A DNA stretch of 64,000 nt from Boletus sp. NGJ (taxonomy: Eukaryota > Basidiomycota > Agaricomycetes > Boletales > Boletaceae): contig JAGTXK010000136.1 in assembly GCA_019096195.1 (NCBI GenBank), positions 434,001-498,000 of the forward strand, in the 5' to 3' direction. Below are positions 1 through 64,000 of the stretch, piece by piece. How positions within the stretch are numbered: position 1 is the first letter of the stretch; each line of letters starts with the position of its first letter. The position numbers and the translations under genes are program-made. Under the pieces are notes generated by a model, which was given only the letters and a program-made list of their open reading frames with translations, did not search any database and had not been told where the DNA came from.

Positions 1-380
1 TCACATCCATACTATGCTAGCCCTACAATGACCAGAGTGGTCAAGGCAATGAGCTATTAGAGCAGAATACAAGTGGATTAGACTGGGGATTCCAGTCGTC
101 AAAGTTCTACTTTATATATGTACAGGGATTGTGCACAGACCAAGCTATGCGTGTGATAAATTACTACATATGGTAAGACGGAGATTAAAGGGGCTGTGAG
201 AGAAGCATGGAAATTAATAAGTCATGGATCACATGAGGTATGATATCATATGACATCATTGATTCTAGACCTAGTCATGTGATTGTTCCCACAGTCACGT
301 GACTTTGATAAGAAAAAGATTGATGAAAATGAAAAGTAAGTGTTGAGGTGAAAAGTTTGAAATTATTGTATATTATAACA
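1..380 (-). repeat. 3' LTR of gypsy-1, truncated by window edge
   Basis: The sequence repeats 5911-6290 almost exactly. On the minus strand it begins TGTTATAATA, the start of the LTR, directly after a purine-rich tract at 381-395. The remaining roughly 309 bases of this LTR lie to the left of the window. Confidence 0.95.
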
Positions 381-395
381 CTACCCCCTCTTTAG
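381..395 (-). other. Polypurine tract of gypsy-1
   Basis: The minus strand reads CTAAAGAGGGGGTAG immediately before the LTR start TGTTATAATA. This is the expected place and composition for the plus-strand primer of an LTR retrotransposon. Confidence 0.8.
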
Positions 396-3300
396 GACTT
401 GAATTCCAGGCGAGTTGTTGTTTTTTCATTTTCAGTAAAGTCATAGGGAGTAAATAAAGAAGCGAATGCTGTGATAGACAATCCATGTAGCTTGTGTGGA
501 GTGGAAGGGTTTAGACGATGGAAATCTTTAACTGCATCTGGTGCAGTAGTTGTGATGTCTTCTGATTTCCATGTGCAATCAGTTTCATCGTACCCCTTCC
601 AATGCACTAAATATTCAAGTTTGCCTTTTTTTAATCGAGAGGTGGCAATAAAATCTACTTCGAATTGCTCTTCTTCATCTTCATCAATCTCAATCGCATC
701 TGGTCAAGATTTAGGCTGACTGGGCAGTGTATCTCTATAAGGTTTGATGCAAGAGATGTTCACAGTTGGATGAATGTGAATAGAATTGGGAAGTTTGAGC
801 ATCACAGCATTTGGAAGGACTCTTGTGATTGTGTAAGGTCCAATCCATTTTTGTGTTAATTTTCTCGCCATATAGGGAAGTTTTAATTTATCTGTAGATA
901 GCCAGACTTGCTGACCAATAGAATATTCCGGTGCATTTGATCGTTTTTTGTTGGAAGAGGTGATCATCCTCTTATGTGTAGCTTCCAATGCTTCTTCAAT
1001 CTCCTTGTGATTGCAACCAATCTTGTCTGCAAAGCTGGTGAGAGTTCCTTCGAAACCCATACGTGGCACATAGTTTCTTGTGACTTTGAAAGGCATCTCG
1101 CCAGTTGCCATTGTGACGGTATTGTTATGTGAGAATTGCGCAAGTTTTAGCCAATCTACCCAATCATTCTGCTTCTTTCCAGCATATGCGTGGAGATATT
1201 GTTCTAGATCTCTGTTTACGTGCTCTGTTTGTCTGTCCATTTGCGGATGATATGCTGTGGAAATCTTTTGTTTAATCCTGAGTAGCTTACAAAGCTCTTG
1301 GATAAACACAGATACAAATTGGGGTCCTCGATTGGATACGAGGGTAGAGGGGAGTCCATGTGTAGACCAGACATGGTCTCTAAATAAAATAGCTAGGTCC
1401 TTTGAAGAACAAGTATCATATGTAGGTATAAATATGACTTCTTTAGAGAATCAATCAACAACAACACAAATAGCAGTGAATGAATGTGATGGTGGTAAAC
1501 CTGTTATGAAGTCTACCAATAAATCTTCCCATGGTCTTTTTGCCGCAGGTAGAGGGATAACTTTTCCTGCTGGTGCATTTTGTTTACCCTTTGTGAGGGC
1601 GCACACTTGGCAGTGATCTACATATTCTTTTACGTTCTTTGTGACTCCTGGCCATGAGAAATAATGAGAAAGTGTATGTATAGTTTTTGAGTGTCTGCCA
1701 TGTCCTGCAATAGGCAAATCATGATATAAGGTTATGAGTTCTGTATGTAATGGTTCAGGAATGAATATTTTGTCTTTTTCATTTTTAAATATATTTAGTT
1801 TTGAGTAAAAGAGAAAATTGTTTATAGCATCTATGTTGTATTTTTTGGATTCTTCTTGGATTTTTGTGAAAAAGTCTGAAGATAGGGAAACATTGTTTAT
1901 AAAGATAGAAGGGGGGAGGACAGTAACATTTTGATTATGATCTATCACTGCGTCACCATGATCAGGTCGTCGGGATAGAGCATCAGCTCTTCCATTTGAG
2001 GATCCTGGTTTGTAGACAAAGAAATAGTTAAATTCTTGGAGTAAAGCATGCCAGCATGCTTGACAACCACTGAGTGTTTGTGGTTTCTTCCAGTATTCCA
2101 AGTTTTTATGATTGGTCCAGATTTCAAATCTTTCTCAACCTATTAAATAGTGTTGCCATTCTTCTAGGGCGCGGATTACTGCTAGTAATTCCTTGTCGTA
2201 TATTGGGTAGTTGCACTCTGTGCTGTCGAACGAATGTGAGATAAAGGCGATAGGTCGCCAATTACCATCTTTGCATAATGTTGAGAGCACAGCTCCCATT
2301 GCAATGTCTGACACATTGGTTTCCATGCATACTTCTTGATCACAGTTAGGATATGCGAGAAGTGGCACTTCCGTAAATTTTCTTTTTAATGAGTTGAAAG
2401 CTTCTTGTTATGTGGGGCCCCATTTGAAAGGAATGTCCTTTTTTGTTAGATCATTCAGGGATCTTGCAATTTGGGCAAAACCTTCGATGAACCTTCTATA
2501 ATAATTGCATAGTCCGAGGAATCCCTGGAGTTGCTTTAGTCATGTAGGTACTGGCCAATCCATGACCCCTGCTACTTTTTTTGACTGCATCTCTACCCCC
2601 TCTTTAGATACAACCATTCCTAGGAAGTCCACTTTGTCAGCAGAGAAGGTACACTTTTTAGGTTTTACATAAAGGTCATTTTCACGTAACCAACATAAAA
2701 CTTCCTTCATAACTTCTTCGTGCTGCTCTTTGGACTTCCCAGAAGTAAATATCATGACGTTGTCGATGTAGATAACAACTACTGCATACATGTCATTAAA
2801 TATATCATTCATCATTGTTTGGAAAGTAGGAGGAGAGTTTGTTAGTCCAAAGTACATTACCATAGGTTCATATGCCCTGATAGGAGTTACAAACGCTGCT
2901 TTTCATTCATCGCCTTCTTTGATACGTACGTTATTGTAGCTCCATCAAAGGTCCATGGCTGTGAACATATCTGCATTTTTGAGCCTGTCAATTAATTGCG
3001 GGATTAAAGGAAGTGGATAGGAATTTTTTATAGTTCCTTCGTTTAAATAATGGTAATCCATTACCATTTGTTTTTTACTGTCTTTTTTCAGAATAAAGAA
3101 TACTGGAGATGTTTGCGGAGATTTGGAAGGTTTGACATATCCTTTTTTGACTTCCTTTTCAATAAACGCCCTGACTTCTCCCATTTCCACATCCAAAAGG
3201 AGAATAACATGTCCTTTTTTCAGGGTGAAGTCTTCTTTCAGATCTATGGCATGATCCCAGTGTTTTTTTGCAGGCATTCGTTGTGATTCTTGTTCCAATA

Positions 3301-4060
3301 AAACATCTAGAAACTCATGATAAGTTAAAGGTACTTTTTCTTTTAGTCCTTTTTCTATAATATGAAGGTTTACTGGTTCATAAGAAGATGATGGTCTAAG
3401 TCCCATAACTTTACAGTAGGATGTACATCATGGAAAGGAGATCATCTGTTTTATCCAATCGATATCAGGATTATGGCAGTAAAGCCAGTCATACCCAATG
3501 ATCATTTGATGGGTTCCCAGTTTAGAAATGTATGCATCAATAACTTCATAATGTCCTTGTACTTCCATGATCAGGGTTACTGTGTGACAAATCAGTCCAA
3601 TAGCTCCTTCCAATCCGTCAGCGTTATGTATTTTGATTGGGTTTCCAATATCATAAAAAGGGATACCATGATGGTTAACATAATCTTGATCAATGAACGT
3701 ATATGATGCTGCTCCCAAGTCCAAGAGGGATTTGAACCAGTAACACAACCACTGTCTGTTAACATTGCATGATATTACAGTGTCAAGAGAGAATTCTTCA
3801 CCATATGATAATGTCAATGCTTGGTTTAACATGACTCAAGTGGGTTTATAAATACGTGATATTTTTTGTTGTTTTGTAAGGGAATTGAGTACACTTAAAT
3901 CCAGTGCCATGCTTGATTGAGATGCCCTTGCGGATTCTATCAATAGTTTACATAAAACAGAGGAAAGATCAGAAATGGGAAAATTGTCATCTGTACAGTT
4001 TACTAAAGAAGAAAAAGAAGATTGTTCTTGCTGCTGAGTTCTCTCGTTACTCATTGGCAT
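392..4060 (-). pseudogene. gypsy-1 pol: protease, RT, RNase H, integrase, chromodomain
   Basis: A single minus-strand frame of about 1,220 codons runs from ATG at 4060 to the stop at 392 with no frameshift. In order it shows an aspartic protease (DLGA near 3715), reverse transcriptase (YIDN box near 2770), RNase H (2380-2100), an integrase with a His/Cys finger and core (1800-900), and a chromodomain (650-450, containing EYLVHWKGYDETDCTWKSED). It is interrupted by nine in-frame stops at 3836, 3428, 2945, 2903, 2540, 2408, 2135, 1451 and 704. Seven are TGA where CGA (Arg) fits the family, one is TAA where CAA (Gln) fits, and one is TGA where TGG (Trp) fits. Chromodomain integrases target insertion to heterochromatin. 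The pol start overlaps the gag stop as ATGA (4051-4054). Confidence 0.93.
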
Positions 4061-5226
4061 TGTCCATTTAAAGCCTGGGCTGCTCTGGCTTTCACTTCAA
4101 CTTCAAAATTGTCCCTATAATATGCCTCTGCTTCCTCTGAGATATAGGACCTTGATGCTGTGCTTGGTGCTGTTGCAACGACAGGAGGAGATGGTAAGGG
4201 TCGTGCTGAGTAGTGTTGGCAGGAGTGTGATTGATCAAAAAACGATGGATACTCATTTTCTCCATGTTGTGGCTCTTCATATGAGCCTAGATCCTAGTTC
4301 CATACTTGCCTTTGTTGGGGCAGGCGACCAGTTCTTTTAAACAGATTGGTGAGGCAATTGGGCTTGATGTGGCCTGATTTTCCACAATGGAAGCACGTCC
4401 TTGTGTCTTTTGATGGTCCAGCCTACTGGACACTGATTTCCATTGGAGCACCATGCCCTGGTTGTATGTCTGTTGCTGTGAATTGTGGTGGATGATATGA
4501 TTGCTGTGGGGGTTGCCCATGGGGAGGAGGGAAGGACAATTGGGGTGCAAAACATAAGGTGTTGACAGGTGGTCCACACTCTATCACCATCTGCTCAAAT
4601 GCTCTTCCAATGATTCTGTAATTCAACACTGAATCTTTGTAATTGTAAGTTTGTGCTGGGTTGCTCAAACACGATCTCTTGTAGATTCGAAAGTCTATGG
4701 CTTTTTTGAGGAGGATGGCAGCATGGTGGTCATCTATGTGCGCCTCTTTTTGTAGCACCTCAAATTTTTGCAAAAACTGATCCATGGGATGCCCATTTTG
4801 TTTTAAAGCCTCTAATTTTTTGAGAGACTCATGGGTAAGCATGTTGATACAGAAGTGTGTGCAGATCTGATCCTGCAGCTTCTTCCATGTCGGCCATGTA
4901 TCAGCTCCTTTTGCTAGTAGCATGTTTCCTTGTGCGTTCATTTCAATGGTGGCTTCTTCATCGAGGTAGTATTCCATCAATAATTGTGAGAAGCCTTCTG
5001 CTTTTCCTTCAAGCCGAGACAGGACGGTGATATCTAGGATCTTATCATGTTTCCATGTTTGAGTGTCAACCCAGAGACACAATTTTATCCACAAAACATG
5101 GAAGGTGGAGTGGTTGCCGTCCCATTTACTGGAATCGGCAATCTTTTTTATGATGCTTTCCTTGTCTCGCTCTTGTGTGAGATTGGTGAGTTTTTTGACG
5201 AGGTCGTCTATATCCACTTGAGACAT
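4051..5226 (-). pseudogene. gypsy-1 gag with CCHC zinc knuckle
   Basis: The minus-strand frame opens at ATG 5226 (MSQVDIDDLVKKLTN) and reaches TGA at 4051-4053, about 391 codons. Two in-frame TAG codons break it, at 4423-4425 and 4294-4296; both fit Gln (CAG) turned to stop by C-to-T. The capsid-like region lies at 5220-4450. A CCHC zinc knuckle (CFHCGKSGHIKPNC) is encoded at 4354-4395, between the two stops, so premature termination would remove the nucleic-acid-binding part. There is no frameshift. Gag would normally form the virus-like particle and package element RNA. Confidence 0.88.
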
Positions 5227-5575
5227 ATTTGATTACTGGTTTGAGGAGAGAGAGTGGACAAAGGTAAGAGCGGTGGATTGTGATGCGATAGAGGGCAAAA
5301 GCGAATGAAGGATGAAGTGGTCTTTGCTTGTCTGGATTTGCCATATAGGTCTTTCTTGGTTGGTTTTCTTTCAGAACCTTACTACCCAATAGCTTACAAT
5401 CAGGTTCTGGGGTTCCTACGTAGGAGTCAAAGTAGAGATCATTGAAAATGATGGGCAATTGTGCAGGGGGAACCGAAGAATAACTGTCATACTTTAGACA
5501 GGTGTTGCATAGGGGAGAGGTGGGATAAATCCCCTTATCACAACTGTGTGATGTCACAGGTAATCATACAAACCT

Positions 5576-5596
5576 GAGTTCACTATCGTAGAACCA
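5576..5596 (-). other. Putative primer-binding site of gypsy-1
   Basis: On the minus strand, five bases after the LTR end, the sequence reads TGGTTCTACGATAGTGAACT. It starts with TGG as expected for pairing to a tRNA 3'-CCA end. The same motif with few changes recurs beside the gypsy-2 LTR at 32947-32967, which supports functional conservation. The tRNA species was not identified. Confidence 0.6.
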
Positions 5597-5601
5597 ATAT
5601 A

Positions 5602-6290
5602 TGCTTGAATCAGCACCTACTCAAAAAAGGGGGCTAGTGCACTATGCCCAGTAGCAACTTTATCCTTATTTATAATGCCGGACGAGTATATATGCAAGTA
5701 TTTCACCGAGTACTTTACTCGTCACCGTCAAGTGGTGAAACCTCAAGATGTTCCTTAACGCTGGGTCTGTGTATGTCTCCTTAGCTCTGGAGTCCGAGTG
5801 TTGTGTATGACAGTCTAATCCAAGTGTTATGAATCCTTTCAGAACCAAACTACAAGGCTCGACAATCTCGCAGGTTACATGTATCCTGGCTTAACGAATA
5901 AGGTGGGGAGTCACATCCATACTATGCTAGCCCTACAATGACCAGAGTGGTCAAGGCAATGAGCTATTAGAGCAGAATACAAGTGGATTAGACTGGGGAT
6001 TCCAGTCGTCAAAGTTCTACTTTATATATGTACAGGGATTGTGCACAGACCAAGCTATGCGTGTGATAAATTACTACATATGATAAGACGGAGATTAAAG
6101 GGGCTGTGAGAGAAGCATGGAAATTAATAAGTCATGGATCACATGAGGTATGATGTCATATGACATCATTGATTCTAGACCTAGTCATGTGATTGTTCCC
6201 ACAGTCACGTGACTTTGATAAGAAAAAGATTGATGAAAATGAAAAGTAAGTGTTGAGGTGAAAAGTTTGAAATTATTGTATATTATAACA
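5602..6290 (-). repeat. 5' LTR of gypsy-1 (689 bp)
   Basis: The LTR starts with TG on the minus strand at 6290 and ends with CA at 5602. Its 6290-5911 part is duplicated at 380-1. It should carry the element promoter and polyadenylation signals; a TATATATG stretch lies near 6022. The inner boundary at 5602 is inferred from the primer-binding site and the TG..CA rule. Confidence 0.85.
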
Positions 6291-6700
6291 GTGTACTGTG
6301 GAGGTAGAAAGGGGTTGGTTGACCACATTGGTGAGAGCCTTGGTCACCTGGACAGCATTTTCTGCCTTTCCAGATGAAATAAGATGGATGGCATGACAAA
6401 GATTGATAGGAGAAAGCTTGGATGGGCAACCTCCAGCAGACTTCTGAAGCTCAGAACGCTCTTTGGAGCGGAGCCTGGATATGGTAGAAGCATGGAGACC
6501 AGTGGTGGCAGCAATAGAATAAGCTGACTGGCCAGTATCAAGCATAGAGAGAATGGTGTTTTTCTGAGTAGAAGAGATGGATTTTATAATGATGTGGTTG
6601 GAAATAAAGAAGTGTGTGAACTATTTCAAACTCAGACAAAATATTTGTATGTGTATCTTTGTTTGTATAACCAAACATTGCCACTTATGATGATATTTCA
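6291..6700 (-). pseudogene. Tc1/mariner transposase 5' fragment, split by gypsy-1
   Basis: On the minus strand from about 6545 a frame encodes an N-terminal helix-turn-helix region (AYSIAATTGLHASTISRLRS) followed by GGCPSKLSPINLCHAIHLI. This is the paired-like DNA-binding part of Tc1 transposases. The frame runs straight into the gypsy-1 LTR at 6290, so the catalytic half lies beyond the left edge of the window or is lost. The upstream flank (6600-6665), with its 'acaaagatacacata' motif, is shared with a deleted relative at 59.95 kb, which marks the end region of this family. There is no intact product. Confidence 0.8.
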
Positions 6701-6874
6701 ACAAGATTGCACATTCTCTACTAAAAGGTGCAAAACTGTTGCAATGGTATTGCTGTTTTGAAATAGACATAACTCCACAGCCTCTGATCCAATCACATCA
6801 TCTAGAGGCCAGATTGTAGCCAAGAGTGTGTACTTTGTTTGTTCCCACCAAAGCAAAGTGTAATTCACACGGGT

Positions 6875-7350
6875 GTTTGTGGTGCACTGCACACACCACA
6901 TCAAGGTTAGACATTGCAACAGTTTTGGAGGTCACCGTATGTGCATAAGATCAAGCTTCCACCTCTCTCTCCACCTGATCCCATACCAGTATATAATGTT
7001 GATGGAACATATAATGCCACCAGATCTATCACCCATTATGCCAAGATTATTATTCATTCAGAATCATTGCAAACAAGTCAGAACAGAAGTAACTGGTCTA
7101 GAAAAAAATCAGATAATTCTAGAATACACATAGCTTAGTAAAATAACCCTGAGATTGATTGGACTTTTGGAAAAGTCCAAATAATTCTATGTCTCTGGAC
7201 TTGTCAGATTCTAAAAGGAAAATCTACTTTTGCATGCCAGATTGAATCTGAGGAGCATAACACCCTGGCTCATATTTTTGCTATGAAGCATGATGAACCT
7301 ATCATGAAGAAAGCTAAAACTTATTTCAAAACAGTACCATAAGCATATGA
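6875..7350 (+). pseudogene. Ty3/gypsy protease remnant
   Basis: Plus-strand pieces in alternating frames resemble the middle and end of a gypsy aspartic protease. YNVDGTYNATRSITHYA is encoded at 6990-7050, then VTGLEKNQIILEYT near 7090-7133, then a decayed WLxxxNPEIDW-like stretch at 7135-7190. The family motif order (VYNVDGT, then VTxLGxxxxILGxxWL) is recognisable, but frameshifts and stops break it. No LTR or flanking gag/RT was seen, so this is an isolated scrap. Confidence 0.6.
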
Positions 7351-8424
7351 GTGTATTCTTCAAGAAAAGTTAGAATGAATTATGCATCCATCCCTACTTA
7401 ACCAAACCATGCTCAGCATTTCGACCAAGACCAATCATATGATGAATTTTCAACCCGATTTTGCTTTCTTCTAGCAAAACTGAAGACAAAACCCAATGTG
7501 ACATGCATGTTTCGACACAGGGCAGAGAAAACTACCAGAGTGAAAATGATGTGCTTCTTACCACTCTATTCCCCCTTAAGCTCTAATACCATCTTACACA
7601 TGGGCCAACCTGGATTTACGTGATCTCATTTGTCTTTATCTATAACAAACCATCTCCACTTGGGCGCCATCAATGCAACTTGCCCCCTCTCTGCCTTCTT
7701 ACCTTCCAGTCAGTTGCCCTCCTTATTTTTGTGACCACACACTAATAGCAACACCACAGCTTTTTACACATTTCAATCCACAATCACAGCATTTTCAATA
7801 TGCATATTTCCATTCTCAGCACCACCCCTTCTGGATGCCTGCTTGCAGCCAGTTTCCACAGTCAAGAACATGAGCTGCTCCTATGAGAGAAAGACCATAT
7901 TTTTAATTATATTTTTGCCAATCACTCTTTTGAGACCATAGGAGTAATTCAAAACTGCTGCAGTCCAATTCTAGGCGTTGATCTTAATATAGCCATTGCC
8001 TTTGCCAAAGTCATCATCATTGCCTTCTTTCCTGCTATACACCACTGCATCATAGACAAGCTAGGCAAGCTCAATTTGTCCAGACACACAATCATCAATA
8101 TCTCGGGTGCCTCCTTAGCACCCAATTCAATACAAAAGATTTGTGCACAAACCCTCCTCCAGACCAGCACGATGCTGTTCAAGTGTAGTTGGCTCGATGG
8201 GAAGGTGCATGTTAGCAGCATAGTGAAGCATACAATCAGTATAACCTTCCACCGTCCACCACCCTCCATTCATTTTTTTGGAAAAATTTGCCAAAATGCT
8301 TTCTTTATCTCTTACTTTCTAACTGCTCATTTTATATTTTCATTTTTATTGTCGTATACATAAAATCTCAACCAGATCACTCTTTAAATAAAAAGTTCTT
8401 GGACCTGAGTAATTGTTTGAATTC

Positions 8425-8545
8425 AAAGAACCATCCTCATTTTGACTAAGAAGTCCTAAAGCCTGTCACTCAGCTGGCATGACATGAGATAAGAAGCAGC
8501 AAATTTGAACAAGCTGTTCATGTGGTTGACGGAAGATTGATGCTG
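8425..8545 (+). repeat. Dispersed direct repeat, copy 1
   Basis: The core 'gataagaagcagcaaattt' followed by 'gaacaagc' and 'ttcatgtggttg' recurs at 12253-12298 in the same orientation, with weaker similarity extending about 60 bp to the left. The spacing is about 3.8 kb. Confidence 0.7.
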
Positions 8546-11500
8546 TGCTCATAATCTATTAAGATCTTAATGCCTCTTGTCACTGCCATAACTGGTTGAA
8601 TGCATGTGTGAATGGCTCCCATCCCTTGGAACGATCTAAATTTAGCACGCTCTCTTGCCTAATCTCCCACTCTAGTAGATGACGGATGTACTGTTTCTGA
8701 CTGGAGGAGTGCCCAGCTTTAAAACAACTTTCCAGCACTAAAACAGCAGATTTGTGGCCTAATAAAATCAAGAGCCAGGATGTGTGGGCTATTGGGTGCT
8801 TGTCTGCTGCCCAAAGGAGGTCGGTCCATTTCCAATAGATGAGAATACAAATCACATAGATTCTTGAGAAAGGCTGTTAGATTGCCCCTGACCTATTATT
8901 GGAATGGATATTTCTAATGCCTCTCAAAAATATCCGTAACTGTATCTGGACCATTGTGAATATTGATGGAGTTCAATGCCTTATGTTCATTGATAGCCCA
9001 TGCCCCTGCTTAGCTGACAACACCACCAAGTCACTACCCAAACATTGGTTTACTAATCTTATCCCCAAAAGCATAGATGATCTTGAAAATTTGATGAAGA
9101 TATCTGCACCATCCTAATCAGCAGTCAAATCAGCTAGAAGCAAGACACAAAGAAGGCCATCTTTCCCCTATCCAAGTTTCTAACAGCGCCTGAGCCTCGG
9201 TATGAACCATTTTCCTCATCTCACCATGCCTTCCTAATGATAGATACATAGAATTGAATTTTTGAACCAGAATCTCCATTAAATAGCCAAGATCCAATGA
9301 TGCTTTACCTGTTAATCATGGGCACGAATCAAAAACTAGCAGCATTGCCATTGACACCGGGAGAAATAGCAAATGTGGATAGACAATAGCAATGCCCTAA
9401 CTAAGTGGCACATTCAAATGAATGCATGTTGCCCAATCAAACACATAAACTCAGATAGCATTTAGTGACACAAAAATTCAGATATGTAATATTGTAATTT
9501 TACAAAAAATCACCTTAGAAACTGCGAGAGAAAGTATGTCCAACAAAATAATCAAGAAAAATATCAACCAATTCTCCACCATCACACAACCATAGTCTCC
9601 AAAAGATTTATGAGAAAATAAATCCTTCAAATCCTCCACCCAATCCATTGCCTTCTACTCCATCCTCTGACCAACAAAGGTTTGAACAAACTCAGCATCA
9701 TCTTGTATATGTCAAATTTCTCCCAAAACTACTGTGTGGGGTGATTCCACATTAGCACCTCTCCTTCAAACATCCTGATGGCCGACTTATCATCAGCAGC
9801 AGGGATATTGAAGTTGGTGTCAGTGCACATCGCTTGAAAGACTGGGAGTAGTTAACCCAAGAGAAGGGCATATTGAGGGAGTATTGGAGGTCCAGCACTT
9901 TCACCATGAAGTTCTGCTCTATGAAAGCACAATCAGGAGCATTTCCAAGGTGCTCTAAAAAAGAGAGCAAGCCTTCCCATTCATACAGTCAGAGCAGTGG
10001 CCCAACAGTGTTGGAATTGAGCATGTAGATCACCAAAAAAAATGTTTTCATGCTGGTGAAATGCAAGTTGGAAAGAAAGATGGATGGAGGTGGTTCATCC
10101 TACAGATGATATCCGTTCCCAGTGTTGCTATTCAGGTTGGACATCAGTGTCAAAAGGTAAAGCGATGAGAGTGTTTATGGTCAAATAGACTGCCTAGGAT
10201 TATTTTGGCAGGGACCATAGATCTTTCATGAAAAAAGGTAGAGATATAGGCTGGGCTCCTTATGGCAGCATAGTAAGAACATGCTTCACATTCTTATTCT
10301 ATGTGTTCTTTTATCCCAATAGAAAAACAGCATCTTTCAAAGAAGAAGTGGCCGTGAGGATCAAATGTCAAGAATGTCACCTACCACTACTTGGAGAAGG
10401 GTCATCATAATGCCAAATATGTTGAGGTAGCAACTGGATATTACCATGGAAGAAATGATCTTTCCAAAATGAAGGGTTCATACAAGACGTGATTGCCAAC
10501 ACCCCTGTAATGGATGTTCATTGCGGACAAAAGGACACATTAAGAAGATGATCTGTCCTTTACAATTATTATCTACATACATCAATTGTCCAGACTCATC
10601 ATGTATCCTCTCTCACTAAGCTCATGAAAGAGCTGCCCCAATGCCTCCCTCCTGTTGTGCTAATACAGATATTGATAGATAAACTCTTCCTTCTCCTTCC
10701 ATAGTGATTTCAATAAATCTGCATTGACAATGTATGCATCTCGCCTAATGAGCATGTGCTTGAGCAATGCCCTAGCCACACTACCACCTCTATTAAATCT
10801 GCATTGTCCGAGATAAGTGAGACATGGTGAGTGCAAGCACTTAATGACTTTTCTCAACAGGATTGATTTCTTGACCAAGAATCTGCTCCCAAGTTATGGC
10901 TTTTGAATGCATGCAATGGTGAAGGTGATATTGGAACAGTGGGTGAATGCAGAGAGCTTGTTGGGCATTCATATCAGATAGAAACTCCCCCTAAAATCAA
11001 ATCTCCTAATTTATAATGGGCTTGGCATGACAGCATTTGTACTGAAGGTGAGCAGGGAGAATGAGATACAATGACAAGACCTCTCTAAGTGTTTATATGT
11101 GATGAACAGTGACCACCAGAAAACTAGAACAATTAGAGCAACTAGCACAATTAGAATTCTATGAAGGGAAAAACACCATCTCATGTTCACCATTTCTCAA
11201 AATCATCTACAAATAGAATAATGACAGACCAAAAATGCAATGCTTTGTAATGCATCAAGAGATGTCTGCTGCCCCTGAATATTGAAAAATTCACTCATGT
11301 CAGACCCCCTCTTTGCAATATTATCACTTTGGGTATTTAAAGGCAGAAAGCTTTACTTAGTCTATCAACCAAGCCATCCCAGCAGACTCACTTACCCATA
11401 TGTCCTCATATTTAAAACACCCATGTGAGCAGTCATTATGATGTCAAAACCACTCTGTCACTATATCTGGTGTTTTCCATCACAGAAGCTGTGCTGAATC

Positions 11501-12177
11501 ATACCTCAACCATTGTTCTTCCCATCCTCTGTTCAAATCTATATTTGACCTTGATACAATACATCCTTATCAACCCCAAGCAATTTGTCAACATGTTGAT
11601 GCTTAGAGGGCATTTTTTTACAACCAGTATTGAGCTTTTAATGGACCAAGACAAGTGGCCCAGCTCAATCAATGATACCAACCACATGCTCACTTAGCTA
11701 AATATGAACATCTCCCTTCTTGATATTCTCCAAGATTTGTTACCATGCTTCACAAATTTCTCAGAATCAGCTGAAGAAGTACAGTTATGTTTTTGGGGGA
11801 AGGCAGACACTCAATTGGTGGCCTGAAACAGTGCATTAACAAAGGCAGGCAAGAGGAAACTAAAAAAAGATAACACATGGTTTGTGCAAGAGGAAATTCC
11901 AAGTGCTTGACAGGAGGGCATGACTAAGCTTTTTACAGAAGTAAGGTCAAGGGTGCAGGGGAATAATTAAATAATAAAAATGTGCTCCTGTGTACAATGC
12001 TAACAGTTAAATATCCCTTATGAGCATCCATGTGCTGTTTTTTATTTTGCTACAATCTATAGAAAAATTGTATCCTATTGTCTGCAATCTTTTCACTTTT
12101 ACCCTTGTTTTGTAAGGACTAAGCTGAATTGGAACCCCTTCTCGCCAAATAGAATTTTCCTTAATGTCTCAAATTTA

Positions 12178-12302
12178 CTTGAGTTCAAAGGGCTGCCTGC
12201 TCTTACTTCAGCTGAGAAGTCTGTGGACCCATAACTCAGCTGACAATGTCACAAGATAAGAAGCAGCAAATTTGAACAAGCAATTCATGTGGTTGCCAGA
12301 AG
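12178..12302 (+). repeat. Dispersed direct repeat, copy 2
   Basis: This is the second copy of the repeat at 8425-8545. A further similar pair lies just downstream of both: 'agctgacaacaccaccaagtc' at 9011 and 'agctggcaatgccaccaggtc' at 12362. The two copies therefore belong to a longer diverged duplication. Confidence 0.65.
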
Positions 12303-13126
12303 TCCATACGACACATTTAGTTGTCCTATTGCAGGAATGGCCTTTCTAATTGCATTTGCTCAGCTGGCAATGCCACCAGGTCATCACCCAAACATCTGCT
12401 CAACACTCACTCAATATGGTGCACCTTCTATAAGTCAGCTGCATGTCCAGGCCTCACCTTTCCCTTATAGTCCATACACTTTTCACCACAATAAGACCAT
12501 CTGACTACTTATTGTCCAATGAGATGACTATGGTGGAGTCCTCACCAGGGACGGCATCAGGCTTGTAAAGCGCATTCCAAGTAAAGTCATAAATCTCCTG
12601 CTACTTGCCATAGCCAGGAATCTCATGCGTGATGTGCTTGGCAAAGCCCAAGATCTGCCTCTTGAGCATACTGGCCGTGGTGGGAGAAGCCTCATAGTGC
12701 TTGATGTTGTAATCATAACAGAGAATGTTGAAGAGCACCTTTTCGAGTGCAGCCTTCATTCTGGTCGTAATCACATCTGACCATGATGGTGTGGCTGTTG
12801 TCAATAGATGTAGCCTGCATAGGGGGAATGCTGACAGCAAAAGAGGACATTCTGCTGGGGTATTGCAGTTAGTGGATGCAAAATGGCAGAAAAGAGGACC
12901 AAGTTTACCTGCTAATGTTTGTTCAGTTGGTAAGTCCAAGGAGGTGTTTTGTTGAATGCACTTACTGGAGTGAGGCTGTTAGTGCTGGGAAAGGTGATCG
13001 GCAGAGAGTCATCTTTTATATAGATGGGGAACAAGACATTACAGTATATGTGATCTGAAGTACTGTATGCCAGCTGAATCTTGAATGTGATCCTTTGACT
13101 GTGAGGTGTCTCAACTATCTGATTCT

Positions 13127-13604
13127 TAGTACTGAAGCAGATCTTCTCCAGCACTTCAATCAGCACTTCAACATCCCAAAGCACCATGCTTACACTCTCC
13201 TAGACAATGTGGCTGAGAAAGCCAACCTCCCCGACCATTCCCTCTCCCTCACAATAGCCTGAAAGCACCAGGAAATTCTTGATGGCCTCTCGGCCTTTTA
13301 TAGTCCAACGGAGCCTGCTGTAGTGGACCTGTTCTGCAAAGTGCGCCACACCTACAAGCTCCGGGAGTGCCTTCTTGGTCAGGTTGGCTGCTATAATGGA
13401 TCCTTGGAACTCGCTGGTGATATAGACAATAACTTCGAGTTTCACATGTATCTCATACAGATGAAGTTGCACCACCCTGACCACCTCCATTTGTTCAAGG
13501 CACCCAAGACAATGGTGTCCTACATCACCAATGCTGAAAGCCTTCTTCCATGGGACAACCAGTTCAGCTTCTCCTACAGTTTCAATGAGTGTGGTTGGGT
13601 TTAA
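13127..13604 (+). pseudogene. Unrecognised coding remnant upstream of YR element
   Basis: A plus-strand frame of about 155 codons is open except for one TGA near 13258, in a place where CGA would fit. It contains FCKVRHTYKLRECLLGQVG and ends in SFSYSFNECGW just before the terminal repeat of the tyrosine-recombinase element. Codon use and length suggest real ancestral coding sequence, but I recognise no family. It appears to be cut at its 3' end by the insertion at 13605. Confidence 0.45.
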
Positions 13605-13929
13605 TTGGGTTTAAACTCAGTTTATACAAGGCTAATTGGACAATGCCACTATCATGTGCACCATGCCTTTGCCAGTCCCTCATAAGCACACCCACTAGCC
13701 ATACAACTATGATTGGAGGGTCCCTGCTTATTTTTTTGACTGATCAGTGTATTGTGATCAGATTCCTCACCAGTGCCACATCATTGTGGCAAAAAGCCCC
13801 TCTTTCCAAACTCTGATTTAAATGCTGACTAGCAAGCCACTGACAGCACTCCTCCAGTTTGGATTCAACTCTTCTTGCTTTTGTTCTCAGAGTCCTCTTG
13901 TTTGCTTGCTAGCCACTGCCTTTGCTTTA
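13605..13929 (+). repeat. YR element terminal block A (325 bp)
   Basis: The block begins TTGGGTTTAAACTCAG and ends at GCTTTA (13929). It matches the reverse complement of 19115-19439 over the same 325-bp length, with only a few mismatches (for example around 13699 and 13737-13752). Confidence 0.9.
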
Positions 13930-13960
13930 ATTCAGTCACATCTGTTCCCATCATTTCCTC

Positions 13961-14965
13961 ATGTCTCAGAATGCATCCTCCTCCACACAAACCACCTCTT
14001 CTCACTCGGTTAGACAAGGAGAATCAGCCTACACCATCCCAGAAGGGTTTCCCACAGCCTCTGTGCAGTCAGCACTTGGAGTTGTCAGACAATACAGGAA
14101 GCGAGAGGTCTCCAAGGGTGAAGCATCCTCCACATCCAGACAGCCCTCACTTCTGGAGAGATGAACCCTCCAAAGACGACCTCACCAGTGCCCTCACCAC
14201 CTACATCACCATGCTTGATGACCTCGACCAGTCTGCTCGACAGAATCAGCCCCAGGGAGCTCCAGGCAGTTCAACCACCAGTAGAGCCCCTATCCCAGCC
14301 AACCCTTCTTCGACCATTGTTCAGCCGGGGAGAGGAGAGAATGACAATGAAGTCGACCTCTCTGATGTCTCATCAAATGCTGGACAAGAGAAAGGACACC
14401 ACATCATCGACTCAGAGTCTGAGGAGAGGGAGAAAGGGTCATCCAAGCGCCACAGAGCCTCTGTCAATGAGGATCTCTTCCCTTGGAAGGGAACCTCTGC
14501 AGTCCTTCGAGCTGGGCTCGAGCCCGAGGTGCAGCAGTGTCTCGACCTCCTTGAGGACTGGGCAACAGACCCCACCTATGTGGTCAGAAAGATCCTGCTC
14601 TCACCTGGATGCCCAACCAGTGGCTCAACATTGTCAAGGGGTTTGCAGTCGACCTTGCCAAGGTCCTGATATCGAGACTAAGCAGAGCCAGGATGTTGGA
14701 GACCTCTTCCAGATCTCAGTTCGAGTCCCCAAGCAATCCAAGGCCATCGGGTTGCATGGGGACTGAGTCATTGCATTCCGCAAGACCATCCAAGCGATCT
14801 CACTTTCACCCTGCCAGGCTGCCTCCATCTCCCCCTCATTCCACTCCAGGGTCATTTGACCTCGACAAGGCCATCAGACTCCGAGCTGCCAATCAAAAGC
14901 ACCTTCGCCTCTCTGATTTTGCACGGTTTGAGGACCTCAGAACCAATATATCTCACCTCATTTGA
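13961..14965 (+). pseudogene. YR element gag-like ORF1
   Basis: The ORF starts at ATG 13961 (MSQNASSSTQTTSSHSV), a Ser/Thr-rich beginning just after block A. The frame shifts between about 14100 and 14165 into one encoding DEPSKDDLTSALTTYITMLD and an acidic, Arg/Ser-rich stretch (SESEEREKGSSKRHRAS). It shifts again near 14610 into QWLNIVKGFAVDLAKVLISR and AIRLRAANQKHLRLSDFARF, and stops at 14963. At least two frameshifts separate three consistent pieces. The position before RT suggests a capsid or nucleic-acid-binding role. No zinc knuckle is visible. Confidence 0.6.
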
Positions 14966-15089
14966 TATGGGTCCGAGTCCCGGAGAGGGAGGACAGGGCG
15001 GGAAGAGAGCCCTGCCATAACTGGAATAGAGGCACCTGTCACAAGCAAGCCTCTGAATGCTCCTACTCTCATGACTGCAATCGCAACAA

Positions 15090-16654
15090 GTGCAGAGGAG
15101 CTCAGTAGGGGTCAGAAGTTCAGGAGACACTTTGTGTGGGACCCAGCTGCAGCTGTCAGGAGCAGGACAGTGCGCTGGACTCAGCTTGCTTGAGCCCTTA
15201 CCATCTCCTCCGGCTACTGAATTTAACAATCTCGAGGCTTTGTCTACTATCCAGAACCATCCTGATCTGTTTCGTATTGTCACTCCTATTCATGTGGACC
15301 GCTTTCACTCACTCCTTTCATCCAATCCCAATGTGTCAGGGATTGCGCCAGGGTTTTTGGCCCTTTGCCAATACCCATTATGGGGATTGGCCTCTCACAT
15401 GGGACAACTCCCAGCGCGCTCGCAAACACCAGAGGAGGCAGCATTTCTGCAAGAACAGATTGATAAAGAAGTTGCACTTGGTCGCTATTCAGAGTCCTTT
15501 GGTGCAGATCTCCTTCCAGGGATGTACAGCATGCCAATTCATGCAGTCCCCAAGCCTGGGGCCAACAAACATCGACTTGTCACTGATCACAGTGTTGGTC
15601 AGTTCACTCTCAACAACATGATCTCGCGCGAGGACATTACTGGGGTTACTCTGGATAATGTCCAAGATTTGGGGAATGTCAGGATCCCAATGTCGACCTC
15701 ATCCTGTGGAAGGCCGATGTTTCTGAAGCATACAGGCGAATGCCCATGCATCCACTGTGGCAGATCAAGCAACGCTATGTGGATCGCTGTAATGTCTTTG
15801 GAGGGCGTGCCTCGCAGCGCATTTGGCAGGCTTTCGTGTCCCTTGTCACCTGGATTGCTGTCATGAAGTATCTCATCCACTATCTCTATGTTTATGTCGA
15901 CGACTCCTTCTCTGCTCAGAAGAGAGGCGAGATGCTCTTCTACAAGGGCTATCAGAAACAACTCCCTTCTCACCTTACCCACCTACTCCAGCTCTGGGAT
16001 TTCATTGGACTGCCTCATGAAGAGCGAAAGCAGGTCTTCGGAGACGAGTTGCCCATCATTGGTTTTGATGTCCATCCAAACCTCATGAGAGTACGCATTT
16101 GAGAGGAGTCTAAGCTCCAGCTCATCACAACTGTTCGAGATTTTGCTCTGCATGGCACGAGACGTCCTTTGAGAGATTTCCAGCGCATTGCTGGCCATCT
16201 CAACTGGGCACTCAATGTGTATCCTCTTCTTCGCCCTGGTCTCTGTGCCCTCTATTCCAAGACAGCGGGCAAGCTGTTCCAGAAGGCACTTCTATGGGTG
16301 AACCGGGATCTTGAGAGGGAGTTGACTTGGATGGTCGATCATCTTATTCATTCAGATGGAATCTACTTCCTTCGGTCTGTTGCCTGGTCGTTCGATGACC
16401 ACTCACCTTCCATCCTTCGTATGTATTGTGATGCCTCTCCATTCGGTTTGGGCTTCTGGTACCCATCATTCAGGCTAGCATTCCCTGCACCAGCCCATGA
16501 CATCTTCGCCCAACATAGAGGATCTATCTTTTATCTCAAGTCTCTGTGTGTCTGTGCAGCCATACTTGATGCAGCACCTCATCTTATAGATGCTTGGTCC
16601 ATAGAGTGCCTCCTTGTTGAGCGCTCGATTGCTCTTGGCTGTCCTCTTGACTGA
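15090..16654 (+). pseudogene. YR element reverse transcriptase-RNase H
   Basis: Pieces in two frames together give a reverse transcriptase. An N-terminal region is at 15210-15480. HAVPKPGANKHRLVTDHSVG is at 15540-15600, then an ADVSEAYRRMPMHPLWQIKQ stretch near 15710-15775, a GGRASQRIWQAF motif near 15800-15830, and the catalytic YVYVDDSF box near 15890-15910. RNase H follows at 16169-16654 (RMYCDASPFGLGFWYP near 16420). Frameshifts occur near 15660 and 15780. A TGA at 16100 separates RT from the RNase H part. The YVDD catalytic box itself is intact in its frame. Confidence 0.82.
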
Positions 16655-16680
16655 TCCACTCAAGCAGTCTACTCATCAGC

Positions 16681-17517
16681 TCTGAATTCCTATCTCACCT
16701 TCTGCCAACTCCATCATCTTGACCCAGATCCTACTGCCAACACCTTGTCCCTATATGCTACCTTCATGTCCCATCACATTGAGCCACACTCTGTTCGTGC
16801 CTACCTGGCCGGCATTATATCCGAACTCAAGTCAACCTTTCCATCTGTTTGCTCCAATAGATATTCTCCCCTGGTTGTGCACACACTCAAAGGTTCTCTG
16901 TGCTGTTTCTCTCGTCCTATGCACCAGAAAGCACCCCTCACTCAAGATGATCTCATCTAGCCTCTGTCCCATGACAGATTGCTGTTCCTCACCCTGCTCC
17001 TTGTGGACTTCTTTGGTCTGTTGTGCTTAGGGAGCTTGTCCAGCCTGACAGCTCACATCTTCGCTCACTCTCCAAGATCTCCTGGAGACATGATGTCCAT
17101 CTGGACTCCACCTCCATCACCTTCTTCATTCCTCAGTCCAAGAGTTGATGATCTCTTTGAAGGTGATCAGGTGATCATTCAAAAGAGCACTTCTGTTCCT
17201 GATCCACACTGCATTTTTTGCCAGTATATTGTATCTCATAATGTCTTGTTCCCATTGTTTCCTCAGTTATGGGTCTGTTCTGATGGTTCTGTGCCTTCTC
17301 GCTCCTGGTTTATGTCTAGGTTACATCGCTTGGGGTCATTCAATGCATGCTGGTGGTGCCACATTACTTGCTGCTGCAGGTGTCCCCCCTCCCAAATTCA
17401 AGCTATTGGAAGGTGGAAATTTGAGTGCTATATTCGTCGCCATCCTACACTCTTGCAGGCTGTTCTTTTTCATGGTCAGTCCATTTATGACCCACCATTT
17501 GCTAATATATTATAGTG
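16681..17517 (+). pseudogene. YR element tyrosine recombinase
   Basis: The N-terminal core-binding part is at 16690-16955 (HSVRAYLAGIISELKSTFPS). The catalytic part is at 16975-17515, in shifting frames. LRELVQPDSSHLRSLSKISW near 17025-17085 carries the first Arg. GHSMHAGGATLLAAAG near 17335-17383 is the HxxR box with Arg replaced by His. YIRRHPTLLQAVLFHG near 17430-17475 carries the nucleophilic Tyr. Such enzymes integrate circular cDNA by site-specific recombination. At least two frameshifts and the Arg-to-His change (CGT to CAT) make this copy inactive. Confidence 0.78.
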
Positions 17518-17599
17518 TGCTTTTACCTCGCCACTCTCCCCATCAATAACTCATTCCTACACTACCTTTTCCCTCCCTTCCCTCCCTTCCTACACTGCC

Positions 17600-17744
17600 T
17601 TTTCCCTCCCTTCCCTCCCTTTCAACACTGTTTATAGTATTCCTCATGGCTTTGTCCTGTATGTGTCAACTTGACTCCAATGTCATCCTGGGGTAGACTA
17701 TTCTACCTCGGCTTTGCTGGCTTCTCGTCCTAGTGCCCCTCTAA
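17600..17744 (+). repeat. YR element terminal block B
   Basis: After a CCCTCCCTT-rich stretch, the sequence from 'tttgtcctgtatgtgtcaa' to 'gtgcccctctaa' matches the reverse complement of 18978-19115. Homology stops abruptly at 17744, which gives the likely 3' end of the element. Confidence 0.8.
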
Positions 17745-18977
17745 GGGTAGGGCTTGGCTGAGGGTTTGTTGTATCACTTGGTGATCTTATTGGCCCTCTC
17801 CCATTGAGTCTGGAAGTGAATTGCCCACAAGTACCAGTCTTCAATGGTGGTTGGTACTGTGTCCATGGACATGACTCACCACATGAAACCTGAAGGGATG
17901 TCCGCTGAGCAGTACCTGATGAGGACATTTACATAGGTTGGTGATCTTACTTAGTGAGTGAGGTGTTCTCTTCATCCTTACCCCATCATTGTTCACATTC
18001 TACCTTATCATTCCTTGCCATCCATCACATAGTGGGACTCTGTGTGATCACCCTTACCTTCTATGTTGGATACTTTTAATGCTGCTTGCGTAGGATACAC
18101 TCCTTCACCTTGTTCTTTGCTCCATAGGAACTTTCATCATCATCCTGCAGGAATTCTAAGAGTTGTTGTTCTACTCTTAAGAGAACACATCTTCTAAGTT
18201 GTGACTTTATTCTCTGAAATGAACTCATAACCATGACAAGGAAGACCCTTTGTCATTGAATTCTTAATCCTATCCCAGCAATCTCTTGTCTCATAGCCTT
18301 TGTCACCACCTTGATACAGCTAGTAGCTAGTGGCTACTAGCCACATCCAAGTTAATGCCTACTCCTACCCAGGGTAGTTATAACAAAAGGTGTAAATTCT
18401 TCTCAATGAGGCATTGCTGTTATAGTTCTCCACCCACCATCGCTCACCAACAATTAACCCTGAAAGCTGACTAGTGGACTTCTTGTGCACGTGTCAACAA
18501 AGGGAACACTAAGGACCAAGCAAACTCCTCAAGACACCAACCTTGACCTACCATCCCAACAATGACATGACATAGCCCTTACTTGTTTGGTCAACTTTCT
18601 GACAAACTACATTTACTGTGAACTCCAACACCACTGTCCTCTGCACCATTGACAGCAGTACCCTCATTCTCTCTTCCACCACCTCCACCATTGTCATTCC
18701 ACATGTTCTTCTTGTCTGAACACCATCAACAGCATCATCATTGCCCTTGTTTCCTTCTCCGATTTCATCACAGCCTTCAAGAAGACCTTTAAACATTGTA
18801 ACACCACTGGCACTGCTATTGCTAGGCTCTCCTCTGAGCATATGATGAAGAAATGAGACAACTCGTACCCCCCCCCCCCCCCTTACTCAGTATATGTCTA
18901 AATTCCAGAACAATGAAAAGAAAAGAAGGGGTTTTAATGGGCAGTGAGGTTTTTAAAATTGACCAATTAGACTAGCG
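17745..18977. other. Non-coding stretch between YR copies
   Basis: No gene is recognised. It contains a C15 run at 18868-18882 and a short palindromic patch near 18322-18345 (tagctagtggctactagcca). The only longer frame (minus 18548-18841, 97 aa) has no recognisable motif. Confidence 0.5.
18868..18882. repeat. Poly-C homopolymer (15 nt)
   Basis: There are fifteen consecutive C residues. The length is likely to be unstable or prone to assembly error. Confidence 0.95.
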
Positions 18978-19439
18978 TTAGAGGGGCACCAGGATGAGAA
19001 GCCAGCAAAGTCAAGGTAGTATAGTCTACCTCAGGATGACATTAGAGTCAAGTGGACACATACAGGGACGAAGCCACTAGAAACACTAGGCAACAAGGGA
19101 AGGGAGGGAAGGGGTAAAGCAAAGGCAGTGGCTAGCAAGCAAACAAGAGGACTCTGAGAACAAAAGCAAGAAGAGTTGAATCCAAACTGGAGGAGTGCTG
19201 TCAGTGGCTTGCTAGTCAGCATTTAAATCAGAGTTTGGAAAGAGGGGCTTTTTGCCACAATGATGTGGCACTGGTGAGGAATCTGATCACAATGGTGTGA
19301 TCAGTTGAAAAAATAAGCAGGGACCCTCCAACCATAGTGGTATGGCTAGTGGGTGTGCTTATGAGGGACTGGCAAAGGCATGGTGCACATGATAGTGGCA
19401 TTGTCCAATTAGCCTTGTATAAACTGAGTTTAAACCCAA
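18978..19439 (-). mobile_element. Joined A+B terminal blocks of YR element (inverted)
   Basis: The reverse complement reads block A (19439-19115) followed directly by block B (19115-18978), with the whole coding part missing. This is either a solo terminal-repeat remnant or an internally deleted, non-autonomous copy, in inverse orientation to the element at 13.6-17.7 kb. At 19439 it abuts the truncated end of an old Tc1 element. Confidence 0.8.
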
Positions 19440-20835
19440 GTTAATGTTTTGAGATTTTGGAGTATTAGTTATATAACTCAGGAGCATAAATGAATAAAGC
19501 CAAAGTGTATGTGGGTGCTTCAATGTACCTGCCTCTGGCTATATGCCAGCAAGAAATTATATAATTTGAATAAGTATCCATGGAGATATGGTCAATTCCA
19601 TTTAGTATGTCATTAACTCAATTGTGTGACTGCCTGTCAGATCTATCCACATCTCAAAAAGCAAATATACTTTCTCTGGCCTCTAATGGTTATTCTACAT
19701 GTCATATTGCCTCCAAACTAGATGTCAGCTATCTCCACAATACTCAGGAATCTTCTTCCCAATAGATCTATACCTCTTTCTGGCTGTCCCTCCAAGCTTT
19801 CAGCCACTTCTCAGCATGCTATCATTACTCAAATCACCACAGGCAGAGTTGCCAATGCTGTCCAGGCTACCCGTTATATCAATTCCATCATTCCTAGTCC
19901 AGTCTCCTCACAAATAGTGAGAAGAGTCCTTAAAAAACATTTATTCAAGGCTGTAACAAAGAAGAAAAAGCCACTTCTTGCTGTAAGAAATAAGAAGAAG
20001 CATTTAGCCTTTGCTCTAAAGTATCAGCAATAGACTATTGAGGACTGGAAGAGGGTGATTTGGTCAGATGGAAAGGAATAGATATGGAAACAGGCAGAGG
20101 TGAGGGCCTTATTAACAGAGAGGTTTGGGGAATAGTGAAGTTTGAAGGAGGAAATGTCATGGTATAGAGGTGGAAGGTGTTGGGCACCTTGCAGAGGTTG
20201 AGGGGAGGATGGATGCAAACCAATATGTGGACATTTTGAAGGACAACTTGCTTCCTAGCCTGGAATTTCTCTGGAGGATGTTATCTTTCAACAGGATAAT
20301 GATTTCAAACATACCTCCAAAACAGCCAAAACATGGATGGAGGACAATGAGATCAATCTCCTGGATTGGCCTCCACAATCTCCAGATCTTAATTCTATTG
20401 AACACCTTTGGCATCGCATCAAAAAGAAGCTTGCCAAGTATTCAAGACATGCCAAAGGAGTATGGGAGATTTAGGATAGAGTGGCAGAAGTATAGAACAA
20501 CATAGATCCAGAGGTGTGTCAGAATTTGATTGAAGGCATGCCTAGAAGGATTCAAGCAGTGATCAAGGCCAAAGGAGGTTATACAAAGTACTAGGATAGG
20601 GTGATTCTATAGATTTGACACACAGTTACAAAATTGAGTCAATGACTTGCCAATTTGAATTGACTATATCTCCATGGATACTTATTCAAATTATATAAGT
20701 CCTTATTTGATGGATAGCCAGGAGTAGGCACATTTAGGCACCCACTTATACTTTGGCTCTATTTGTTCATGTTTCTGAGTTATATAGCTAATACTCCAAA
20801 ATTTCAAAACATTGACTCAATTTTGGAAGTCACTG
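19440..20835 (+). mobile_element. Old Tc1/mariner element (family C)
   Basis: Inverted repeats of about 165 bp flank a transposase remnant: 19440-19605 against 20655-20822, both carrying 'atggagatat' and 'ttttggagtatta'. The right end finishes ...GGAAGTCACTG followed by TA (20836-20837), the expected Tc1 terminus and target. The left end lacks the matching outer 20-25 bp; the YR block A lies there instead. Confidence 0.82.
19606..20593 (+). pseudogene. Tc1 transposase, family C (degenerate)
   Basis: Plus-strand pieces give the helix-turn-helix region (ILSLASNGYSTCHIASKLD), GCPSKLSATSQHAIITQITT, a basic VTKKKKPLLAV stretch, EDWKRVIWSD with the first catalytic Asp, IFQQDNDFKHTSKTAKTW with the second Asp, and PDLNSIEHLWHRIKKKL with the Glu. 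The frame ends in VIKAKGGYTKY near 20592, the usual C-terminus of this subfamily. Several stops and frameshifts between 20030 and 20280 inactivate it. Confidence 0.85.
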
Positions 20836-20839
20836 TAGC

Positions 20840-20995
20840 TATGATGGATTGTTCTAGAATGTTCTATGACGTAAGGTGATATCATAGGTCTAGACATGGG
20901 GTTGAGACTTGGGTGTTAGCTAGTATGTAAGTATTTATGGGAATGTCTCTTAGCTAAGTAGTGTAAGTATCTATAGGAATGGAGAAAAACATTTC
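20840..20995 (-). repeat. Gypsy LTR fragment
   Basis: The stretch with 'tgttctatgac', 'tctagac' and 'ctatgtaag/tagtatgtaag' resembles 33650-33790 in the gypsy-2 LTR and, more weakly, the outer part of the gypsy-1 LTR. It directly precedes a gypsy RT fragment on the same strand. Confidence 0.5.
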
Positions 20996-20999
20996 ATAG

Positions 21000-21880
21000 G
21001 GGCAGTGGTGAATTTATGTTTAAGCATGTTAAATGCTATTTGCTGTGCCTTCTTACATTTAAAGGGTACATCCTTCCTAGTGAGATCATTTAAAGGTCAT
21101 GCCACTTGGGCATATCCTTCAATGAATCTTTGGTAGAAGTTTGCTAAACTGAGAAAACTGTATACATCTCTAATATTTTTTGGAATTGGCCATTCCTTAA
21201 TGGCTTTGACTTTACTATTATCCATCTTGATTCTGTCTCTAGATACTATTATGCCAAGGAATTACACTTCTTGGATACTAAAGGTGCATTTCTCTGATTT
21301 TGAAAATAGCTCATTGTCTTCAAGGCATTACAATATTTTCCTCATGATTATTTTGTGCTCTGTGATGTCATTTGTTTTTGTAAAAATCATGAGATCATCA
21401 ATATAGACAATCATAATGTCATGTATATCCAAGAATAGCTTATTCATCATGGTTTGGAAAGTAGCAGGTGAGTTGCACAATCCAAAATACATTACAAGAG
21501 ATTTGAAGGAGCCTTTGTGATATATAAAGGCAGCTTTCCATTTATCTCCTTCTTTAATGTGAACATTTGTATCCCCAGTGAAGATCTATCTTTGTGAACC
21601 ATTTTGATCCTTTGAGCTTGTCTATAAGCTGTAAGATCAAGGGGAGTGGATAATTGTTCTTGACTGTGTGTTCATTTAGATATCAGTAGTTCTGTACCAT
21701 TCATTTTCATCTATCTTTCTTTGGCACAAAAAACTGTTTGTGGGAATTTGGAAGGTCTGATGTATCCTTTGGATAACTGATCATCAATGAAATCAGATAC
21801 ATCCTTTTGTTTTTCAAATGAAAGGGATATTAAATGGTCTTCATGATGACGCCCTAGGCAAAGCAAAGATTACATCTTGA
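21000..21880 (-). pseudogene. Ty3/gypsy reverse transcriptase fragment
   Basis: On the minus strand, from 21880 down, the sequence shows fingers/palm pieces, LVMYFGLCNSPATFQTMMNK near 21500-21440, the catalytic IVYIDDLMIFT box near 21410-21385, FLGIIVSRDRIKMDN near 21260-21220, and AIKEWPIPKNIRD followed by FYQRFIEGYAQVA near 21200-21120. The YIDD catalytic pair is intact here, unlike the other gypsy copies in the window. Stops are scattered through the frame. No gag or integrase is attached. Confidence 0.8.
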
Positions 21881-22099
21881 TATATTCTACAAGTGTGGAG
21901 GTGGTAAGCCTGCAGGTAAAGAGTAAGAGTTGAGAGTTTTTTTATTTGAGGGGGCTAAAAAAATTTACATATGAAATCAATGTTTGTATTCAGTGTTATG
22001 TAAATTTAGTTCATATAAATACAAAATACTCTCTTATTGAAAACAGTAAATGTATATTTGCCTAATGTTAAGGCACTCAGAAAGGGTGATGGATATTTA

Positions 22100-22843
22100 C
22101 TAAGTGTTAGTGGAAAACCTACATCCAATCACCTCATTAAACCATTTTTCCATGAAGCTGCACCAATTCTCACTTGAAGTAAGGCACAACTCCCTGAAGA
22201 TCTTGATCATCTCCTGCCTGATTTTGACTGCAGACTTGAGCAACTCCTTGGCAACATTGGTGACTACTGGATCCTTGGAGATGAAGATGTCCTTGTAGCC
22301 CTTGCAATCCTTATATTTGAGCTTCTCAACACTGTGCTGCAACCCATATGAGGCAAGCATACACTCATCATAACTATGGTGCTGATTGAGACCAATCAGG
22401 GCACTGAGCAAGGTTAGATGCAATTGCTCAAGGATGGGATGGCTGGCATTACCACAGCCGCCTGGGGTGACATTGTTAAGAAAGACACAGGAGTAGCTGA
22501 GGATGTGGCTGCTAGGGTCCATATAGATTGGCTTGCAGTGCTGAATGGCAGAGTTCCACCAGCTCATGGCAGCCTGCACAGCCTGGGCAATGACAGTGTC
22601 AATCTTGGTAACATGGTTGGCAATGTGGGGGTAGTCAGCAATATTGCTGAAGAGCTTGTCGAGTTGCTCATTGGTGAGACAGTTGAGTTTGCAGTGATAG
22701 TCGATGGTAGTGGTCTTGGTACTAGTGGTTGGTGTTCCTACACCAATCACCAAACACTTGGTGTTTGGGTGGTTCGGTGTCCCAAAAGCACTTCGTACCA
22801 TTGTGCCCATACCCCACATGGTCTCTACCATCCCTATATACAT
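22100..22843 (-). CDS. Hypothetical protein, 247-codon ORF
   Basis: This uninterrupted minus-strand frame is the longest open frame in the host-like 22-28 kb block. It includes CLTNEQLDKLFSNIADYPHI and AAMSWWNSAIQHCKPIYMD, and it ends at 22100. I recognise no family. No signal peptide or membrane segment is evident, and Cys and His are scattered without a clear finger. It lies downstream of a JmjC-like remnant on the same strand and could be its C-terminal part or a separate gene. The chosen start (22843) is arbitrary; the coding part may begin internally, after the palindrome-rich patch at 22740-22910. Confidence 0.4.
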   Translation of the reverse strand: MYIGMVETMWGMGTMVRSAFGTPNHPNTKCLVIGVGTPTTSTKTTTIDYHCKLNCLTNEQLDKLFSNIADYPHIANHVTKIDTVIAQAVQAAMSWWNSAIQHCKPIYMDPSSHILSYSCVFLNNVTPGGCGNASHPILEQLHLTLLSALIGLNQHHSYDECMLASYGLQHSVEKLKYKDCKGYKDIFISKDPVVTNVAKELLKSAVKIRQEMIKIFRELCLTSSENWCSFMEKWFNEVIGCRFSTNT

Positions 22844-22915
22844 GTGTGATGTACCCTAAGGCACCAAACAGGCACCAAACACTAGGTGTTCAGTGTTTCT
22901 ACACCAATCACTTAT
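22735..22915. repeat. Short palindromic patch with repeated motif
   Basis: CCAAACAC-TTG-GTGTTTGG (22750-22768) can form an 8-bp stem. 'ctacaccaatcac' occurs at about 22737 and again at about 22901, beside a second, weaker inverted motif (caaacactaggtgttc). It may be a small transposon end. Confidence 0.4.
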
Positions 22916-23269
22916 TGTGTAATGTGTTGTATAATGATGTGCACGATCTCCCATAGCTATCTATGTTACATCCAAACCACTTATGTGTTCAATGTGTCTC
23001 TCAGGTTACATTCCGGGCCTCTGTCCCACCATTCTCCCTTGACAAGTTCTTCCCTAGCATCCATTACACCAATAATCTTTTTCAGTCTTTTTGTGATCCT
23101 TTCAGCTGCCTTACATTGCCCTTCAATTTCCTTCATCAATACATTGCTCTTGTTTACTGACGGTGTGTGAGTGTCCTCCTTGTCACTAACATACATGTGT
23201 GACATCTTGCTGAAAGTGATCAGTGCAAGCAACAGCCTTCAGTAGAATGTCCTTGGTATTCATTTTTCA

Positions 23270-24690
23270 GCATTAGGACCATATGTGAAAATATATTTCC
23301 CACTCACTTGAGGCATTCTGCATGATTATGGGTAGTTCTGTAGCCATCCATGTGATGTACCTATGGAGGGACAGATGAATGGCGTTCATGGCCATCCTTC
23401 CATCCTCATAGTTCCCTTTCAGCATCTTAGAGCTGTCATACTGGAGTGCAAGCTTGGTGAGGTGGAGGGTTGAGTAGGAGAGGAAATGTCCCCCTGACGT
23501 CAGACCATCCTGTGGTGTATACACTATGTGGTTGGTGCATGGGGGTTGGATGCTTTGTATACAGCACCCTTAAGATCAGATAAATGAAGTCTAGACATGA
23601 CTGGGATACATACAGTGTATCATCTGGAGAGAGAAGGAGGGTCCCTATGGGAACTTCAGGTGACCCTGCAACCGATGTCCCAGTAAATAGGGAGTCCCAC
23701 TTGGAGAATATCTGTTTCATCCCTTTCTTACTCTTCACCGGCATGTCAATGTATGCCCATATCTTTGTTTCAGATCGGATGGTCACGTATGTATAATTTC
23801 CTGATGGATCATGGTGGGGGTAAGTCAGAAACCCACCATGTGTCATGATGTCCCATCCATGGACCCTCTCCATGTTGCTCAAGATGAACTGAACGTCATA
23901 GTACTGCTTATTCTTGTTTTTCTCTGTTTTCGCAATGTGAAGCTTGTTCATAATTGCAGATTGGGTGTTCACATTGTCCGATATTGGTCTGAATAGGGAA
24001 TAAGCTGCATGGTGTCCCTTTCCAAGAGACTGATCTGTCTCATCTGATGAATATTGGCACATTTGGCTGGTAGTTGGGCAGGTCGAGGAGATTCAGGCAT
24101 TCATTCCTGTCATCCACCAGCTGTATGAATTTTGGAGTGTCATCTCACGATAGATATGTGGCTCATCATTGTCTCCTTCAATGTCTGCATTTTGTTCCAT
24201 TGTGCATAGACATGCATCTGATATTGATATCACATCATTGGTTTCGTTCCCGATGGGATGGTAAAGTACATACCTTGAACTATGACTTGTTGAAATGCCA
24301 TTGAACAAAAGAGCTTGATGTTGTCTATCATAAATTCTAGGGTGGGGGTTGGAGCTCACCCTCCCACCAACACTTCACAACCTTGGGAGATGGCATTCTC
24401 TATTCTCCTAATCAGGGTGTGGAGTGAACGGGTGTCCTTGTCCTTGTATTTCAGTTCCACAACCATGGGCCTATTTGGGCTGTATGAGTAGTCATGTGCC
24501 CAAGGAGCTTTGGCCATGTTCTCAACCATCTGATGGTCCTGGGGGAAGATATGCATCAATATTCCCTTTGAACATCATTTTCTGGAATCTAACTTACTAT
24601 ATCACTGAACCATGGTACATGGGTAGTGACTCCAATGTGTGGCCAATCCAATGCCGCAGTTCCTGGTGGACACTTCATGCCTGCAAGTAG
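23270..24690 (-). pseudogene. JmjC-type dioxygenase-like gene, decayed
   Basis: Minus-strand pieces from 24690 to 23270 give a JmjC-like cupin. An N-terminal part (RIYDRQHQALLFNGIST) lies near 24340-24290 and LQNSYSWWMTGMNA near 24130-24095. The core RVHGWDIMTHGGFLTYPHHD near 23870-23815 contains the HxD iron-binding pair, followed by SETKIWAYIDMPVKSKKG. The distal part near 23520-23470 (TSGGHFLSYSTLHLTKLALQ) carries the third His. A GTATGT near 23610 marks a possible intron of about 45-50 bp. Stops at 24093 and 24062 and a frame change near 23550 suggest a pseudogene or unrecognised introns. JmjC enzymes hydroxylate or demethylate proteins using Fe(II) and 2-oxoglutarate; the substrate here is unknown. 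Confidence 0.65.
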
Positions 24691-24699
24691 GGATTGCAT

Positions 24700-25430
24700 G
24701 ATCAGCATGGCTTATGTGTCTTTAGTGAACGTGGTAGGTGTGATAGATGAACACATAGCTCACTCTTCCGATGTTTCAGCCCTGGTTCGTTATTAGGCTT
24801 GCCAACTGTCAGACTTGCTCTTTCCACACATGTAGAAAGCTATTCCTTGCATTTTCCTTTGTTTATAGTCATACACCCCTGTGCGACAATCATTGAATGG
24901 TAGCATGATGCAAATGTCAGAGCCTACCTACCTCCAATGGCTTATTATCATTTCCCTTGCGCTTGTACGTGGTTGTCCTTTCCTTCTTTGTGTCACTGTC
25001 TGATCTCTCTCCCTGGACCGACCATGTGATTTGAGTCTTTGGCAATGTCACCTGTATCACAACATGGTAAACATCCTCCAGCATAATCTGTAGACAGTAC
25101 TCACAGATTTCTGTTTCTGTGATAGACCAGTGTTGGATGTGATGGCAGTTGAGGATGCTGTCTTTAGCACATATGACAACATCGTCATAATCAAGTGCAA
25201 AGGGGACATCTAGGAATTACTCACCAGTTTCATCAATGTATCCATTTTCAAAACATCTTTCAGTTTCTCATGCAGCATCTGGAGCAGGTTGTCAGAAGTT
25301 TCCACATCAAGTTCTGTTCTTGTGGACTGGACACTGTTCACATGTTCCTCCAATGTGCCAACCAATTGCATGCCTTTGGTGGTACACGGTGCGAAGTACA
25401 GTGTCTCTCCAAAGATATCCACTTTCATTA
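24700..25430 (-). pseudogene. Unrecognised minus-strand coding remnant
   Basis: The open stretch 25428-25210 (containing GKTLY-like GETLYFAPCTTKGMQLVGTL) continues with stops toward 24.9 kb in a Ser/Arg-rich segment. It lies between the ATP-grasp-like remnant and the JmjC-like remnant on the same strand, and could be the N-terminal part of the latter. I recognise no domain. Confidence 0.35.
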
Positions 25431-25660
25431 GTTGTTCTGACGTCCATGTTGCCTAGCCTCCTGCTTGATATATCCAGATGGTATCCCTACCTATATGAAT
25501 TGATGGGTCGTTGAATATGTCACTGGCCAAGTCTGGTGGATCTGCCTCCATGTCGATGGTTACCACAAGGGCTACTAGAAAGGTCATGGATGGTGTCAGA
25601 TGTAGGGTGGCAACATGAGCACTAGTCATGACTACTCAAATTCGGGTGGCTGAGAGACAA

Positions 25661-25692
25661 AGGTGGTTGTGGTTGTGGTTGTGGTGGGGAGT
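25661..25692 (+). repeat. GGTTGT microsatellite
   Basis: 'ggtggttgtggttgtggttgtgg' is a short hexamer repeat with no evident function. Confidence 0.8.
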
Positions 25693-26030
25693 GGAGGAGT
25701 GGGTGTGTGGTAGAAGCAATGCACATGCCACATGTTTTAATGATTGTGGCATGTCACAATTATGGGAAAACATCAACAGGCATCTATGTTTCATTTATAC
25801 ACCATGAGTTCTATTATGCTGAACGGGTGTTGTTTGGTGTCTTAGAACCCTTGGCCCATGTTGCACATGTTTGTGTGAAATATGTAGAACATCCGATAAT
25901 ATTGAACTACCAGTTTGGCATTGTTCAGTGTCGTTAAACATGGGGCCTAGTCATGCTTGTAATACTGTTTACCTCTCATATATGTTCCACATCTCATGAT
26001 ACAGTCATCACACCTTCCATGCATACTATT

Positions 26031-28073
26031 CTACACTATGTAGGAGTTATGTATGTCCATTAACCACTGTTTGAACACCATTGTGAACATGTCCACTAAT
26101 GTTCCCATCATCTTGTTATGGAACCTGAGCCATATGCTGGTATTCAGGGAATGTTCCACCTCATTCATGAAGTAAGCAGGTGGCTCCTTTCCAGATGGAT
26201 CTATTTGTAGTCCAACATCTATCCTGCAAAAGATCAATATAGAGGTCTTTGCACCACTGTCCTTGGCTTTGCATAGAACAAGCTCCTTCCAAGTATTTTG
26301 CATGAATGTGACAAACTTGGATCTTGCTTGAGAGCATATGGGAGCAGCACCAGATTGGGGGTTCACAATGGCCTGCCGTAGCTCAATCATTCATAAATGC
26401 TTTGGCTCTTTTTCCACAAGTTCCCTGAATCATATGATTAATCATCTTCTTATAACACTGGAAGTATAATCCACATACCATATCTAGTCCAAGGTGAGAA
26501 ACACATCAGCTACACGACCTTTCCAATCACCTTTCTAGTCCTTCTCTGCTGTCTTGTGAGTGTGCATCACAGTGATAATATTTCCCCCAATGATAAAAAC
26601 TCTCCACTCTCCAATTTGATTGAGGCTCTGGATGTACTCCTGTGCCATCCAGAACATGTCAGTTCCGCTTTGCTCATTTAGGTACTCCCACATGTGGAGC
26701 TCTTGAGGCACTGTTGGTAGTATGACGTGAGCTCCACATTCACTGTGACTATGCTTGAGAACTGCATGATCTGGAATGACCTGTCCAGGTTTCAAATGAA
26801 TAGTATGTGGTGCAAACAATTCATTTAACCTTGCAATAATCTATAGGTGTTCTGTCATATGCCATTTTGTCACGGCCTGACATGCATGCCTTATCGGAGG
26901 CCAGAAGAATGTTTGGCAGGCGAGTTGATTGACATTCACCTCGTACCTCTGAAGGTTTTCTACATCTAATTTATATGGATTTATGTCTCCACTGTGGATC
27001 CATGTGAGTTTGATGCTTAGTGCCGGATCTGGATTATGAAATGAACATACACATGATGTACTGCATAGTCGACGGTGGCCAGATGGTTCCAACCATCTAT
27101 GTGGCTGGCAGGATCCAGGACTATGGCCTTGAAGTTGTCCCATGTCTGGAATAGAATGTTGAAGGCATTCCTGTTTTTGTACAAGTGCATCTGGAGAATT
27201 ATCCAAACCTAAGATTTGTTCATGTCAATCCATGAAGGAATGACTATAAGGAACAGATTGGTTCACTTGCCCATTCTGTTACCAACACCTTAACCTTGTT
27301 CAACATTGTACCGGTCTTGTAGATCTGTCCAGTCAGGTGTTTGATAGACTCATACTGCACATGGGTTATGTCCCTTGGAGTCCAGCCTAGATTGTTAATG
27401 GCCTCCTTCCTTTTCATCTCACACCTCAGATCTGGAATGTAGAGGATGGTGTATTTTTGATTCGCTAAGGGCACCACTGGATACCAATTGTCATTGCATG
27501 GAATTGAACAACCTCTTGACAATTGCCTGTCTGGCGTAGTGCACCACTGGTCTGGAAGTGCGAAGGACAATGTCAATCCAGATGCCAAACTGTTGTGAGA
27601 AAGCAGATATGGTGGTACGGTAAATGCTGACCCAACTGGGCCCATGCTGGAGTACCTGCTCTCCAAGTTGCCACATGGTTCTGAGTCCACCTTCATGTCA
27701 TCTACAAACTGTTCATTTTCATTTTCGCCTTCATTATCCTCCTCATCCAAGCAATCTTGTTGTAAATTCAAGCCACCCTTGTCACTCACTATCTCCATGT
27801 TCTCATAATCTGAGCTGTATTGGTCACTGGTGATTAGTTTTCTGGATGTCTAGAGATGAACTAAAATAACCTGCAAGAAATCTTCTCTTGAAGACCTCCT
27901 GAATTCGACTCAAGTCCCAGGCACTTTAGTTCAATGACTGCCTTTCTTGTGGGAAGGTGCTTGAGGATCTCTTCTCTTGTTGGATGGTGTATCTTTTGTG
28001 ACCAAGATGTGCCTTTAACAAATGCAGACGATCCAGAACAATCTAGTGAGCATCTGGAGTGTGCTACATGCAA
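26031..28073 (-). pseudogene. Hypothetical protein with ATP-grasp-like C-terminus
   Basis: Minus-strand pieces follow one another from 28073 to 26031. First is a segment weakly like a SAP motif (AVIELKCLGLESNSGGLQE) near 27940-27885. Next is an acidic stretch (EEDNEGENENEQFVDD) near 27750 and a middle domain at 27660-27244. Then come SECGAHVILPTVPQELHMWE near 26745-26690, IGEWRVFIIGGNIITVMHTH near 26625-26570, and CRIDVGLQIDPSGKEPPAYF followed by NEVEHSLNTSIW near 26235-26125. The order of a basic/His strand, a WRVFIxGG strand, and DVG...NEVE acids resembles nucleotide and metal ligands of ATP-grasp enzymes. That is my inference from fold-level pattern only. Stops between the pieces mean introns or decay. 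Confidence 0.45.
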
Positions 28074-28439
28074 TGCAGAATGGCGAGGGCATGCACCTCC
28101 CTCACGAAGCCATAATGGAGTATCTCACTGCATTGCACAGCTGCAAGTATGTATACATACCTCATAACCTACCAGCGAGCAGTGTCTAGAAGCATACTTC
28201 AAATGCATTGGTATATTGCTAATATATGGCAAGGGTGTGGTTTTGCAACTGGATTCAAGATGTGGCACTGTCATTATATGGATATAAATATCATTTCATG
28301 ATGTAATGAATGCGGTCCACAAGGCGAATGAACCCTAAACCACCAACTTCTTATTCACATACAACCACACTCCTACTTGCACAATGGCAACAATGTACTT
28401 TCCCCAGACCATTCCAAATAATATGTACACAAATGAACT

Positions 28440-29072
28440 AATTCTGAAACATTGTGTGATCCATGACCATGCCAATTCCCGTTCGAACTCTCTGTTGACA
28501 CGTTGATTGTGGCATCAATCCCTCTCTACTATATCAACCATATAAAATGGTTCATCTGGAAGGAAGATTGCCTCCACATCGTGTTGCACTTATATAACAA
28601 GATCAACATCCCCTGGCACTTACACAAGAACCTGAAGATGTTTCTATGATATATGGACGAAGTTTTAAAGTGGTTTCTGGCAGAGCTCTTCAAGGAGTTG
28701 AATGAAAACAACACGTCTCACAGCGATACCTTTGATAGCTATTTGAGGATCAAGTACTGGGTAGGACACCATGAGCCAGAGAATGTGCGGGATTACTGAC
28801 GTTCCAATGATCTAAACATCGATTGAATCAACGTCGATGAGTTAGGTATGTCGTCATCACTTTCTCCTATTCACTAACATTGAATGCCATACAGATTGGG
28901 CAGACTAGAGGCACACCTGGGACCTATTTGGTTGGGGGTTCACACCAAGTATGTGCTATCAGAGACTGCCTGGATGACGAAAACCACAAGCATGTTGTTG
29001 ATTAAAATGAAGAAATTCTATGACCCTCCCTTCCACATCGACAAATCATGTGAGTGTTTCGTCAACTTGTGA
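28440..29072 (+). pseudogene. Unrecognised plus-strand coding remnant
   Basis: Broken plus-strand frames include LHIVLHLYNKINIPWHLHKN near 28580-28640, SYLRIKYWVGHHEPENVRDY near 28735-28795 and AHLGPIWLGVHTKYVL near 28910-28957. They look like one ancestral protein interrupted by stops at about 28648 and 28798 and by a frame change. A possible intron with GTATGTCG lies near 28845. The family is unknown. Confidence 0.4.
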
Positions 29073-29201
29073 TAATGTGAGACTCACTGTAACATAGTTG
29101 GCTATTCATTTCATGAGCATGAGGAGGATCCCAACAATGACAGCAACAGTGCTAGTGATGGAATGTAGGAGCATGAGTGGGTTGGACTTGGGGGTGATAA
29201 C

Positions 29202-29477
29202 ATGGATGTTGACAAAAGCCACAGCATGGAAAGTGGAGATGGGGTTATTTCTGAAGATGACAAGGATGCAGAGGGTGAGGAGGTGAAAGAAGACAAAATC
29301 ATGATGAGGAAGAAGAAGGCCAAGGGGAAAGTGAAAGCAAAGGAGATGCATAATGAGAATGAATGCAGTGGTGGACAGAGAAGGGGGAGGGGGAGGGGAA
29401 AGGGGAGGGGAAAGGGAAAGGGAAAGGGAAAGGAGAAGGAGGAGAAGGAGGAGAAGGAGGAAGGCAAGGCACCCTAG
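29202..29477 (+). CDS. Low-complexity Lys/Glu/Gly-rich ORF
   Basis: This 91-codon frame starts with an acidic part (ISEDDKDAEGEEVKEDK) and ends in RGRGRGKGRGKGKGKGK followed by KEEKEEK. The purine-only run at 29385-29463 dictates this composition. The antisense frames (Ser/Leu/Phe/Pro-rich) are mirror images. It is probably a disordered tail of the preceding remnant or a simple-sequence artefact rather than a stand-alone gene. Confidence 0.3.
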   Translation: MDVDKSHSMESGDGVISEDDKDAEGEEVKEDKIMMRKKKAKGKVKAKEMHNENECSGGQRRGRGRGKGRGKGKGKGKEKEEKEEKEEGKAP

Positions 29478-29529
29478 CTTGGCTGAAGTGTAGCCCTCAT
29501 ACAATATCCTTGGACTAAATCTCCCCTAT

Positions 29530-30002
29530 GTCAATGTTCCATAAACATGTATACATATTGTTCACATTTCTATAGAATCAGTTTCAACATGCTTTGGAAA
29601 TCTGAATCAAGGGCATGACTATGTACCAACTGTTCTGTGATACTGAACAACTATGGTTCGGTGTTGTTCAGTGTCATAGGACATCTACCACACTATGTAT
29701 TAATATGTAGCATTCATGTACAGACATGTGCTGTGTGTGTAGTGCATCCCACACCATCAAACAGGTGGAAATTGGATAGTTCGGTGCTGTCCCAAATAGG
29801 AGTCAATTGTGGCAGTGTGTACTGCCATATTTGGTGGCTGTTGCGCATGTGGCATAAATGACACGTCACAGCACACCACTTAACCCACAACCCATGAATA
29901 TCCATTCATCCCCAGTACCCCTAACCCTTACAACTTTGCATTCATTATCATGTCTGATTACTACTGGCAACACACAGCAGTAACTCCTATCCACATTGAC
30001 TA
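29530..30002. other. Non-coding stretch before Tc1-A
   Basis: No gene is seen. It contains 'gttcggtg-ct-gtcccaaa' at 29779-29796, similar to 'gttcggtgtcccaaaa' at 22772-22787, and 'tgttcagtgtc' at 29665, similar to 25919. It may mark short repeat copies around the 22-29 kb block. Confidence 0.35.
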
Positions 30003-30004
30003 TA

Positions 30005-30220
30005 CAGTGGCTCAAAAAACTGTCCGCATGTTTGGTCATTTTTCACTAAACGCGTTATTCCCCAATAACCCCTAACCCTTACCCTACCATATAGGTGTAT
30101 GAAATGAAGCACTGACCCTTGGCTTTCTATCCATCAAGGTTGTAAGACATATGAATAAGAATTGATGAACTGGCAGCCATTTCAAAACAATGACTCATTC
30201 GGACAGTTTTTTGACTCTAA
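30005..30220 (+). repeat. Left terminal inverted repeat of Tc1-A
   Basis: The outer tip has TCAAAAAACTGTCCG at 30012-30026. The same 15-mer is present as reverse complement at the inner end near 30199-30214. A telomere-like 'cccctaacccttaccct' lies inside at about 30066-30082. Confidence 0.9.
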
Positions 30221-30366
30221 GTTTTGATTACATATATTGGACCCTAGCATGCTGGAATATGATTACATACATTTGGTAAGGCTTCTATTATGTCACCATT
30301 ATGTAACTGAGTGTCAGACAACATATATAAACCCCTTCATTCCATGTTTATTTTCCCACCATCACC

Positions 30367-31384
30367 ATGAAACCCATTTCCATCTCTCAAAAAAACAATA
30401 TCATCTCTCTCTCCTCTCATGGGCTTTCCTCTAGGAAAATCTCTGCACAAACTGGCCTAGGGAAGTCTACAGTATGCCAAGTGCTTCAGGAACTCCAGCC
30501 AGAGAAGACCAGGCTTCTTGGTGGCTGCCCTTCCAAGCTTACCTCTACCAACAAAAGAGCTACTGTCCAGCAAATTATTACTGGCAAGGCCAGGAATGCT
30601 GTTCATGCTGCCCAATACATCAATACCATTATTGATACCCCTGTCTGTCCTCAGACTGTTAGAAATACTCTCAAGGAAGCCTCCTTAAAGGCTGTGGTAA
30701 AGAAGAAAAAGCCACTGCTTTCTAGTGGTCACAAGAAAAGAAGATTAGCCTTTGCTCTCAAGTACCAGCATTGGACTGTGGAGGACTGGAAGAGAGTTAT
30801 ATGGTCAGATGAGACCAAGATCAATAGGATTGGGTCAGATGGGCAAGAGTATGTGTGGAAAAAGAATGGAGAGGGGCTAATTGCTAGAGAGGTCCAAGGC
30901 ACAGTCAAGTTTGGAGGAGGTTCACTGATGGTATGGGGCTGCATAGGGTGGAATGGAGTGGGGATTTTGAGTGAGGTGGAGGGGAGAATGGATGCTGAAC
31001 AGTATGTGGCCATATTGGAGCAGGGGTTGCTGCAAAGCATGGAGGAGTCTGGAATTCCAGAAGATGACATTATCTTTCAACAAGATAATGATCCCAAGCA
31101 TACCTCTAAAAGAGCCCAAAGATGGCTTGAAGAGCAAGGAATCAAGCTTCTGGACTGGCCTGCACAATCTCCAGACCTTAATCCCATTGAACATACTTGC
31201 AATCACCTCAAGAGATGCCTCTCAGGTTATGAAAATGCTCCTACAGGTGCTTCATCAATTGTGGGAAAGAGTAGTGGAGCAGTGGGGAAAGATTGATGAG
31301 GAACAGTGTCAGAAATGGATAGAAAGTATGCCTAGAAGGATTGAAGCAGTTATCAAGGCCAAAGGAGCTCATACCAAGTACTAG
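30367..31384 (+). pseudogene. Tc1-A transposase with one frameshift
   Basis: ATG at 30367 opens MKPISISQKNNIISLSSHG. Two helix-turn-helix regions follow (RKISAQTGLGKSTVCQVLQE and CPQTVRNTLKEASLKAVVKK, with a KKKKP basic patch). The DD34E catalytic set is complete: Asp in WSDETKINRI, Asp in IFQQDNDPKHTSKRA, Glu in PDLNPIEH. The open frame runs to 31296, but from about 31250 the family sequence continues in the next frame (WERVVEQWGKIDEEQ) to VIKAKGAHTKY and TAG at 31382. One extra base near 31250 explains this. The enzyme would cut and paste the element at TA targets. Because the lesion lies after the DDE core, some activity cannot be excluded. Confidence 0.9.
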
Positions 31385-31398
31385 ATACCTAGATAAAT

Positions 31399-31615
31399 TT
31401 AGAGTCAAAAAACTGTCTCGAATGAGTCATTGTTTTGAAATGGCTGCCAGTTCATCCATTCTTATTCATATGTCTTATAACCTTGATGGATAGAAAGCCA
31501 AGGGTCAGTGCTTCATTTCATACACCTATATGTTAGGGTAAGGGTTAGGGGTTATTGGGGAATAACGCATTTAGTGAAAAATGACCAAACATGCGGACAG
31601 TTTTTTGAGCCACTG
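31399..31615 (-). repeat. Right terminal inverted repeat of Tc1-A
   Basis: Its reverse complement matches 30005-30220 with few changes (for example one base inside the telomere-like 'ttagggtaagggttagggg' near 31534-31552). The inner end has 'gtcaaaaaactgtc' at 31404-31417. Confidence 0.9.
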
Positions 31616-31617
31616 TA

Positions 31618-32640
31618 ACAGAAGTGACCTTCTTCTGGTCTGCAATGGCATTGAGAATCTCTTCAGCCCTCACCAGTGCTACCTCCTAGTCTCTCATGTT
31701 GGTTGAGTCTATCAGCTCCAGTTTGTACCTCTTGACATATTTCACCAAATTGCCACAAGCCTAATGCTGGATTTAGTTGACAATAGTTTATCTGTTGATG
31801 TGGATGTTGAATTGGGCCTCGTTGGCCAATTGGTACAGGTGAACAAAGTAGTCCTTGACTGTGTTCTTCCCTTGGTGGAGCAAGAAGAGTTTCTGCTCAG
31901 TGATTCAGATGAGTCTGGCTGGTTGAAAAGTCTTCTTCAATTTCTCTTTGAAAAAGGGAAAGTGCATGAAGGCATAGGTGTTGCCTTCAGAGAGTCAGTC
32001 AGAAAAGTGGCCAGCCATGTTGTTGCCATGTATGTACGATAGGGCAATCAGGATTTTTTGTTGGTCTGTTGGCTCTGTTTTAAAGCTGCTGAGGTAGAGG
32101 GTCACAGTCCTCCACCATTGGACAAACTTTTCTTTATCGCCGTTGTAGTGTTCCGACTTGGTGGCTAGACTTTTCCTGATTTGGGGGAAAATGGAAGGGA
32201 ATCCATGCATGGGCGCCCTTGGAACCCCAGGTGTACTCAGCTGGGATGGGGTTTGCAGCAGTGGATGGCCCAGTAGTGGGCCTCATGGGGTGTGTGTGTG
32301 AGACAGGATGTTGATTTGGATTCCTCTAGGTGATTGCTGCAGAGCTTGGTTGAACAGGGGGTTGATTGATGGTGGTGTGCCAGCTACTCCAGGGTCTAGG
32401 GTGAACTGCTGGTACCAGATGTTGTAATTGAGGATGCTCTGCTCGAGCATCTCTGGTTGTTGTTGTAGAGGGGCAGTGTGGACCAGGGTTGGTTGCCCTA
32501 GTTGCACTGTGGGCAGCCCTTGGGCTGCTGCTTGGCATGTGAGATCCATGAAGCACCCAGTTGCAATGTGAGTTGTCAAGGCAAGGCAGCTGTATGGGCT
32601 AGGGATTGTGGTCATTTCAGAGACTGGCAATTCTGAAAAG
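31618..32640 (-). pseudogene. gypsy-2 gag
   Basis: On the minus strand, a Gln/Pro-rich N-terminus lies at 32630-32283 (TAPLQQQPEMLEQSILNYNI). The capsid core is at 32210-31620: EKFVQWWRTVTLYLSSFKTE, TDQQKILIALSYIHG, FQPARLI, DYFVHLYQLANEAQFNI, VKYVKRYKLELIDSTNMRD, VRAEEILNAIAD. This is the classical Ty3/gypsy retrotransposon gag of basidiomycetes. Stops interrupt it near 31992, 31895 and 31765. The 3' end is cut by the Tc1-A insertion at 31617. I could not recognise the gag continuation on the far side of Tc1-A. Confidence 0.8.
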
Positions 32641-32972
32641 TCAGGAAATGGTTCAGTAATGTTGAGTCATTGTCAGATAGGTCACGAGGATGGTGTGGAC
32701 AATAAGGGTATACTCCAGATGGGCCCAGACATATTGGTGGTGGAAGACATTGTAGGTGCATGGGCCTTCAGAAGGCAGCTTTAAAAGAGATAATGGTGGG
32801 AAAGACCACACACTGTTAGGTTGGGGGAGAGTTGGGCGAGGAACCGGAGTATGACTTCCTTACTATGGGAAGGTGTTACACAGAGGAAAGTTGAGGTAAA
32901 TCTCCTTATCATAACTGTGTGACATTATAGGTGATCACATGAATCTGGGTTCACTAGCATAGAACCAATGTA

Positions 32973-33800
32973 TGGACAGCTAGCTCTCAGCTAACGAAGA
33001 TCCCTAATGCACTATGGGGAATAGCAATGTTATTCTTGTTTAGATGGTGGACAACCATATATAACAGCATTTGATGAGTGTGTTACTTGGGTGTTTCATG
33101 TATGTACACCAGTGGGTTCCTCTGAGTCTGAGGTCTGGCAAGAGGTGAATGGCAGTGGAGAGCCCATGCATTCGGAAGTGATGGTCAGGAGGATGTTAAT
33201 AATGGTGACAATAGTCCCTTCTCTTTGTTCCAAGTTGTGACCTGTGTCTGCGTGGCAACCTCCCAAAGGCTGGATTTATGCTTTATGCTAAGCACAACTA
33301 GTGGGGTGCTTCACACCAACCACATATCACAACTGTTGCTTGGAATGGAAATTGGGGGTTCAAATTAAAAAGGGAGTGGTACTAGCCAGCAAAAAGTTTG
33401 CATGCACTAAGCAAAGACAATAATAGAGGGGTAGAAAAGGCCAAAGGTGAAGTGACTGGGGTCAAGGAATAGTTTTGGAATTTGAAAAGAAAAAGCCTTA
33501 ATATCTTAAAAGTCACAAAATGCAATGTTCAAGAGAAAGAAAAGGAATTCCAAAACTACCAAATATAGGTGATAGTATGCTACTTTATATACTCATGAGG
33601 TATGTGCGCAGACCATGGTTCAGGGCTGGCATGGAATGTACTAGAATGATTAGATAATGTTCTGGAGTGTTCTATGACATGGTGGTAATGTAGGATGACA
33701 CCGTGGTTCTAGACTTAGAGTCTAGGTATATGTTAACTATGTAAGCATTTGTGGGATCACTAGATACTTGCTAACTACTTAAATAACATGAGAAATTGTC
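32973..33800 (-). repeat. gypsy-2 5' LTR, diverged
   Basis: Upstream of gypsy-2 gag, 'tagaaccaat' preceded by 'gggttcactagca' (32947-32967) mirrors the gypsy-1 primer-binding site. Beyond it, 33565-33640 ('ctactttatatactcatgag', 'gcgcagaccatg') resembles gypsy-1 LTR 6010-6060. The outer part resembles 20845-20990. The inner boundary at 32973 follows gypsy-1 by analogy; the outer boundary is approximate. Confidence 0.6.
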
Positions 33801-33879
33801 ACAGTTGTTTTAATTAAACACCTGAAGTCTTTCATTCATGACACTAGAATGATTGAAGTTTCTTGGGACCTTGTTTAGG

Positions 33880-36655
33880 GTCTCCACACAATGTTGTCTG
33901 ACAACACTTACTGGATTTTGTGTGACCTACAACACACCCCTAGATTCAGAAAAGCGTCACCCCATCTACCAAAAAGAAACTCCCTTGAAATCCCCATGCA
34001 ACTAGGCCTGTCAGATGGTCAATGAGTCAAAGTCAAAGCCCTCATAGACTTGGATTGCACAGGATCATCAATCCATAAAGATTTTGTGGCTAAAAAGGGG
34101 GTACAAACCCATCTACTACCACCTGCACTTACAGTGTATAACACCAATGGCACTGTTAATGCCAGAGGCAAAATAGAAAAGTTTGTCATATCCAAACTCT
34201 AAGTCCAAGACCTAAGAAGCAGATCACCTTGCTGTAACAAATCTTGGGCCAAATACCATCTTTCTTGGACACAACTGGCTGAAGATGCATAATTCAGCCA
34301 TTGACTGGAGATCAGGAAGAATCTTATTTCACTGTGAGAATGACCACATCACAACCTTGATAGACAAAGAGGACAATGAACTGGATGAAGACTTTGCTCC
34401 CTCACAAGGAGACCAGCTCTTCCAATGAGACACTGATGAATACAGTACTTATGCAACATCACAATGGAGGTAGCCATCAAGGACTACACCCAGAAAAAGA
34501 AGAAAACCTTTGAGGAAGCCACCCCCAAGTACATCCACAAATTCAAAGACATATTCACAAAAGAAAGCTTTGATGCGCTCCCCCCAAGATGCCCCTGGGA
34601 TCATGCCATCAAATTACTCCCTGAAAATCATGAGGTCGATTGTAAAGTATACCCCCTGAACCCAGGAGAGCAAAAAGAACTCAACACCTTCCTTGAGGAA
34701 AATCTCAAGTTTAGATGCATGCATCTCTCCAAATCACCCTTTGCCTCAGCATTCTTCTTCATTAAGAAAATGGATGGACGCCTTCACCCCATGCAAGATT
34801 ATTGCAAACTCAATGTGGTAACATGTTGCAACTGATATCCTCTCCCTCTTATTGCCAAACTTGTTGACAAGCTCAAAGCAGCTAAATACTGTATCAAGTT
34901 TAACATCCAGTGGGGATATAACAATGTGCAGATGGCAGAAGGAGATGAGTGGAAAGCTGCATTCTGGACAAACCAAGAGCTCTATCCCTTGTGATGTTCT
35001 TCAGACTCACTAACTCACCAGTCATGTTTCAAACAATGATGAACATGCTGTTTAAAGAGTTGGTAGACCAAGGCATAGTGGTGGTCTATATAGACAACAT
35101 CATAATATTCACAAAGACCTTTGAAGAGCATTGAAGAGTGGTATAAGAAGTGCTACAAATACTACATGATGCCCACCTATACCTCTGTCATGACAAATGC
35201 AACTTTAAGGTTCAAGAGACAGAATTCATTGGACTCATTGTTGCCCAAAACAAGATAAAGATGGACCATAAGAAGGTCTCTGCTATCACAGAGTGGCCTG
35301 TCCCAACATTCAAGAAAACACTTAGAGGCTTCCTCAGATTCCTCAACTTTTACTGACATTTTGTCAAGAATTTCACCATGATCACACAACCACTTAACGC
35401 ACTCATGTCAGTGAAGAAAGACTTCATCTGAATGGACAACTGTTAGAAGGCATTTGAAGACCTCAAATGCACCATCTCTGTGGCACCTGCCCTTGCCATG
35501 CCAATAGACAATGGCCCTTACCAAGTTGAAACTGATGGCTCTGGCATTGGCATTGGCACTGTCCTCTCCCAGAAACATAATGGCATTTGGCACCCCATTG
35601 CATTCATTTCTCAATCATTCAATGACACAGAAAGAAGTTATCATGCAGCTGACCTTGAGATGCTTGCCATCATTATGAATTCATACTTAACAAATGGTGA
35701 CAATACCTTCTTGATGCCACCCACCCAATTGAGATTCTCACCAACCATAAAAATCTTGAATTGTTTTGTCATCCTCAAGATCTCTCTTGCCATCAACCCT
35801 AATAGCAACAAATCATCCAGAAGTACTCCCTCATGATTACTCACTGCTCAGGCAAGACCAATCTCATCAACCCTCTGTCCCAGAGCCCAGACTTTGAAAT
35901 GGGGATGGAATACAATAACACTCAACAAACACTACTCCCCAATACCTTTTTTTCACCCCCCTTATCCTCAATTTCCATCAGTGCAGTCACCTTGAGTAAC
36001 ATTATCTTGAGAATTACCAAACTGCAATATAAACTGAAGATGTTCACAAAAGAGGAACTCGCAAAAGAGAACTCCCCATGGACCAAAGAAAATGACATAG
36101 TGAAGTGGAAGAAGCTTGTCTACATCCCAAACAACAAAAAATTGCACAAAGATATCATTATTGTCAATCATGATCACCCAATCACTGGACACCCCAGTGT
36201 CAAAAGAGCATGTGATCTGATCATGAGTAAATACTACTGGCCCACTCTTTGCAAAGACATTGAAGAATACATGAAAGGATGTGACATCTGCCAAAAGGTC
36301 AAAGCCAAAACAACCTCCCTTCACATACTACTTCACCCCAATGAAATCCCAACATTTCCTTGGAAAATTATGTCTGTTGATCTCATTGGTCCTCTCCCCC
36401 AGTCCAATAGCAAGAATGCCATCCTTGTCATCATGGATCGTTTCTCAAAGATGATTCACCTTGCCCCAGTCATGGACACCATTACCTCACAAGGAGTCAC
36501 CACCATCTTTCACAACCAGATTTTCAAGCTCCATGACATTCCATGAAAGGTGATATCAGACTGAGGAACACAATTCATATTCTCATTCATGCAAGATATC
36601 TATACACTCATTGACATTCAGGCCAATCCATCAACCACCTACCACCCACATGTCT
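33880..36655 (+). pseudogene. gypsy-3 pol: protease, RT, RNase H, integrase
   Basis: This is a plus-strand pol in several frames. The protease is near 34040-34330 (ALIDLDCTGSSIHKDFV). The pre-RT linker and RT follow: FDALPPRCPWDHAIKL near 34570, ASAFFFIKKMDGRLHPMQDY near 34745, FRLTNSPVMFQTMMNMLFK near 35000, VVVYIDNIIIFT near 35075-35110, ITEWPVPTFKKTLRGFLRF near 35285. RNase H is near 35520-35660 (VETDGSGIGIGTVLSQKHNG). The integrase zinc finger is near 36170-36300 (HDHPITGHPSVKRA, GCDICQKVKAK) and the integrase core at 36360-36540 (SVDLIGPLPQSNSKNAILVI). It ends abruptly near 36655 in a TTYHPH motif, where a copia fragment starts. No chromodomain or LTR remains. Confidence 0.85.
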
Positions 36656-36669
36656 CCATATAATAATGT

Positions 36670-38065
36670 AGGTTCATGCGGCATGAATCCAAGTTCTATA
36701 TATAGATTGCATAGCCATATCACCTCTCATCCTGTATCATCCATTGATATGAATTCAGCTTCGGCAGTTGACAAGGTTGGCACATTTTCCTTTTTGGAAT
36801 GCCACATAATGGCACCTTCACTTAGGATAAAGACATTACCATTTATGGAACTAAGATCAGGGTTACTTGTGAAGCTCACATCTGCATAACTGTGAAATCC
36901 ACTGATTTCTATCTTTCACACATATGTGAGACTCAGATCTTTGATTTCTTTTATATACCATAGTATACTCTTTGCTGCAGTTCAATGCTCCATATCTGGA
37001 TTGCTATTGAAGGAGCACAGCTTATTTACCATATATGCTATATCAGGACAAGTACTGATTGTGGCATACATCAAAGATCTGGTTAACAATGCATAATTTC
37101 CATTTTGGGTATGTGTATCATTTGTTTCCGTTCATGGTTGCAACTTCACATTTGGAACAAGCAGTGTAGATACTGGGTTCGTGTCCTGCATATTGTACTT
37201 TTTGAGTAGTTCCTCAATATACTTTGTTTGTCTTATGCAGATTGTCCCTTTTGCTCAATCTTGTGTGATTTTGAGTCTGACGAGTTTATTTGGCTCGCCT
37301 AGATTGGTGATCTCAAATAGTTCATTTAGTTCCCTTTTGAGATTACTCATATGATTCTTATCACTCATAAATAGTAGTAGGTCATTGACCCATACTGTGA
37401 TAATCTCAATTATATCTCCCTCTTGTCTTGTATAGGCACATGGATCAGAGTACAATCGTCTGAATTGTATGGTTTTCATTTTTGTGTCGAACTCTTTTCA
37501 TTCCATTCTCGACTGGACTGCTTTAGTCCATATATGGTCTTTATTAGTCGACATAGTCATGACATGCCATCATGGTAACTGTCAGGCTGACTCATGTATA
37601 TTTCCTCTTTTAGATGTCCATTTAGGTATGCTCTTTTGATATCCATTTGTTGTATTTCCCAGTCCTCTGCTACTGCTAGTGCAAGAATGAATCATATGGT
37701 TTCTAGATGTACAGTATGTCCCTCAATGCCTTCCACATCTCAGCAGAAGTAGAACAATCAGTGAGATTGTTCATCTGGTCATTTTTAATAGTAGTCATAA
37801 TGACTTCCTGACTGTGTATATCTTTGCACTTCCAATCTTTGAGCACAGCAGGATCCATGGGTGTGGGAACTTTGCCAGTCACAACTTCCCACACATCCTT
37901 TTTTTGGATGATGATCACTATCTGGCATTTCCACAACTTATAGTTGTCATTGGAAAGCTTCTCAATCTTCAGGAAGGATGAAGATGAGTTCAATTGATTG
38001 TTATTGCCTCCACTAGCTACCATAGGACTTTGAGTAGGAATGGAGGTAATTGATCTGATACTCAA
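36670..38065 (-). pseudogene. Ty1/copia element, internally deleted gag-RT-RNase H
   Basis: On the minus strand, a gag N-terminus is at 38065-37705 (KLSNDNYKLWKCQIVIIIQK, VWEVVTGKVPTPMD). This leads directly, near 37705, into the reverse transcriptase (QQMDIKRAYLNGHLKEEIYM near 37650; KTIYGLKQSSREWNEK near 37530; VWVNDLLLFMS, the catalytic box with one Asp changed to Asn, near 37395). RNase H is near 36830-36690 (VPTLSTAEAEFISM, the TEAE box). Protease and integrase are missing, so a deletion of roughly 1.5-2 kb fused gag to RT. Stops are present at about 37705 and 37258 and further downstream. Confidence 0.85.
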
Positions 38066-39640
38066 CTAATTTCCAGAATTGGAAGTGGTGGCATTTGTGG
38101 CAGATGCCACATTGGTAGCGGGTGGCTGTGGTTGTGATGTAGATAGTGGACCTTGCATAGCCCATGGCATGGTCGGGGACTGGTCTGATTGGATGTGATG
38201 GTGTGACATGTCTTGCCATGTATGGTGGGATAAGCAAAGGGTTCAGATAGGCCTAGAGCATGGGGCTCATAACCTGTAGTAGTAGCAGTAGATACAAATA
38301 GGATAAGATGATTCCCACAATTAGAACTGAGTTCGCACAAATGGGATGTGAAGGAATGAAGGGCGTAGAATTATTATTAGTCCCCTCTGGTAGCCTTCAT
38401 ACTTATATTGGTGTATTCTATTGATTTTCTAAGCTATTTACTTGTCTCCAATATGAGAGGACATGCCCTTGATATTCTGGTATTGTGCCCCTTACCATCA
38501 TACTATATGCTTGGCTGGATGTAGCTTGTACCCCATATTTGGTGTATAGCTTACTTAAGCTCAACATCTCTAATGACATTCACATTTAGCCCCTATTTAT
38601 TACCTCTATGATCAATCCCACCAAACACTCAAGTTCTTGCATAAAGCTAGACCCCAAAATCTCATGGCATCCTTATGGCATTCCCTTTGACTCATTCATG
38701 ATCTAGATCACCTTATGTCTATCTCCTGGATCACACATATTAGTCTAGATCACCTCATGCTTGTCACATGCCCCTATCTATCACTCATTCATCTCATGTA
38801 CTCTTTATGCCTATTGCTTCACCAATTGAGCATGTAGCATAGCATATTGTTAGATCTAGTATATACATGTGTAAATCCTAGGTAGTATTTAAAGGCCCAA
38901 GTCACCACCAGAGGACCTTAGTCTTGTTCTATTGGTCTTTCCCATTTATACCAGTGGACTAGGAGCTACTTGATTCATTCTATTTGCCTATTGATAATAT
39001 CAAGCCTATTGGTAAGGTGTGGTCATTTCAGGTGTTACCCTGTATGTCAACACATATCTCTTCTCCCAATCCTTTGAAAATTCCCATCTGATATAGAGGA
39101 CAAAATGGACTCAAGGGCCAGAATGGATAATGCTACTCAAAAAGTAGCCAAGTTTGTTGGATGGCTTGGGTGGCAAGGAGCTCGGCATGGTGGCTGGCTG
39201 AACTATTGGAGATCAAAAGGCATCATGGTATGGAGGTGGGTGCACATTGCTCTTATTACCATGTCCTTCATAGAGTTGCAATACTCAAAAGAGAATTAAT
39301 TTGTCACAACTTCACTCTTATTCACATTCTTCTATTATATCTTTGTTGGATCTCATTACCTTTACCAATCCTCTCTGACATGACCCAACAAAATACCACA
39401 CATCCATTCTATCCGGGCATGCATGGGTGATGGAACTTGTTATAGGCCATTCAGGTCAATTCTGGTGTGAATTGGGTGTGAGCAAAAATGAACTTTTGGT
39501 ACTTGTTGCTGAATTCCATGAGCTCAGCCATTAAGACAGTTGAAGGGTCACACTCAAAGAGCAAGTTGTGATATTCCTTTACATGACTGTAACAGGCCTC
39601 ACAGTGAGGCATACTGGTGAATATTTTCAGCATTCAAGCA
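38066..39640. other. No clear gene; possible LTR at 38849-39051
   Basis: Broken frames only. The segment 38849-39051 starts TGTTAGATCTAG, contains TATTTAAAGG near 38887 and ends ATGTCAACA, which would suit a short LTR, but no second copy was seen. The frame at 39105-39299 (WMAWVARSSAWWLAEL in one frame) has no family motif. Confidence 0.3.
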
Positions 39641-39655
39641 GCATGATCTCACAGT

Positions 39656-40472
39656 TTGTACCATAGTAGTGCTTTTGAGTCACTTGTAATGATTTTAAAT
39701 CAGATACTTCAAGAAAACTTTCAATATCCTTGCCAGCCCACCATTCTATACAAAGTACTTGACAATTCTAACTGGCAAAACCAGTCCATCAATGATTTAC
39801 CACAATCTAAAGTTTTTTTTTTTCCATATTTTCAGGATGCAATTGAAGTGATCAATGGTAGCCATATTCCTGCCTGTCCACCTTTATCCCTTCATTTGGT
39901 TTACTGGAGCTGCATAGGATTTCTCTCACAGAATGCACTTTCATCTGTGATTTCAATTTGAATTTCATGTATATTCTGACAAGCTAGAAAGGCTCTGCTA
40001 CAAATGCTCACGTGTTCAAAGACACTATCACAAGTGACCTATGGATTCTACAGGGAAAATATTTACTTGCCCATGCAGGCTACTCACAGCAAGAAAACCT
40101 ACTCATTCCATATCAAGGGGTGTGGTATCATTTTGTGGAGTGGGGCCATGCTGGCATATGGTAAGTATTGTACATTTTAAGATGAATTTGATTCTAATTC
40201 CACTTTTTAACCCTTTAAACCATGAAGAACTTTTTAATTTATGCCACACCTCAGCCCAGAATGTTATCAAACATGCTTTTGAAATTCTTAAACAACACTT
40301 TCATATTCTTTATCTTTCCACTGAATTCCCAATCAATATACAATCCAAATTACATGCTGCACTATGTGCCCTATGCAATTTTACCTACACATTCTTGGGC
40401 ACACCAGGCAATGATGGTGATGATGATAAGTCAGATATTGATGATAGCGAGGAACCAAACAATGACAAGTGA
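39656..40472 (+). pseudogene. PIF/Harbinger-type transposase (DDE_Tnp_4 family)
   Basis: The plus-strand exon-like frame 39656-39961 contains FFPYFQDAIEVINGSHIPAC and GFLSQNALSSV. A second frame (39962-40160) contains KGSATNAHVFKDTITSDLW and KYLLAHAGY, then GTAAGT at about 40160, a possible intron donor. A third (to 40472) contains NHEELFNLCHTSAQNVIKHA and LHAALCALCNFTYTFLG. These are the three catalytic blocks of Harbinger transposases, normally DGTH, SDAxVF and NVIERxFG. All three acids are replaced here: Asp to Asn, Asp to Asn, Glu to Lys. A stop lies at about 39991. No terminal inverted repeats were located. Confidence 0.85.
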
Positions 40473-41129
40473 GAATCTGCTTATCAGTAATATCTGGTGA
40501 TCTCAGACAATCTCACTATAAAACAAATCTGCAACAACATCACATATGTAATGTGGGATGACTATCAGAGAATTTTGTAGGACTATATGATGGATGATGT
40601 GATGCTAGGCTTGGATGAGTTAGAATGGTATTCAGACAATTAGTAGTACAGTATGATCATACTGTTTTGAACCAGTATTCAACTTGGAAACATGTTTCAT
40701 TTGTCATGGAAAAGAAATGGTGGATGCAGTGGAAGAACAAATGACTGTGACTAGTACTACCATAGTACACTAACATGACTACAAAATATTGCCTGGTGGC
40801 TCACTGGCACTGGCTTCTAGGGTTGCTATAGTACTACAAAGCTTCTGATACAGTTTCTGAATGTATATGACATGTTCTTTTTTGTGAAGTGATAGAAATA
40901 CAAATGCCTTACTTTCAATTGTTTGCAAAATATTCTCCCAGATCAACAATAGTGTCTGATTAAAGCCCAGGGATATGGTACAGCTGTTGCATAGCATCAG
41001 CAACAATAGTTAACTTGTCACAAAAATGAGTAGCAATGGTACAGTATCTTGAAGCATCCAGATTGAGTTATAGTATTCATGCTATTGATAGCAACAATGT
41101 TCATCTGCTTGTCATCTTTTGTGGCTGCA
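40473..41129. other. No gene seen
   Basis: This stretch is AT-rich and may contain the 3' end of the Harbinger element. The minus frame 40779-41006 has no recognisable motif. Confidence 0.4.
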
Positions 41130-41375
41130 AGCTATGCTTCATTATCTGTCTACATCACACCTTGTAGCTGTCTCTAATCCAGTGTCTGTCCCACTTAGAA
41201 GCACTGCTCTGGCTAGACACCATCTCAGTTCTAATACTATTACTCAATCTACATCACGAACTCCATTACTAATACTGTCACTCTAGCCATATATAAACCT
41301 CCAATACAACACTTGTATAATCAGTTCAAATATCAACTTTGAATACTACTTTTGTCCTCTATCTGAGTCTTGACA
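41130..41375 (+). repeat. gypsy-4 5' LTR (5'-truncated)
   Basis: The sequence from 'agctatgcttcattatctgtc' to 'gagtcttgaca' matches the minus-strand LTR at 54977-55326. TGACA at its end pairs with the TGTCA start of that full LTR. Similarity stops left of 41130, so about 100 bp are missing. Confidence 0.82.
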
Positions 41376-41461
41376 ACTTACTCCAACCTTTGCTCAACTT
41401 GACATTCAACCATGTTGAGTCCTAAGCCTCTGAACCTCCAACATCCTCAAAATTCAGGACA

Positions 41462-42926
41462 ATGGACTCAAGCAAGGGCACATCACATAAGGTGAAGTCA
41501 AGTCCTGACACCACCACCACTTAACTCTAGTCCTTCAGAGTTACATCAAAGTTGTCCATTTTTAACAGTATATTCAAACTCTCACCTACAAATGAGTCTC
41601 CATATGGCTACATGCACCACCAGATCACAGACTCACACCTTAGGTGCAAACCCCTCCACATCCCTATGTTACAACCCATTGAGTGCATTCAGCAGCAGTT
41701 GATGAGGTTCAGAACTCATCAATCAATTTCAAAGCTTCTGCTTGACAAACTCCCACCTCTACTTCACAGTCACAACTGCTCCTGGACTCCCCTATTCCAA
41801 GAGTGCACATTGTTGAGCTCCCAACCAACAATGACCTCACCACCTCCCCACTTTCCAGCCAGCATTCTAGTAGAAGAGTGCCTGCTACCTTTCCAAACAA
41901 TAGTGACATCCCCTTCAACTCCAACAATGAGCACATTCTACAAGACACCCTTGCACTGCTTGCCAATGCCATCACAGGCCTTGCATGCTCCATACATCAT
42001 CCCTTCAACCACACTCCACACACTAAAGTCTGGGAACCAGACCAGTTTGATGAAACTGAATCCCACAAACTCCAGGTCTACCTGGTCTAATGCAAGTTGA
42101 ACTTCCAAGACCACCCAAAGGCTTTTAGAATGAACCATGCCAAAGTCACTTTTGTGCAGTCCTACCTTAAGAATATGGCTCTGGAATGGTTCAAGCCAGA
42201 CCTTCTCTGGATAAAAGATCCTACATTCTGTTCTCTCTGGATGAATGACTTCAAAGAGTTCATCCTAGAACTCCAAACCAACTACAGTTTGGACAACCCT
42301 GTCAGAGATGCAGAGCACTAGCTCAACCACTTGTTGATGAAGGAAACTCAACACATCAACAAGTATGTGGTCAAGTTCAACTGGATCACTTTGCAAGTTC
42401 ATGATTATGGAGAAGGTGCCCTCCAGCACCACTTCTATAATGGTCTGCCAGATCGTATCAAGGATGAAATCTCTTGTGTTGGCAAACCTCCAACACTCTT
42501 CAAACTTCAAAGCCTTACACAGGCTATCAATGTGCACTATTGGGAGCACAAGTCTAAAGTCAGCAGGCAGATGAAAGCATTGACCTCATCCTCAGTCCCC
42601 AAAACATCCACTTCCACTGCAACATCCTCTCTGTACCCCTTCAGTAGCACTAAGGACTCCAATGAGTCCAAAAGCAAAGGGACTACCACCTCTGCTCATC
42701 CAAAGCTAGACTTGTCATCCAAACTAGGGAAAGACAGCAAGCTCACTTTTGAGGAAAGAAAGTGCAGGTTTGACGACAAGCTCTGTATATTCTGAGGCCA
42801 AGCCAGTCACATGGCAAAGGACTGTTCAAAATCGATCTCCAGCATGTCCAAGGGTCACACCACAATTACCACTCTAGAAACCAAACCGGAGGTCTCCACT
42901 GCAGAGGCAAAAAATAATCTGTGACC
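41462..42926 (+). pseudogene. gypsy-4 gag
   Basis: ATG 41462 opens MDSSKGTSHKVKSSPDTTTT, which is also present at the relative near 54.9 kb. Early stops at about 41521 and 41527 are followed by an N-terminal domain (41552-42090). The capsid is at 42090-42540 (VTFVQSYLKNMALEWFKPDL; YVVKFNWITLQVHDYGEGAL; HFYNGLPDRIKDEI). A Ser/Thr-rich linker leads to a degenerate zinc knuckle near 42765-42830 (CIF-stop-GQASHMAKDCSKS), in which a TGA replaces the second Cys. Frameshifts occur between 41552 and 42097, so no intact Gag is encoded. Confidence 0.8.
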
Positions 42927-44075
42927 TCCATGACTTTGCACAAACTGGAGGTTGTGTTGGATCCACTTGTGTAGCTAAGGAGATCCACCTCAACATGTCC
43001 ACTCTTTCCAACCCCAAATCCCTCATGCCCTCTGTCTTTTTAGTCTCCTACACAATTCTGCCCTTTTCCATGCTTGTAGACTCAGGCTTCTCCAATTGTT
43101 TCATAGATACAGCCTTTGTTAATAAAAATGAACTTTCAACCTATCTCATTCCTCTGCTCCAGCTCTGTCTCTTTGATGGAACTACCAACAGTACAATCAC
43201 TCAAGCCACCAACCTCTCAGTCCATTTCAAAACCAGTGACATCACTCTGATGATTTTCTATATTACTTTGCTGGACTTTACTTGTTCCATTGTTCTAGGA
43301 TACAACTGGCTCACCTGCCACAATCTGTGGATTGATTGAATTACAAGCAGTATCATGTTCCATTCATCTGAGCAGCAAGTGCCAGCAACTCTGAGCTCTC
43401 CTCTGCAGCTTCCAGAATCCTCTTCTCTGGTTAATACCACATCTAATCCACATTTTCTCCAACCACAAAGCTCCACCCATCACACTCATTAATGCCCCAG
43501 CATTCGCACTAGCCTATTGCCTTGAAGGCTTAGTACAATTCAGCTTGCAACCCCATTCCCAGGAGAGTGATCTCTGCTCCACTTCCATCACTCCCCCAGA
43601 ACCAGTTGACCTCTCTGGTGTTCCTCTGGAATACCATGATTTCTCCAATTTCTTCAGCAAGAGCAAAGCCTCCCAGCTTGCTCCACATCAATAACATGAC
43701 CTGAAAACTGACCTGAAGGAAGGAGCCTCTCCCCCCTTGGAAACTATCTACTCTCTTTCCACCTCTAAACTTGGCTCTTTCCATACCTTCCTCAATGAAT
43801 ATCTCTTCCTCCACCCACACCACTCTAGTCCTTTTCATCCGCAAAGAGGATGGTTCACCCTGCCTTTGTGTCGACTTCTGAGGATTTAACAAGATCACAA
43901 AGAAAGACTGCTACCCACCCCCCTGCATCTCTAACCTCCTAGATGCTCCAAGTCATGTGAAGATATACACCAAGATTGATCTCTGGCATGCCTACCATCT
44001 GGTCCACATTGCCGATAGAGACAAATGGAAAACATCTTTCCAAACATGCTATGGCTCATATGAGTGGCTGGTAAT

Positions 44076-45049
44076 TGAAAGGAACAAGTAACAAACAGAG
44101 GATGAAACCTAGACCTGATATCTCAAGCATTTCCTCGAAGGCAATTTCAAGACTAAGCAAAACATGGTACCCTACCAGCTACTTATATACTACTAATAGT
44201 GGTGCACGGACTGTGCTGTGCTGTGATGTCGTGGGTACTGGGTATGGTGTCACAGGAACAAGAAAGTGTTAGTGTTCAATGGCGAAAGTATCTAGGGGAG
44301 GAATGAGATGTGTGTGGTATGCACATATGAGTAAAATGTAGTCCATGGCACTCTAGGCATGGCTACGTTGTGATATACTGGGAGGAACTAATAGATAAGG
44401 GTATGAGGTGAAATGAAAGGGGAAATCTAGGTGTAGGGCTTCTGGAGGGTTTCGGGGGTGGTTCCGGTCAGAATGCTTGGAATAGTTGGAATGCTCAGGA
44501 TGGTTGGAGCATTCAGAATATGTATCCTGATAAATAACTTGTTGATCTAGCATTGCTTGATCAGTACTTGGGGCGGCATGTAGGTGATCTACGGTGTGAG
44601 CTGAGGATCTGGGATCGAGCGGAGGAGTTGAGGATCTGGAGGTGAACTCCTGATTAGTACTTGTGTAGTGTACTGAGCACTGTGTCAGGTATGGTCTACG
44701 GGTCTTGTGTGGATACCAAGCACTGCTTCAGGTATGCCCATGGAGTGTTGTAGTTTAGAGGCATGCGGGCCTATGCTTGTGGCGATGAATGCTGGGGTTA
44801 GCCATGAGGCTACTTGGCATTGTAGGTGTAACGGGTATGACGAGGGTACTGCCAGTGAAGGCATACATGGGTATAGTTGATGGTGTGGTGTATCGTATGA
44901 GGAAGGATATGATGAATGGCTACTGTAGGTATATGTGAGGTGAAGTGAGGATGGAGTTTGGTGAACAGTAGGCAAATGTATCGTCTGTAGGTAGTGCGAG
45001 AGCATAGAGGGGTGCTAATAGATAATGGATATCAACAGTGATCGTTTCA
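44076..45049. mobile_element. Solo LTR, 974 bp, with 5-bp target duplication
   Basis: The insert begins TGAAAGGAAC and ends GATCGTTTCA, an LTR-like TG...CA with TGAAA/TTTCA terminal inverted repeats. It is flanked on both sides by GTAAT (44071-44075 and 45050-45054). Removing it plus one GTAAT restores the gypsy-4 RT frame between its finger and palm motifs. It has no internal coding region, primer-binding site or second LTR, so it is most likely a solo LTR left by LTR-LTR recombination. Its orientation is undetermined. No other copy is present in the window. Confidence 0.88.
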
Positions 45050-46197
45050 GTAATGCCATTCGGCCTGACCAATGCCCCTATGGCTTTCCAACAGTTTGTC
45101 AACACCATCTTTGCAGATCTTCAAGATGTTAGTGTTATCATCTACTTGGACAACATCCTGGTCTTCTCCATGGATAAAACTACTCACACAGAACATCTCC
45201 AGAAAGTCCTCTGGCAACTTCACAAATATGGCCTTTACACAAAACCCAAGAAATGCAAATGGTCCACAGACACTACCAAGTACCTCAGCTACATCATCAC
45301 ACCCTCCAGACTTACTATGTCTCTGGACAAAGTCAAAGCTATGCAGGACTGGTCAGAACCTCATAAAGTCAAGAACATCCAATCCTTCCTTGACTTCACC
45401 AACTTCTACCAGTGTTTTATTTCCAACTACTCTGACATTGTTATTCCGCTAACCCAGTTGACTCACAAAGGGACCCTCTGCTTACTAAAGGAAGCCTTTA
45501 CCACCACTCCTATCCTTACCCATTAGACTTCTAATACTCTGATGATTATAAAAACCAATGCCTTCAACTATGCTATCGCTGGGATTCTCTCCATCCATTG
45601 TCTGGATAAAGACCTCTGGCCCATCGCTTTCTTTTCATGGATGCTCACTGCTCTGGAGCTCAACTATAACATCCATGATAAGGAACTCCTTGCCATTCAC
45701 AAGTTTTCCCAGGCTTGGTATCACTACCTTGAAGGCTCTAGCACTCTGATTGACATCATCACCAATCATCAGAATCTAGAGTACTTCACAATGTTGAAAC
45801 TCCTGACCCACCAGCAAGCCTGGTGGTTGAAGTTCCTCTCCCAATTCCACATAATCATCTGCTTTCACTCTGGACACCTTGGCACAAAACCTGATGCCCT
45901 TATTAGATGCTGGGACATCCATCCCAAAGAGGGGGATAAAGACTATGCTCGCATCAACCTGCACAATTTCTGCTCTATCTTTACCCAGGAACAGCTCACT
46001 TCTTCCCTCCATGCTACCTATCTTGCAGCTCCAGTACTTCAAGCTGGCACTTTTTTCGATATAGAGCAACTTCATAGCAACATTCTATCTGCACTCCCCT
46101 CCAACCCACTTGCCAAACTACATATGTTCTCCCCTGATCCGGACTCATGCTGGGCTATTGACGAAGATGGTTTCCTTCATGTCAACAAATGCATCTA

Positions 46198-47796
46198 TAG
46201 TGGCTCAAAAAAGTGTCCCAATATTTGGCTATTTTGCAAAGACTTGACATTTGCAAAAGAACCAAAAGGTATTAGCCCTAACCTTTGCTAGGCCATTGAT
46301 TGCCCTAATCCTTGCCCTGAAGATGAGCCCTTAGTCATATAATTTGGTTGTCATGGCACTGAGTTATAGCCATATTAAAGTGACATGTCATTGGGACACT
46401 TTTTTGAGCAACATTTCTATTCTTCAATTTAGTACTTTGTATGCCCTCCCTTTGCTTTTATCACTGCCTCTAGTCTTCTAGGCATACTCTCTATCAATCC
46501 TTGACACTCCTCAACCTCTATCTTCCCCCACTCCACTTCAATTCTCTCCCAAAGCTCCCATACTCCTTTTGGTGGTGTTGTATAGCTATTGAGTTTTTTT
46601 TTGAGGATTTGCCAGAGATGTTCAATGGGATTAAGGTCTGGAGATTGTGCTGGCCAGTCAAGAAGCTTGATCCCTTGAGGTTCCAGCCACTCCTTGGCTC
46701 TTTTAGAGGTGTGCTTGGGGTCATTATCTTGTTGAAAGATAATGCTCTCTTCAGGAATTCCAGAATTTTCCATGGAAGGAAGCAGATTATCCTCCAAAAT
46801 GGAGACATACTGCTCAGCATTCATCCTCCCTTCAACCTCTGCAACAATCCCCACTCCACTCCCACTCATGCATCCCCAAACCATCAAGGAACCTCCTCCA
46901 AACTTTACTGTTCCCTGAACTTCCTTGTCTTGCAAAGACTTTCCTGCCAATTTCCATACATACTTCCTTCCATCTGACCCAATCCTGTTGATCTTCGTTT
47001 CATCTGACCATATAACCCTAGTCCAGTCCTCCACAGTCCAATGTTGGTGCTTGAGAGCAAAGGCTTGCCTATGTTGCCTATGCTTCACAGACAAGAGTGG
47101 CTTCTTTTTCTTGACTACAGCCTTGAGAGATGCAGACTTGAGAACATTCCTAACAGTTTGAGCAGAGACAGGAGAAGAGAGAGCAGAATTGATGAGATGG
47201 GTAGCCTGGACAGCATTTTCAACTTTGCCAGAGGTAATACTAGAGACAATTCTCCTTTTATCAGTAGGAGAAAGTTTAGAAGGACATCCTAATTTGATGT
47301 TTTCCTTGCCTGGGTGGATCTCCTTGATAACCCTGGCCACAGTAGACTTCCCCAGACCAGTTTGGAATGATATTTGCCTAGTAGAAAGGCCAGATTCAGA
47401 GAGAAAAAGAATATTGGCTCTAGCAGAGGAGGGAGTGGATTTCATAATGAAGTAGGGTTGGCTGAATGGTATCTCTGCTCTTTATACCATTTGGAGTTAT
47501 GTAAGTGACATAATCAGACTGGGTTGAAGCACAGCATCCATCAGAACCTTATGTTATTTACTAAATGATAGTTGATAATATCAGGGTCAAATAAGTGTCC
47601 CAATGACATATCCTTTTAATATGGCTATAACTCAGTACCATGACAACCAACTCACATGACTAAGGGCTCATCTTCAGGGCAAGGATTAGGGCTATCAATG
47701 GCCCAGCAAGGGTTAGGGCTAATGCCTTTTGGTTCTTTTGCAAATGTCAAGTCTTTGCAAAATAGTCAAACATTGGGACACTTTCTTGAGCCACTG
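46198..47796 (-). mobile_element. Tc1/mariner element, family B, copy 1 (1599 bp)
   Basis: The element is bounded by TA at 46196-46197 and 47797-47798. Its right tip is CAGTGGCTCAAGAAAGTGTC on the minus strand; its left tip reads TAGTGGCTC, a C-to-T change of the terminal base. Inverted repeats are about 210 bp. The left one has GCTCAAAAAAGTGTCCCAAT at 46203-46222 and its reverse complement at 46390-46409. It is inserted in the gypsy-4 integrase, antisense to it. Length and sequence match copy 2 at 57042-58640. Confidence 0.95.
46429..47445 (-). CDS. Tc1-B transposase, intact (338 aa), copy 1
   Basis: This uninterrupted 338-codon frame starts MKSTPSSARANILFLSES and ends AKGGHTKY. The first helix-turn-helix is at residues 10-45 (TRQISFQTGLGKSTVARVIK) and the second at about 85-110 (SAQTVRNVLKSASLKAVV), followed by KKKK at 112-115, a possible nuclear localisation signal. 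The DD34E set is Asp148 (WSDETK), Asp240 (QQDNDPKH) and Glu275 (NPIEHLW), spaced as expected, with the GGGS motif at 183-186. The length is normal for the family. It differs from copy 2 at residues 127 (Gln/Leu), 195 (Gly/Trp), 201 (Val/Leu) and 324 (Arg/Gly). It should bind the terminal repeats and move the element by cut and paste at TA. Activity is untested. Confidence 0.93.
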   Translation of the reverse strand: MKSTPSSARANILFLSESGLSTRQISFQTGLGKSTVARVIKEIHPGKENIKLGCPSKLSPTDKRRIVSSITSGKVENAVQATHLINSALSSPVSAQTVRNVLKSASLKAVVKKKKPLLSVKHRQHRQAFALKHQHWTVEDWTRVIWSDETKINRIGSDGRKYVWKLAGKSLQDKEVQGTVKFGGGSLMVWGCMSGSGVGIVAEVEGRMNAEQYVSILEDNLLPSMENSGIPEESIIFQQDNDPKHTSKRAKEWLEPQGIKLLDWPAQSPDLNPIEHLWQILKKKLNSYTTPPKGVWELWERIEVEWGKIEVEECQGLIESMPRRLEAVIKAKGGHTKY

Positions 47797-48044
47797 TATG
47801 TCTTCGATGCTAATGACCTTCAACTCCAAGTCCTCCACTATAAACACAACCATACCCTCTCTGGACATTTCAGCTGAAACTAGACATTGGAACTTGTACA
47901 TTATGGATACACTTGGCCAAGGATAAGGATATTCATCAAAAAATACATCTTCTCCTGCACCACTTGTGCCTATGCAAAACTTCCAAGACACCAACCCTAT
48001 GGGTTGTTGAAACAACTTCCCATTTCCAAGAAGCCATAGAATTC

Positions 48045-48640
48045 CACTGGATTACTGGATTTACTGGATTACTGAGTTACTGAACCACTGAATTACTGAA
48101 TTACTGGACAATTGGACAACTAAACAACTGAATTACTGGATGACTAAGTTACTGGATGACTAAATTTCTGCATTACTGAATTTACTAGATTTACTGGATT
48201 ACTGAGTTACTGAACCAATGAACCACTGAATTACTGGATTTACTGCATCACTGAGTTATTGAATGACTGGACCACTAAACTGCTGGACCACTGAGTTACT
48301 GCATCAATGGATTTACTAGATTTACTGAATTACTAAGTTACTGCATTACTGGCTTTCTGACATTACTGACTTACTAGAATACTGGGCTACTGGGCTGCTG
48401 ATGCTACTGGTTAGCTGGGCATCTGGACTACTGGATCTCTGATACTACTGGAATTACTGGTTGACTGATTGACTAGAACACTAGGCTACTGAGTAGTACT
48501 GATAGCCTGTAACTGATTATTTAGCTGGATGTCTGCATTACTAAAATAACTAATTTACTGATCTCCTGGGGTTCTGGTCTTCCAGAATACTGATTTTACT
48601 GGCTCCAGTCCATCCAGTCCAGTCCAGTTAATTCAGATTT
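48045..48640 (+). repeat. 8-bp-period satellite (TTACTGRA), copy 1
   Basis: Degenerate octamers run in tandem: TTACTGGA, TTACTGAG, TTACTGAA, CCACTGAA, TGACTAAG, with occasional 9-mers. The array fades after 48360 into variants such as GCTACTGG and ends near 'cagtccagtccag'. It begins exactly where gypsy-4 integrase is cut. Confidence 0.92.
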
Positions 48641-50170
48641 TTTGCAGCTTTCCTAATATTACATTCAGATTGAGAAGACTGACTTACCAGGTTGAACAGA
48701 TGCATTGAGGCCATATTGTTTGGATCAGGCACAACACACATGCTGTATATGGTGTACAGAAGCCAAGGATAGAACCCAGAGGTGCAATTCATAAAGATGA
48801 CACCACTAGAGTTAATCAAAGATGACTGGGCACACACTAGTGACTATGAATTGCAACTTGCCTTATTTGGGCATTGCTTGAATGCAGTGTGACACAACAC
48901 ACATACAGACATGTGCAGATGATGCTGCATACAGAACATATTCATTTTATTAAAAGGTTTATAGGTAGATTTATTCTTTTCAGATTTTCTACTATTCTCA
49001 CTTAACTACCCCATTTTACTTAAGGGGGAGTGTTGGATATTTATATGAGGTGTGGTAGTACAGCCACAGCTTACTTAATCATCAAGTACTTACAGTTTTC
49101 ATACTGTAGTATTTGTTTTCAGTGACTATACTGAAGACTACAGTCTTCCACAACCAAAGGGTTGGGTGTCTGCAGCATGCTAGACTCATGACCCTTGCTA
49201 GCCACTGTGCTGCATATGAGAAGGCCAATCTGACACACAAATCAAGGCAGCTCCAAACCTTGGTTGGTGTGTGATGCTAATTAAAAAGTGGCCTGATTTT
49301 AGAAAGCTCTAAAAAGTGCCATTAATAAGGAATGCTACAAAGATGTCATGTTCTTGAGTAGGTAGCTTGTCTTTTTCTTCCTCGCACATGATTAGCTCTG
49401 TCAGTTGTTTTTCAATACACCCTTAACATTCTGGATCAAGAACAGTCTGGTTAGAGTATTGATGTAAAATTCTGCTGCCCTGTGGACACTCATGGTGAGT
49501 ATTAAATATCTAGATTACACATCTTTTCATTGATGATATCTGTCCCACTTTCATTGTGGATATTTATAGCTGGTTCAGATAAATCATTTCCTGATCTTGT
49601 ATATATTATCACCAGATCATATTGCCAATCTACATCTTACTTATGGCTACTTATTGCTATTTACAGCTTGTGTAAGTAGAGTTCAAGCAAAATGTATGGC
49701 AAGTAAATCACCACTTTTTTAAGCTAGATCCATTTCTCAAACTATTACTTGATCATCATTTATCAGCTTACTATGAACTTGCACAAGTATACTAAAAAGT
49801 AGATTTCAAGTTGTAAGCTACAAATAAGTAATAGATTAAGCATGATGCCACAACATGCCAGCAGCCACATGTAAGTAAAACAGTAAGTAAATGGAATGGC
49901 TAGTAAAAAGTGCACATCTTGATGGAAAGAGAATGAAAAAAAAAAAAAAAAAAGTGGCCTGGTAGAAAAAAATAAGTCAAAAGTAGATATCTAAATATCC
50001 AGATTGGATGAGTCAAATGTGAAATGGCTCAGAGTGGGAGACACAGGGTGGCTAGAAGAGGGTATGGCAGAAATAGCACAGAGATTCTAAATTAGTAAAG
50101 ATTCACAGATTAGTCATGCTCACTTCACTACTGGATTGTCAAACTTACAGATATTGTAATATGGATTGGC
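48641..50170. other. AT-rich non-coding stretch with poly-A run
   Basis: No gene is recognised. An A-run of about 18 lies at 49936-49953. '(a)gtaagta' and 'agctt' motifs recur, without clear structure. The minus frame 48628-48837 has no family motif. Confidence 0.4.
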
Positions 50171-50174
50171 AGTC

Positions 50175-52560
50175 ATTGCAGAGGCTGATAAGCCTAGTGC
50201 ATCACACTGGAAGGTTATGGTCAAAGAAGTCTTCTGGGTGTTTTGAATATGGCCTCAATTTGGCTGGTTGTGGACTTTTTTAACCTTTTAGTGAGCATTC
50301 TTGTTAACTGGCTCTAGTTCTGGTCAGAGAAAGCAAAAGCAAGGTGGCTTTCCTTGCTAGAGTGCTTGTTGATCTTGACAGGTGTCTTTGCAATATTTAA
50401 TTTGCCCTCAACTGCTTCAATCATCTTGCATGTAATGTACCTGTCTGATGCCATCTTTAATGCCTGCTCAAGCTTAATTATGTTCTATGATCAGACAAGA
50501 AAATATACCACTGCTCCATATAAGTCAATGATGCCACAGTAGGTGCCCAATAGAGGATAAATGGGCACTACTCCCTTCTGCTTACTAATGGAATATCACT
50601 TGTATACTGTAGGTGCATAGTGTTGAGAAGTTAAAGCATAAATTTGGAGCAGAAGGCTTTTGTGGGGGAGCTGGTATTAAGGTTCTGATAGTAAAAGCTG
50701 AAGCTCTTGAGAAGCATATCAGCCATGTTCCTGACTTTCAGATCCTTCTTGGCACAGTGCAAAAAACTAATAATGATCACAATGGCAGTGGACCTGATAT
50801 TGTATTGCCAATTGCACAAACATTGATAAGCCTGTTTTAGCATGTCAATTATAAGAAGTAGGTACACTAAACAGTGATGCACCATAGAGACAATCAGTCC
50901 TTGCCAACTGAAATCCATTTCGACTGACTCAAGGTCAGAATTCATGTCAATTATTAGCAAGAGCACATAACCACCTGCAGCCTATAAGACAGACAATACA
51001 TCATGAGACCTGCCAGCCCACAAAAGTAGGGCTGGCATGAGTATCTTCTGCCACTTACCATTAGCCAACAACTCAGTAGAGAGGTTGGCTTTTGAATAAT
51101 GTCCACTACCTATGCTAGACATAATAGAAGCAGTCATTACTGGAGCAGGAGGAAGGCTAGCTCCAAACAGATGTCCACTGCCCATGCTGAACTCTATTAC
51201 AGTATCTGTGCTGGATGCCATGGAAGGTGTGCATATCATGGTGTGAGATTTGAATGCCACAAGGCTAGAATTCAGACATATGGTGGAGAAGCTAGGAATA
51301 TTCTGGTTTGTTGGGACTACCTTGACTCTTTTGGCAGAATATACAAGCATGTTGATGCAAGACTAAATGACAGTTATGAATAATCAATCCAATAGTTTGT
51401 CAAGATGATCTATCTAATTTGTGAAGCAAGAAGTGGTGGTCAGACAGCATCACCAAGCTGGCCATGCTGACTGTGAAACTTCTTCATTCCCCTCCATCAT
51501 CTTGTCTGGTTCCATGTCATGGCCTGAGAAGTCCCCCTTCCTGGTATCAGCCATGTCACTCTTATGATCCTTTCACTTCAGGATGGTCTGTCTTTCACCT
51601 AGCTCCAGGGCTTGTGATAATTGAGTGACTTTCACAATGTGCTGCAAAAAAAGTGAGGCCACTTGATATGCTAAGTTTATATTGCATGCAACTCACTGGC
51701 ATCTTCTTTGTAACACTCAGAGCCTCTTTACACTCTAGGGTATCATCCCTGTCTTCTCCAAATCCATTATAGTGGACCTTGTCATCATTCATACAACAGT
51801 CCTCAATGCTTTATGCTCTTGTGCTTTGTGAGAGGTGGAATAGTATTGTCAATGGCAGTAGAGGTTGCTGTGCTGACCAACAAAGGGACATCTAAGTAAA
51901 CATTTTTGTTGTCCTCCTTGGTCATCCATTGCTTCACATTCCCAACTATTTTAACTTTTTTGTTTGCTTTACTGGATGATGGAGTTCACATCATGTTAAT
52001 AAAGAAAAGGGTGGATTCTATGAGTCACAACATCAGTCTCACCATATAGAAATGCTTACCTGGAACTATTGTTGTGCCAGATATGTTTTAACTCACATGC
52101 ATCTACTTGTGACTGTGGCTTTCCAAGGACCTTAGCTGCTGCTGACACCAATTGCTTTGATCCCAGGTAATGAGCGTATGTGGTAGTGATAATGTCATGT
52201 AGCCTGAACTTGCTGTCAAGCTTTACAGTAAGTTCATGTGTCCAATACTTCCATTGGTGTCATCATTCAGGTCTAAGTGTAACCACATTTCAATACTAAC
52301 ATTTGTCTTCTATTAGAAGATGACTCAGAAGCCCATGTACTTCTTGGTCCATTGAGGTTACCTTGGTCTAATGCTGCTCATTTCCATATTAGCACTTACT
52401 TTTATTTAGGAATGCTGCTTACAGTACATTTCAGAACAACAGCAGCTGCAGCTTCATCCTTTATAGTTCTTAGTCTATTTAGATGAACACCCTTTTTGAC
52501 TGCCATATATTTCACCTGCTTGGAAGCTTCTATTGTTTTCTCAGTGAATGCAATGTTGGC
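50175..52560 (-). pseudogene. Unrecognised minus-strand multi-piece coding remnant
   Basis: Open minus-strand pieces in shifting frames suggest one decayed gene. IAFTEKTIEASKQVKYMAVK and DEAAAAVVLKCTVSS lie near 52555-52410. HYLGSKQLVSAAAKVLGKPQ lies near 52180-52110. The run 51350-50982 contains MGSGHLFGASLPPAPVMTAS. ALKMASDRYITCKMIEAVEG and KINKHSSKESHLAFAF lie near 50475-50320. The pieces could be exons of a gene of unknown function or part of a transposon adjacent to the hAT fragment. I cannot assign a family. Confidence 0.35.
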
Positions 52561-53289
52561 CAAGGTGAGTAGGGCTTTCATATCTTTTGCTGTTTGAAGC
52601 TGTGAATGCTAAATATCATTAGCCACCTTTTCAGCATGTGATTGACATCAATTGGGAGTATCTGGAATGCCTGGATGCTTAGATGCATTTGTTATGTGAG
52701 TGTGGTAAGAAGAGATGAGCTTATTGGTTGTTCCATAATGAGTGACTAAAACAAGTGGCTGAGAGAAACAGTTATTAATGTTGAATAAATGATAAGGAAG
52801 TAGAAAAAGGCAAAGAAATTTTTGGATGGAGACTAACTGCCACCATCTTTTTGTATATTAGAGGATTTTTCTTGTTTATAATTTCTAACCATATATGTTA
52901 CTAGGTTCCAGACCCTTTTGGTGCCATTCCTACTTTCCAATCCAGACCATGACACACTCCTGAGTAAGAGCTCCACCTTTTTCCCCTGCCATTTTCCTTG
53001 CCTGCTATCTAACCACCCATGTTCTTGTCTTAGGCTATATCAAATTCCAGACACAATCACTAATGTCTACACCTCTTGCATGCTCCAGCCATTGTACTGC
53101 TAGATCTATCTGTATGTCCTGCATAGTTCTCAATTGTAAGCACTGGTTCGGCAATAAGTTGAGGCTTACTGTCATATCCCATATACAGTAATTTGACAAG
53201 TTCAACTTCAGACTTCTGTTCACAACTCCAGCATGTGCTTCCTTAAAATGCACTTCTATTACCCTGGACTTGTATGTCCTATATTATAG

Positions 53290-53450
53290 CAATCTCATCT
53301 TCTCATTCATACATACCTATGCTTCTTCATCTATCCTAGTCTCACTCTATAGATACCTCTGATCCAGTGTCTGTCTTGCTTAGGAGCACTGCTCCTGTGA
53401 GGTACCTACTTCATTCCAATACTCATTACATCTCATTAGTAAATACAGGA
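53290..53450 (+). repeat. gypsy-4-type LTR fragment (diverged)
   Basis: 'atccagtgtctgtc' then 'agcactgctc' and 'ttccaatactcattacat' parallel 41175-41270 of the gypsy-4 LTR in the same orientation. Both ends are lost. Confidence 0.6.
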
Positions 53451-53454
53451 TTTC

Positions 53455-53655
53455 ATCATAGTGCTCATAGTGCCATAGTAGTTTCATAGATAACTCATAG
53501 TGTTCATAGTGTTCATAGTGTCATAGTATTGAAAGTGTATTCATAGTATCTAGAGATCTGCACAGGTAAACCTGTGGGTCTTATAACACTAACCCATACC
53601 CTACCCATACCCTACCTATACTTGTTAACTCACAGGTCTTAATGTTCTGGGTATT
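53455..53655. repeat. Two adjacent minisatellites
   Basis: Tandem 'tcatagtgt' variants run at 53459-53545, followed by 'acccataccct' repeats at 53590-53622. These are simple tandem repeats with no visible coding role. Confidence 0.75.
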
Positions 53656-53739
53656 GCTTATGGGTACAAGGGTCTGTACCTGTGAGGGGTATACCTAAAG
53701 ATATCTAGTATGATTTTGTGTACATATACTAGTAGTAAT

Positions 53740-54805
53740 AACTTATCAGGGATTGAAAGATAATCAATGGCCATATGTGACAGGAGCAGATATGTTTTGC
53801 ACTGTTCAATCCACCAGGCAAGCGCATTAGTGAGGTTCACAACATTAGCTGCAATGTATGTATCCAATTTGTTGTGAGACCACTTCAATTTTGGCTTAGC
53901 AAGTGACGGGAGGCTGTCAAGCATGTTTTCTGATGTTTTTTACCATCCAGACTATTTAGCATACATGTTATATTTGATTCATTTAATATACCTTGTACTC
54001 TGTGTTTTCCTTGATCACATCAATGTCTCTGTCCTTCAACAGTGCAGCATGGTGAGAATTATTGTAGATGTCATATATGAGCTGCCATGCAGTTGTGATC
54101 CATTCAGTGGACCAACTGGCCTCTTTAAAGTAGTCAATCTTGTACCAGGAATAAAAAACTGCCATATGTTATTGTATGCCATGTTTGGAAATAGTATAGA
54201 GCAAGAAATACTCATCCATATTTGTGCAATATAATTTAGATGAGTCCATAAGCAAATAATACCTGTTCAGAGTCATTTGGTGAGGCCCATGGCTGCATAG
54301 ATTGCAGGATTGAATTTCTTCTTCTTGAGTAGACCTGCAGTGAACATCTTATCAATGAAATCCATGGCCAGGATGACCATGGCAAGATTAGGCATTGAGT
54401 GGGAAAAGAACAGTGTAGCAACCTTCAGAATCTAGATCACATGATAGCAACATGTTATCAGTGTGTTAATCCACAGTGCTCAAAGTCCACCACACACCTT
54501 GAGAATATTGTGCAAATGCTCCAGTAATTCCTATTCATGCTTGTTGAGCTCATAGTTGCTCAGTCCCAGCTTGTGTTTGTCTGTGATCACATCTATTCCA
54601 GCTTGGTGTTTCAGCACACACTCCAACATATTGAATATGGAGTTCTAGGAGGCTGAAACATCATGGGGCAGTTCTTAATGGCAATCCCCAACTCATCCAG
54701 AGTTGATGTCCATGTGGGCAGGAGTATTTTAGTCAAGTGGATTATTTTATATGACAACTTGTAGATCTGCAATAGATGAAGGTTCTCAAGAATGGGCAAC
54801 TTCAA
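53740..54805 (-). pseudogene. hAT-family transposase fragment
   Basis: Minus-strand pieces in order are NLHLLQIYKLSYKIIHLTKI near 54790-54730, a MFQPPRTPYSI region near 54665-54630, a core segment near 54415-54280 with SHSMPNLAMVIPAMDFI in one frame, KRTLNRYY-like and TEWITTAWQLIYDIYNNSHH near 54110-54050, and the C-terminal dimerisation segment NALAWWIEQCKTYLLLSHMA and IDYLSIP near 53825-53745. The LAWW...LSxxAxDYLSIP pattern is diagnostic of hAT transposases. Multiple stops and frameshifts are present and the last helix after YLSIP is missing. It abuts a gypsy gag leader at about 54805. Confidence 0.75.
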
Positions 54806-54976
54806 TGTAACTTTGAAGAACCAGAGTTAAATAGTGGTGGTGTCAGGATTTGGCTTCACCTTATGTGGTATGCCCTTGCTCGAGTCCATTGTTCTGGATT
54901 TTGAGGATGTCAGAGGTTTAGAGGTTTGAGAACTCAACATGGTTGAATGTCAAGTTGAGCAGAGGTCGGAGTAAGT
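54806..54976 (-). pseudogene. gypsy-4-family leader and gag start
   Basis: The minus strand repeats gypsy-4 positions 41376-41560, including MDSSKGIPHKVKPNPDTTT (from about 54889). It lies directly downstream of the LTR at 54977-55326, so that LTR has internal sequence on both sides. Homology ends near 54805, where hAT sequence begins. Confidence 0.75.
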
Positions 54977-55326
54977 CATCAAAACTCAAATGGAGGACAG
55001 GAGTAGTGTTCAAAGTTGATATTTGAACTGATTATACAAGTGTTGCATCAAAGGTTTATATATGATCAGAGTGACAGTATTAGTAATGGGGTTTGTGATG
55101 TAGAATGAGTAACAGTATTAGAACTGAGATGGTGTCTAGCTGGAGCAGTGCTCTTAAGTGGGAGAGATACTGGATTGAAGACAGCTATGAGGCATGACAT
55201 AGATAGATAATGAAGCATAGCTATATACAAGTGAGGAAATAATAAGAGCACACTCTGAGAGAGAATGTGCCGGAGTTGTGGACAGAGGTCCAGAGTTGGG
55301 CTTGTCAAGTTGTATGGGATATGACA
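54977..55326 (-). repeat. gypsy-4-family LTR, complete (350 bp)
   Basis: On the minus strand it starts TGTCATATCCC at 55326, right after a polypurine tract, and ends near 54977 (TTGATG, where the other copy has TTGACA). It contains a TATATATAAACC-like promoter box (minus strand, near 55060). Confidence 0.85.
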
Positions 55327-55341
55327 GTATCCCCCTCTTAG
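55327..55341 (-). other. Polypurine tract of the inverted gypsy-4 half
   Basis: The minus strand reads CTAAGAGGGGGATAC immediately before the LTR start. It is similar in form to the gypsy-1 tract. Confidence 0.75.
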
Positions 55342-55474
55342 GCCTGAACCCCTGAAGGCCTAGGTGAGTGAAAATGCGAAGTGGAGATAATCAGAGTCTG
55401 AAAAAGGAAAAAGGTATAAAGATTGAGGGTATATCCAATCAATTCCACATACTCCTTGCCTCTTACCACCCACT

Positions 55475-56267
55475 ATGTTCAACCTCAAAAACATTAAGGA
55501 GTGGTCCAACAAGCACATCACAGAGAATGAGGACAAGGAGGTGGAGGTCAGTGATGTCAAGTACACTGAGCAGCAGAGAAAAGCATGGGCCTGGAAGGAG
55601 GAGGTGGAGAGGAGAGCATTGAAGGAGATGGAGTGGAAGGTGCAAGAGGGGGCAGAGAGGGTGCATTAAGAGGCTGAGGAGGAGGCCATCAATTAAGTAA
55701 ATGATAGTCACCAGAGTATGATGGAGCTAATGGAATGATAGGCGAAGGAGATCCAGGTGTGACAAAGTGTCTGACAGGGGAAGGAGAGGGCATTAGCAGA
55801 GCAACCATGCTCCTGCTGCAACCACTGAGGCCTTAAGTATGTACTTGGCCATGAAAAATCCCAAGTCATGTGTCAAGTGCTGTGATGCAAAGGCGAAATG
55901 TGAGTGGCCTGGGGAGGAGTAGCTGGAGAGGTAGAAGAAGTGGAGGAGGGTAGGAGAGGACGAGGTGGGGTCTAGTGGCTCCAATGGAAATGAGGCAGGG
56001 CGATGGTGGGGCTCTTGGGGATCCTTCAGGAGATCTGGAATGCCCTTAAATCGCAAAACAGATAGTTTGACTGGCAGAATTCTCTGCTGGAGCATCTGGT
56101 GGAGCTGAAGGTGGAGGAGATGTACAGGAGTGAGGAGTTGAGGGAGGAGATAGGAGAAGAGGTGGAGAAGGAGGTGGAGACAGAGTTGGCTGGATTGGCC
56201 ATGAAGGTAATAGAGGAAGGTGAAAAGTGTGAAAAGGGGGGTGAAGAGGGAGAAGAAGAGTAGTAGT
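55475..56267 (+). pseudogene. Antisense ORF in gypsy-4 3' region: zinc-cluster/coiled-coil
   Basis: Opposite to pol, between chromodomain and LTR, a plus-strand frame starts MFNLKNIKEWSNKHITENED and stays recognisable for about 260 codons. The first part is helical and charged (KAWAWKEEVERRALKEMEWK). Near 55866-55915 another frame encodes KSCVKCCDAKAKCEWPGEE, a Cys-x2-Cys-x6-Cys half-cluster like fungal binuclear zinc domains. Then comes an acidic, Glu/Val-rich coiled-coil tail (LLEHLVELKVEEMYRSEELR; EEVEKEVETELAGLAMKVIE). Stops inside are mostly TGA, TAA or TAG in places where CGA, CAA or CAG would fit. Function unknown: an accessory retroelement gene or a captured host gene. Confidence 0.6.
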
Positions 56268-57041
56268 TAGTTTACAACTTTTTGAATGGAGTTTCTTGTC
56301 CGATTATGCAAAGTGAGGTCTGGGCTTGTCCAGATAGCAAGTATAATAGTTGAGGACAAGTTTGGAAGCATGACCAAGCTCAGTGGCTAACAGCCAGGAG
56401 GTTTCTTCATTTGTTTCTTCGTATCCTAACCAATGGACAAGATACAGGAGTTTGCAGTTCTGGCAACATTAATCTATCTTCAAGTCAAGGATCTTTGAAA
56501 CTTTATACTCTGGTTCTTCATCTACTTCGACTGGAGGTGGCAGAGGTTATACCTGATTAGGTAGCTGGAAGATGTGGAAGACCAGGTGAACAGACTTCAT
56601 TGACTCTGGGAGTCAGAGGATGAAGGAATGGGAGCCTGCCTAAGCAATGATTGAGTAAGGCCCAAGGTTCTTCTCAGAGAGTTTTTTAGAAGGCCTTGTG
56701 GAATGGAAGTACTTTGCTTTTATGAAGACCAGGTCACTGATTATGAAGTCTGGTGCTGGAGATCACCTAGCATCTGTGGATCCTTGGTAATGCTTCAGAG
56801 TGGCAGCCATCTCCTCACAGAGATAATCATAGAGGGAATCGAGATCTATGGAGTACTCATGAGCTTTAGCTGAAATAAGGTCAGGCTTAGGATATACCAT
56901 AATGTTGGGATGATAGCCTTTATTGGCAAAGAACAGGGAAACACCAGTAGTAGCACTCAGAATATTGTTGTATGCAAACTCCACTAATGAAAGAAGTTTG
57001 GATCAGTTATTTTGCTGGTAGTTGCAATAAATGCAGAGGTA

Positions 57042-58640
57042 CAGTGGCTCAAAAAAGTGTCCCAATGTTTGACTATTTTGCAAAGACTTGACATTTGCAA
57101 AAGAACCAAAAGGTATTAGCTCTAACCCTTGCTGGGCCATTGATAGCCCTAATCCTTGCCCTGAAGATGGGCCCTTAGTCATGTGAGTTGGTTGTCATGG
57201 TACTGAGTTATAGCCATATTAAAAGGATATGTCATTGGGACACTTATTTGACCCTGATATTATCAACTATCATTTAGTAAATAACATAAGGTTCTGATGG
57301 ATGCTGTGCTTCAACCCTGTCTGATTATGTCACTTACATAACTCCAAATGGTATAAAGAGCAGAGATACCATTCAGCCAACCCTACTTCATTATGAAATC
57401 CACTCCCTCCTCTGCTAGAGCCAATATTCTTTTTCTCTCTGAATCTGGCCTTTCTACTAGGCAAATATCATTCCAAACTGGTCTGGGGAAGTCTACTGTG
57501 GCCAGGGTTATCAAGGAGATCCACCCAGGCAAGGAAAACATCAAATTAGGATGTCCTTCTAAACTTTCTCCTACTGATAAAAGGAGAATTGTCTCTAGTA
57601 TTACCTCTGGCAAAGTTGAAAATGCTGTCCAGGCCACCCATCTCATCAATTCTGCTCTCTCTTCTCCTGTCTCTGCTCAAACTGTTAGGAATGTTCTCAA
57701 GTCTGCATCTCTCAAGGCTGTAGTCAAGAAAAAGAAGCCACTCTTGTCTGTGAAGCATAGGCAACATAGGCTAGCCTTTGCTCTCAAGCACCAACATTGG
57801 ACTGTGGAGGACTGGACTAGGGTTATATGGTCAGATGAAACCAAGATCAACAGGATTGGGTCAGATGGAAGGAAGTATGTATGGAAATTGGCAGGAAAGT
57901 CTTTGCAAGACAAGGAAGTTCAGGGAACAGTAAAGTTTGGAGGAGGTTCCTTGATGGTTTGGGGATGCATGAGTTGGAGTGGAGTGGGGATTCTTGCAGA
58001 GGTTGAAGGGAGGATGAATGCTGAGCAGTATGTCTCCATTTTGGAGGATAATCTGCTTCCTTCCATGGAAAATTCTGGAATTCCTGAAGAGAGCATTATC
58101 TTTCAACAAGATAATGACCCCAAGCACACCTCTAAAAGAGCCAAGGAGTGGCTGGAACCTCAAGGGATCAAGCTTCTTGACTGGCCAGCACAATCTCCAG
58201 ACCTTAATCCCATTGAACATCTCTGGCAAATCCTCAAAAAAAAACTCAATAGCTATACAACACCACCAAAAGGAGTATGGGAGCTTTGGGAGAGAATTGA
58301 AGTGGAGTGGGGGAAGATAGAGGTTGAGGAGTGTCAAGGATTGATAGAGAGTATGCCTAGAGGACTAGAGGCAGTGATAAAAGCAAAGGGAGGGCATACA
58401 AAGTACTAAATTGAAGAATAGAAATGTTGCTCAAAAAAGTGTCCCAATGACATGTCACTTTAATATGGCTATATCTCAGTGCCATGACAACCAAATTATA
58501 TGACTAAGGGCTCATCTTCAGGGCAAGGATTAGGGCTATCAATGGCCCAGCAAGGGTTAGGGCTAATACCTTTTGGTTCTTTTGCAAATGTCAAGCCTTT
58601 GCAAAATAGCCAAACATTGGGACACTTTTTTGAGCCACTG
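57042..58640 (+). mobile_element. Tc1/mariner element, family B, copy 2 (1599 bp)
   Basis: The element begins CAGTGGCTCAAAAAAGTGTC at 57042 and ends with the reverse complement at 58640, flanked by TA (57040-57041 and 58641-58642). It has the same length as copy 1, in opposite orientation, and is antisense to the gypsy integrase it interrupts. Inner inverted copies of the tip lie at about 57234-57253 and 58430-58449. Confidence 0.95.
57393..58409 (+). CDS. Tc1-B transposase, intact (338 aa), copy 2
   Basis: The 338-codon frame is open from ATG 57393 to the stop at 58409. Asp148, Asp240 and Glu275 give DD34E; both helix-turn-helix regions and the KKKK patch (112-115) are present. Residues Leu127, Trp195, Leu201 and Gly324 distinguish it from copy 1. 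The related Tc1-A enzyme has Trp-Asn at the 194-196 region and Arg-Arg at 323-324, so Gly324 is probably the derived change here and Gly195 the derived change in copy 1. With both terminal repeats and TA duplications visible, this is a candidate autonomous element. Confidence 0.93.
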   Translation: MKSTPSSARANILFLSESGLSTRQISFQTGLGKSTVARVIKEIHPGKENIKLGCPSKLSPTDKRRIVSSITSGKVENAVQATHLINSALSSPVSAQTVRNVLKSASLKAVVKKKKPLLSVKHRQHRLAFALKHQHWTVEDWTRVIWSDETKINRIGSDGRKYVWKLAGKSLQDKEVQGTVKFGGGSLMVWGCMSWSGVGILAEVEGRMNAEQYVSILEDNLLPSMENSGIPEESIIFQQDNDPKHTSKRAKEWLEPQGIKLLDWPAQSPDLNPIEHLWQILKKKLNSYTTPPKGVWELWERIEVEWGKIEVEECQGLIESMPRGLEAVIKAKGGHTKY

Positions 58641-58975
58641 TACAGTTCAAGTGTCTGGTTCATTTGTTCTGTCTGACCATCTTCTTTGGGATGGTAACCA
58701 GAGGTAAAGTGGAGGTGGATATTGAGAGCTTTTCCAAGTGAGCAGAAAAAGTGGGAGACAAATTCTGAACCTTGATTGGAGGTAATGTGGGAGGGAACTC
58801 TATGCTTAGAAAAGATGTGGAGTAGGAAGAGTTTTGCCAAGTCTGGAAAAGTTACTGTGTTGTACATTGGAATGAATATGCACTGTTTGGATAATCAGTC
58901 TATGATGATGAGAATAGTAGTAAATCTGGAGGATGAGGGGAGTTGCTCAATGAAATCCATAGAGATGGTTTGAGT

Positions 58976-59455
58976 GGCCCAGTAGTTCAGTAGTTCATTG
59001 ATCCAGCAATCCAGTAATGCAGTAGTTCAGTGGTTTAGTAGTTTAGTAGTTTAGTAGTTCAGTGATCCAATAGTTCAGTGGTCTAGTAAACCCAGTGATC
59101 TAGTAGTTCAGTAGTTCAGTGGTCCAGTCATTCAGTAACTTAGTGATCCAGTCATTTAGTAGTTAAGTGGTATATCAGTCATCTAGTCCACCAGGGCACA
59201 AGTATTCCAGTATACTATATCAGTCTATCAGTTCATCCAGTACACTAGTTATCCAACCCTCCAGTGCACAAGTGCTCTAGTACTCCAGTCCACCACTTCA
59301 TTCAGTACACCAGTCCATTAGTAGTCCAGCAGTCCATATATCCAGTACATCAGTCATTCAGCCTACCAGGGCACAAGTACAGTGCTCCAGTACTCCAGTT
59401 ATTCAGTCTGCTAGTCCACAATACTCTAGTACACTACTCATCTAGTCTGTTAGTA
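58976..59455 (-). repeat. 8-bp-period satellite (CAGTAGTT), copy 2
   Basis: Tandem octamers such as CAGTAGTT, CAGTGATC, TAGTAGTT and CAGTCATT are the reverse complement of the unit at 48045-48640. From about 59190 a longer pattern with 'agggcacaagta' and 'ccagtactccagt' repeats three times. It starts exactly where the integrase fragment at 58975 ends. Confidence 0.9.
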
Positions 59456-59544
59456 AATTCACACTTTATGCTTTTGACACTCAGTTTAACACCTGCATTT
59501 ATCCAAGTGAACAAGTTGAATATATTTCCAGTAATACCATATAT

Positions 59545-59665
59545 AAAGGTATAGCAAAAAGTGCACAAAAGTGTAGCAAAGTGTAGCAAAGAAAATGTAG
59601 TAAACACAATATAGCCACAAAGCACACAAAAGTGTAGCAAAGTGTGGCAAAAAGTATAGTACTCC
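59545..59665 (+). repeat. AGTGTAGCAA minisatellite
   Basis: Roughly ten-base units (agtgtagcaa, agtgcacaaa, agtgtggcaa) recur at 59552-59652. Short overlapping frames here (Cys/Phe/Tyr/Leu-rich on the minus strand) are repeat artefacts. Confidence 0.85.
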
Positions 59666-59819
59666 TCCCCCCATATAGTGACCTCAAAAACCCTTTCTAT
59701 ACTAACCCTTATGGCAGTGCGTGAAGCACACTATCAGACACTGGGGGGATTTTGCTTAGCTTTGGTGAAGTTATAAATAGTACATACCCTTGGATATAAA
59801 ATCACTCCCTAGGTCATGT

Positions 59820-60175
59820 GATTTGATTCCCAGCTATGGAGATATAGTCAATTCAAAACAGTAATACCATGAAAAGGGTTTTTGAGCTTTTGAATTGCTA
59901 TGTGAAATCTTAGTCATATTGTAGTATAATTGCCATTATTTGTTAGTACAAACAAAGATACACATATAAATAGTATGTCTGAGTTTAAACATAGCTCCCG
60001 ATGGACCTAAATGGGCATGGAAAAGGGCAGGTGAGGGCCTTAGTAATAGACTGGTGCAGGGAATCCTCAAGTTTAAAGGAGGTTCTCTTATGATGTGGAG
60101 CAACATTCAGAGCAGAGGACTGGATTGATTGACCTGGATGAGTTAGCAGGACAGTGGGAGGTGCTGAAGTGTCTT
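59820..60175 (+). mobile_element. Deleted Tc1/mariner remnant (family D)
   Basis: The end region 'acaaacaaagatacacata' with '..tgtctgagttt' at 59949-59992 matches the reverse complement of 6612-6660. It is joined directly to the middle of a transposase (encoding GPKWAWKRAGEGLSNRLVQG-like and GGSLMMWSNIQ at 60002-60110). The N-terminal half and the catalytic end are missing. 'atggagatatagtcaattcaa' at 59836-59856 also matches family C inverted repeats. Confidence 0.7.
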
Positions 60176-60990
60176 GACTGTTTCTATGACAACAATAATA
60201 TTGCACTAGTTGTCTAGCCATGATGGGGAAGTGCAAGGGATTGGAATATGAAAACAGAGAGTCTGAGAGAAGATAAAATGTCCAACTTGACAAGACCAGA
60301 GTTCTGATCCAGGTCACCAAGGTTGAAGGTTAAGGGGGGGGGGGGGGGGGAATTGAACACTCTTTATGAGCTCCTTAGTCTGATTGCTATGTGGCAAGAA
60401 TGTGTTGTAGTACATACCTGGTAATCTTGAGCTCACATGTTAAAAAACAGCTGGGTAATATATTATTATGGCAGTGTGACATTGCATCCCCACTCTAGCA
60501 GCAGCATCTGTTCAACTTTGCCTTGCACCCTAGGCCTTGCCTCAACTTTAAGGTTATTATGTTGTCAAAGATAGTTGAACTCCCAAAAGGCTGGACCTGA
60601 ATGGAGCTGGTTGACTGTTGGTGGAGTAACAAAATCACAAATAGAATTTACAACTGGGGATCTAGGCATATATTTATATAAACATAAACATAAAGACGAG
60701 ACTATGGAGTGTCTGGAATGTCCATTAGCAGGCTTATGGGGATGTTGTCACAAGATTTGGTGATATGACTATCTCCCTCAATGAGTCAATAAGGGGCAAC
60801 TTATTTAATTCTGTAGGTAAGTTACTATCAGAAACAACTTCTGAATAATCATGGGCTTGGGCTGCCAGGCTGTGTACTTGAGTCTTTTACTGCTTGGAGT
60901 TCCTCTTCTCAACTGGTTCTAGCATGTGGGTTAACTTCATAAATATAATCACACCTGGTCCAACATCACTGGGCTCCTCCATTTGACCTA
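60176..60990. other. Non-coding stretch with poly-G run
   Basis: A run of 17 G lies at 60334-60350. No gene is recognised. The far end may include C-terminal FunK1 sequence, since an EKRNSKQ-like stretch on the minus strand follows the kinase remnant. Confidence 0.4.
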
Positions 60991-60994
60991 AGGG

Positions 60995-62783
60995 TTACTC
61001 CTGAGATGCATCATTCTTGGGCCACAATGAAGATGCAAGGCGATGGGCAAATATTGTGATGATGGCCTTGTGATTCTGTAGCTTCACCTTATATTTATAT
61101 TCCTTGACCTTATGCACATTGGTTGCTTCTGCATATTGCTGTGATGTAGAATTGGTATGTATTTTCTTATACAAATCAATCCCTTTCTGCATGAGTAAGT
61201 AATAATGATATTTGAAGAGATTGGTGAGTTTCTAATTAGGAGGTCAAGTGGCTTCTAACCAACAAAGAGATCAACTCTATCCCTGAGCTCTTTTTGCAAG
61301 TTAAGAAATTCACTTTTTCTCTAGCCACCAAAGTGGTTTACAGCAGAAGAGTTGAAGGTGCCAGAAATGAAAATGGTGTGCTTGTCATCAGATAGCATTG
61401 ATGAGGAGAACATCAAGGCTGTTCAAAGCACCACATAAAACAATGACTCCATGTCATCTTCAATGTCATGAAGTACATTCTTGTCTTTCACAAGGTGTGT
61501 AAACATGAACTGCCAGGTGCCCTTGACAAATTAGAAGATAGTAAATCATCAACAATATACATCACAGTGAATCTAACATACAGTGCATGTTATTTGCCAA
61601 GGTCTGACCTGTGATCTAGTAATTTTGATAAGTTCCAATCTATCAAAACACCTCACCCACAAACTATGATGATATTTCCAGCACTAATGTCATGGTGTAG
61701 GATCCACAGCTTGAATGCACTCACTTTGATGAGCTGTGAGGTGGGGGTTGTGATGTTCAATCATCAATCTAGGAATTTAATCAATGTCAGATTGACTCAT
61801 CAAGTAGAGCATCATGAATACCTGTATGAGTTTGTGAGTAGAACCAAATTCCATTAACCTCTGTCCAACAACATCTAGAACAAGTTGGTAGTGACAGTAA
61901 GCCATGATCATTGTTTTAGAGGGACAAACCCAAGCACAAGACACCAGATTCCACATTTGTGTCATTTGTTTGGGCCAGCTTGTTACATCATCATGTGTGA
62001 GGCAAGTGGTGACATGCTCAACTTTGGCTCCATTCAATTTTGCATAGGTCTTGCCCTCAGGAAGAACACCAGGAGAATAGACATACCACAAGTCTCTTAA
62101 GAATACAATGCATTGTCTCACAGGATCATATGCAGGACATGGTCAGGTAGTACAGCCAATGGGTGGCATTAGCAAAGTGACTGGAGCAGAAATAATACTG
62201 TAACTATTTGAGTTCCATGGCCATCTGCATTTGGCATCTCCATCTTGAACATGGATGCATCATTGGGGAGGTTCAGGTGTTCTCTCACAGGCATGGCTTC
62301 TTTTTCAGAAGTCAGAACAATGATAGTATTAACATCATGCAATTCCAGAGGAGCTTGGGAATAACAAGCAAAGAATTCTGTGAGTGATGCATCAGAGTTG
62401 TATTTGATAGGTTTAGTGATGACTGCCCCTTCTCTACCCCATCAAATTATATGTGCAGTGTCATGCACAATAAGAACAGAGAATGTGTTGGTCCAAAATT
62501 GTGAACTGAGTTGTGCTGTAGCATATGCTATGATCTGTCCTAACATATCTTTCACCTTTTTTGTATCACAAAAGAATATGGATTTCTAAAAGAAGAGTGT
62601 GGAGTGGAGTGGGAAAAATGGACTGTGGTAAGCATCCCACTTGAACTCAACATGTATGTCAAATTTGGAGGAATCACAAGTGGTATCATCTGAAATTGGG
62701 CTTAATTTGGAAATTGAACCTCTAGCAGTTTCAACACAGCTGGCTTGAAACATAAATGGAATGTCCAAACCCTCAAGAGCCAA
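60995..62783 (-). pseudogene. FunK1-type fungal protein kinase, degenerate
   Basis: On the minus strand: SSKFDIHVEFKWDAYHSPFF near 62670; KDMLGQIIAYATAQLSSQFW and TFSVLIVHDTAHIIWWGREG near 62555-62440, the typical FunK1 N-terminal domain; GVLPEGKTYAKLNGAKVEHV near 62065-62010; YQLVLDVVGQRLMEFGSTHK near 61895-61835; the catalytic loop LWILHHDISAGNIIIV near 61710-61660, where HHDxSxxN stands for HRDxSxxN; LIDWNLSKLLDHRSD near 61650-61610; and GTWQFMFTHLVKDKNVLHDI, DDMESLFYVVL near 61520-61445. The C-terminal segment ends at 60995. Several stops and frameshifts interrupt it. FunK1 kinases are strongly expanded in mushrooms, with unknown substrates. Confidence 0.85.
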
Positions 62784-63117
62784 CTAACAATACAATGCAC
62801 AAATAAATTACATGCAGCACATCATAATAACTGTGTTTAACACGTCACTCACCAAACAATTGACAGAAATCCTCAGCCACACCACTCACTGGTGTAAGTC
62901 CAACATAAACAAATTTTGGTGTCCACCAGATGTTACCTTGACTGGGGCATGTACCCCTAGAGGAGTGACTGAACTACTGAGAAAGGCTACTACATTGGAA
63001 TTCCCAGGGTAAGCAGATAATAATATTTGAGCACACAGTTTTCAAGTGACTTTTTCCATTCTGCCAAAGGGGTCACAGTAGCTTGTATACATAGAGCATA
63101 CAAAATTCACGATCACC
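62784..63117. other. Intergenic gap between FunK1 remnant and SEC13
   Basis: No gene is seen. The part next to 63117 should contain the SEC13 3' UTR and polyadenylation site. The plus frame 62812-63012 has no recognisable motif. Confidence 0.5.
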
Positions 63118-64000
63118 TCAACTATTCATGTCACTCACACACTCCCAACCGCCCTTCAAGTTCTCTTTCCAAAGCGTCACCTTTCCGTCACCACAGCTTA
63201 CGGCAAGGATGTTACCTGCGAGGCTCCATGACACACGCCAAACAACATCGGGAAACTTCCCCGGTGTTGTCGGCGTATTCTGGGATGCAGTAGGGGACGG
63301 GTCAAGGGCCGTCTTGACCCATGGTGCGGTCGGCGTGTCCTTGGTCCAAATGAGCACAGACTTGTCCTATGATCAATAAACCAATGGGATGTCAGAAAAG
63401 CATCACATCACCCTCTACCTCCACTTCCCAGACATACCTGCGACGCTGTGGCTATATAGCTCCTTGGCAGTCCGATATTTGGAGCCCATGCGACGTCGCG
63501 CACCCAATCTCCGTGTCCCTCGAGTGTCTCCTCCTCGACCCACGTCTGGGTGTCATCGCGGAAAGACCAGATCTTGACGAGGTTGTCGCAACCAGCGCTG
63601 GCAAAGCGTTTAAAAGGCGCGGGAGGGGCTGGCGCTCCGAGCTGATGTGGGTGGATAAGCGAGCCGGGGTGGGTGGCGGGGGCCCAGGAGACAGCATTGC
63701 AGCCGATAGCATGGCCGTTAAAGATATCGGCGACCCACTGACCGTCGTCTGGAGAGGGTGTTCGGTAAAAGTCGGTGGAATCATCAACGATAGGTTCGAA
63801 ATAAAAGTAAGGTAGAATGGACCTTTGAATGTGAGTACAGAAACCTTTCCATCGGAAGAGGCGCATGCCAGGATAGCACCTAACTCGTGAGGGGCCCAAG
63901 AGATAGAGTTGACTACACAATAGCAGAGGGTCAGATGAGCACATGCATGTAGACGCAGGAAGCACCTGATGCGCTGTGCAACGAGTGCTCCTTGATTTTC
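63118..64000 (-). CDS. SEC13: SEC13, COPII/nuclear pore WD40 protein (partial)
   Basis: Four exons on the minus strand are 64000-63966 (runs off the window), 63912-63823, 63748-63438 and 63366-63118 (stop TGA). Introns 63965-63913 (53 bp), 63822-63749 (74 bp) and 63437-63367 (71 bp) all keep the WD40 frame across GT/AG. Motifs in order are [103 protein letters not shown] and [15 protein letters not shown]. These match the C-terminal WD repeats of Sec13, which pairs with Sec31 in the COPII coat and with Nup145C/Nup84 at the nuclear pore. The donor GTCCAT at 63822 is unusual. The N-terminal repeats lie outside the window. This looks intact and is the only clear host housekeeping gene here. Confidence 0.95.

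Follow-up and report, generated by a model that had tools for sequence, protein, structure and literature searches.

A dead Ty3/gypsy element in Boletus sp. NGJ with eleven in-frame stops and LTRs that are most likely misleadingly young

LTR divergence is the usual clock for the age of a retrotransposon. The window analysed here, a stretch of 64,000 nucleotides from Boletus sp. NGJ, begins within a gypsy-like element for which an earlier note had described two features: gag and pol frames broken by eleven stops and no frameshift, each stop explicable by a single transition, and LTRs differing at two positions only over the 380 bp visible twice. To reconcile these, the note proposed either transition hypermutation of a parent copy followed by retrotransposition of the dead template in trans, or later gene conversion between the LTRs. 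The locus thus raises the question of how an element with so many stops comes to carry such similar LTRs.

The window element is a dead Ty3/gypsy element lying on the minus strand. From LTR pairing and genome matches, its 3' LTR (in the sense of the gag strand) fills positions 1-380, which hold 380 of its 466 bp, and the remaining 86 bp lie to the left of the window (whole LTR, C97:433915-434380); the 5' LTR is complete at 5825-6290. Both LTRs are 466 bp long, start with TGTTATAATA and finish with CATAACA, as read with the left flank of the contig included. The right copy of a 5-bp target-site duplication (TSD), TACAC on the gag strand, occupies 6291-6295, with its left counterpart beyond the window edge. 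Paired LTRs with TG..CA ends and the duplication TACAC/TACAC are those of an LTR retrotransposon. The insertion hit a dispersed repeat of about 720 bp, whose right part is found at 6296-6944 and whose left 70 bp lie outside the window, left of the left LTR. Within the element, a purine-rich stretch adjoining the 3' LTR (381-393) is by its position a putative polypurine tract. The gag frame (4051-5226, minus strand) extends from 5226 to its terminal stop, at 4053, with two in-frame stops on the way (first bases 4425 and 4296). It overlaps the pol frame (392-4098, minus strand), a different frame, which runs from below 4099 to a stop at 394 with nine in-frame stops (first bases 3838, 3430, 2947, 2905, 2542, 2410, 2137, 1453 and 706).

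Four stop-free pieces of the element were scanned for domains. An Integrase_H2C2 domain was identified in pol piece 1451-2101 and a Tf2-1-like SH3 domain (SH3_Tf2-1) in pol piece 704-1309, while piece 4423-5226 gave a weak Retrotrans_gag match (22.8 bits, under the cut-off of 24.1) and pol piece 2945-3406 gave no match; reverse transcriptase (RT) and RNase H would precede the integrase. In both of these pol domains, in its 5-bp TSD and in its TG..CA LTRs, the element resembles Ty3/gypsy elements with a Tf2-1-like SH3 domain. For one pol piece, the best-ranked match bearing an organism name was an Agaricus bisporus protein, at 33%. Elsewhere in the window, the domain scan picked up other transposon remains (30367-31296, 57393-58409, 35833-36546 and 45542-46291). 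Two of the four are Tc1/mariner-like transposase frames (DDE_3, HTH_Tnp_Tc3_2), and integrase zinc-binding and RT RNase H domains mark the other two pieces. Scans of the window with Rfam and for tRNAs (bacterial setting) each gave 0 matches.

All eleven stops (two in gag, nine in pol; 8 TGA, 2 TAG and 1 TAA) were found where the earlier note had placed them, and both frames are free of frameshifts. Every stop is one transition away from a codon present in at least one of 20 relatives, which bears out the note's reading of single transitions. Recoding of TGA was considered and rejected, since TAG and TAA also occur and the relatives read sense codons at these sites save for four single stops. 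The relatives come from a family search with 34 matches, representing about 31 copies, among 31 of 180 candidates scored; 21 copies including the window copy (L009 in the comparison) were compared, and 10 others, 77-78% identical, were left out. The closest among those scored are L010 (85%), L012 (83%, partial), L011 and L029 (both 82%). The scored candidates thus include no internal copy beyond 85% identity, and in a search for the LTR, with 40 of 321 candidates scored, no other LTR listed exceeded 89%.

On a common codon grid, the 20 other copies carry 0-17 stops, the highest counts being those of L012 (17), L011 (12), L015 (11) and L016 (10). Eleven stops are normal for the family. Measured against the window copy, frameshifting indel runs number 0 in L013 and L025, 1 in L011, L017, L019, L020, L027 and L028, 2-6 in L014, L015, L016, L021, L023 and L029, and 11-16 in L010, L012, L018, L022, L024 and L026. 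The earlier expectation that ordinary decay would have produced indels holds for the nearest relative, L010, with 12 frameshifting indels against the window copy's frames, but not for the 8 of 20 other copies that have just 0-1; having no frameshift places the window copy among the lowest of the family, yet this is not unusual. In the CpG-rich copies L018, L022, L024 and L026, stops on the grid are few (0-1) and frameshifting indels against the window copy many (11-13), which is the opposite of the pattern in several old copies and possibly residual long-read error. Relative to L020, these four show 10-14 one- or two-base indels, with insertions predominating in L018 and L024.

Whether other copies share the stops, as the earlier note had asked, has a divided answer. 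Seven of the eleven are private to the window copy (against 20 copies, or 19 at the two sites where L029 has no base), and the remaining four each turn up in one other copy (L020, L027, L016 or L023), never a sister of the window copy. A second copy with the same stop set was not found among 20 of about 30 other listed copies compared codon by codon. On the copies compared, inheritance of the set from a master copy was rejected, seven stops being private and the other four scattered singly over non-sisters.

The two differences that the note had seen over the visible 380 bp of LTR are indeed there, at window positions 173/6083 and 245/6155. Counting the full left LTR, as the note had proposed, adds five further differences in the 86 bases outside the window, for a total of 7/466, all transitions. 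They are unevenly placed: two lie in the first 410 bp and the other five within the final 56 bp. The change-point test gives p = 0.005 whether the null is uniform or drawn from the pooled positions of other copies, where 17 of 160 differences lie in the tail share of the LTR. Gene conversion is expected to leave differences clustered outside a near-identical tract, and such clustering is what the window copy displays. The U5 tail, at 8.9% (5/56), is near the upper expectation of 6.8% from internal decay, and the body stands at 0.5% (2/410). When 36 other LTR rows are used to polarise the seven differences, five come out clearly as C>T or G>A, and the two at LTR positions 411 and 450 also read C>T/G>A by a weaker majority. 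Each LTR carries some of the derived bases, and the tail thus lacks the look of an imported tract. Shared derived sites are similarly dense in the LTR body (17/311) and tail (2/40), which gives conversion no support. Taken at face value, the window LTRs predict 3.7-3.8 stops against the 11 seen (probability of at least 11, 0.0015-0.002); they are too young for the stops, as the note had argued.

The family supplies three checks, namely an internal clock, TSD ageing and the host repeat split by the insertion. The clock is twice the private rate at codon position 2, set against LTR divergence with ratios taken by hand; pre-insertion changes count towards it, and the rate is higher at position 3 (0.118 vs 0.034 in L009). 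Parsing gave LTR pairs for 16 of 20 copies (L012, L014, L017 and L025 have no parsed pair, and L029 was left out), with 14 pairs of at least four differences entering the change-point test and 12 of the 16 the clock comparison. The pairs of L018, L022, L024 and L026 diverge more than the clock predicts, for which sequence error or a near-identical sister is the probable cause; since such a sister makes private counts disappear, these four do not enter the comparison. Clock and LTR divergence agree in seven of the 12 copies, with LTR/clock ratios of 0.8-1.4 (clock vs LTR, L010 4.7 vs 5.0%, L013 3.5 vs 3.8%, L015 4.0 vs 4.0%, L021 2.6 vs 3.5%, L027 3.1 vs 2.9%, L028 2.8 vs 2.3%, L020 1.0 vs 0.8%). 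They fail to agree in the other five, where the ratio is below 0.5 (L009 6.8 vs 1.5%, L016 5.4 vs 0.2%, L019 4.5 vs 1.9%, L011 5.0 vs 2.3%, L023 2.7 vs 1.2%). The window LTR pair is thus younger than the internal decay, although its 6.8% is an upper expectation since some internal change predates insertion.

Clustering of LTR differences at p < 0.02 was observed in 5 of 14 pairs. Four of these belong to failing copies (L009, p = 0.005; L011, 0.017; L019, 0.016; L023, 0.0003), and the fifth failing copy, L016, has a single LTR difference, too few for the test. Among the seven agreeing copies, six are unclustered and L028 is clustered (p = 0.002); because L028 clusters though its clock agrees, clustering alone is not a clean conversion marker. 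The more similar part of the LTR lies on the U3 side in L009, L011, L023 and L028 and on the U5 side in L019, and LTR conversion may be polarised. The TSD ages with the insertion, and LTR conversion leaves it untouched. Among the LTR-young copies, mismatches are present at 2 of 5 TSD bases in L011 and 1 of 5 in L016. These are supporting evidence only, since clock-agreeing copies have mismatches too (one each in L010 and L013, with the flanks of L020 wholly unmatched). The note's alternative of later LTR gene conversion accordingly gains support from the clustering in the window copy and sister copies and from the five copies in which internal decay has gone too far for LTRs so alike.

Two of the CpG-rich copies, L024 (C126:12600-20900) and L026 (C107:415600-423900), have different flanks and different TSDs (ATAAT and CTCCC). 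They have in common 5'/3' LTR differences at seven places and all 10 one-base indels relative to L020, and their internal regions are identical save for 20 alignment columns. This likeness is not plain retrotransposition, because retrotransposition would reset the LTRs; the more likely source is assembly of a single repeat sequence into both loci, with conversion of the whole element as the alternative. On contig C133, the element and LTR matches at about 1195-19410 reappear in mirror image on the other strand at about 88706-106921 and score the same or almost the same, which suggests that the contig contains a large inverted duplication; C35 and C79 have similar mirrored pairs.

The spectrum of change was assessed from private changes, counted at columns with at least 90% agreement among the other copies. 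The window copy has 133 such changes, including 116 transitions and 82 C>T or G>A changes (39 C>T, 43 G>A). By next-base context, these 82 divide into 34 CpG, 19 CpC, 15 CpT and 14 CpA; C-to-T change mainly at CpA, as in ascomycete-type RIP, was not found among them. As rates, CpA (0.141) is not above CpT (0.185), with CpC at 0.108. Since columns conserved in all copies leave just 5-7 CpG sites, the CpG-rich copies served as the yardstick for CpG retention. At 288 sites reading CG in those copies, the window copy retains CG at 18% and otherwise reads TG (101), CA (81), TA (3) or other dinucleotides (50), and retention is graded from 98% to 12% across copies. In the LTR pairs of six copies, discordance affects 42/170 CpG sites vs 48/1052 other C/G sites, a 5.4-fold difference. 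The change in the element is a strand-symmetric, CpG-biased C-to-T decay of DNA, which speaks against the hypermutation envisaged by the earlier note.

CpG observed/expected is 0.99-1.13 in seven host-gene loci and 0.01-0.42 in sixteen 4-kb bins of the window. The genome (32.8 Mb, 141 contigs) has five matches to the C5-methylase family PF00145 over three contigs, two of them with internal stops for which introns or decay may account. Seven reading-frame pieces were taken from the methylase loci; three match PF00145 above the cut-off, and a fourth, beside a PF00145 piece, has a weak BAH match below the cut-off. The host is an Agaricomycete, as its RPB2 piece has Hygrophoropsis aurantiaca as best named match (94%), with an entry lacking a name at 98%; this would fit a place near Boletales. 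In PMC4352252, basidiomycete transposable elements with a CpG-only signature are linked to Masc2-like Dnmt1 methylases. The present case is alike in its C-to-T change at CpG without CpA preference and in the presence of C5-methylase matches; it differs in that the basidiomycetes of that study are Microbotryum, Puccinia and Melampsora, whereas this host is an Agaricomycete with methylase matches at family level.

The host repeat provides an independent clock. All 18 other copies that were fetched run unbroken over the junction. The copy split by the element has 16 private changes in 694 sites (2.31%), and because the element cannot predate its host repeat copy, its age is capped at about 2.3% change per lineage. 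At this cap, 21.5 LTR differences are expected vs the 7 seen (P = 0.0003), and 6.5-6.8 stops vs 11, a mild excess (P = 0.066-0.082). A>G/T>C changes are found at 48/2081 sites in the element interior vs 3/391 in the host repeat (p = 0.05), an excess indicating that some change predates insertion. An age near the cap together with LTR conversion fits best. Private changes in the 18 other repeat copies number 0-2 in 11 and 5-50 in seven, and the 11 suggest a recent burst of the repeat.

Taken together, insertion, methylation-type decay and then partial LTR-LTR gene conversion make up what we regard as the probable history of the window element. A single insertion into the dispersed repeat, as seen from the TSD and the empty sites, would have been followed by loss of C to T on both strands, at CpG most, for the greater part after insertion and in part earlier in the lineage. 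Its spectrum is that of deamination of methylated CpG, with methylation the presumed cause, and such decay would yield private stops and no frameshift. Intra-element conversion, to which the clustering and the family clock point, would then have replaced approximately positions 1-410 of one LTR, counted from the U3 end, by the sequence of the other, leaving the older differences at the U5 end. The window LTRs are therefore most likely misleadingly young, one end having been copied over most of the other.

If a dead, mutated template had instead been retrotransposed in trans by the proteins of another copy, the LTRs would have been reset and most stops would be older than the insertion. Such an origin would account for the few stops predicted by the LTRs as they stand (just 3.7-3.8), and it is compatible with the intact TSD of the window copy. 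The 6.5-6.8 stops predicted at the age cap and the interior A>G/T>C excess also leave room for stops and other changes made before insertion. However, it predicts evenly spread LTR differences, and those observed cluster; no copy with the same stop set was found, the nearest among the candidates scored being 85% identical; and LTR-young copies with mismatched TSDs (L016, L011) point to conversion in the family. We consider this origin unlikely, and trans-mobilisation is not needed for the account. The more specific proposal of the earlier note, in which a parent was hypermutated before mobilisation, is not supported either, in view of the private and singly recurring stops and of the lack, among the candidates scored, of any internal copy above 85% or other LTR above 89% identity. 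A mixed history also seems rather improbable to us: some stops would already have been present in a methylation-decayed, coding-dead genomic template when it was transcribed and moved in trans, and subsequent LTR conversion would have increased the false youth.

Hypermutation in one burst, whether RIP-like or by cDNA editing, has in its favour that transitions dominate the private changes (116/133). Editing of minus-strand cDNA would, however, be strand-biased, and C>T and G>A are about equal here; moreover, CpG is favoured, CpA is not above CpT, double changes to TA are rare (3/288) and CpG retention is graded rather than bimodal, and we judge a burst very unlikely. Sequencing or assembly error as the source of the stops or of the near-identical LTRs is scarcely credible. 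Small indels as from unpolished long reads do occur in the four CpG-rich copies, but errors of this kind are indels, and the window copy has none in its frames, its changes being CpG-biased transitions; with the nearest copy at 85%, reads should also map uniquely.

Partial conversion after decay thus remains the preferred reading, and LTR-LTR gene conversion is already known. According to PMC7251063, converted regions occur in 25% of plant LTR pairs, LTR ages are underestimates, and intra-element conversion is commoner than conversion between elements. The window element is a fungal example of the same kind, sharing patches of near-identity within an LTR pair and an underestimated LTR age. It differs from that study, which treats plants with GENECONV, in belonging to a fungal family and in drawing on further clocks, namely internal decay, mismatches in TSDs and the nested host repeat. 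In 5 of the 12 copies compared, the LTRs are less than half as divergent as internal decay predicts, so LTR dating of this mushroom's elements would mislead.
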